Origin: Limnomonas spitsbergensis | Lineage: Eukaryota; Chlorophyta; Chlorophyceae; Chlamydomonadales | Assembly (NCBI GenBank): GCA_037349105.1 | Contig: JAYJMM010000119.1 | Coordinates: 2,429,001 to 2,493,000, forward strand | DNA: 64,000 nt | Direction of reading: 5' to 3' | Shown here: in pieces, positions 1 to 64,000 of the stretch | Numbering within the stretch: position 1 is the stretch's first letter | How the letters are laid out: each line of letters starts with the position of its first letter | Position numbers and translations under genes: made by a program | Notes under the pieces: model-generated | Told to the model about the DNA's origin: nothing | The model's database searches: none | Seen by the model: the letters and a program-made list of their open reading frames with translations, nothing else

Positions 1-2063
1 TTCCTCAAGCTCTGGGTCCACAGCCATTGACATTTTTGCTGTTAAAAAGCAGGTTTCGGCAGGTTCATGGTTAGCATGGTCCCCAGTAGCATCTGCCAGG
101 AGCACTCCAGCTCAGGTTCGAGGGTGAGATTTCAGAGCTGGCCAGGGAATTCAGAGATGTAGCTAGCGTTATGTCCACCAACCTCTACCGACCTTTCTGT
201 ATTTGCTCGCTTTGTGACCAGGGTGGTCTGCGCGTTCATCCTAGAATTCGAAGTCAAATCAGCAATGTTATTAACGTGACAAGGGCTGACCGGAAAGCAT
301 GTATCAATGCGAGATGGATCAATCCAATTTGCTGAGTGAATCAGCCGATGTTTCTCGTGTACAGAATACGGGTCTGCGCGACTTTCGCAGCTGCGGATCC
401 CGACAGACGACGGAAGAGCCGAAAATCTCGGAGACCTGACATCATGCGCACCTTCCTTACTTGTAACAATTAAAAGCTCTCTCATATCAATCATTTGGAA
501 ATCGCTGGAATATTTTGAGCTTCGGTAGGCCACACCGTTTCCTGGAGTGTGTTTCAGCTTGGTTCCAGCTGAAATTCTTCGTTAGCTGGTGCGGTACGCC
601 ATGCAGCTTGCTTACTTGGCCAACGGTCATTGACCTATGTAAGGTTATATTTATATAACAAGGAGGGGTCCGAACGTACGGTCTGGGGCAAACTTTCCCA
701 AATGGAAAAGTTTGGAAAAGTTCATGTTTTCCTCTGAGGCAGCCCCGACTTTTCAAGGTCAAGTCTTGTGTATCCCAGTTTGACCTGTTCAACAGCCTGC
801 AAAATACGGTACTTTGAAGCGAAGCCTAGCCACATCCAAGCCTTGGCAATATTTTCTTATTGACGGCTGAAACAATTGTGTCAGTTCAAGGGAGCATCAT
901 AAGCGATACTTGGGAGTTGGGAAAAGTGCCCACAGGACTAATTTAGTAATTTGGGCACACAAAGTATGCTTCAGGGTAGCAAGCCCACCCAAATGTGCCC
1001 CCTCTTCCACCCTGGCAAAAACATAGCAAACAGCTGATGTCCTCATATGGAAAATGTAGGCAGGCTGATTATTTGTTCCAAATTAGAACAAGCAGCTATT
1101 GTGCAAGAGGCTGCACTCAAGCAATCCGCCCTGTGACCAAGGCCTTTATTTGTCATCCAGCAAAAGTGCAACTCGTCCACCAACTTATGCAGCTCCATCA
1201 TAATCAACAAGCCAGGATCCAGCCATACGGCAACGACAACTCAAGAAAACCGGACACCTGAAGAACCATCTAGGCAGCATGAGTTGTAACAACCAACAAA
1301 CCACACACTGAAGACATTGCTGAAATGCCACACATACTGTATATATTTCTTCCCTCCAGATTCTTAAGCACAGTACTCAGCAATTTCAGCCACCACTCCG
1401 GGTCAGCCAGTAACTTCACTGTTATCGGCAAGACACTGTGCCCCTAGACATAGCGCACAGAACAACACGTCAATACAAGACGCCTCTACACCAGGCATGA
1501 GTCGCACAGCATAGCACTAGGCCTCCAAGTCTCTCAGGCTACCCTGTCAGCAGGCTCCACATGTTTGGAATGGTGCATGAGTGCATGACCGCTGGGCCCT
1601 GCTTAGGAACCGCCCCATGAATGGCTCCACATGTGAGTAAGACACAACAAGCAGGATACTGGGACCATTTACTCCACGGCACCAAGCCGCCGAGTCCATT
1701 TGGCTACACAGTCAGCAGGATCCACATGAATAATACACACCATGTAATACACCTGCATCATGAACTCCATGTCTGCTCAAGACTGTCTCAACACCTCAGC
1801 ATCATGCCCCAGCTGAGAGCCGCGCAACAGTCTCAAGCACACCTCTTTCCAGCTCTACACCATGCGCTACAGAGCAAAGCACCGGAGTCCAGGGCAGCAT
1901 CTTCCCTGTGAGGCAGCTAAGATTATAGATGTCATCGATGTTGCCGATTAACCAGACGCAAGTCACACCGTAGGGGTGGCTCAACCTCCTGGGAGGTCAA
2001 TACCCCGGGGCAGTACGTGCAGTACAGGTGCGCAACAGCCATGTTTCAGCCAAGCTGTTGCAG
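1..2063. other. No gene recognised; left edge of window
   Basis: Several open frames of 60-130 codons exist on both strands, but none shows a recognisable domain, consistent splice borders or codon bias. An AT-rich stretch near 640-660 could be promoter-like, without further support. The segment lies downstream of the stop codon of the minus-strand repeat-protein gene, so its right end may hold that gene's 3' UTR. Confidence 0.4.
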
Positions 2064-5000
2064 CTACCTCCAGTCCTCGAAATCCTCCTCGTCAGTCGAC
2101 TCCCGAGACTCCGGGTCCTCTGGGTCCCTCCAGCTCACAGCCTCCTGGCCCCACCTGTGCAAGGCACCCTTCATAGACGAGCAATGCTTCTTGCTGGTGG
2201 TGTCCAACGCCTCGTAGGCCTGCCAGTCAGTAACGGCAGAATAGAGGGCAAAGAAGTCATCCAAAAACTCACGTTGCGTGCTGTACACATTGCATGCTGT
2301 ACAGTTTATACCTCAAGTGCTGCTGTACATATTTCGCACTAAACTGGTTGCATGCTGCTGTTCAGAAAGAAAGAAAGCTACGCCCAGTGGGTGGGGGGCG
2401 TGAGAATCAAGGAAAAGCGCAGCCTGGGCCGAAGCCACATCCGAGCCGTTATCGTGCTGCTGTTCATGTTGCACGCTGTACAAGCTGCATGCTGCAAATG
2501 TTGCATGTTGTACATATTGCATGCTGTACATGTAATGCGTGCGTTGCGTGCTCTTCACAGTACATGCTGTACATGTTGCATGCTGCTTTACACCTGTGCT
2601 GGCATGCTGCACAGGTTGCAAGCTGTTCACGCCGCATGCTGTACACGTCATGTGCTGCTGTACATGTTGCGTGCTGTACTACGAGTAAACAAAAATGAGC
2701 TCTGGAGATCTGAAATCGGAACACGTCCTATCATGATTTCAGCATCAGGGCTTCGCGGCACTGATGCGCCTTCAGTCCTGAGATTTACTACAGATCTCTC
2801 TACATGATTGGTGTGACAACTGACAACAATCCTGACTACATATGGTCTTCCATCTGATGTTTAGCCATCTTCTGGGTTGACATTTCACACTTCATGCAGA
2901 GGGGCATCCAAACATTTACTCGTCACGTACACAATCCACTCCCTCTTTCAAATTCAAATTGCACCCACCAAGCACTGAACCCTCCAGGCCGCATGCTGCA
3001 GCCGCGCCAGATTGCGTGTGTAAGTCACCCCTTGATACAAACAAAGGGCAATAATGCACCCATACTTGTACTTGCCTAACCCAGTGTTTGGCTCCGACAC
3101 CCTAAAAGGGACTCTGATGTAACAAAGGATGTGACACAGTAAAACAGTGATACTCTGACTGAATATCCATAAAATTCTCGTGACACTTGCCCACCGTCAC
3201 GGCCGTGAATTACCCAACCCTGGCCTTGCCTTGGCCTAGCCTGGCCTGGCCTTGGCCTGGCCTTGTTACCCAACCCAACCCTGGCCTGCCCTGGCCTTGT
3301 TACACAAAAAGAGCACTAGCACACCCATACTTTCCCTGCCCCTTGAATCTTACTTGGGGCACTGTTAGGTTACCAGCACTAGATATACTTGCCTAGCTAT
3401 GTCCTATGTATCTTACTCAGTGGCTCAGTTACATCTCGGCCACATCTCATCTGCATCCAAGCTACATTTCAGTAACATATTAGCGGCCTCCTAGCCCTCA
3501 GCCCGAGGCCCCATGCAAACGCAGCCTGATGCTTGGGCCGTTGGCAGTAGGCCGGTCGAGGTTAGGCCCCAATTGGGCTCAAGGTTGGCTCGTAGCTGGG
3601 AATGAGAAACTGGGTATTAGCCAAGGCCACTGCCATGCCAATACTGGGTATTAGCCAAGGCCACTGCCATGCCAAAACTGACCTTTCCGAATTCCGAAAA
3701 TGCAATCCTTTGCAGCTCAGCGTCGGGAGCAACAGGCCGATGTTGACCGTGACCGCTCACATATCGGTGCCAGTGATGCAGGGCGCCCTTCTTTCCAGCG
3801 CAGGCTTCACACAAGCAGGCGAGGGCAAACACAGTCAATGCTGTAGAACAAAAACCGTGTGAAAACAGGCTGTGCGTTTACAGGCTGTGCATCAGTGGCT
3901 AAAAGGCCACAGCAGACATGCAATTACGCTGTTTACCCAAAATCTTTTGTCCATATGAAGGAAGGGGGCACAGGTTACTATTGATTTTATTCAAGACAGG
4001 GCATGAGAGCCAGTGGTGAATTACATTCAGCTGAGTAAGATAGACAGAGTCAAGCATGCACTCACTCAGCTTCTCCTTCTGATTCAGCTCCGTGTAGCCC
4101 TGTAGGGAAAAATAATGAAGAATCAGAGATGGAGGCAGCAGTGGGTGCAATTGTTGCGTCAGCCAGCATCGTGCGTGCGGTTGTTAGTAAAAATGAAAAC
4201 ATGTGCCCTGGGGTGAGGAACTTAGGATTGAACTGAGGGTCACCCAAAGACGTATGTCAATGCATGCGTCGTCGTGGCAGTCATAGAGGGTAACAAAGAG
4301 TGTCGTGGCTGTCACAGAGCAAATAAATAGTATCGTGGCTGTCATAGAGGGTAATAAAGAGTGTCAGTGCTGTCATAAGAGGGAAATAAAGAGTGTCGGG
4401 GCTGTCATAAGAGGGTAATAAAGCGTGCCCCTTGTCAATCTCATGGAGGGTCATACAGAGTGCATACAAAAACATCAGTATATCGAAAAACAACCACCTG
4501 GTCTGAACTCTTGTCTACCTGCTGTTTGCCCTGTCAGGGGATGGATACACAGCCAGCTATAATCAAGGCTACCTGGCGGGTTGTCCAGCCAGTGTCTAGG
4601 CAAGCTGGTTGAACACAAGCCACGGTGGTTGCTTCAGCAAAAGTTTTGGATGCTTCAGCTACAGTTTGGGATGCTTCAGCTACAATTTGGGATGCTTCAG
4701 CTACAGTTTGGGATGCTTCAGCTACAGTTTATGATGCTTCAGCTACAGTTTATGATGCTTCAGCTACAGTTTAGGATGCTTCAGCTACAGTTTAGGATGC
4801 TTCCATAAGCCTGGTATGAACCCTACAACCAAAATGCTTCAGCTGGTAAGCATCCAACACCCAGCCAGCCACCCATACTGGAAAGCAGCCCACGCCTAGG
4901 GTTTCTGATGGGAAACAACTTACACAAACTTGATGGGAACTTCATGCCATCACCAACAAGTAAAAACGCAAGGTTGTTTAGTGATTCAGGCCCTGAACCC

Positions 5001-8000
5001 TGAAACCTTCGCCCAGACCAGAGGCCTCCACTATACAGACTGGAAGGTCCCACGACCTCCTTCATGCCCTTCATGAGCCTGCCGTACTAAACAGCAGGCA
5101 GTGTGCCCTGTACTTGCCTTGCCGTACTCAACCTGAAAGGGTCGCGTGAAACAAACACCGTCATGAGTGGGAGTAAGATCAAATGTCCTAGGCACTTGGA
5201 TCTCAGCAACAATCCATGTGGGACTTCGCAATTGGTGCTTTTGCATGTTCTCTTCACCCAACAGTGCCATTTACTGTGTCAGGGTGCAGTTTACTGTGTC
5301 ATTGTTGCTTGGCCGTACCTGCGCGATGGCCTCCAGATCCGGTTCCGGGAAGTGGGGCACATGCACGTGACCCTCCCACTGGTGCAGGGCCCCCTTGGTC
5401 CCAGCGCAGCCTAAACACACGGCAAGGCATGAAACGGTTTATAAAATGGCCAACGAAAACTTGGGAGGTGGACTCGCTGAATAATACTCACACTGCACCG
5501 CTGAAGTTATGACAAAGGCAGCAGCTGAGAATATCCGTAGCATGTGCTCATGTGCACACAGACACAGCTCACACAATTGATGCATGTGGCCCATGAGGTT
5601 GGCTGTTGCCACTTGCCACGAGATGTGTCAGACATGCTCTTTATGCTTGGGTAGCAAATAGCGAGTGAATGAGCAAGCAAGAATACTACACCCGACAGGA
5701 GCGTGGGGGTCAGGAAACAATGCAGCTTGGGGCCAAAAGCTTTGGATTGCAGCCAGGAAAAGATGGATGCCATTTCAATGTCGCCTCTTAAATATGCATA
5801 CATGCCATCATCCATGCCTATGATATGATCGACGGGGATGCCACTTAAAGCCATCCAGTTAGAACTTACTTTTCTTTTCGTGAAGACTCAGCTCAGCGTA
5901 CATCTGTGGGGATCAAGAAATGCAGTGGGAACAAATGCAGCTGTTTCCGTAATCAAGTGTTCAAACAGTTCAAGGTGTGCGATCACCTCAGGTAGCTTAC
6001 CCAGTTTGTGTGCCTAGCTAGCTGAGGTGCTCATCAGGCAATGTTGATGACAAGATGCTTGTATGTAATGAGATGTGGACATAAGGCAGCACCTTTCATC
6101 ATCATAGAACGAGAGCTTTCGTACTTTGAAGGGCGCCATACCACCCTAGCCAGGTATGTGTCACTTTGGCGGCTTAGGTAGCTGCTGTAACTTACCTGAA
6201 GATATAACACGGGCATACATGTGACTGGACGTATGTCAGTAACAGTCCCCGATAATAGTTATGAGTCCAATGGATCGTTACCCGTTGTATAGCGAGACTT
6301 GCCTTGCCAAACTTCTCCTGCGCAGGGTGGGTGGGAACCAGTGTAAATTCGTTTTGCTGGTGTGTGGCTGTCCAAGACAGAAAGAATACTCCACCGAGGG
6401 TCGGTGGTGTGATGGCTTATATTGTTTGGGGGACAAACGGGTAAGCGGCAACTTATTCATCCCATCCATAGGATGAAACATATCTACCAGGACAACAGGA
6501 CAATTGCATGCAAGTCACCCTAGCTGGGTGCCTGCACTGCCTGGCGAATTCATGTCCCCCATCCAACGAAAACCACATTTTTTTATCGATCTGGAGGTCA
6601 TGTGAGCAATCAACTTCTGGGCAAGGATTGCCAAAGGAAGCTCGCATATCAGTTTTCCCCTGTGCCAGACCAGTAGACCATATTTGGGGGGCTGCCAGAA
6701 GGCCAACACTGGGCCAGGGGGGACGCACCTTGACCGACCTACGGCCAGAGGCCCAGATGGCTGGGCTTGCCGTACCAAGCCCCCCCTGCCATAGGCCATG
6801 ATGTAGCTATATTATTGAAGCTAAAGCCCCCTCAAAATGTGCACTCCCTTTATAGACCAACGGGCGACAATCGCTCATTACCTTAGCGATTCCTTCCATC
6901 TCATCATCCGCAGAATGTGGCGGCACATGGACATGGCCAGCCCAGTGGTGCATGGCTCCCTTCTTCCCGGCACAGGCTGCACACATAAATTTGAGCGCAA
7001 GCACTTTCTCACACGGCACTAAAAGGCACACATCACTCATACGCACACGAAGAGCCAATAAGCCAGGGAAACAAGGCTTCATCGGGCTCATGCTATTGAT
7101 TATAAAGATTGAGATCAGGTACTGAAGGTAAGGATGGGAGTAGAGATCCCAGTTGTTTCCATGAAAACGCGTGCCTGAGGTCAGCCACAGTCTTCCAGAC
7201 GGATTAGCCAGGCATGCACTCACTCAGCTTTTCCTTGTGATCCAGCTCCGCATAGCCCTACAGGGAAATACGTTAAGCACACATAAATGATGGTAGCAGA
7301 CAGAAATACCCTTTTTGCACTTTAATGCACTGTTGCGCCCAGCCACCGAGTCAGTGAGGCCCTGCAGGACAAACCCATGATTAGACGCTACGCAGCAGTG
7401 CGGAAATAGTATGGACACAAGAAGCACGGCTTTAGTGTGGATATAAGTAGCACTATGGTGTGAACATAAGGAGAATGGCAATAGTGTGGACATGCGCTAG
7501 ATTTTCAGCACAACCTAATGTGAAAAAATGGACTTGAGCCACGTACGCACAACATCCACACTAGACGGCTCTCACGAGTGCAAGTTAGCCCCTCATGCGC
7601 ACAAGTGAGAGTGCTAATTTACTGGATTATCAGTTCTTGCCTTTCCGAATTCCTCCAAAGCAATGCTCTCAAGCTCAGCATCAGGATCAGCTTGCTTGCT
7701 CACATGCCCTTGCCAGTGAAGCAGGGCGCTCTTCTTCCCAGCACAGCCTGTGCACGCACACACAAGAATGCACCTGTCATGCTGCGGATGTCATATTCGC
7801 CCCTCCTTTCATGCAAACCTCCTCTACAGAGGGCTGCAAGTTCAGAAAGTGCACGCACACACGGGAATGGAAACGCGCAATGGTTTAAATAGAAAACGGC
7901 CTAAAAGCCAGTATTTAACGAGGCATCAGCAGACATGCAATCAAACCATCTGCCTGGTACACCGTTTGGGGATGATCAGGTACTGTTATTCAAAATAAGG

Positions 8001-11000
8001 GCGGAGTCATAGATAGTAGATGCTTTCAAGATATCTCATGTGGCCCAATGCAGGGGGTGATTTGCAGTGCAGCACTGAGGCACGCTGGATAGATAGCCGG
8101 GCATGCACTTACTCAGCTTTTCCTTGTGATCCAGCTCTGTGTATCCCTGTAGAAAACAGAGGTTTGAATTTTGGAAACGAAAAGAAGGGGACGAAACACA
8201 ATATAAGGATACGGCACTGCGCCCCAGCAGTTCCGTGTTTTGCTATTGGTCACGGCCTTACAGCAGACGACACAGCAGCGTGTATATACGGGGGCGTGAT
8301 AGCAGCTGACAAAGTGGTCAAGTTCTTGGAAGTGATGACTCCGGGTTGGGTCCCCGGTGCGTTTAAGGGGTAGCAGATCCATGCATGGATAAAAAGGGGT
8401 GGGAAAGAATGGATGGAGGGATGAAAAAACGGATCCATGCATGAATATAGGGGGTTCAAAAGGAAGGATGAATGGATGAGATGAGGCATTGTAATCAATG
8501 GCGCTTAATGCCCGCCTGTAGATGGAAATAAGGAAGGGAAATATTCCAGGAGCCAGCATGAAGAAAGGCTAAAAAGCTATGTCAAGGAAAAGTAATGGAC
8601 ATGTGCATGCGCCTTGAGGCGTGTGCTGAAGGAGCCCATCATGTTGGCCGCAGAATGGTTTGTGGCAAGCACGGGATAAGAACATGCCACCGACGAACCT
8701 GGACACTGCTTGGCAAGACCCGTACCATTGGCTTGGAAAGACCCTTCCCATTAGCATGCAACTAAAATCTGAGTAACCTTAAACAGCCAGCTCCACTAGA
8801 GAAGCAAGTATTAATCACACTCGCGTCTGCATTCTGCACAGCAATGGTTGGTATAGGTAGGCCTGTGCCCTGTACCCTGTACCCTCAATAGCAACCTCGG
8901 CAACTTAAACTGGAATGCCCTGCGCCCTTGTCATGAGCCTGTTGGCAACCTTGGCGTCTTCTACTTGCCTTGCGGTATTCCACCTGGAGCATCCAGTGAA
9001 ACAGATGGAAGCATCAACAGGAGGAAAGAAAAAATAAAACTACGCCCCGCAGGGGCGTGAGGGTTAAGGAATGAGCGCTGCATGGGCCTGGGCCGCGTCC
9101 ACGCCGTTACCATCAGTCACCATCAGCCGTTACCATCAGTCAACAGGAGGAAGATAACACTCTTTAGGCAAGTAGGTCACATGACAGGCAATTGGTTTCT
9201 GTTTTGGTTCATGTCGCTGATTTCTCCCTGGCTTGCTCTGTCTGTCCCTTTGTAAAAGGCTGTGGGTGGTTGCCTAAACATTGTAACGGCAAGCATTGTT
9301 TAGCAACAAACATGGCCATGAAAGCTGTTCGGCTTTCGTTTGCTGGACTCTTAAGTATACAGCGTCAGGGTGCGTGTGGCTTGGCCGTACCTGCGCGATG
9401 GCCTCCAGCTCCGGGTCAGGGAGATGGGGCACATGCACGTGACCCTCCCACTGGTGCAGAGCGCCCTCGACCCCTGCTATCCCAGCACATCCTGAGGGAC
9501 AAGACACATGACAGATCGGGATGCGGCTAGGGAAAGGAAGGTTCAGGAAGGGAGGTAGACTCATAACTATCTAACTAATAAAAGATACTCGTGCACTGCT
9601 GATGTTGGCGGCAACCGTTGAGGTGGGTCATTTGCAGACCCCTCCTCCCCCACCCTCCACACACCCACAGTTTTGACAACTGAAGCATGCAACTAACCCC
9701 GGGATCATCATGTGAGATGTTTCAGGCTGGACCTGTAGCTTTTGGTGGCACGGAGGGTTGGAATAACTGTAAATGCACCCATGAAACTATGCAGTGTTGA
9801 TCTTGTCGTTGCTCGACAACCGTTCAGCTTAAGCTCGTCCACCTAGGGCCTCCATCCTGGAGCCTCATGCACGACCTGCCATGCTGCTAAGGCAATTTTT
9901 GTCCGAACCTGGCTATACGAGGCCAAGGGACAGCCCGCCTCAGTAGCCTCATAACCTCAACAAATAACGGAAATGACGTGTTAAGCACCCATTCCTAAAT
10001 GCATACCGATAAACCTAAAAAGAATGGAGATGTCAATTAAGGCGTTTAGGGTAATCAGTCCTTATATAAGGCTTTAGGATGGTAGCTACTCTAGCTAATC
10101 TCTGGCTAGAAGGGGGGATATGAGAGATGCTTTAGCTATCCTGTTCGGACTTACTCAGCTTATCGTGAAGCATGAGCTCGGCGTACGCCTGTTGGGCATC
10201 ATCAACATTGATTATTTTGAACAGCTGTCTCATCATATGTTCAGTTCGTTGAAGATGTACATTTTAGCAAGCTAGCTCATGTATCATGTGGAGCTAACTG
10301 ACCATTGAAGCTGCCGGTACCAGGTGAAGCTCATATATAACCAGGTAGCAATATGCAGTGAGATGGCACTCAAGTTGGTAACATGACATCTTGCTTAGCT
10401 GAGGAGAGCTGGGGGCGATTTAAAAGCTTTTTGTTACACGGGGCAAATTTAAGTCAGGTTCTCTGCCGAGGAGGCTGCTGAAAATGAGCATCTGGACCTC
10501 ACTATGATGCACGTCACTCTGCCGTGCACCAAGTGCATGGCTGGCTGAGTGTTGGAGACAGTAGGGAATACAACCAATTGTTACCGGGGTGTACACTCAG
10601 ACGGACTTGCCTTGCCATAGATTTCCTACGCACAGTGGGTGGTCAGCAGGGCACCCAATCATCGTCAATTCACTGCGTGACGCTGCTTCATTGAGTGCAT
10701 GGGGCGCTATCAACAAGTGCATGTCAGCCAGAACACTTGATTGATGAGTGGTCAAAGCTTTAGGTAGGAAATAATATGTGCATGCTAAACAAAGCAACCC
10801 AGCTGGCCCAGGGAAGTCCTGGCCACCTCGCAACACTGCTAACATGACTTCCTGCATTTTGATTGGCGGCAACGGGAGCAAGCAGGTTTCCATGCATGGC
10901 AGGGGCACAAAGGGAAGCACGAAATCCCTGGCGGCAGGCGGCAGGAAGCAACCAACACTAGGGGTGACGAGGATGAATCCTTATAAATGGCGTTGCGCTA

Positions 11001-12298
11001 CACAGTGCCCCCCCCCCCTCCCTAAACTGACAGGCTGTACGATGCGTGGATGCCTAAATATTGTATGTCCCAAAACCCATAAAGCGTTCACCACTTGATC
11101 ATGGCCCAGCATCTGCAGTACCTGAGCAATGCCATCCAGCTCATCCTCAGCCACATGAGACGGCACATGCACATGGCCAGACCAGTGGTGCATGGCCCCC
11201 TTCTTTCCAATGCAGCCTTCATGCACAAATGAGGAGAGGCAGCAGTTGAAGAATGCATGTGAGGACACAAGTCTGATGCACGTCGGGACCCACATGGGCT
11301 CTAAAAATGGAAGTATGAAAAGGCATTCATCATACCAGCTTGATGAGCGGGGCAGCAATGACGGGCAACGGAGCGGATTTTGTTTGCTTAGGGTTTAGGA
11401 CAGGGTGTGGGAGGTCGGGGTAGGGCGCAGGGAGTATTGGGGGCAGAGCAAAGGGTCTATGGCGAATGTGTGCCTCATGATGAGGGCATCTGTCTGCATT
11501 CCTGATTCCGGTCTTGCCCTGACATCATGGCTTGAGAAGAAGAAGAAGAAGAAGAAAGAAAACTATGTCCCTCAGGGGCGTGAGGGTTAAGGAAACAACG
11601 CGGCATGGGCCTAGGCCGCGTCCGCGCCGTTACCATGCATGGCATATCATGGCAAATCCTATTCTAGATGCTGGTACGTAAATTGCCAGGTACACTTTCA
11701 GACAGTCACAGCCCATGCAATGGAGTAACAACAATAGGTAAGCGCACGGGTTTGAAGCAGAGTGGGTAGTATTTCCAGGACCCCAGTCGATAAAAAACAT
11801 AGCCAAGTTGTGGCCAGCTTGTTTAATTTTGCCTGTGTGTGTGGTACCTATTTTGCCTGTGTGTGTGGTACCTATTTTGCCTGTGTGTGTGGTACCTATT
11901 TTGAGGTATTATCACACACAGGAAAACGAAAACTGCAGAGTCACTGTGTGGTTCACTCAGGATGACCTCGCCTGCTGGCAACATATTCATTATTTCAATG
12001 CCAGGCGATATGAATTCAAACATTGGGGCACTACTCACTCCTCTTCTGCTCGATAGGAAGATCAGCGTAGGCCTGAAATAAAACAGACATAAGGCAAGGC
12101 AAGGATGTCAAGCATAATGACTTGAATCAAACATTGGGAATTGCCGGCATCAAGAGGGGCAAATACGTAGCCCAGCCACAAGGCATGCTATAATTACCCT
12201 GCCAAAATTTAGTTGCGCAATCCTGTCCAGCTCTGGATCCCCCCCGTGGACATCTTGGTCGCCGGGCTTTGTCTTGAACCTGGCCACAGTGAGGCACC
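2064..12298 (-). CDS. Unrecognised repeat protein from reiterated exon sets (seven ~48-aa repeats)
   Basis: The protein family is not recognised. Exons, 5' to 3' on the minus strand: 12298-12198, 12072-12039, 11216-11122, 10625-10611, 10188-10155, 9491-9391, 8983-8969, 8146-8113, 7747-7641, 7257-7224, 6976-6882, 6317-6303, 5903-5870, 5410-5319, 5132-5118, 4099-4066, 3804-3683 and 2219-2064 (stop TAG). All phases join. Each repeat is a 34-nt exon B (like YAELDHKEKL), an exon A of 92-101 nt (like CAGKKGAMHHW then GHVHVP, ending in ELEGIAK) and a 15-nt exon C (like VEYGK). In repeats 3 and 6, A and C are fused; repeat 7 is one exon ending in an acidic tail. Cys, Gly/Ser-Ala-Leu/Met and Trp are the most constant residues. 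Cys and several His suggest metal binding, which is only a guess. The first exon listed is divergent; start codon and earlier exons were not found. Confidence 0.8.
2364..2455 (+). repeat. ~90-bp dispersed repeat, copy 1
   Basis: A GAAA-rich lead is followed by CTACGCCC, a GGCGTGAGAATCAAGG-like core, CTGGGCC and an end like CCGAGCCGTTA. Related copies lie at about 9021-9114 (+), 11534-11635 (+) and 56665-56755 (-). Read the other way it has a GC-rich body and a TTTC-rich tail, as SINE or LINE 3' ends can. Origin unknown. Confidence 0.65.
2454..2690. repeat. Degenerate GCATGCTGTACA-type repeat
   Basis: Variants of TGCATGCTGTACATGTTGCA recur many times without a strict period. The local ORFs rich in CC, AC and HATC motifs come from this low-complexity DNA and are not genes. 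It lies in the last intron of the minus-strand repeat gene. Confidence 0.7.
3215..3302. repeat. CCTGGCCTTG-type short tandem repeat
   Basis: About eight imperfect units of CCTGGCCTTG or close variants, with interspersed TTACCCAACC. It is inside the long last intron of the minus-strand repeat gene. Confidence 0.7.
3609..3676. repeat. 34-bp direct repeat, two copies
   Basis: Two nearly identical adjacent 34-bp units, each containing GGGTATTAGCCAAGGCCACT. They begin just downstream (minus sense) of the donor of exon 3804-3683. Confidence 0.75.
4264..4430. repeat. ~33-bp minisatellite, about five units
   Basis: Units resemble GTGGCTGTCATAGAGGGTAA followed by TAAAGAGTGTC. Intronic in the repeat gene. 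Confidence 0.75.
4641..4805. repeat. 21-bp minisatellite, about eight units
   Basis: The unit is GATGCTTCAGCTACAGTTT plus two variable bases. Because 21 is a multiple of three, it gives an artificial open frame of MLQLQFG repeats. It is intronic, and no splice or start context supports translation. Confidence 0.85.
5118..5132 (-). CDS. 15-nt microexon C5 (VEYGK) of the repeat gene
   Basis: The acceptor is CCTTTCAG and the donor AAG|GCAAGTAC (GC-AG class). It lies between exon A5 (5410-5319) and exon B6 (4099-4066), and phases fit. Confidence 0.8.
6303..6317 (-). CDS. 15-nt microexon C4 (EKFGK) of the repeat gene
   Basis: The acceptor is CTGCGCAG and the donor AAG|GCAAGTCT (GC-AG class). It lies between exon A4 (6976-6882) and exon B5 (5903-5870), and phases fit. 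Confidence 0.8.
8969..8983 (-). CDS. 15-nt microexon C2 (VEYRK) of the repeat gene
   Basis: The acceptor is CTCCAG and the donor AAG|GCAAGTAG (GC-AG class). Phase 0 on both sides, between exon A2 (9491-9391) and exon B3 (8146-8113). Confidence 0.8.
9021..9114 (+). repeat. ~90-bp dispersed repeat, copy 2
   Basis: Same order as copy 1: GAAAGAAA-like lead, CTACGCCCC, GGGGCGTGAGGGTTAAGG, GGGCCTGGGCCGCGTCC and GCCGTTACCAT. Intronic in the minus-strand repeat gene. Confidence 0.7.
10611..10625 (-). CDS. 15-nt microexon C1 (EIYGK) of the repeat gene
   Basis: On the minus strand the acceptor ends in GTAG and the donor reads AAG|GCAAGTCC, a GC-AG intron border. The five residues occupy the position that reads EEFGK, SEFGK or LNFGR inside the fused exons of other repeats. 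Phase 0 on both sides. Confidence 0.8.
11534..11635 (+). repeat. ~90-bp dispersed repeat, copy 3
   Basis: A (GAA)n lead, CTATGTCCCTC, GGGGCGTGAGGGTTAAGG, GGGCCTAGGCCGCGTCC and GCGCCGTTACCAT. It is the copy closest to copy 2. Intronic in the minus-strand repeat gene. Confidence 0.7.
11826..11903. repeat. 24-bp tandem repeat, three units
   Basis: Three identical units built on GCCTGTGTGTGTGGTACCTA. Intronic in the repeat gene, between the 34-nt exon ending at 12039 and the exon starting at 11216. Confidence 0.85.
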
Positions 12299-13689
12299 CT
12301 CGGGTGTCTGCAGCAGCCCATGTTACGGGCGTCGGAGATCCATGGGGTGTGAGATGAGCCCGAGGCGGAGTGACCCGCTGATGTGGTGGGAGCCAGCATG
12401 CTCCACTGATGCTGACGGCTCTCGAAAAGGCCGTTGGATTGCGTTGAGGAGCTGCCAGGGCTGGGCAAGAGGCAAGCTTGCTTGCTGCTGGCTGGATGCA
12501 CCTGCTCAGCAAAATCAGCCAGAAGGTGTGTGTGAGTGGTAGCAGCACACTCGATTTGATTCTATACATCAAAATATGGTTAATCAAAGAGCCAGAAAGG
12601 ACAGTCGGGAGCTGAGACGGGAGGGTGATCTGGGACCTAGAACGTGAACTTCACTGAGCGATCAAAGCATCAAACTGGGCAAAAGCAGAGGGTGACGACA
12701 GACAGAACCTGGTGGGGACTACTGAGTAGTGCACTGATGATACTGCCCACAGTCCCACACTGCTCGGTAGCATGTCCGTTAATGACAGGCCTTGGTCAGA
12801 TTCCGAAAAATAACAGAGGCTGCACTTATTTTTCCGAACAGATGGCTCGAGCTTACCTGTTTCTGGCACAGACCTTCATCATGGCGGAAAAATTGGTGAC
12901 AGGGAATTACCGGGACTGATGTCGTAATACCGGGAAATGCGGAAATGCCCGGCGGAAAATACAGATGTCTTTCTTGATGAGAGATAAGCAAAAGGTCAGC
13001 GGTAACACGGCTGTCTAGCTCTACCCATTGGTGCACGGGAACGTTCTTCCTTCACAACATGAGTCAGCATTCGGTTGGAGTCTTGGAGGATGAACCGAAC
13101 AATGCGTTAGGTTTCCGTTTGAGTGGTCGGTTGGCAGCTTGCTTCAGGAGCTTGCTAGGTTCGGTCCTCATGTCTCAGTTGATACTTATGCATTCATTTC
13201 GTGCCGCACGCCACTCGACCAGTCAAGTCTCGACCTGTTTACAACCCACGAAGAATGCAAACTGCAGCCCAAGCTGCGGCTTTCATTGCCGCAACCCCCT
13301 GCCGCAACCCCCTGCCCAAACACGCACTGGCAGTGCCCATACCTGCAAAAATTTGGAGTACGGTATGCGCTCCCGTGAAAGAGAAGGTAAGGGAGCAGGG
13401 GTAGGCAGGTTCTCCGGACGACACCACGTAATTTTACCTGTTATACCAAGGGCAGACATGGGCGGGAGGCCCTGGCTTTTGAGGAGAATGTGGTCGTGCT
13501 TCTTGATGAGGCCTTGACTCTTGTTAGATGCATGGTAGCTGGAATTGAGCCTAGTCATTCCCTACCAGCCCCACGTGGCCGAGCGTCAGCAGGGCCCAGC
13601 GGGTATGTACTGTTCTAATCTTGTTAGATGGGCTGCCTTCCCTTTGGGGGTTTGGGGTTGTTTGGGGCGGGCTTTTCCGTATGTTTCCC
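12299..13689. other. No gene resolved between repeat gene and LINE relic
   Basis: The 5' exons and promoter of the minus-strand repeat gene should lie here or further right, but no start codon with a matching donor could be chosen. A minus-strand open stretch around 12300-12587 continues the frame of the first assigned exon and could hold its true 5' part. Other open frames on both strands show no family signature. Confidence 0.35.
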
Positions 13690-14966
13690 GTATGTTAAGT
13701 AAAGTTTTTACAGTCCAACGGGGCATCACATTTGATGCATGGGACTTGTGCCCGTAAACCGGTACAGGCACTAAACATGTTTCCTCTTTCTTCCTCCTCC
13801 CCTTTCTTACTATCATCTTCCAATGAGACAGATGGACGCCGACGTGGCAGAGTCTATGTTTGAGCAGGACCCACAAGTCAATAACGGTAAACCTCTGGGC
13901 CCGCTCAAAGCTCGGCCGCGTGGGCACCCAACTGTTCAGAAGGGAGAAAAGAAGACACTAAAAGGAAGAGGGGGGGACAGGAACGAAAGGAGAGGCCGGG
14001 AAGGCAGAGAAGACCAAGTCTGACACCTGACTTCCACAAGAGACTATCCCTCAACAAAGCCTACGAAAAAAGAAAAGTCCACAAAAGCAAGCGTATCCCA
14101 CCCATGCTTGGCCGCGAGGGCGCCCCACTGCATCAGAAGGGAGAAGAGAAGAAACTAAAAAGGGGGCAAACAACAACAAAAAGAAAGGACCAAAAGGGAA
14201 GGCCAGAAAGGCAAACGACACCGGCGCCTCAGAATCCCTGGAGACTAATCCTCAATAATGCCCACAGCACAGTCCACAAAAGCAAGTGCATCCCACCCCT
14301 GCTCAGCCTGGTACAGCTGGTGAAAGTTAGTGGCAGCGCCCTGAGGACCTGCCCACCCCCGCTCTCGTAACTGCTCCCTGACACTAGGGCACTGGAAGCA
14401 CACATGTAGCGCATCCTCCAGAACTCCACCTGCTCGCTATCCCCCTGTGCCCAACATTGCTGGCAGCAGCGTGCCTCTCGCCGCTGACCATTGCGCGGTC
14501 CTCTGGTATCAGCCGCGCTGATCGCGAGCCGCAGTCGCAGATTTATGCGCACACAAGCACAATCCCTTTGGTTAGTGCGGCTCTTGGCTTGCACCAGCAC
14601 GGCACCCGCCGTGGACTGGAACCAGGCGCGGTAGGTCGCCGCAGATCTGTGCTCGGTGGTAGGGTCCCTGGGGTACCCACCGCCGCTGGCGTACAGCCGT
14701 GTTTGCTCGTAGGCTGCGTCAACGAGTGCCAACACCTCTGTGACGGGTAGGCGATGTAGGGCAGCTGCTGCCTCGCGCAAGGTGGGGGTGGCTGTCCCCC
14801 GCTCCCGCTCCTCTAATGCACCCAGCAGATCAGAGCACCAGGTGCGGCCGCCAGTGCCCTGGCTGACTGCAAGCTGCATATCTGCTGCCATGGCTTGAGC
14901 CATGAGAGGGCTGTATAGCTGTGCCGCCGGTGCCACCGCTGCATTGTAGAAGCGGAGGGCCCACAA
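13690..14966 (-). mobile_element. Decayed LINE 3' end with 3' UTR (GC-rich family)
   Basis: A minus-strand frame of 245 codons (14966-14229) carries a C-terminal zinc-knuckle beginning CCQQCWAQG. The frame then shifts near 14420. The alternative frame continues with ALHVCFQCP and ends in AVGIIED plus a stop near 14247, as expected for the Cys-Cys-His-Cys end of non-LTR retrotransposon reverse transcriptases. Downstream lies a 3' UTR ending with the tail also carried by the LINE at 21.2-25.1 kb. The upstream reverse transcriptase core is missing or not recognisable, so this is a 5'-truncated, frameshifted copy. Higher GC and different coding sequence show that it belongs to a different family from the 21-kb element. 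Confidence 0.65.
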
Positions 14967-16364
14967 GTGTAACGTCCTTGACCCTCACAGGCTCATGCCA
15001 ATCTTTTTGTATACCCGTGTGGTCGCTCACCCGTGGCCAACCATCTGTGGTAGGCGGCCTGCTCCTTGGAGATGTCAGTGGGGGAGGGAAGCGCTTAGTA
15101 ATTCCGGCGGGCTGCAAGGGCTGCAGCGAGTGCCGAAGACGGGTCCACAACATCATCAAGAGTCTCGAAGGCGGCAGAGAGGGTGGCTTGGGCCGCCTCC
15201 CGGGCCGCCGACAATGTGGCGGCGGTGGCGGCCACCAAGCTAGGGGGGCAAGGGCATCTATGAGTGCAGTGCGTGCATGCTTGTGCAGTAATGTGAACTC
15301 GTATGCATGTGTGCATGCATGCGTGTCATCCCCTGGTGTGGCGTGCAGAGACATCTACATTGCGCCCCAGCAGGATACCTCCGTTTTTAGCTCAGAAAGC
15401 CCTTGGATTTGAGAGGGGGTTCACTGGATCGCTCGACGCATTGGCAGCCTTGCGAGAAATGAAATGGGGGGAGAACAAGTCGTCTAGCGTTTTAAGCTAA
15501 ACTAGAGGACCGTGTGTGATATATCACAAATATGGGCAGATTTTGAACTTCTCGTTTAGCTTTCCTAGTGGTCCGCCTTGCCGGGTAGGGGACAAGGGGA
15601 GCAGGAATGCCCTGGTCTGGCCTAGTTAATAGATACAAGGCTGTACTAAATACTTCAAGGTTCCACCTTTTACAGCACTTCAGCAAATTTGAATGTTCAG
15701 TGGATAAATAACACTGTCGGGCCTATGCAGATGCTGAAGCGTGCTTTGCTAGGTCGCTCTGCTTGACATTCGCAATTTGTAATGCATTAGCTTGGAACTA
15801 CAACTGGAGGGTCTGGTTACGGTATGTTGCCAGCCGGGCGGTGGGGCACTGTCAGTCAGCCAGTTGGATTGTTGGAATGAGCATGGAGAAATGGAGAAAA
15901 GGCTTCTCATGGCAGGTTTGCAGAAGTTGAAGTCATCAGTTGCATAAAGACAAACATATGACATAATCTGAAGTGCTTATGTCAGAGAGTTGCATGCCGG
16001 ATAGTTACGTGAAGTAGACTGGTCGGGGAAATCGGTATTGGTGTCCTGATTTCGGAAAATGCGAAGATTTACTTGTTTTTGATTGCGTGAGAAGCAAAAG
16101 GTGAGGCTCGCGGCCACAATGCTGTGCAGATCATAGAAGAAGCAGGGCGTTCTGAGTCGAAACATTTCCTCAAAAAACAAATCAGCGATCGCGTACGAGA
16201 TCGCGAATGCAATTAAATCAGGCCTTTGGGTTCAGATTTGCTTGGTCGGCCCTGGTTGGAGGTTCTCACTCTCCAGGTCACACTATCACGGCTATTGCAC
16301 GCCACACAGCGCTCAGCCGGCCACTAGACAAGTCGCGTCTTCAGATCGTCCGACCACACACAAA
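14967..16364. other. No gene recognised
   Basis: Open frames at 14830-15354 (-) and 14921-15412 (+) overlap each other in GC-rich sequence and show no family motifs. Part may be further LINE relic upstream of the element at 13.7-15.0 kb. The last 200 bases should hold the promoter and 5' UTR of the plus-strand gene starting near 16365; no clear TATA box was chosen. Confidence 0.35.
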
Positions 16365-19300
16365 ATGCACACAGCTGCCATGCTTCCGGTCTCTCTATCC
16401 AGCCCGATCATGGCGTTACGAACAGGCCGACCGCAGCCCTTCCTTCTGCAGCGACCGACAGGAGGGAGGGCAGCGTTGGAGATAGTCGCGGGGAGCTCAG
16501 GAAGAGGCAGCCCTTGCTGCAGCCTCCAAGGCACGCAAAATATGATCATATCGATCAGCACAAATAGCCTACATGTCAATAATGGGATTAGTTCGAGTTC
16601 GGGACCTACCTCAGGTCAGCGGTCCGTCTTTTTCAGTAGCGGTGGGGCGGTCCGGAGTAGGTTTGCGGCGACCACAGCGAGGAGCAGCCAGGGAGACAAG
16701 GAAACAGCAGCAGAGCCGACACCAAAGCAGGCGCTGGAGAAGCAGCTGAACCTGGACCGATTCATCATCGCAGCCTTCGGTGGGTAGTACTGTCGGGTCC
16801 CTCTTTCTCTTGCATGGGCCCTCATGCATGGGATGTGAGCATGTGATCTACATGGATGGTATTATTAGGAATAGGAAACTAGCGGGGATAATCGTAGCTG
16901 GGGGCAGAAGTCCCTGCTGTGGCAAACATTACAAACCATCATCTACAGCCCGGTCAATTTATCTTGTGTGTCCATACCGGTGCGGTAATATTTGTGTGAA
17001 TGTATCCCATGTACCGGTATGTGATGCATCAAGCAATATGAACTGGTCAGAAATTCAGAAATAGTGATAAATGAAGCAAAAACTGTCTACTGAAGATTTG
17101 CTTTGACCTACCTCATAATAAACGTTGTTTGGGATCGAGGGATCCATAAATATCCTAATTATCGATTGTCGACGCCACTTTTCAGGCTGAAATTTGGAGG
17201 TTGGTTCGATATCTTGCTCTGTGGACAGCAGTGCAAGAAAGATTTTTTCATACTCGAGGGGTTGTAAATAAAATCAACGGTATTTATTTTCAGCTTAATG
17301 CTGCTTCGGGTTCTTTGTCTTTGCTCGGCTGCCTATCGTTAAGTGCCAAGGACGCCCCTGGTAAGTGCAAGATGTTCCCCCCTGAAAATCAAACAGAGAC
17401 CCCTCTTATGTTCCTTTCATTTCAGTCGTATCATCGATTCTCCTCCTGTGGGGGCCTCATGGACTCATGGCTGCATCGCGAAGGAAACAGTGCCAAGCTC
17501 CTGAATCTGTGAGCGTGTGACGAGTGTTGTTGCATGGCGTGTTTACTCGCACCCACCGCGCATTAGTGTCCCCTTCATGACATGAAGGGAGCAGAAGTGA
17601 CAAGGCTGCGGCTTTCGGCCTCAGCCCCCCCCCCCTTGCCTGTGAGGTTACTGGAGTACCATTAGCCACTCCCTTTGCCCCAGATTCTGAAACTCTCTCT
17701 TTAATCTCCATTGTAGCTGACTTGCACCCTTTTTAGTGCCACCACGGCCTAATGAATCATGGAACATGCTCTGCGCTCTCCATTGTTGCAGCTGTGGGGC
17801 TAGCCAGCGTGGCCACCCTTTGCGCAACGGTGTGGCAGGACCCCATCAGGGACTGGCTGTTGGATACCGCGCCAACAATGACCGTTGATGGAGAAGGGAT
17901 GCAGCTTGGGATAGGTAAGGTGGTTGGGACACTGTTTGGGTGTGTGGTCGGTCAGCTACAATCAAGCTACATCACAGTACACGGCCGAGGTGGTCTGTGT
18001 CTGGTGCAGCAAGCTTTGCTGCTAGGGCCACCCGCCAGCAACATGCCAAAGTTAGTCTGGCAGTTAATAGCGCACAAAGAGTGAACCTGGGAAGTTGGTG
18101 CACATGTGTGGATAGTTCAGATATCAGGGGAACAGCTTAAGATAGGTCGGGGTAAGGAAAGGGCTCTATGGGTGGCTCGTGCCGAAGATGAGTTCAGTGG
18201 TTGACCATGTCATATTGACCACTTGACCTAGGCACAAAATGCATCAACTTGTTCATATAAATGCTTGGATGAGAAGCCTCTCCTTGGACTGAGAGTTATT
18301 TTGTGTGGCATGCATGGAACATGATGCATAGTGCATCAAGAAATTGGCCTGGATCAAAAATGCACACAGCAGTGGATTTCGAAATGGGTAGGGGATGGTT
18401 GTGCTCCTCAGCTAGCTTTGGACTTTATTTGGTATGGCAGAAACGTTGAGGCCGACCTTGTTCTCCAGAAGCCTATGAAGTACCAGTAGTAAGTGTTGAT
18501 TTAAAACTTCCCCATTAGCTGTGTTTGAGCCTTTCAACCCAGATTCCTGTCTGATACCCATGGATTCATTTGGAACCATGGTCCCTGGTGCTCGGCCCTG
18601 AATTTGATCATACACTTAACAAGAAGCTTTAGTCCAACCCTTGAACCTATATCTCATCTGATCTTGCAGGAGACGTGGTGGGCGCCAGCCTCTGGAGCTT
18701 GTCCATGTATTTCACAACGCCAGTGCAGATACTTTCTTTGTTTCTGGGACGAGTGGACACAGACCGCCCCTCGGACTGGATCCTGCGGCGACTGGGACTC
18801 GCAGCGGGCCTGCCGTGAGTTTGGGTGACCTATGCCTATCGGTAATATAGTAATATGAGTGAACAATGCTAGGCCATGCCTATCGTATGGTAGTACAGGA
18901 GCACAAGTGCATCAGGCCTGACATACGTGTGCATGCCACTTAAAGACATGATGATAAGCCAGGCATGACGGGTGTGCAGTACGGGTGCCATGCTGTGAGA
19001 AGCCATTATGAATTGGCCGCCTGGCGCGTATAAATGTATTTCAGGCCTGTACTACCCACATAGGAAACTGCACGTGACACACAATTATTGTCAATACCTT
19101 GCGTCTCTCTCATCGGAGCCATCTATAGCGACTGCCTTGATGATCATGTGTCTCTCCCTGCTTTGTGTTACTCACCTGACTGGTTCCACAGCGTGGATGA
19201 CCTGGAGTACTCGCCCCCAGCTTGGGCCCAAGCACTGACAGTCGGGAGCAGCATCGCCACGGGCACTGCAATTGCTGTGATCTTCAGCCAGGGGCTGGGC

Positions 19301-20542
19301 GACGCGACCTGGTGCGCAGTGCAGGGTACAGGCCTTGAAAAGTCTAGAAGCTCAGTCACCTCCTCAACAGCCTATCTAGACCCTCATGCTGAATGGCGGA
19401 TAGCTGCAGTTGGAACCTGTGATCGTCTTTGCCGCTACGTTCTTTATAAACAGATGCTGCAGCTGCTGCTGCTAGATTAGGCGCGTCCAACCCTGGATTG
19501 TAGGCATGTACTGGTACGTATGACAGGCTGGCAATTCGTGCATCGTGTTTCCAAATGTTTCAGTCCGTTAGCACCTCACCATTTGGCGCAGACCCGCAAT
19601 AAAACAGGTTTGTACTGCCTTGCTGCATGGAAAAAGGCCGTTGGTTGGATGCTGAGATGCTGTAAATCGTTATATAAAGTGCACCACGATACAAGGCCAT
19701 GCAGCTTCCCTGGACGTTGTGCATGTGACCCGGAATTTAAATACATCAATTGTCAGTCAGATCTGAAGCAATGTGATATGTGGATCTGAATCCTTGCATC
19801 CAAAATCTGAATGTGGTACCCTCCCTGCCCCTTATTTGCAACACAGGAGTGTGAGCACCGGAATCGGCGCCTGCTTCGCAGCCGGGACAGCAGAGGTTGG
19901 TCGCCCGCGGCGGCTGAGTGTGGACGAAGCGGTGCGGTTAGAGGGGCAGTGGCAGGACTTTGTCCGCTTTGCTGACGTGCGGCTGCAGCGGGCAGGTCGC
20001 TGCCATGAGTCTGAAGTGTTTAACGCCTTCCGGAGGGAGTTCGCGAAATACAGGTGCGGGGCGAAGCTCGCGGGCAGGATGAGGAGAGGTAAAGGAAATG
20101 TGTGCCTTCCCCCCGTGCGATTTATGAGTTCCCTGAGATGCTGATATGCGCACAGCAGCCTTTTATGATTGTGTGCCAAGTGTTGTGATTTCGCGGTTTC
20201 CAGCATGCCCCTTGTAAACCCCGCATGGCATCTGCATGAATGCATGCCTCATGCTGGTCCTCCCATGCAACCTGCATGCTATTCCCCCATGTCATGCACC
20301 CTTTGTTGTGTAGGAGGGAGGAGGTCCTGTCTGATGAGGAGCTGCGCAGCATGATCCGCAACTGGCACCGGGATGCAGAGCGCACATCCAAGGGCTTTTT
20401 CAAAAACCTGTCGGTGGTGGCGCGGCTAGACCCCTTCACCGGCGAGGCCATGGGCAGCCCGCGCTTGCGCGAAGCGGTTTCAGAGCAAGCTGAGCCGACT
20501 GGCACAGGGCAGGCACAGCCGACACCCAACGCGCCAGCATGA
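16365..20542 (+). CDS. Conserved-looking plastid-targeted membrane protein, function unknown
   Basis: Six exons join in phase: 16365-16779, 17792-17914, 18670-18814, 19192-19311, 19847-20053 and 20314-20542 (stop TGA), giving about 412 residues. The first ~110 residues are rich in Ser, Thr, Arg and Ala and poor in acidic residues, as in chloroplast transit peptides. In-frame ATGs at 16380 and 16410 are alternative starts. Hydrophobic segments follow: FIIAAFAVGLASVATLCATV, VVGASLWSLSMYFTTPVQIL and a stretch around TVGSSIATGTAIAVIFS. Between them lie motifs such as TMTVDGEGMQLGIGDVVG and DRPSDWILRRLG. The C-terminal third is soluble, with GRPRRLSVDEA and DEELRSMIRNWHRD. The donor of exon 4 (TG|GTGCGC) is weak but is the only one that keeps the frame. 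The style suggests a conserved plastid family, but I cannot name it. Confidence 0.75.
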
Positions 20543-21156
20543 CAGAATAGTACCAAGGGCTTTCCCGTCATGAGTCGTGTCGAGGACCCACGCCAGCTAT
20601 ACGGCCACTGTGTGAAGGTGGCAGCTAGCCTTGCATAACTTGTGACCACATGATGCGAGTTGTACCTGGATGCGCTGTTCGTTTATGATGACCCCCCCCT
20701 CCAATTTGAATTTTTTTCCAGGGCATGGTCCCTGACAGACTGAAGGGGTATATTATCAATACGCAGGGTCAATAAACGTCTTTTTACAAGTGGCTGCAGC
20801 ACTGAAGCTAGTATTGGCCTTGGGTTCACATACCAACAACTTAACCTGTACCAGTAACTTACAAGAGAGGAGTGTTTCTTGTTACAAGAATGCATTATTT
20901 TCTGTGCCCACATAACATGTACTTGGCATAGATGCTGTGTGCTGGTACACAGAAACGGGGCTTTGAGTGCTTCATAAGAAATACAAATACCGGTAATGAG
21001 TCTTTACAAAATATAATATTCAAATCAAACGTCTCACTTCCTATCCGTCGAAACAGGGTCCCAAGCATTGTTGATGGGTCCCCATGCGTCAGCGCATGAT
21101 AGTGATAGCCAAGCTGCCACCACTTCAGAAGTCCCCTCAGTGTGAAGTCAATCTAG
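20543..21156. other. Intergenic, 3' flank and LINE 5' flank
   Basis: No coding signal. It should contain the 3' UTR of the plus-strand membrane-protein gene and then the region in which the LINE inserted. The LINE 5' boundary could not be fixed. Confidence 0.4.
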
Positions 21157-24100
21157 CGGGTAACCCGTAAACCGGTTAATGCTACGGCTTATAGAGAGAG
21201 GAAGGGTTTGAGGGTGCTGAGCTGGAACATAGGGGGGCATCTTAGCACAATGCACCTGAGCCTTGATTTTCAGAAGATATGGGAAAAAGCAGACTTAATC
21301 ATTTTGTCTCACACCGGTCATTGCGTCTCTGATGTTGTACCTGACCTATCTGGTTTCGTATGTGTCTCTTGCAGTGCACGGACTTACGATGCACGGTCGG
21401 GTGGAGTTGCGGTCTATGCTAGGCAGCCTCTTTTGGTGTCCTTATTGCAGGATTCCCCTTCATATGGAATGACCTGGGTTAGAATTCCGGCCTGCAATCT
21501 GTATGTTTGTGCGTGTTACCTGCCTCATGGGAATTCTTCCTATTTCAAACATGAAAATGGCCGGTTGGATGCTGCGGCTCACTATGATTTTCTTAGAGAA
21601 TCAGTTTCCAAATTTTCTGCGCTGGGGGAGGTTGTGATCTCAGGGGACTTGAACGCTAGGACTGCATGTGTGGATGATCGCTGCGACATCATAGACATGC
21701 AAGAATGGGAGGGTATGGGCGCAGCCAATTTGCCAATTCCGTGTGACGCCATTAATTTGCATGCGTGTGCGCGCGCTGTCCCGCCTGGACATAATGAGGA
21801 CGGGGTGGTTAATCCTAATGGGAAAAAATTGATAGAGATGTGCAAAGATCAAGGTCTGGTTATCCTGAATGGAAGGTTGCCTGGGGATATTGAAGGTACT
21901 TTTACCTATTTCCAACATGGCAAGAATGCTGGTGCTTGCAGTGTCATTGACTATTTCATATCAACCCCGTCCCTTATTTTTGATATGACAGGGGCCATCA
22001 AGCCTGGATGTGATATGCAGGTATCTCAATGTGCCTGTACCCCTGCACGTGCTGATGGGGGTAGGTTTGACCATGTTCCTATTTTCCTTACTGTTAGCCG
22101 GCCCGCCTTGGAGCCAACCGCGTTTGCTAGGAGGGAAAAAGGAACCTTGCAGGGAAACGATGTGACTATGAAGCAGGCTCGTGACGTAGTTTACAGATGG
22201 AACCCGGATAGTAGGGACTTTTACGTTACAAATTTATGTACGTCTGCCTCGGTGGCAGAACATTTTGGAGCCATGTATCACCTTTCTGCATCAGTGCATG
22301 AAGTCTCCCAACACTTTAGCCGCGCTATTGAGTGTGCCCTTATGGATTTACATAGATCGCAGGGTAAAGTTGCTTGCTATCCCAACGAGTCTAAAGTTAT
22401 CAAGCAGGATAGGCCTTGCAATACTTGGTATGATGACCGGTGCAAAGCTGCTAGGAAAACTTGTTTAGTGGCTGCCCAGTTTTGGGGTGCTGGTTCAGGA
22501 GAGGTTAAGTTGGCCATTAGGGAATATCGACGTATAACTCAGGCTATCAAGCGTGAATGGGAGGGTGTACGAGCAGCGGATCTACTGTCAGATCTTCGGT
22601 GCCAGCCTAAGAATTTTTGGTCGGCTTATGGCAGTAACAGGAAGATCAGCCCCCTCACAGATGTGGGGGATTGGACTGAATACTTTAAAAAGCTGTTTGA
22701 ACCTTCAGAGCATGTGCCTTGCCACAAAGCTGGGGATGAGACTATTCAGGCGTGTTTATTTCCTCTTCCTTTAGAAGTTCATCTTTCTCAAGCAGAGCAC
22801 CTAAATTGTGTTTTTACGGAAGCCGAGATTGTGAAAGCTTTGGAAAAGACTGTGAATGGAAAGTCTGCGGGTGTTGATGGTGTCCCTATGGAGTTTTTGA
22901 AACACGCGGTTATTGTGACTCCTAGGGGAGCTTTTTCTCAAGAGAAGCGGCAGTATGTTTTGGCAAATCAAATTACGTTTTTGTTTAATAGAGTTTTGGC
23001 AGACGGTTACCCTAAGGAGTGGGGCATCGGAGCACTCGTTCCGGTACCCAAGCCAAAGGGCAGTCCTGCAATCAAAGACGATTATAGGGGTATTGCCGTC
23101 GGAACTGCCCTATCCAAATTATATTCCCTCGTCTTATTGCAACGCCTTGATTCTTGGGCAGAAAGTCAGGGTTTCAGAGCCGATGGCCAGGCAGGTTTTC
23201 GGCATGGACGGGGAACACCTGATAATGCTTTCATTCTAAACCACATTATTGAAAAATACCATTTGGAGAAAAAAACGATTTTTGCTGCTTTCATTGATTT
23301 TAGGAAGGCATATGACTGCATTGACAGAGATTTATTGTGGCGAAGTTTACAGAGCATGGGTGTGCACGGCCGGATTTTAGAAAGTTTGAAGGAGATGTAT
23401 CAGGATGTAAAAATCCGTGTACGGGTTGGTGGTAAACTGGGAGATAGTTTCTCCTCCTTTATGGGTGTTAAACAAGGAGACCCGCTGTCCCCTCTATTGT
23501 TTGGCCTGTTTATCGACCGTTTCGAGAAGTTTGTCGCAAGTGAGTGCCCTGATATTGGCGCCCGTCTTTCACATGCTTTGGTCAGAGTTTTACTTTATGC
23601 TGATGATCTGGTGTTATTCGCTGAATCGCCGGATGATCTGCAAAAACTTCTTGATGCTCTCCATATTTTTTGTCGCCACAATGCCTTGACAGTCAATATA
23701 AAAAAATCTGAAGCAGTTGTTTTTAACCAGAAATATTGTAGTCATTTGGCATCTCTGTCTTATGACGGAAGCGTTCTTGATATTAAGCCCTTTTTCATCT
23801 ACTTGGGTATGTTATTTGATGAGGCAGAGGGTATGAAGGGAGCAGGTAGACGTCATCTTTTTGACTCTTTAGTGAAGCCTATTCTGTTTTATGGGTGTGA
23901 AATTTGAGGACCAGGTCTCCTTGCGAAAGGAGTCGGCTTGACAGATACTGGTTTCTCTAGAGATTTGGAGGTAATTCACAAGGGTTTCCTTAGGCAGTGT
24001 CTGGGTCTTCGCAAGTCTGTGGCCGAGTATGTTCTCATGAGTGAACTGCACCGTGAACCCCTTATCTTAAGTCTTTTTCAGCAGACCCTGAGTTTTTGGA

Positions 24101-25088
24101 ATAGAATTAATCTGAGGCCTGACAATGACCTTGTGAAAATGGCTATGCAGGAAAGTTGTGATTTGGCGAAGGCTGGCACTTCACTTTGTTGGGCTGGTTT
24201 TCTGTCTACGATATTGATGACTCTGGGTATTGATTTATTGACTGCATCAGCCAATACCTCTTTGGATATTGAGGTCATTGTGAATTCAGCTAGGGATCAG
24301 TGGCTTTCCAAAATTTCCAGGGACATGCCACGTACGGCCATGTCAGTACGTGCTACTCCTGACTCAGAACGCTCGGGGTTCAAATTGTTTATGTTCTCTA
24401 AGTGGTTCCAAATTAAGCGTGATGTGCAGGAGACTTTCTGGTACAATTTGAGTAAGCCTAATATTATTTTTGCTGTAGCCCGGTATCGGATGGGGTCGCA
24501 TTGGCTGAATGTTGAGACGGGGCGCTTTGAGAAACCCTGTGTGCCTCGTAGCGAGAGGATTTGTAGATGTTGCAATCTTAAATGTCGGGAGGATGAGCTT
24601 CACATGATTTACTGCCCGTTCTATACAGACCTTCGTTTTCAGTTTAACCTTACTTTCCATAATTTCCTAGAGGACGAGGATGAGGCCATGAAACGGTACG
24701 CAAATGGAGTGTGGGGCAAACTTAATGCAGCGGATTCTGCATATGTGTTCTGGAAGAAATTTGGTTGTTTAATCTTTCAGTGTATGATGAAAAGAGAGAA
24801 TCATCTCAAAACTCTGCCAAAATTCCTGTCTCCCCCCTAACTCTCTAGGCGGTGCTCAATCGAACTCTTTTGCACCCACGTCATGTTTTATGGCTGGGGC
24901 TTATCTTCTGCACTATGGGGTTCATTCCCACGCCACTGTCGTGGTTGTGTGCTAGTTGCTTGCCCAGGGGGGTCACTGGTTTTCGCTTTCTGTCCTAGTG
25001 TATCAAGTGCCTGTACCGGTTTACGGGCACATGTCCCATGCATCAATTGTGATGCTCTGTTGGACTGTAAAAACTTCACAGTGTCCCC
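21157..25088 (+). mobile_element. Near-intact LINE (non-LTR retrotransposon)
   Basis: The element has one long frame coding an apurinic-like endonuclease and a reverse transcriptase, followed by a ~240-bp 3' UTR. The 3' UTR ends in a tail with two potential hairpins: GTGCCTGTA pairing with TACGGGCAC, and GCATCA pairing with TGATGC. The same tail ends three other elements in the window. The 5' untranslated part contains CCCGTAAACCGGT, the exact reverse complement of ACCGGTTTACGGG in the tail. No separate ORF1 was seen, and no poly(A) or target-site duplication was identified. Outer limits are approximate. Confidence 0.85.
21208..24840 (+). pseudogene. LINE endonuclease/reverse transcriptase ORF with one in-frame TGA
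   Basis: A single frame of 1,210 codons, broken only by TGA at 23905-23907. N-terminal exonuclease-endonuclease-phosphatase domain: LSWNIGG at the start, GDLNAR around residue 146, SVIDYF, and RFDHVPI near its end. Reverse transcriptase: YRGIAVGTALSKLYS, QAGFRHGRGTPDNAF, FIDFRKAYDCIDRDLLW (motif A), GVKQGDPLSPLLFGLF (motif B) and LLYADDLVLF (motif C, YADD at residues 797-800). The C-terminal part (after 23938) carries a Cys-Cys-Cys-His-Cys cluster, ICRCCNLKC then ELHMIYCP. The stop falls in YGCEI-stop-G, where LINE proteins usually have Trp, so TGG to TGA is the simplest reading. No ATG precedes the endonuclease motif in frame; TTG at 21208 is only the first open near-start codon, and the first ATG is at 21250. 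Confidence 0.9.
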
Positions 25089-25235
25089 TCAAACGTTGTC
25101 AAATCAGCATGTCGCCATCTCTGTTTATTTTAGATCACTACGCGTCACGGCAGCAGTTCAAGCTACGTCCCTAGTTGTGTTACCAGGTTACAGAAATTGC
25201 GCAGATTATCAGCCAAAGGAGCCAGCAGCATCAGA

Positions 25236-26960
25236 CTATGAACCACATGAGCTGTCCAGTCGGGATGGGCAGCCAACTGCATGCGTCGGCAAACCACATG
25301 AAGCATGAGGGCTTGCACGGTAACAGTTGCAGAGCTTGTCCAGGATACGCAGAATATACAAGAACTGCAATTAAGGGCGAACACAGGGTAGGGCACTTAA
25401 GTTGACTGTGGCGAGCACATCTCGGTATGTGTAACATGCTGGAAACATATGTATGCACAGTTTAAGCCGGAGGACGCACCTGGAATGCGGGCACAACCTG
25501 AGACAATGGAAATAAATTTGACGCCATGGGGCATGCAATCCCAAAGGCCCTCGATGGGCCTTGACCACCTCCAGCACGGTATAGGTACATTATGCTGACA
25601 GCAGCGCAGGCTGCCCAAGAGAAAGAAGGAAAGCGTGCCCATATTGCTTTGAGGGCCCATATTGCTGGGCCCATATTGCTGGGCCCATATTGCTTGGGCC
25701 CATTTCGCTTGAGCCCAGATTGCTGTAAATAATTTTGAGCCCATGTAGCTCACCAGGTTAATGATGTCCAGGTACATGTTGATTGCAGCAAAGACATCCT
25801 CATCAGGCGAAACCTTGCACCGGTGATGGCCTCCCATCAGCATCTGGACATCATATACGATGTACCTGCACGGTGGAGAAAGAGCATGCAGGGGGTATGG
25901 TACTTAAACATGAGGAGCACGTGGAGGTTGAAATGCACACCGAGGGAATTGTGGGGGTTGACTTTCTACACTTCTTAGGTGCTATCCCCCTCAGCAGTCT
26001 CTCATCGGTAGGAGATTAGGAGTTCAGGAAAAGGAGCGCATGCAGCCTACTTTTCAGAGAAAAGTAAGGGCTACGATGAGACTCTCTACAATGGTTTGTG
26101 ATATTCAGATCTGGTGATATTCTAGGCGGCATGTGCCATGAAACTTATGTCAGCCTGTTTGCCCGGTGGACGGTCAGACAGGTCTTTGAATTAAAAATCC
26201 CGCATGCCATGCATAAAATGAGTCCCAGTATGACTGTTGCCCAGGGGAGGCGAGCTGCAGTACTGAAATGGATGCTGAGGCAGGCTTCTGCTCACATGGC
26301 CTGCTCCTCCTGGCTCCTGTGCTGACTGCCAGCGTCAGCAGCGGAGTCTGCGGCATGAAGCCCACACCCCCTGCCGCAAACAGAGACAGCAGCGCAGCGT
26401 ACAGGTAACAGGCATGCCTGTGAAGTCACTCTTGGTTGTCAGGGCATAGGCACATAGCGCAGTAGTGACGCCAGCGGTGATGCCCAGGGCAAGCAGCACA
26501 ATATCGGTGTCGTATCTCGATGTGCATGCTCCAACCAGGATGCCCTCGCCAACGGTGAACACAGCCATGAGGATCATATTCAAAGGAAACTGGTGCCGCG
26601 CCTTCTCCGACACCGCGAGGTGGATTAGCGGGCCAAAGGACATGGCAAACGCGAGCAGCAGGACTAATCCATTGGTCACAACAGCGGCCTTGATGCTGGC
26701 GGAACAGACAATGGCAGCTCCGATGACCACTGCCACTACTAGCTGAACCGCCAGTAGACCTGGGAAATATTTTCGAATTCGTTCGGTCGCAGGTTACACC
26801 AGGGGAGACGCGCAAATGGATAGCCATTTTTGGTTTTGTGGGCCTTGGACTCACCAAACACCTTCCTGATGAACCCTTGCCGAACAATTGTATCTGCAAA
26901 TTCATTAGCTACTCTGCCCTTTTCCAAGTCGTCTATGGAGACTCCAGCGTCACCTTCGAC
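25236..26960 (-). pseudogene. Lifeguard/TMBIM (BAX inhibitor-1 superfamily) gene, apparently broken
   Basis: Minus-strand exons code pieces of a multi-pass Lifeguard-type protein, a family of ER or Golgi membrane calcium-leak and cell-death regulators. Exon ~26960-26855 ends FIRKVFG and joins in phase to exon 26759-~26410 (LLAVQLVVAVVIGAAIV, FPLNMILMAVFTVGEG, YALTTKSDFTG). Immediately after, the expected YAALLSLFAAGGVGFMP continues in another frame, implying one missing base near 26410. Exon 25865-25754 carries YIVYDVQMLMGGHHR and FAAINMYLDIINL. The last exon, 25364-25236, starts FLYILRILDKLC and ends in an unusual 30-residue tail. The segment expected between GFMP and YIVYD and the start codon were not found; a stop precedes the first exon in frame. 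Either a pseudogene or a locus with a sequence error and a missed exon. Confidence 0.7.
25640..25735. repeat. GGGCCCATATTGCT short tandem repeat
   Basis: Five or six units of about 15 bp with point variants. Intronic in the TMBIM-like gene, between its last two exons. Confidence 0.75.
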
Positions 26961-27814
26961 TCAGCTCCATGATGCAAGGCAAGCAAGGATGCAAGGCCGA
27001 ACGGTGGCACGCAGTCGGAGGGCTCACCAGTGGTCATTGACGATTACCTAAAGGGCCTTGCCACGTGTCGTCGACCCATTTGAATATTTAAACCATGAAA
27101 CTCGTGACACGCCCTCTACTCCAGTCCCTACGCTGATACATATTTTCCTTACAAATAATTACGGTGTTCTTGAACCTATATGAAATGACTCCTTCTGATT
27201 TTGATTCAGATACCAAAATCTATGCTTATGTTGACATGTGGCTTGCAACACATGGGGTTGCTGCTGCTTTAATCCTGCAGCTGCTGCTGCTGCCGCTGAT
27301 GCTGCTGCTGAAAAATTGATGGATGAATACGCTGCTGCAGATGCTTCTGCTGGACCTCCACCTAGCATATCACTGTTTATGCAGCCATGGGACATGATTG
27401 ATACTGCTGCTGCTAGTCCTGCTGGTGCTTCTGGTGATGCTGCTTGTGACAATAACCGTCCTTCGGGTTGGGCCCGTGGTTTGGTTGGAGGGTCAGTCAG
27501 CAGGACCATCAGTGAAACCTTGCTGAGGAGAGTAATTGAGGGTACTGGGTACGTAGCCCCTGACCATGCATGAGGAGTGGATGTGGCGTCGTGGGACACA
27601 GACGTGGCATATGGAGATCTGGACGTCGCTGCCATTCCCAAAAATGCTTTGCAATATATTATTTTTGTTGTATGTCATGAATGTATCCTGCAAAGCACTG
27701 CGATGCCCGGGGCGGAACCTGCCCACAACCTAGATACCTACTGTACATCTCGCCCGACATGGTTTGATGCCCTTGCTCAGAGCCCTTGCTTGATGCTCTT
27801 GACCTTTAGGGCCC
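26961..27814. other. No gene resolved; GCT-rich triplet tract
   Basis: A (GCT)n-rich tract near 27255-27310 makes poly-Ala, poly-Leu or poly-Gln frames on both strands. The plus-strand frame 27238-27573 and the overlapping minus-strand frame 27641-27159 are both open mainly because of it. Neither shows a family motif. The missing 5' exon of the TMBIM-like gene could lie here. Confidence 0.35.
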
Positions 27815-28090
27815 CCGATATTCCTGAGGAGAGGAACCTCCTGCACTTCTAGATCTCGAGCCCTCGACTCACGAGGATCCCCGATGCTCCTGAGGAGAAG
27901 AGTCTTGTTTTTCTAGCTCTTCAGCAGTTCAGCCACCCTTCTCAAGTTTTCATATGACTGATATGAGGGGCCCGATATTCCTGAGGAGAGGGGTCTCATG
28001 TCTTTCTAGCTCTGAGCCCCACTGCTCATGGGGGGCAAGATAATCCTAAGGAGTGAGGTCTCCTGTTTGTCTAGCTCAGGAGCCCCCCTG
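27815..28090. repeat. ~80-bp imperfect tandem repeat, about four units
   Basis: Units share CGATATTCCTGAGGAGAGG, then a GTCTC-like motif, TTTCTAGCTC and a GAGCCCC-like end. Units have diverged and vary in length. No open frame is conserved between units, so this looks like a non-coding satellite. Confidence 0.6.
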
Positions 28091-28520
28091 CTTAATTGCT
28101 TATCAGTCATAAAGGGAGGGTTTCACCTGATTTGTTACGTCATTGACCTGATTTATATCCCTGATGTTGCTAGGTAATAGAGTCTAGGCCAGGTATTTCT
28201 GACTTTCTGAGAAGGGGAACCTCTTCTCTTGATAATAAAGGGTCATTCTGTCCAGACTCCAGAGAGGTGTGTCCCTCTGTACCCTGCGTGACGAAGTCCC
28301 TAGCTTCGCTTTTGCTCGCCCCAGGAGTTGCCCCAGGCTGCGGCCCAACCACATTTGAAAGATCAGTTTGTAGCTCAGGCTAAGGGGTTGTTACCGGTAG
28401 ACCGGTAGTGCAGGATTGGTATGCTTGAGGAGGGTGCCATGGGAACCAGGGGACGGGAACTAAAGTACTATATGCCCTATGCCATTATGTTGTCCAGTCA
28501 GCTCTTTGTTTTTATACTTC

Positions 28521-29024
28521 TAACCGTAGAAGCGGATCGGGTTCGCGCACCCCGGATTAGAATAATTTAGCAAATCGTCCGCGCAGCAATTTAAGCGATG
28601 TGTCCGCGAAGCGCATTTACCGTGCAGCGGCCATTTTGAGCAAATGAGTTCATTTCCTGAGTGCGCAGCCCTTATGATCTTATGGATAAAGGTCCGCGCA
28701 GCTACAAACAAACCAACTTCGCGCAGGGCAAATACTGCCGACAACAGGCCTTGGTCGTGTGTGTTTCCGGAAGAAGAAGAGGCTGACCGCCCTGAACTGA
28801 ACAGCTTTGCTAAATAGTGCTGCTCGATAGGCGACAGTAGCATTGTGCCGATATTTTTTATATTTTGTGCCGGAAATTAGTCCGCGCACCCCCTCAAATA
28901 GTTTTTTTGCCTGTGACTACCAAGTTCGCGCAGCATGAACTCTAGAAAGATTTTTACCGCGCATAATGTTTGCGCACCCCCCAAAATAATGAATTAAACG
29001 CGGAGTGAAACCAATTCAACGGTA
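28521..29024. mobile_element. Diverged relative of the TGCGCG-rich TIR element at 48.5 kb
   Basis: Like the 48.5-kb element it is built of AT-rich segments spaced by GCGCACCCC and GCGCAG motifs. Its ends are weak inverted copies: TA|ACCGTAGAAGCGG on the left and, reversed, TA|CCGTTGAATTGG on the right. Both resemble TA|CCGTAAAACC of the better-preserved element. It carries no plausible coding frame. Boundaries are tentative. Confidence 0.45.
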
Positions 29025-29409
29025 GTTCCTATTTTGCTTTTGTTTCCTTCTTTTTCGTTGATTAATGACGGAGACTTTACCGTCGTTTGGGGGAATGGAA
29101 TTTTGTTTCCTTATTTTTTGAAGAAGAGTGCTGTAGCTCATATAATGTTTGCACGGGTGGGTAGCTCTTTTTGAACATAAATATTTTGTTTCACGTTTTA
29201 GTTGTTGCGACCGTGTGGGCTTCTTGTTTCTGCTTCCCTTTTCTGTGCTGCCAACGAGGGCCACAGCCCACAAGAGCACCCGGGATATTTTGTGTGCCTG
29301 CGCTTCAGATTTTCAAGAGTTTGGCGACCTAAAACATTGTTAATTCTAAGCAACATAGGCGGTGAATACCTTAGATCTGCAGTTCATACACTGAAACTGG
29401 TTGCTGTCC
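29025..29409. other. AT-rich intergenic DNA, nothing recognised
   Basis: T-rich sequence with no open frame of recognisable type. It separates the TIR-element relic from the minus-strand LINE tail. Confidence 0.4.
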
Positions 29410-29620
29410 TTGTTCATCCCCAAGGTGACGTTTTACTGTCCAGCAGGGCATAATGCTTGATGCATGGGATAGGTGCCCCAAAACCGGTTGGATCACAAAA
29501 TAAACTTGGCAGCGAGCAAAAGGAAAGTGACCCCCCAGGGCGTGCAACTAACTCACAAACACAGTGAGTGGCGTGGGAATGAAGCCTATAGTGCAAAATA
29601 TAAGGTCCAGTCACAAAAGA
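29410..29620 (-). mobile_element. Truncated LINE 3' UTR copy (minus strand)
   Basis: On the minus strand the segment matches the 3' UTR of the 21-kb LINE: a CTTATATTTTGCACTATAGG-like start, GGTTCATTCCCACGCCACT-like sequence and a GGGGGGTCACT block. It ends in the conserved tail with CCCATGCATCAA and GGACAGTAAAA. No coding part is recognisable, as expected for a heavily 5'-truncated copy. Confidence 0.7.
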
Positions 29621-30174
29621 TGACGGCGGTGGGGAACGAATTTGGTTATGCACCACCTACAGAATTAAGAATGTATGCAAGGGTACCGGATAGTGAGATG
29701 TGTGGAAATCAGTGATATACATCAAGGTGATGGAAACCAGCATGTGGACTTTCAGAGGAAGTTAAGTAAATCTGCATTAATCAGTGACACACTGGTTGAG
29801 ACCGCATGGGTTGAGACCAAGGAATTTCTGCACGATAGTAACTATGACACGCTTCGAGTCATGAGAATAATGACATACGGTACCCGAAACCCAAATATGA
29901 GGGAATACTGTCGCGCAAGATAAGAGGACAGTTTTCTCCTCAAGGGCTTTTAACTCTCCTCCAAATTGAGAATTTAACACCTCGAGCCCGTCCACGAAAA
30001 CTCGAGCATGTGCAAGAGGACCCAATTTCAGCTCCTTGGGGACCTGGAATTAGGACCACGGCTCATGCTGAGCCATCAGCTCTTCAGAAGGCATATCATC
30101 CCAGAGGGTGACCCCCTTGCCTGCCAAATTAGTCTGAGCAGAGACTGAGTGCACAGAATTTCCTACCAGGGCCA
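29621..30174. other. Spacer between two LINE tails
   Basis: No recognised gene. A minus-strand frame at 30025-29777 is open for 82 codons but has no family signature. The flanking LINE tails point away from each other, so this could be older DNA between two independent insertions. Confidence 0.35.
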
Positions 30175-30550
30175 TGAATGGGTATATCCGTAAATGAACA
30201 GAGTGTGGCACAAGCTAAATGCTGGACTTTGTGCACGTAATTTTTGGACTAAGATAGGTCTCTTCATCTTTCAATGCACGGTGAAAAGGGATAATCATCT
30301 GTAAACGTTGCTGCACATTCAGTCTCTTCCCTAATTTCATAGGCAGAGCTCAACTTGACTCCTTTGCACCACGTCATGTTTTGTATTTGGGAATTTTCTT
30401 TGGAACTGTGGGGTTCATTCCCACGTCATAGGTCCGTGGTTGTGTTTTGTTTGCTTGTCCAGCTCGCTGTCTTAGTTAATCTAGCGCTCACACCGGTTTG
30501 CATGCACCAGTCCCATGCATCAGCTGGACCGAAAAACTGCACTGCGCTTG
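30175..30550 (+). mobile_element. 5'-truncated LINE copy (plus strand)
   Basis: The first ~140 bp align with the last codons of the 21-kb LINE frame, with GAGTGTGG, TTTTTGGA, TTTCA-TG and GAAAAG-GATAATCATCT in the same order, but with broken frame. The rest matches its 3' UTR: CACGTCATGTTTT, GGGGTTCATTCCCACG, CCGTGGTTGTGT. The tail has CACCGGTTT and CCCATGCATCA. It is a diverged copy of the same family. Confidence 0.7.
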
Positions 30551-31355
30551 CCCGCTCGAAACTTAATATTCCGCAGTAAATTGTGCCATGGGGGAATCCT
30601 GGGGGTCAGGATTGTTTAACCGAAGGGCGCTGTTCACATGAATGCTCTAACCGAGGAGTTTGGAGAAGATCGTACAGACCATAGTCACAAAATCGTACCC
30701 AGGCCCACCCTCTGGTCAGCCGGATATGGCGCTTCTAGAATCTTTGCTGGCCTGCATGGCCACAGGCACTGTGCCGCTGGCCCCCATTTTTATGCCGCCA
30801 CAGCTTGACGGGGCAAAGCCTGGACTGTTGCATGCTGCTTGATCATTGAGCTCAGCTCATGCCTGTTAGGCTTAAGTCTGCCGAATAAGTTTTTTTTAGG
30901 TGTAGCATGCTCATTCCCTGTATTGCTGGGATGAAGCTGGAAGAAGCTGGCTTGTTTGGGCATTAAAACGTGAGCCAGTGATGCCCCTACTGAGACTTCC
31001 GACATATGCATACAATTTGACCCACGTGGGAATCAATAAAAACGCTAACAAATTCAATGTAATGATACAAATTGTGTAATGCGCCTTTCCGTCCAAAGGA
31101 AAGCGATATCAGATGTCAAATGGGCATGAAGTGTTGGTCCTGCTGAGACAGATCCAAGCGAGTTGAGGAATCAAGGAGCCATCGAATATCAACTAAAACT
31201 ACAAGCATGGCCTACTAGTAGCGATGTTTGACAGGCAACCAATGCTACATCATTTGCCATTGGCCCATCTTGATGGCCCTCTTAGAGAGGTGTGAGCAAA
31301 TTATCTGCCACAGCGCTTGGCAGGCCATCAGGGGCAGAGTAAGACGATGCCCATT
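30551..31355. other. No gene recognised
   Basis: A plus-strand frame of 60 codons at 30660-30842 and short minus-strand frames are open but show no family features. This interval could contain the last exon or 3' UTR of the minus-strand coiled-coil gene. Confidence 0.35.
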
Positions 31356-34300
31356 TCATGAAACCCCTGAGAACAACACCCCTGCCACAGCTGAGGCCGT
31401 TGGTCCCATATGGTAACTGCCGCCCCAGTGGGATGCCATGCTTCTCTGGTCCATGATCCCCCCTGTGTCCCGCCCTCCGTCGTGGCACTCACCGTCACAT
31501 TCGCCCTTGAGTGCTGCGGCTACTACCTCCTCGGTGCCCCGCCTAGGCTGCTTTACGAAACCGCCCCCTGAGTTCCCCAAGACCACCTCAACCCCAGCCT
31601 TGGCACGGGCCAGTTCCAGAACCGCATCCAGGGCACCAGGTCTAAGCGGCGTCAGGCGGGAGTCTGCACCCATACTGCTCCGCAGCCCAGACTTGACCTT
31701 GCCATACCAGCCGGCTGCTCTGGCACCCAGGATACTGTCTGAGGCACCTGCAGCCTCGGCTGAGTCTGTCTCTAAAGCCTGGCCCAGAGCGACAAAGGAC
31801 TGCCGCAGGAAATCGGCGGACTGCCTGACAGCAGACATCTGCCGGCTGGCGGCTGGCACCTCCCTGGCTGAAGCCAACCCGGGCAGAGGCGTCCCTGCAG
31901 CCGACATGCGGCTACCTGGCGAGTGCTTGGCTGTAGCCTTGCCGGAGGTTCGGCGGCTGCTAGGCGTGGACGCCCCGGAGAAGCCTGGGAGCTGGTCAGA
32001 ACTAGCCACGCTGCTGACCACACTCTCGAGCATCTTGAAAGCCTGTGGTGAACAGACCATGGGCAGTACAATGTTGTTTTACTAGATGTGCTAGTAGCAG
32101 CGCAGCTTGTACCCACCCCCATTTCAACAATGTAATGCCACTAGTACATCTTATGCAAAATGTTGTAGAGGCAGTGCAGCTCCTGCCAACCCCCATTTCA
32201 ACAATGTAATGCCACTAGTATATCGTGTGCAAAATGTTATATGTCATAGTCGCAGGGCAGCTCGTGCCAACCCCCAAAATCCCCATTTCAACAGAGCACA
32301 CAAAGCAGAACACCCCATGGCAGGAACACAAGTCAGCCATGGGCCCAACTAGACGCATGCTGAAGCGTAGTGACATCTGTGGGGCTTAAACTGTGCAGTC
32401 AGTCACGCTGGGCATTACAAATTGTGCGCACAGCGTGCCACCTAGATGTGCTGTCAAAGTTTGCTAGGAGATGTTAATACGATGATCGGCTGGAGCACTT
32501 ACTGGCCTGAACCACCGCTGAGCCCCCTCCCGATAAAAGCCCGCACCTCCTGCATTTTGAGGTATTTGCTCTTCAGGTGCTCCTGCTGCCGCTGCTGCTT
32601 CCCTAATTGATGCTGCCTCTCCTGAACCTGGGCAGCAAGGATGCACCATTGCAAGGCATGATAAAAGCCAGTCTTCAGCATGATTTGTAAATATCATATT
32701 CAGAGATATACCCATATACTTTATAAAACACCCCATGAAACCGCAGAGGTGGACATGGTGCAAATGGGTGTGACAAAAAATGATACCGTGGCTGGAACAG
32801 CATGTTCAGAGTTGCTGTGAGATGTCTCCAACGAAGGACAAGCACTGTGTACATATAATGGCGAGCCATTAGAAATAATGCAGTTTTACAATGGCACAGC
32901 CAAGATGACAGCATAAGTATCTGACCTGGCCTGCAAGCATCTCAGCCTGCTCTCTCCATGCGTCGCACTCTGCCTCCATCGTTTGAGCTCGCAAAATCCA
33001 TGCCTGGCACTCCACCTCCTTTGCCTGAAGCTTCTCCCTCAATGTGTTCCTCACTACCTCCTCTGACTGGGCTTGCTGCTGCCAGGCCTGACACGCGACC
33101 TCCTCTGCCCGAGCTTGCAGCCGCCAACCCTCACTTGTGGCCTCCTTCGCCTCTGCTTGCTCGCCGAGCAAGGCGATCTCTGCCTGCTTGGCTAGCAGCT
33201 GCTGCACGAGGGCCTCTGTCTGCTCATTCTTAGCACATGACTGCATGCACAGAAGCAACCATTGTTGGCCTGACCGCAACTGGCAGGCAAGTTCAGGGTC
33301 TACAGCATGGCGGCAACTTAACAAAGCCATACCGCCATACGATGCTATGCAATTTCTAATTTGTAATAAAGGAAGATCTGTTCAATTTGACTGGGATGCT
33401 CCTTATTTAAACATCCTCCGAGAGCAGTCCCATGCACAGTCTGCAGCTGTGCTGCTGAGCAGCCACCCCATGCATGTAATTAGCTTGCAAACTCTCACGT
33501 TTTCCTCCAGAGACTTGGCTTCCTCATCCTTCATTTTCAGGTATGCCGCCTGTTCATCTTTAAGCTGGGTGAGCTGCAGCTGGAGGGCCACCTCCCTGCA
33601 GGTTCAAACATATTCGCACAATCAAGTATGGATGGATGACCTAACACATGTTGCTCGTCTCATCAATGTATAAAAAGCCCAGGAAATTTATATGCCCTCA
33701 GACGCAGACAAAGTAAGCCATCCGACCGCTCTTCCGCTGCACTAGGTAGGATATCATGGAGCAAAACGTAACATGGACATCTAGCCTTTTTCCGGCATTT
33801 GGCATGTATTTGCTGATGTGCACTTCATGTGTCTTGGCGTGTCTTACTTCAAACCTTACACGGCATGCATGATGACCTGATGAGGTAAGAGATGCATGCG
33901 AAGGTAGCTACAACTCCTAGCCTGCTCAAGCCAAGGAGGGAGGATATCTTCAAGCTTGTTGCCGTTTTTTGCGTACAACATTTTATTGCCCTGGCTCATG
34001 CCCTAGACCCATGCTGCCCATGCGCTCACCGAATCATGCAGTAGCAGGTTCATTACTCATTGGGCATGTCTGACCCTCTGAATCACCGTGTGTATGGCCA
34101 TGCACACGCATGCAATCATCTCAGGAGCTGGGACAGTCCATGCCCAGGGCTTTGAATCGGCACCTGTAGTGGTCGCATGGAATGTGGCGTCTGGTCTACT
34201 ATTGTTCGCAGCCATGTGCGTACCTCTCCGTGCTTGCAGTCAAGTCCCCCTGTACTACAGCGGACGTATGCCTGACCTCCACCAAGGCCTCAGAAAGGAC

Positions 34301-34460
34301 TGACAGGCGTCGTTCCGTCTCTATGAGTGATGCTTGTAAGCTCTCGACCACAGGAGTTGCTGCTACCTCTGCCTGACATTGGTCGTGGTCGACATCGTCG
34401 TGCTCTGTCCTGCTAGCGGTGTCGACGTCGTTGTGAAGATGTCCGCCCGCGCAAGGCAGG
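31356..34460 (-). CDS. Coiled-coil protein of unknown function
   Basis: Minus-strand exons: ~34460-34224, 33595-33499, 33240-32926, 32627-32547 and 32042 to about 31493 or 31356. Phases join cleanly across the first three borders. The product is rich in Glu, Gln, Ala and Lys with heptad-like spacing: ETERRLSVLSEALVEVR, then LQLQLTQLKDEQAAYLKMK. A 105-residue exon holds a degenerate repeat around EEVACQAWQQQAQSEE and KEVECQAWILRAQTME. The last exon is Ser, Pro and Ala rich (low complexity), with SADFLRQSFVALGQALE. The 5' border of the first exon is uncertain. The donor of exon 4 could be GAG|GTGCGG (used here; joins in phase) or the stronger CA|GTAAGT nearby (breaks frame). The 3' end is either a stop at 31356 or a further splice at 31493. 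A structural or cytoskeletal role is only suggested by the coiled coil. Confidence 0.65.
32095..32300. repeat. ~78-bp tandem repeat, three units
   Basis: Units contain CAGCTCGTGCCAACCCCCAT, TTCAACAATGTAATGCCACT and TGCAAAATGTT. The third is truncated. It lies in the intron of the coiled-coil gene between exon 32627-32547 and the exon starting at 32042. Confidence 0.8.
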
Positions 34461-34948
34461 AAAAAACAAGAGAAGCGCATCAGGGAGGCAGGAAACAAAG
34501 ATGAGAAGACTTCAGGTCCTCAGCACATAGGTGGTCGTCACGGTCGTTATGCCTCTCATCTGGTCGCATGACACTGCATCTGTCTTGTGGTTTCCAAATT
34601 CAACACTATTCCACACCATTTATGAGTGAGAGGGCAAACAGCTTGAACCACCACCAGCGCCATGAAGGACCGTCGGGCAAGTGTGAAAGAAGGTTTGTAG
34701 AGAGGGAAAAGTAATCGTAGAAAAGTTATTCGCGCCTAACGTTTTTAGGTCTCCGCAGCTGTAAATTAGTTATCGCCATACCATCAAACTTCTATATATT
34801 CACTCGCATGAGCTATCATGCGTAAACGCAACGAGGGTGACGAAGTTGTAGCGCAACCAGACAGCACAGGTGCCGCGGGGCCACACAGACCTGTCGGAGG
34901 ATGAAGATGAGCCAATACATTCAGCAGGTAGGTCATCATAGTCGGTAG

Positions 34949-36432
34949 GTGTCATCCACAGCCCAAGCTGAAGCAGCCCATTTACATGGGGGCATGGGGC
35001 TGTCGAACGTCACGGAGGTGTTCGATGCACCCTTTGGCCATGATACCTGGGTGGCCTGCAAAGAAGAGCTGGCTAGAGCTGGCTCCATGAGTGAGTTCCA
35101 GCTGGACTGTGACAGCTCTAACCATGGGCAAGGCTGCTTCTGCATTCCAGATTATCATGCGGGCATGCTTCTGCGTGTGGGGCCTTCAATGCCATCAAGG
35201 TAACATCCATGCCACTCTATAGAATTGTACGCCAGACAATTGCATGAGCTTGCATCTCTGCGCACCACCTCCTCCCCCCTCCTTTAATCCTGGCAAGCCC
35301 TGCCATGACATGCGCTGCGCCGCTGCCTGCCGCTCCACCGCCCCCCCCCCCCCCTACCTCATGCGCTGCCAATCGCACCACCGCCCCCTCCCCTTACCTC
35401 ATGCGCTGCCTACCGCACCACCGCCCCCCCCCTCCCACCTCATGCGCTGCCTACCGCACCACCGCCCCCCACCCCTACCTCATGCGCTGCCTACCGCACC
35501 ACCGTCCCCCCCCCCCCTACCTCATGCGCTGCCTACCGCACCACCGCCCCCCCCGCCCTACCTCATGCGCTGCCTACCGCACCTCCGCCCCCTCCCCTTA
35601 CCTTATGCGCTGCCTACCGCACCACTGCCCCCCCCCTACCTCATGCGCTGCCTACCGCACCACCACCCTCCCCCCTACCTCATGCGCTGCCTACCGCATC
35701 ACCGCCCCCCCCCCCCCTACCTCATGCGCTGCCTACCGCACCACCGCCCCCCCCCCTACCTCATGCGCTGCCTACCGCACCACCGCCCCCCCCCCCCCAC
35801 CTCATGCGCTGCCTACCGCACCACCGCCCCCCCCCCAACCTCATGCGCTGCCTACCGCACCACTGCCCCCCCCCTACCTCATGCGCTGCCTACCGCACCA
35901 CTGCGGCACTGCCCCCCCTCCCACCTCATGTGCTACCTACCGCATTCGGAGAGGCCTTGGTAGAGGGGCCGAGGACTGCCTTTGATCTTATTTACCATCG
36001 GTTTTCAAAAGGTGATCAGCTCTAATCAATAAGATCTGTTGCACTCAGTCTACCGTATTTTATTTTGCTCTGGTCTAACATTATATTGCTCTCTACAGTG
36101 CCCAAGTTTTTTGTGTACGACACAGCCTGCAATCTTCACCGGTACTGCTTGAGGCAGATGCCTGTGTACTTTTCTCAGACCTAGTTTGCGAATGACCGGA
36201 TGCACCACAAGGGTCACGTGGCATGCCATGAGGGCTACAACCTGGATGCTTACCCAGGGGATGAGATCGTTGTTCCAGGTGCTCGCTTAGCATGTTGAAC
36301 TCTCAAGTAGCTGAGCAGGGCAATGGCAAGTTGGACAGGATCGCAACTAAGGTTGCTTTCATGCGACATGATAGCTTTCAGAAGACAGTTCGCTTCTTCC
36401 TTGCTAGGTGCAACCAGCAGATTAAGGCATAA
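34949..36432 (+). pseudogene. KDZ-type transposase relic, interrupted by a minisatellite
   Basis: After an acceptor near 36098 the frame reads KFFVYDTACNLHRYCL, then a TAG, then NDRMHHKGHVACHEGYNLD. After a frameshift it continues LNSQVAEQGNGKLDRIATK, AFMRHDSFQKTVRFFLARCN and a stop near 36432. The order 'YD-AC-LHRY ... DR-H-KGH--C--GY ... NSQ--EQ-N--L-RI ... F------FFL--N' is the signature of Kyakuja-Dileera-Zisupton transposases. A plus-strand frame at 34949-35203 (VFDAPFGHDTWVACKEELAR) may be an upstream part but is not diagnostic. The coding sequence is separated by a 650-bp C-rich minisatellite and has at least one stop and one frameshift, so it is inactive. Confidence 0.65.
35300..35945. 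repeat. ~38-bp C-rich minisatellite, about 15 units
   Basis: The unit is CTCATGCGCTGCCTACCGCA, then CCACCG and a run of 8-14 C with A or T. Long open frames of Pro, His and Leu on the plus strand come from this DNA and are not genes. Unit length varies through the C run. Confidence 0.95.
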
Positions 36433-36979
36433 TTAATTGAACTAGGACTCGAGAAGGATGTATCATCTGATGAGGACTGCCCTTTATCTAGAGCTCTCTG
36501 TGGATGTATTTTTATTGGAATATTGCTTGGCCTAGCGTGCTGCTGGAGGGGGAGGCTGATGTTTGTTTCACCAACCAGACCAAAGTCGTATCAATGAGAT
36601 ATATTTAATGCTCTGCGCACTCCCAAAGATTCATTACATGATATTAACGGTACCTGAAGTACCACATACCGTCACCCCCCCCTTGTTAGTATTCAACCCC
36701 GGTGCATGGAGTTGTAGTCTATGCGCTTTAAGCCATGCCTTTTACTAAAGCGAAGAGCTAGAGACAGTGCTGGTGGTGGGGTAATCTGCAAGGCCAGCAT
36801 GGCAGAAAGCACCGATGCCCCCTCATCAACATGTGGCCCTTCTACCTCTGCTCTGTCCCCCCTGCCCCTTCCATGGCCCTTTCCCCTTCGAGATGCTCTC
36901 CCCTTCCCCTCCCTCTAGCTGGGGTAGCTGCCCTGCCAATGGTCATCTGCTATGCATGCTGGAGGTTGGTGGGGGAGGG

Positions 36980-38374
36980 GAGGGCAGGAGGAGCCTCTTC
37001 GTCATCACTAGAAGACGAGGCATCAGATTCATGGCCGGATAGGTGGCTGCCTTCACCATCCGTATCCCCTAGAGGAGCCACTTCATGAACGCCGTTGCCA
37101 GATGCCACCCTCGTGTGGCCACACTCTCCTGTGATATGGTTGACCTTCTTGGTGGCCTTCTCCTACATAAATGGGGAGGGGACTGGGAGGAGAGGGGGGG
37201 GAGGGGACTGGGGGGAGGGGAGGAGGGAGGGGACTGGGAGGAGGGGAGGAAGAGGACTGGGAGGAGGGGATGGAGGGGACTGGGCATGGATGAGGGGGGA
37301 GAGAGGCATGGAGGGGAGACAGGGGAATACACGAGGGGAGGGGAATAGGGGATAGAGAGGTAAGAGAGGACTGCATGAGGGAAGGGGATGGGTGGAGCTG
37401 GAGGGTGGGAGGGGAGAGAGATGCCTGGAGAAGGGAAGGGGATGTATGGGATATGAAGGGAGGATGGGTCATGAGGAGAAAGGGGTTTGGAGAAGGAGAG
37501 AGGAAGAGAAAGAGGGAAGCTAGGAGGGGGCTAGCCATAACTTGATCTTACAAGAAAAGAGACAGCCCTCTGATGCTCTGCCTCTGCCAAAGAGTCAAAA
37601 ATGCTGTAGAAGTTGGCCTTCAGTGCCTCTGGGTTAAACCTGCTCCAAGGATGTTGAGTCAAAGGGAGCTGTGTCCCCGTAGGCATCACGCCAAAACTCT
37701 GGCACTGGGTATGTCTATGCTTGCAGTACACATATTTAAATGCTGCATGGAAAGGTTGAGATGCACTTCAGTTTGAAGCTGAACAAAATGAGAAGGAATG
37801 GCAGACATGCCGATCTGCGCTTTTTGTGGCATGTGCATGGTGATGCACTGCATGCATGGGTGGATAAACTCGATCAAGACATGTCATGCAGCTTACTTGT
37901 TCCCCAGTCTTCATTGACCTTGTTGATAATCCAGCCACGGACCAATGTCAGGTCCTTGTTGAAGTTGCCAGATGATACACTCAGCACAGGAACAGAACAG
38001 CTAAACTCGTAATGCCTGAAATGCAGCCTGGTCAGTGCTGTTTCAAAGGTCAGCAGCAGTTGCTCGTCCTTTCTCTATTCCGTGAACAGCCGGCTGGGAC
38101 CAGACCTCAGTAGCGAAGTCTTTAACAGGAGGTCGTTGCCCTTCTTCACTTGGTGGGTTGCAATGACGAATGACATCACCGTCCCCCGAGCGTTGCCAGC
38201 TCCACGATCACGCTTCCGCTGCAGACGATACGTCACAGCACGCAGCTGCTGGCTTACATACCCAAGGTACCACAATACCTTGACATCTGGGTCGGAATTG
38301 CGCCTGGGGATTGCGCATGCTGGGGATTGCACTGGTGACTGGGGCGAAAGCTTTTTGCTGGGTTCCTTGGTCAT
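36980..38374 (-). CDS. Opposite-strand gene inside the KDZ-like element, function unknown
   Basis: The minus-strand ATG at 38374 opens a 99-codon frame (MTKEPSKKLSPQSP, then VLWYLGYVSQQLRAVTYRL and ARGTVMSFVIATHQVKKG). Further minus-strand exon-like stretches follow: about 38018-37895 (EFSCSVPVLSVSSG, LTLVRGWIINKVNEDW), about 37695-37545 (FGVMPTGTQLPLTQHPW, ALKANFYSIFDSLAEAEH) and an acidic Ser-rich end near 37085-36980 (SDASSSSDDEEAPP). A G-rich minisatellite separates the last two. Splice borders were not all resolved, so limits and exon number are tentative. The family is unknown. Its position inside the inverted repeats suggests an accessory transposon gene, but it could be a host gene. 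Confidence 0.4.
37160..37500. repeat. G-rich (GGGGAGGGGACTGGGAGGA) minisatellite
   Basis: Purine-rich units of variable length on the plus strand. The 151-codon Ser/Pro frame on the minus strand and the Gly/Arg frames on the plus strand are products of this composition. Confidence 0.85.
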
Positions 38375-38535
38375 ATGACATGACGAGTCGAGCGGTTATC
38401 GACTATATAATGATATAGGATGCACAGGCTTTACAACGCGACGTCAAACGTCTCAAATGGTGGTCGTATGACTTAGTAGAAATTTGCAAATCGTAGAATG
38501 GGTTTTGACTCTCTAGAAACCTTCTTTCACACTTG

Positions 38536-40296
38536 TCCCTCTCTCTAAAATCACACTTTAAGGTGTCGGTCCTTCCTCACCAGCGCCGTGGTGTCCTCAA
38601 GCCACCGACAAGCCACGCAACGGCGTTTGCTATCATTCTGCAGGAGCTTGCAGTTCAACAAACTAGACATTTCCCACACACAACTTGCAAAACAAAGCGG
38701 GTCATGCACACTAAAACCAGAGGCTCTGGTTTTCTCTGTCTAAACTGCTTCACATCAGAAAATTGCAGGCCCTGTCTGGCAATGACCTATCGCTTGCCAG
38801 GCAGGAAGAAATTTCCAGGCATGGATAATTGTTAAGCACTCACTGTGCGTAAAACCAGGGGTAAAACAGAGGTTACGTTAAGTGCAAAAGAATAAATGAT
38901 CCCCCATAGCCCCTTGACACAGACAGTCCCAGATCACAGTTGAACCAGCGCATCACATAGGCAACAAGGCAAGTATCCTAGGGTCATCACTGATCAATCC
39001 TCATCACCCCAATATTTGTGTAGCCACAAGAATTAATGGTACCTCCCGCAATCCTTCCGCAGGGAAGTTGGAGGGACACAAAATATGCTTTACCAGGAAT
39101 AAGCAGGCCAAATTTGAATCAAGAACCACTCACCAATAAACCCTACCGTAATGTCAGTCCTAATTCGTTTATGGATCATTTTTCAAGAAGACGCATGGTT
39201 GATTTTGATAATTACTTGTACCGAACGAAAAAGCGAACAAAAAACGAATGTTTTCCCCCGAAACCCTAAAAACATTGCCATCACAGAGCGCATCACCGTT
39301 TACCACACATGCAACGTTTACACACTGTCTTCCTAACAAAATGCTGCCAAATTTAAAAGGCAGCTTTATTTCGCCGAGTCATTCGCTAGGGCGAAGGCAA
39401 GACGCATGCTGGCACCAGATGCGCCGCCCAGAGCAAAAACGAGGTGTTGATCGGGAATTCAACTATCTTCCGATCAGAAAAACGAAACAAAAGAACGAAC
39501 AGAGGGACTGAGGCAAAACACGGTTTCAAAACAAAAATCGAACTCGGGATAAAACGGCTTCGCCTAAACTGCGGTCATGTTGGCAACCAACTCGGGCAGT
39601 TGCGTATCAAACTTGCCATGCTGGCTGACGGCCTGGCCGACAGCTCACTGCGCGTTATCTCCTCGTCTTTACGCACTTTCCACGTGCCCTTGCTACCTCC
39701 GCCCTCCATTATCACCTGCCCTCCAGTTGGCTGCGTTGGCTGCAGTTGTATGCGTTGGCTACGTTGGCTAATAAAAGCTGAAGGTGCCAAGATGCCCAGG
39801 AATTCAATATGGATTTGAGCGACGGCGACGAGATTATGATCCAGGTGACCCTTTCTCCCACGGTCCCTCAACTCGTGGTCGATCCACGAGTCGCACAGTT
39901 GGATCTGAGCAGCTTGCAGAGGTGCTGCCTGCCACCGTATGAGCACGTAAATGTGTACCGAGTCGGAGGGCAGGTGGTAACGGAGGGCCGGTGATAGACA
40001 CGGGACCCGATGGGCTTGCCCTTCAGTGGCTCTCAGCACATGCAGCGCAGGGGAGACGGCGAGCATGACGCGGTGCATGCATGCTTTCAATGCCCCAATG
40101 TGCAGGATTTAAACATAGGGAGCGGGGATAGACAGGTCCTTTAGCTCTTTCCACCTTTTTCTCAGTGGCTGTAGAGCAGGCGCCTGTACGGCCGAGCCAT
40201 GACAGGCCTGAATGGTGGAGCAGATCAATGAGGTGGATCGTCGTAGTCTACGCAGGGCAGCGGGGCATTCGTGCCTGCTGATCGAGTGGTAAAAAT
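38536..40296. other. No confident gene
   Basis: A plus-strand ATG at 39809 opens a 61-codon frame (MDLSDGDEIMIQ...) preceded by an AATAAAAG box, but it has no recognisable domain. A ~24-bp inverted repeat (CCCTCCATTATCACCTGCCC near 39702 and its near-complement near 39968-39991) flanks its first half. A minus-strand frame 40090-39575 overlaps it. The rest shows no signal. Confidence 0.35.
40291..40295 (-). terminator. Polymerase III T5 terminator of tRNA-Asn
   Basis: Five T residues on the transcribed sense strand, two bases beyond the tRNA acceptor stem. Confidence 0.8.
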
Positions 40297-40380
40297 CTCT
40301 CCCTACCAGGATTGAACTGGTGACCTCGCGATGCCTCTCATGTAACAGTCGCACGCTCTGACCAGCTGAGCTAAGGAAGA
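40297..40380 (-). tRNA. tRNA-Asn(GUU) with a 10-nt intron
   Basis: On the minus strand a full cloverleaf forms. Acceptor stem TCTTCCT/AGGGAGA (one G-U pair), TA at positions 8-9, D stem GCTC/GAGC, anticodon stem TGCGA/TCGCG, variable AGGTC, T arm ACCAG-TTCAATC-CTGGT and discriminator G, which is usual for tRNA-Asn. The anticodon loop is 17 nt, so a 10-nt intron (CATGAGAGGC, 40342-40333) is inferred after position 37, leaving loop CTGTTAA with anticodon GTT (40346-40344). TTTTT follows two bases after the acceptor stem (40295-40291) as a polymerase III terminator. Confidence 0.85.
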
Positions 40381-41026
40381 CATATGATGTGATGACACGG
40401 GTCAAATAATATATTGTCTGTGTACCTGTAATTTTCTCCTCTTTTGTGGCAGCCTCCCAACTTGACTACCCGGGCAGTTTAATTTACTATTTAAGTCTGT
40501 TCCTCTCAAAGGGCTATTTCAAGACGCTTATGTTCTTGGTAGCTTCTTAGGGCCAAATTAGCAGGGCATCAGGTATTTGTTCTACTGGACTCCAAAGAGT
40601 GTGACAAGTCTTCTTTGATTTGTCTGACTTCCGGATTTACCTGTACTGAGCCGAACAGCTGTCCAGTTAATTGTTATCTCTAATCGGCGTTCATGTGTCG
40701 CCCTCGCAACTAAGAAACTGCAGACAAGTCACGGAAATGCCGAACTGTGCCATGCATGAAACCATATTTAATTATTTTTGATGTGAAATTGTCCTGATAT
40801 TGCGCAAGGTCCTGGGACACAGGCTTCTTAAAATCCAATTAGGGATTGAATTAGGCTTGATCTTTATCCCTCAATGTTTTTACACAAACACGATAGCTAT
40901 TTTTGATTAATTGTCTCAAAGTTTAAGAGTCTCTTGAGAGTTTTGAGTCAAAGCAGCTCAAAGACACACTGAACTAATCAGGGCACAGTACCAACAAACC
41001 CAGCCACCCGTCCCATGGAGACGCAA
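40381..41026. other. AT-rich intergenic DNA
   Basis: No open frame of note and no repeat recognised. It lies upstream of the tRNA gene. Confidence 0.4.
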
Positions 41027-41029
41027 CCA

Positions 41030-41225
41030 ATCAACTCACCTCGCATCACCCATGTGAAATACTACAAACCCGGATCCTGAAGCGCCGGCGTATGTCCAGG
41101 TGCGCCGCGGCCACAGATCTGCATTCATACCCTTGGCCTCGAAGTCTTCCTTCAAGTAATAGTCGTGGGCTTCGATGGATAGTCCGGCATATGGGGCCAA
41201 AGGCAGCATGAGATCTGCAGCCCTG
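41030..41225 (-). CDS. Orphan exon of an unknown minus-strand gene
   Basis: Between an acceptor (CTTGACAG) at the right and a strong donor (GCGAG|GTGAGT) at the left, the minus strand is open for about 64 codons. It has a protein-like composition, with ADLMLPLAPYAGLSIEAHDY, EDFEAKGMNADLWPRRTW and SGFVVFHMGDA. No family was recognised and no partner exons were found within 1 kb on either side. It could be a real host exon or an exon of a transposon. Confidence 0.45.
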
Positions 41226-43583
41226 TCAAGCCAGGTAGATTGAAGGGCATGCCGTCAGTCTCAGCACTATGTTTCATGTGCACATCAGGTCATCTTGGTG
41301 GCTGGCGTCTTGGCCGCGGACTGGGATGTAGCTGAACTGTAGTTTGATTGTGGCTGAACTGAAGTTGGATAAATAACACTGGCGACCAAAGAGCCAAGCG
41401 GTCATAGGGTGTTGCAACAACACATGAACACAAACAATCAAAGAATATTCAACACAACTCAGAGAAGTACTGGTGGAGTTGTGCACTAGGACAGCTAGAC
41501 AGGCAGAACAACTGATACACTGTAAATGTCCAATGGGCCGTACAAATATGAATGATGGCATCAAGAGACATCTGAAAGACTAGTCATACCATGTGCTAGT
41601 TGTGAGAATAGGGTGCATCGGCTGTCCGGCCCAAGCCTTTCCTGGACGTCGAGGAGGCGGCCGTGGGGCTGGCTGTGCCGCTCATCCCGGGGGACCGAAA
41701 TATGTCGGAACTCCTATCACGAGGGTCTGCTCAACGCTCGGGATGATGCCAAGCTGTGCCACTTGTTTGAGAGCTGTGGTCCCAAATGGAGGATGATCAG
41801 TGAAGGGTTGGGGCGCTTAGAAACAGCTTGCCTCATGGACATTACCGACTTAAATAAATTAGAAGTATGACAAGTTGATGGGTACCGTAATGCTTATGCA
41901 CTTGCCTGCCGTCTACCCCTGATCCTGCAGGCCCAGCACTGATGGCGTCTCATGCTCAAGCCTGTGCTGAAGATGAGCAACCTAAGCTGTAATGACAAGC
42001 TGGTGTATCTTGTTGACAAGCATGCACCCTCACTCAAGCAGGTGACGGTAGAGGGGTCCTCTGGAGGCGGGAAGGAGCTGCTGCAGATACTGTGCATGGA
42101 ACGATGACAACCTCACACAGCGGATAAATATACCTGCTGAGGGTAAGGTAGGCAGAAAGGTAGGCAGATTTGCACTTGATAGGTAGGTACGAGCCTGCCT
42201 TCATGCCCTGTTCACACTGAAGTTAGAACGGGGCTGAGTTTGGAGGGGAAGGGCAGTAGCTCAAGGCGGCTCTAGGTGCTAGATTTACAGTCCAATGAGT
42301 GTCAGGGAAGCGCATGGATCTTGTGCATGCAAAGGTTCATGGCTTATGCTCCCCCTGGTGGTAGAAGCAACACGATTATATGAATATGCATGATGCTTCG
42401 TCCCCTTCATCCAGGTACCCACCATTTTCATGGGTAGTTGTTCCTCGCGCATCTGCTTTGCCCTTTGCCCCTGCCCTAAATGCATCTCTTCCACGCAGCT
42501 TTTAGGTGTAACTACATGTACCATAAGTGTGTTTTGAATTTTGGATCCTTTGCCTTCATATCATTTACATTTTTAATTGCCTTATACTCACTATACAGTA
42601 TCATTGCCTGCCTCACCAGACCTGGGTCCAGGCAAGCTGTGTGCCCAAGCATGCCACCAGGTGCCATGCAACCCAATGGTTATAAGGTACATGTGGATGC
42701 ACGCAGTGCCTCTCCTTCCATATGGACCTCTCAGGCAGTGCCTATCTTAGGTCATATTTCAACACGACGTAGCCGCCGCTTGGATGCTCCTGAAGGAATT
42801 AGGTGGTGGAACGACATCCAAGTGAGAAAATGAGAAACAAATGTTAAAAATAAAATACCGTCCCAGTCTATACTCCGGTGTTTGCATGTAATGGCTTTGC
42901 CTGCCTGCAGGGTCAACTAGACTCTGCCAGTCTACTTTTCGGCTCAGTCCTGCAAGCATGATGGTCCAGCCCCACATGCAAGCAAGCTGATTCAATTCCG
43001 GAGAGCTCTGATGAGAAAGATAATCACAGTGCCATCACGCAGAAAATATCCTGAGTTGTACACTTGTATCGCCGACTGGGGCAGCTGGGCCATGGCTTGG
43101 GGATGCACGGCTCCAGAAACAGTGTGACAAGAGGGAGTGAGCCTGGTAGAGCCTTGGTTGGTTTCCAATTCTTTGCTTGCTGGTGGGGCATCCACACTGG
43201 CGCGGATTGGCGAACTGTCATAACCATGCACCCGCAGCAGTCCTCTGGGATTCTGGGTAAGGCACCAGCGGTTGCTACTACTGTCAGTACCGTACTTGAA
43301 TGCCCAAAGAGTCTCGAATGTAGATTATGGCTACTCGCAAGAGTTTGCGACGAGAGGGTAGCTAACAAGCCGTGAATAAAGAAAGAATAGCAGAGCGTGT
43401 CGGTGAGGGGGTTGAATGGAGGACGGGTGCGGGTAGGTGGCAGAAGGTGCAGATAGGTGTGGGTCAATGTGTGAATCACGAAAGTCCTGACAGGGATGTA
43501 GCAAAACATAGGCTTTGCGTCAGATACTTTGCAAAGTTTTTCACTTAAAGTAGCCGGAGCTACCTTATATAACAGATTTGAAA
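41226..43583. other. Possible exon fragments on the plus strand; no resolved gene
   Basis: Plus-strand stretches at about 41640-41868 (ARDDAKLCHLFESCGPKWRM, ISEGLGRLETACLMDITDLN) and 41953-42105 (NDKLVYLVDKHAPSLKQVTV, GGGKELLQIL) look protein-like and may belong together. The first faintly recalls Myb-like or leucine-rich sequences. Frames are broken and no start was found, so they may be a transposon or pseudogene relic. The remainder, up to the ATP sulfurylase start, has no coding signal. Confidence 0.3.
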
Positions 43584-51799
<8,216 letters not shown>

Positions 51800-52645
51800 G
51801 GCATCCTGAATTTGTGGCATCTTAATAAAAGCGTCTGCCATGCCCCATAATGGCTGCGTTAAAGGAGACAACAGGCGAAGTAGCAAGCATAGCCACCAAG
51901 CCTAAGTCTCACAGATTATCTTTGTTGGTACATCTGGACGATCTCTTATTTTCCTGTGGCTTTCTAGACCCAGCCGTCACTAGCCGTCACATGAAGTTTC
52001 TTCATCTTCCTCGCGTCTATGAGTTCTCCTCCCATTACTTACAGTTTGTATTTGTTTGTTTGGACTCTGACATTGCCAGGGACATTGGTCCAGGCTCCTC
52101 TACAATTCTGACCTTGCAGTTTTATGTAGGTTGGCTGATGTTTGCGTAGATGTTTTGGTTCCTTGAGATCAGCATCATTTGCTGTTTCTTTTGACCTTAT
52201 CATCGTATAGGATCAGGGGAATAAGTGAATAACATTATGTTCATCACCAGCTCACCGAGGGAGGGCGGTACCTGGGAGGAAGAACGGCGCAGGCTTATCT
52301 GGTGGATCGGGGGCTTCGACGGCGCCTTATTAATAACGTGGCATGGGACATGTTCTTCTGTATGTCTCTGTGTAAATAAGCGCGATTGTGTTGATGCTGA
52401 AGCTATGAACGATGCCTCCAGGAACCACAAGCGTTGACTGCACCCAAGGGCTGTACATTGACTGCGCGCAAATATGTATGGCAGATCCGATGGTTTCGGG
52501 GTCGGATTGGCAAGGCAGATCTGGACGCACGTGAAACATCTACCCAGCGTAATTTTGCAATTACAGATACGAAGTCCGAAGTATCATTGATCTCACCCCC
52601 ACCCCCTCAACTTTCTATCATCCTGCCGATCAAACAATACTGAAG
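51800..52645 (+). promoter_or_regulatory. ATS-THIC intergenic region (ATS 3' flank, THIC 5' flank)
   Basis: About 850 bp between two plus-strand genes. It must hold the ATS 3' UTR and the THIC promoter and 5' UTR. No TATA box or known element could be assigned. The frame of THIC exon 1 stays open some way upstream of its ATG, so a longer N terminus through an upstream exon is possible. Confidence 0.5.
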
Positions 52646-60433
<7,788 letters not shown>

Positions 60434-62463
60434 ATATATGGTGCACATCCAAGAAGAAATGCTTCAAACAGTCCTCTCACTGCGTTGGACCTGCTGCAGC
60501 TGTGTAGAATTAAATTGCCCGTGTTGCCTGCGTTTCGATTGATGCCGTTTTTTCTGACTTGCGAATGTCATGTCCTTGTATACCAGTAGATGATCAGGTG
60601 AACCAAAGATCAAATGGATTGGCGTTTGAATGTTGTCTAGAGTTTTGAATGCTGGTTCTGAGAAGACGCAAGCCCACTCAGTCAAGCTAACTTTGAGCAG
60701 GGCCCTGAGGTGTCATGTCATTGACAAGGGACTTCAGTTGCGTCTACTTTCCTTACTTATACTGACCCTGGTTTTTTATGATAATGTGTGGTGGAGCCTT
60801 AAACTTTTCCTGCAACAAAACTGTACATTTCTCTGCAAACGCTTACCGGTACCAACTGTTCTTCTTAGCACCATGTTCTGTAAAATCCGTGTGTCTACCG
60901 GTAATCCAATTTACCAAACCGGTATAAATAGAAAATTGGCCAGATGAGTTGTTGATGATAGCAAATAAGATATGTCTCATACAGTCTGACGGGGTGGGGG
61001 GCTGAATTTAATAAGAGGAACTTGCTGAGTTGGAACATTCAAGACATAGAAATATGTGTGATCTCTGTATTGAAAAAGCCAGAGGGGTCAATGATGACGA
61101 TGTGAACATACGGATGCACGGAAAGGGGACACAGGTAAAAGTGGTGAAGAGGGGGGGGAGCTGTAAGTAAATTGTAATGAGCGCCTGCGTGGCGCTTTGC
61201 CCGAGTGACCATGTATGGATGCGCGGAACGTGGTTGAAGCATAGTCTCCTTTCAGCATCACGATACCTCTTGGTGTAGTGGCTTAAGAGACCAGTGGTGG
61301 TGGCCTGGTGGGAGTGTTGCCACTCATACTTGTTGCATACGGGGCTGCTTGTAAAATGTGGTCAAATATGCCAAAGCTGCAGCCTTGTAGCAGCTGCCGC
61401 GCATTGCTTGTTGCTTTTCTGCCCTATATGCAGCATGTGCTCTACTGCTCGACATTCCTTACACTTTTCTGCCTGTTTATTTGATAGCATCGTCCATCTG
61501 TTGTTCCTTGCTCTTTGTATTCTGCCAGTTTGCGGCATCTGTCATAGAGCAGCGCACTGTTTGCTGTCTTTCTGTCTGTGTCTCAGCACCCCCCATGCAT
61601 GTGTTGTCTTTTTGCTTGTTGAACAACAGCTGCGGTGCGCTGTTTGGCTGTCTTACTAGGTGGCCTGTCATGCATTGCAACATGGGCCGTCAGTCCGTCA
61701 CATGCATGAGTTGCGGGCCCGAAGATGTAACGTCAAATCGTCAATCTCATGCATGCATGATTTGTGCCACCGAAAAGCATGTCTTAGTTCGTCGACTTAG
61801 CTGCTACTACTTACTTTAACTTTGCTAATCAACTGGGTACAAACCTGCAGCACCGCTGGAGCATGACACCCGCATTTTTTCGAACCACTGCCTATGCCGT
61901 TTGCATCTTGTGTGTCACGTTCAGCTTGTTTGGCAGCGTCTGTCGTGCATTGCTTCCTGTTTGTCTGATTCCAAGCATCTACCGTGCACTGCTTGCTATG
62001 TCGCTGCATGTGTTGTTGCATCACCACTCGACTGTGCACAACCCCGCCACCGCGCTGAAGCATTTCCGAAGTCCAAACCACTGCGTGTGACAGTCGCAGT
62101 TGGCGATAACCGGAACATCAGTTAATGGAAACAAACAATGCATGGCTTCTGTTTTAAAGAACGCTGTCCCTGCCGCTGCCACACCGCGGGACCATGTCCG
62201 AGGTCCAAACGTCTGCCTACTCAGCTTTCTAACAGTTGGTAGGTATCCGATTCCTTAGCGTTTTGCGCTAACGATTAATTGCATCGGTCGCGTAATGAGG
62301 TCGCAGTCGACCTTCGAAAAGTGCAACCTGCCCCATACTTCAACTGAAAACGGTTAGCAATCCCTTTCCGTTCCTTCCTTTCCGTCAGCCACGGTCAGGC
62401 GTTTTCTTTCTTTCCTTCAGTCACTCGGGTATATTGAAATACTTGCATAGCATTGTGCAGTTA
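60434..62463. other. THIC 3' flank and gene-free DNA
   Basis: The first few hundred bases should contain the THIC 3' UTR. From about 61380 to 62060 the sequence has loosely recurring motifs such as GTGCACTGCTTGCT and GCATTGCTTGTTGC, giving Cys/Leu-rich open frames without family features. No RNA gene was recognised. Confidence 0.4.
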
Positions 62464-63050
62464 CAGCCCGTTTCCGATTGACCCCAGAAAAAATCCAGCC
62501 AAATCGATCGATGGACCCCGGAAAAATTCCGGGGTGGTCGTTTCCGACTGATGTCATGAGACAGAATCTCGCGATTCTCCTTTTCTGTACGGTGTATGGT
62601 GCCGTCTTTCTTTTGTGTGCCATATTTTGCTGCTGCTGCTGCTGCTGTCCATTACTAGGACCAAGACGATAGGCAAGGCCGTTCAAAGAGAACTGCGTCT
62701 GTTAATGCTCCCAAGCATTCTGATACGGTGTGTGGCCAGGATCGTCCCAACGATCGCCGCCTCCAAGGCCCAGCATCGCATCATCATCCGGATCATCCAT
62801 GGCAGTCGGCGCGATACCAATAAGCACTATAGGGCAGTCGGCGCGATATCAGCAGAAGAATTCTAAGGGCCTTGCCAGGTGGACAACGGAAACACCCCGG
62901 AATTTTTCCGAGGAGGGGGGGGGTCCCCGGAAAAGAAGCCGATGCCGTACGTAAAGGTACGGCATCCAAGCACCCCGGAACTTTTCCGGGATGCCCGTTT
63001 CACCTCGGAAAGACCCCGGAACTTTTCCGGGGTCAATCGGAAACGGGCTG
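62464..63050. mobile_element. 587-bp Harbinger-like MITE
   Basis: Terminal inverted repeats start CAGCCCGTTTCCGATTGACC on both ends, and the match continues through CCCxGAAAA. The element is flanked by TTA on both sides (62461-62463 and 63051-63053), the 3-bp duplication typical of PIF/Harbinger elements. Inside the right half, three more CCCCGGAA...TTCCGGGG palindromes recur near 62890-63035, and one lies near the left end (62516-62535). A CTG triplet run is at 62628-62650. No transposase is present. Confidence 0.8.
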
Positions 63051-63053
63051 TTA

Positions 63054-64000
63054 GGGCAGAGAATTGAACACCACCCCACCATGCAATCTATAACCAGTGA
63101 CAAAATGAACAAAGCCCTTAAACTGCAAGACGCCATGTCTGGACGCCATACAAAATGTTGCTGAGTATATTTTGCGACTGTTGCGCATGCAGTTTCAGTC
63201 CAGGCTATGCCGTTTTCTGGCAGATCGAAAGCATGGGTTTCAAAAACATGATGTCATCAGAAACGTGCTGTCAATCAGAAACGTGCTATTATCTCAAAGT
63301 TTGAATGAAAGAGTGAACACGCCTCTGGAGATTCCCTTGAGGTCGAAAGCTTCTCATGTAAACGCATTGCGCCTGTTGGGTCGGCAGGTGGTCGGCAGCT
63401 TCACAATCTTGCCGGACGGGTACAGAAAGCCCAGGGAACATAAACGTATTGCATTCTCTTGCCATGAGCAATCAGAACAATCGATCTAATTGTCGAGGCC
63501 ATCTGCTACTCTGCTGTCAACGATTCTGCTCCCTTTTCTACCCTTACTTGCCACCCTTACTACATACACAAGCTGAACCCAGCAACTGCCGGTGGGTGGA
63601 AGGGAGCAAACTGAAAGGAGACATGTGCGTGCCGGTTTAATGCTTGTGTAAAAGTCTGGCCAAAATGCTCGTTTTAAAATGCTGTGTTGGGGTGTGGAAA
63701 ACTGGAAATCGATGTGCATGTACCGTGATTCCGGATCGATCCGTAAAGCGATTCCATCTGCCACAGGCACCCAGGCTGGGTGCCTGGGCGTTGGCTTGCG
63801 ACCTTGCGTCCATTGGCAGCAGAATTCATGAAGTCGTCGAGCCAGAGGCATCGAGCTGTGCCTATCACTACTACTCAAACCCCCTGTTTTGGTATGCAGA
63901 AAACCTACCAGTTTCAAGGCAAACGCATCATTTGGACAAGGCCCCTTAAATGATTATGGTAGGTGAATTGGTAGACCTTTTGGTAGGTTTAATCGACCGA
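63054..64000. other. No gene recognised; right edge of window
   Basis: Open frames on both strands (105 codons at 63172-63489 plus; 143 codons at 63917-63486 minus) overlap or lack recognisable domains. No repeat or RNA gene was seen. Confidence 0.35.

Follow-up and report, generated by a model that had tools for sequence, protein, structure and literature searches.

The window (the whole 64-kb stretch of DNA analysed here, C119:2429001-2493000) carries a repeat-protein gene, gene 1, on its minus strand from 12882 to 2064. The gene comprises 19 exons, located by placing reading frames and splice sites after window positions 1-16000 had been read, and its predicted product is 453 amino acids long. 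Six exons of 34 nt and four microexons of 15 nt recur among them with phases 0/1/0. All 18 modelled introns start with GT or GC and end with AG in the sequence, and the frame is kept from exon 2 to the stop codon, with AG acceptors and GT/GC donors at every join. Relatives were sought in the source genome (260 Mb, 124 contigs), and three further genes with the same exon set were found. Taken together, the gene structure and its history very probably describe one functional, many-exon repeat-protein gene that has been expanded in blocks.

The exons of gene 1, all on the minus strand and numbered by window position, are as follows. Exon 1 (26 nt, 12857-12882, encoding MMKVCARN(R)) carries a putative start codon. 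It is an ATG exon with a GT donor and a phase that fits exon 2, and gene 2 has a similarly located 23-nt ATG exon; it is less certain than the other exons, though a consistent choice for the start. Exon 2 (304 nt, 12198-12501) encodes an Ala/Pro/Ser-rich N-terminus and the first half of unit 1, and ends with ...DPELDRIAQLNFGR. Its acceptor at 12501, ctgagcag/GTGCATC (the slash marks the exon border), is common to genes 1 and 2. The first-pass annotation had placed the upstream border of the locus at 12298, which falls within exon 2; exons 1 and 2 extend the locus to 12882. The R2 cycle consists of the 34-nt exon R2A (12039-12072, AYADLPIEQKR), the 95-nt exon R2B (11122-11216) and the microexon R2C (10611-10625, EIYGK, GC donor). 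The R3 cycle has the 34-nt R3A (10155-10188), the 101-nt R3B (9391-9491) and the microexon VEYRK (8969-8983, GC donor). R4A (34 nt, 8113-8146) is followed by the 107-nt R4B (7641-7747), which contains the microexon sequence EEFGK in fused form and has a GC donor. R5A (34 nt, 7224-7257), R5B (95 nt, 6882-6976) and the microexon R5C (6303-6317, EKFGK, GC donor) come next, followed by R6A (34 nt, 5870-5903), R6B (92 nt, 5319-5410) and the microexon R6C (5118-5132, VEYGK, GC donor). R7A (34 nt, 4066-4099) precedes the 122-nt R7B (3683-3804), with the fused microexon sequence SEFGK and a GT donor. The terminal exon (2064-2219) encodes a fused A+B half unit, an acidic tail (...STDEEDFEDWR), similar to that of gene 2, and the stop codon.

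The coding cycle thus consists of exon A of 34 nt (phase 0 to 1), exon B of 92-101 nt (phase 1 to 0) and exon C of 15 nt (phase 0 to 0). Where exon B is fused to the microexon sequence, in two of the six cycles, it measures 107 or 122 nt. Because the exon set adds up to a multiple of three and its phases repeat as 0/1/0, recombination in introns could add whole units in frame. The six complete cycles of gene 1 encode 48, 50, 47, 48, 47 and 52 residues. The seven repeats of 47-52 residues described earlier are therefore right in length, but what we find is six complete A-B-C cycles plus a leading and a trailing half, and the count of seven is valid only if hairpins spanning exon joins are counted. 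Similarly, the phases 0, 1, 0 do recur in every repeat as had been claimed, but the exons are not always the same, since the microexon is fused to exon B in the two cycles mentioned. Among the 15 units aligned from genes 1-4, the Cys said to be invariant is indeed kept in all; the Trp, said to be equally invariant, is present in 11.

Each unit is predicted, with low to moderate confidence and from pieces of it, to fold as an alpha-hairpin. For the contiguous fused B exon, AF2 placed helices at residues 4-16 and 28-38 (mean pLDDT 73.7, pTM 0.31, shallow alignment of 9 rows), and for the terminal exon a helix at residues 7-30 (pLDDT 65.8, pTM 0.34, shallow alignment of 4 rows). Helix 1 (D-x-E-L-x-x-I-A-x-x-x-F/Y-G-K-x-Y-x-x-L) would draw its residues from exon B, the microexon and exon A, and helix 2 (E-K-x-x-C-A-G-K-K-G-A-x-H-x-W) would straddle the join of exon A with the following exon B.

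When a single B exon was used as DNA query, a gene on contig C36 came up; protein searches with the consensus unit added more exons of that gene, and a later search led to a copy on contig C79. Genes 2, 3 and 4 keep the exon set of gene 1 and add four microexons, ERFGK, VEYSK and, twice, AEFGQ. Gene 2 (C36:2788535-2795929) was modelled from ATG to stop as 12 exons encoding 305 aa, with the 15-nt exons ERFGK and VEYSK. Gene 3 (C36 2797809-2800476, 299 aa) and gene 4 (C36, starting at 2801904) are two-unit relatives arranged in tandem, each with one 34-nt exon and one 15-nt exon, AEFGQ, and without the N-terminal extension. The end of gene 4 can be modelled in two ways, either with an extra GC-donor intron (2804767-2805238) before an acidic tail (314 aa) or by read-through to a stop codon (305 aa). 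The copy on C79, on the minus strand at about 201.0-195.9 kb, is apparently broken and resembles a mixture of two-unit and long-gene forms. The window from 2059 to 34619 shows collinear, inverted similarity to C36 2795934-2780835, with at least two other long gene-like matches, so that genes 1 and 2 appear to sit in an old duplicated segment. Sequence searches found no relative of genes 3 and 4 next to the window. A match on C112 (L013, E 0.002) was rejected because the matching part crosses an apparent splice site of an unrelated gene, which we take to be an M16-like peptidase. Weak further matches were seen on C35 (L027, E 0.48) and at four more places (E 0.06-0.47).

Several other elements lie in or around these genes. 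Two stretches on the minus strand of the window, 25744-26945 and 31268-32046, occur in the same order on C36, inverted, and one of them reads like a BAX-inhibitor-type membrane protein. A long plus-strand frame at 21157-24840 reads like a LINE-type endonuclease plus reverse transcriptase, which a single in-frame stop divides into 916 and 310 codons. Two introns of gene 1 contain copies of a dispersed repeat of about 88 nt (9026-9113 and 11549-11636, 88% alike), and the core of this repeat recurs near 2395; the 18-nt core has three matches in the window against 0.04 expected, and letters similar to the repeat were noticed by eye in L013 and C79. A second dispersed stretch, of about 70 nt and 78-93% identity, has at least two copies in the window (13697-13766 and 25012-25079) and three in the fetched C36 stretch (near 2788057, 2798659 and 2800954). 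In the intron that follows the VEYxK microexon, gene 1 has a 21-nt minisatellite (4630-4803) and gene 2 a different one, a 30-nt minisatellite that extends over about 1.2 kb (L015 3178-4407).

The four microexons that had been read from the sequence at first were all located with suitable splice sites at the positions given above, as were the intron-free equivalents LNFGR (in exon 2), EEFGK (in R4B) and SEFGK (in R7B). By sequence, four exons of gene 1 and eight of genes 1-4 are microexons of the plant type, i.e., internal coding exons of at most 15 nt between GT/GC-AG introns. A pattern was composed after these examples had been seen (AG, then 15 nt coding for [EVA]x[FY][GSR][KQ], then GT or GC), so a scan with it is a measure of specificity rather than a blind test. 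The pattern occurred once in each of the 8 target introns (9,977 nt in total) and in none of 19 control introns; the first intron of gene 1 was covered through the window scan only, and the last intron of gene 2 lay outside the scan. In the 64-kb window, on both strands, it matched exactly four times, each time at a predicted place. The splice dinucleotides alone say little, as each target intron contains 4 to 38 looser candidates, i.e., open stretches of 15 nt between AG and GT/GC. Blastn, which has no splice model, aligned window positions 5092-5138, 6296-6341 and 10565-10650 with gene 2, and these are microexon neighbourhoods; for the neighbourhood of VEYRK, no match of at least 40 nt was listed between the window and the fetched C36 stretch. 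Among the listed DNA matches to C36 (at least 40 nt, E up to 1e-4), every one that falls inside window positions 2059-12322 overlaps an exon. Copies that do not have the intron keep five equivalent residues (LNFGR/LNFGK, LDFGK, EEFGK, SEFGK and KEFGK). That related genes carry tiny exons of the same set supports the microexons as genuine.

The intron that follows the F/Y-G-K position is unusual in its donor. Of the 15 such introns in genes 1-4, 8 have a GC donor: gene 1 contributes 5 of its 7, gene 2 contributes 3 of its 4, and genes 3 and 4 together 0 of 4. Among the other modelled introns the figure is 0 of 22, or 1 of 23 with the doubtful last intron of gene 4 included. Six of the eight GC donors follow microexons, of which there are eight, and two follow fused exons. 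This excess, together with the fact that 15 nt is neutral to the frame, might point to cassette exons that are often skipped, whereby five optional residues would alter helix 1 and the switch would be copied with the repeats. We consider frequent skipping unlikely. The equivalent five residues are kept in the intron-free copies, so inclusion looks constitutive; two of the eight GC donors have no microexon before them; and all six microexon GC donors read gcaagt after AAG, which is a strong donor context. It is also unlikely that the module as a whole combines a protein repeat with a duplicated splice switch, each added unit bringing a frame-neutral 15-nt microexon with a GC-AG donor. By eye, the ends of R2C, R5C, R6C and the R2C of gene 2 read GGCAAG/GCAAGT, a short direct repeat, which places another potential GC donor five bases upstream. 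In the portions of PMC8831610 available to us, introns upstream of plant microexons are described as tending to splice late and those downstream first. A GC donor on the downstream intron may be relevant to that order of splicing.

The first-pass annotation had proposed a search with profile HMMs, and this returned no Pfam or NCBIfam family above the curated cut-offs. Against Pfam, the queries were gene 1 minus its N-terminus, genes 2 to 4, with the last part of gene 4 left off, and 15 individual units, and the best E was 0.085. Against NCBIfam, gene 2 alone was searched; its best match, PRK10040.1-2 (a hypothetical protein, E 0.00075), was set aside as too short, with 18 residues and 19.3 bits against a cut-off of 93. 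Among PDB sequences the best E was 0.36 for gene 1 and 0.097 for a profile of the 15 units, the latter for an entry called E8. A set of about 5.8 billion proteins was searched as well. The query from gene 1, again minus its N-terminus, yielded 3047 candidates, of which none had an E of 1 or below; gene 4, again with its last part left off, and genes 1 and 2 aligned to each other gave none at E up to 10 among the 7995 and 7996 best word-sharing candidates scored, respectively. These protein searches depend on shared 5-residue words and similar length, so that a distant or single-unit relative could be missed. As far as the databases searched extend, no homologue of these sequences came up outside the source genome, and they are best described as a new family.

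In the first 75 residues, genes 1 and 2 have 1 and 1 acidic residues, 8 and 7 basic residues, and 37 and 38 Ala/Ser/Thr/Pro residues, respectively, so by composition this region resembles a transit peptide. From this and from analogy we tentatively suggest an organelle-targeted helical scaffold: the long forms would be imported into an organelle, where they would serve as a helical-repeat scaffold, binding a partner through the conserved Cys/His/Trp face. A different use of that face, binding of a metal ion by a protein acting as metal store or carrier, seems improbable. The Cys present in all 15 units, the HHWxGHVHVP-like stretches in several of them and the 35 His and 12 Cys of the predicted gene 1 protein speak for it, but there is a single invariant Cys per unit, no recognised metal-site spacing and no family match, and the His positions differ among units. 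Less probable again is a very divergent HMG-box-like hairpin (helices 2-3) that binds DNA, for example in an organelle nucleoid. The unit spacing G-x-x-[YW]-x-x-L-[ST]-x-x-E-K does resemble the HMG-box motif, which together with the transit-like N-terminus of genes 1 and 2 is what speaks for this reading. However, the fit demands a shift of one residue per helix, no HMG-box helix 1 was seen, and no HMG box was listed by Pfam for gene 1 without its N-terminus, for genes 2-4 or for the 15 units. None of the 15 units matches any listed Pfam model at E up to 10 (the HMMER filters drop most matches above about 0.1), nor is an HMG box among the PDB matches listed at E up to 10 for the 15-unit profile.

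The exons appear to be under constraint. By Nei-Gojobori counts, dN/dS relative to gene 2 is 0.17 for block 1 of gene 1 (139 codons) and 0.14 for block 2 (128 codons), and between the two blocks of gene 1 it is 0.28 (128 codons). By exon class, it is 0.16 for the 34-nt A exons, 0.14 for the B exons, 0.13 for the first-unit exon and 0.26 for the terminal exon. Genes 3 and 4 compare at 0.29 (146 codons), and their 34-nt exon alone at 0.31 (11 codons). The microexons alone give 0.29, a weak figure because it draws on 30 pooled, non-independent codon comparisons. As judged from these counts, the exons together are evolving as constrained coding sequence. That gene 1 is instead a decaying duplicate whose exon order has merely been retained is most improbable: it does lie within an old duplicated segment, and the apparently broken C79 copy indicates that decay does happen among these relatives, but the modelled exons of genes 1 and 2 are free of stops and frame breaks, and dN/dS between corresponding exons is 0.14-0.17 at a dS of 0.68-0.90. 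The paralogues with the same exons and the purifying selection support the original reading of a repeat protein made by duplication of an exon set with 15-nt microexons.

The number of units differs among the genes, with two in genes 3 and 4, four in gene 2 and seven in gene 1, and corresponding units can be paired. The unit tree rests on 39 columns, and the strict threshold is attained by only 2 of its 12 inner branches. It joins unit 2 of gene 2 to units 2 and 5 of gene 1 (support 92/91), unit 3 of gene 2 to gene 1 units 3 and 6 (85/84), and unit 4 of gene 2 to gene 1 unit 7 (98/99). Unit 1 of gene 1 and unit 1 of gene 2 branch from a single fork, with 87% identity between them. Unit 4 of gene 1 has the appearance of a junction unit. 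When the whole predicted proteins of genes 1 and 2 are aligned, there is one internal gap of 145 residues, equal to three gene 1 units, besides small gaps near the N-terminus, in the linker and in the tail. Four DNA repeat pairs (D6, D7, D15 and D17), spaced 3,958-4,308 nt apart, agree with a three-unit block. The units of one block therefore pair by position with those of the other, as in block-duplicated domain repeats, with moderate tree support and R5A as the exception. R5A with its flank is R4A-like (90% over 61 nt against the R4A of gene 2) and not R2A-like. A single clean block duplication as the whole history is rejected on this ground, and at least two events are needed, e.g., one single-unit duplication and one unequal crossover, as might be proposed. 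Serial duplication, as the first-pass annotation put it, is thus correct in that exon sets were duplicated, but the process was not purely one of single units, gene 1 having an extra three-unit block in comparison with its four-unit sister.

Coding exons of this size are a known class: the available portions of PMC8831610 report 2,398 exons of 15 nt or smaller in 10 species, a green alga included, and describe such plant exons as often misannotated or missed. As in that account, the exons of gene 1 are coding, at most 15 nt long, placed within a conserved protein motif and probably easily missed by annotation. Unlike the plant microexons described there, they appear to have been multiplied together with a repeat unit and belong to a family with no homologue in the databases searched. 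In the schistosome micro-exon genes, according to the available portions of PMC4350168, the coding region is made up mostly of symmetrical exons of very small size; these genes have multiplied by duplication, and they encode fast-evolving proteins of the host-parasite interface. In contrast, the exons of gene 1 encode a conserved unit under purifying selection, and they are not mostly small and symmetrical: within the cycle, symmetry is confined to the 15-nt exon and the pair A+B, since the 34-nt exon A runs from phase 0 to 1 and exon B from phase 1 to 0. Domain-repeat proteins are known to grow by internal tandem duplication, in blocks of several domains (PMC1553488 and PMC8275333, as far as available). 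The units of gene 1 were likewise added by internal tandem duplication and in blocks, but whereas those repeats are of known domains, the unit of gene 1 matches no known domain and is interrupted by introns at as many as three positions, with a microexon among its exons. In the available portions of the literature on microexons with repeats, exon duplication or algae, no co-multiplication of microexon and repeat was noticed, which is not proof of absence. The architecture is best described as a known kind in an unusual combination and in a new family. Since the family matches nothing in the databases searched, automatic annotation probably misses or mis-models the gene.

Gene 1 and its relatives offer a clear case of microexons that were apparently copied along with a protein repeat. 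The presence of both intron-bearing and intron-free copies makes the microexon reading checkable from the genome sequence alone, and the genes of two, four and seven units preserve a record of the growth of such a repeat. That GC donors are in excess at one intron position raises a testable question about how microexons are spliced. If the doubtful reading of a duplicated splice switch were true, helix 1 could be tunable in each unit that has a microexon, by inclusion of that microexon, and many variants of a repeat scaffold could be made from one gene.
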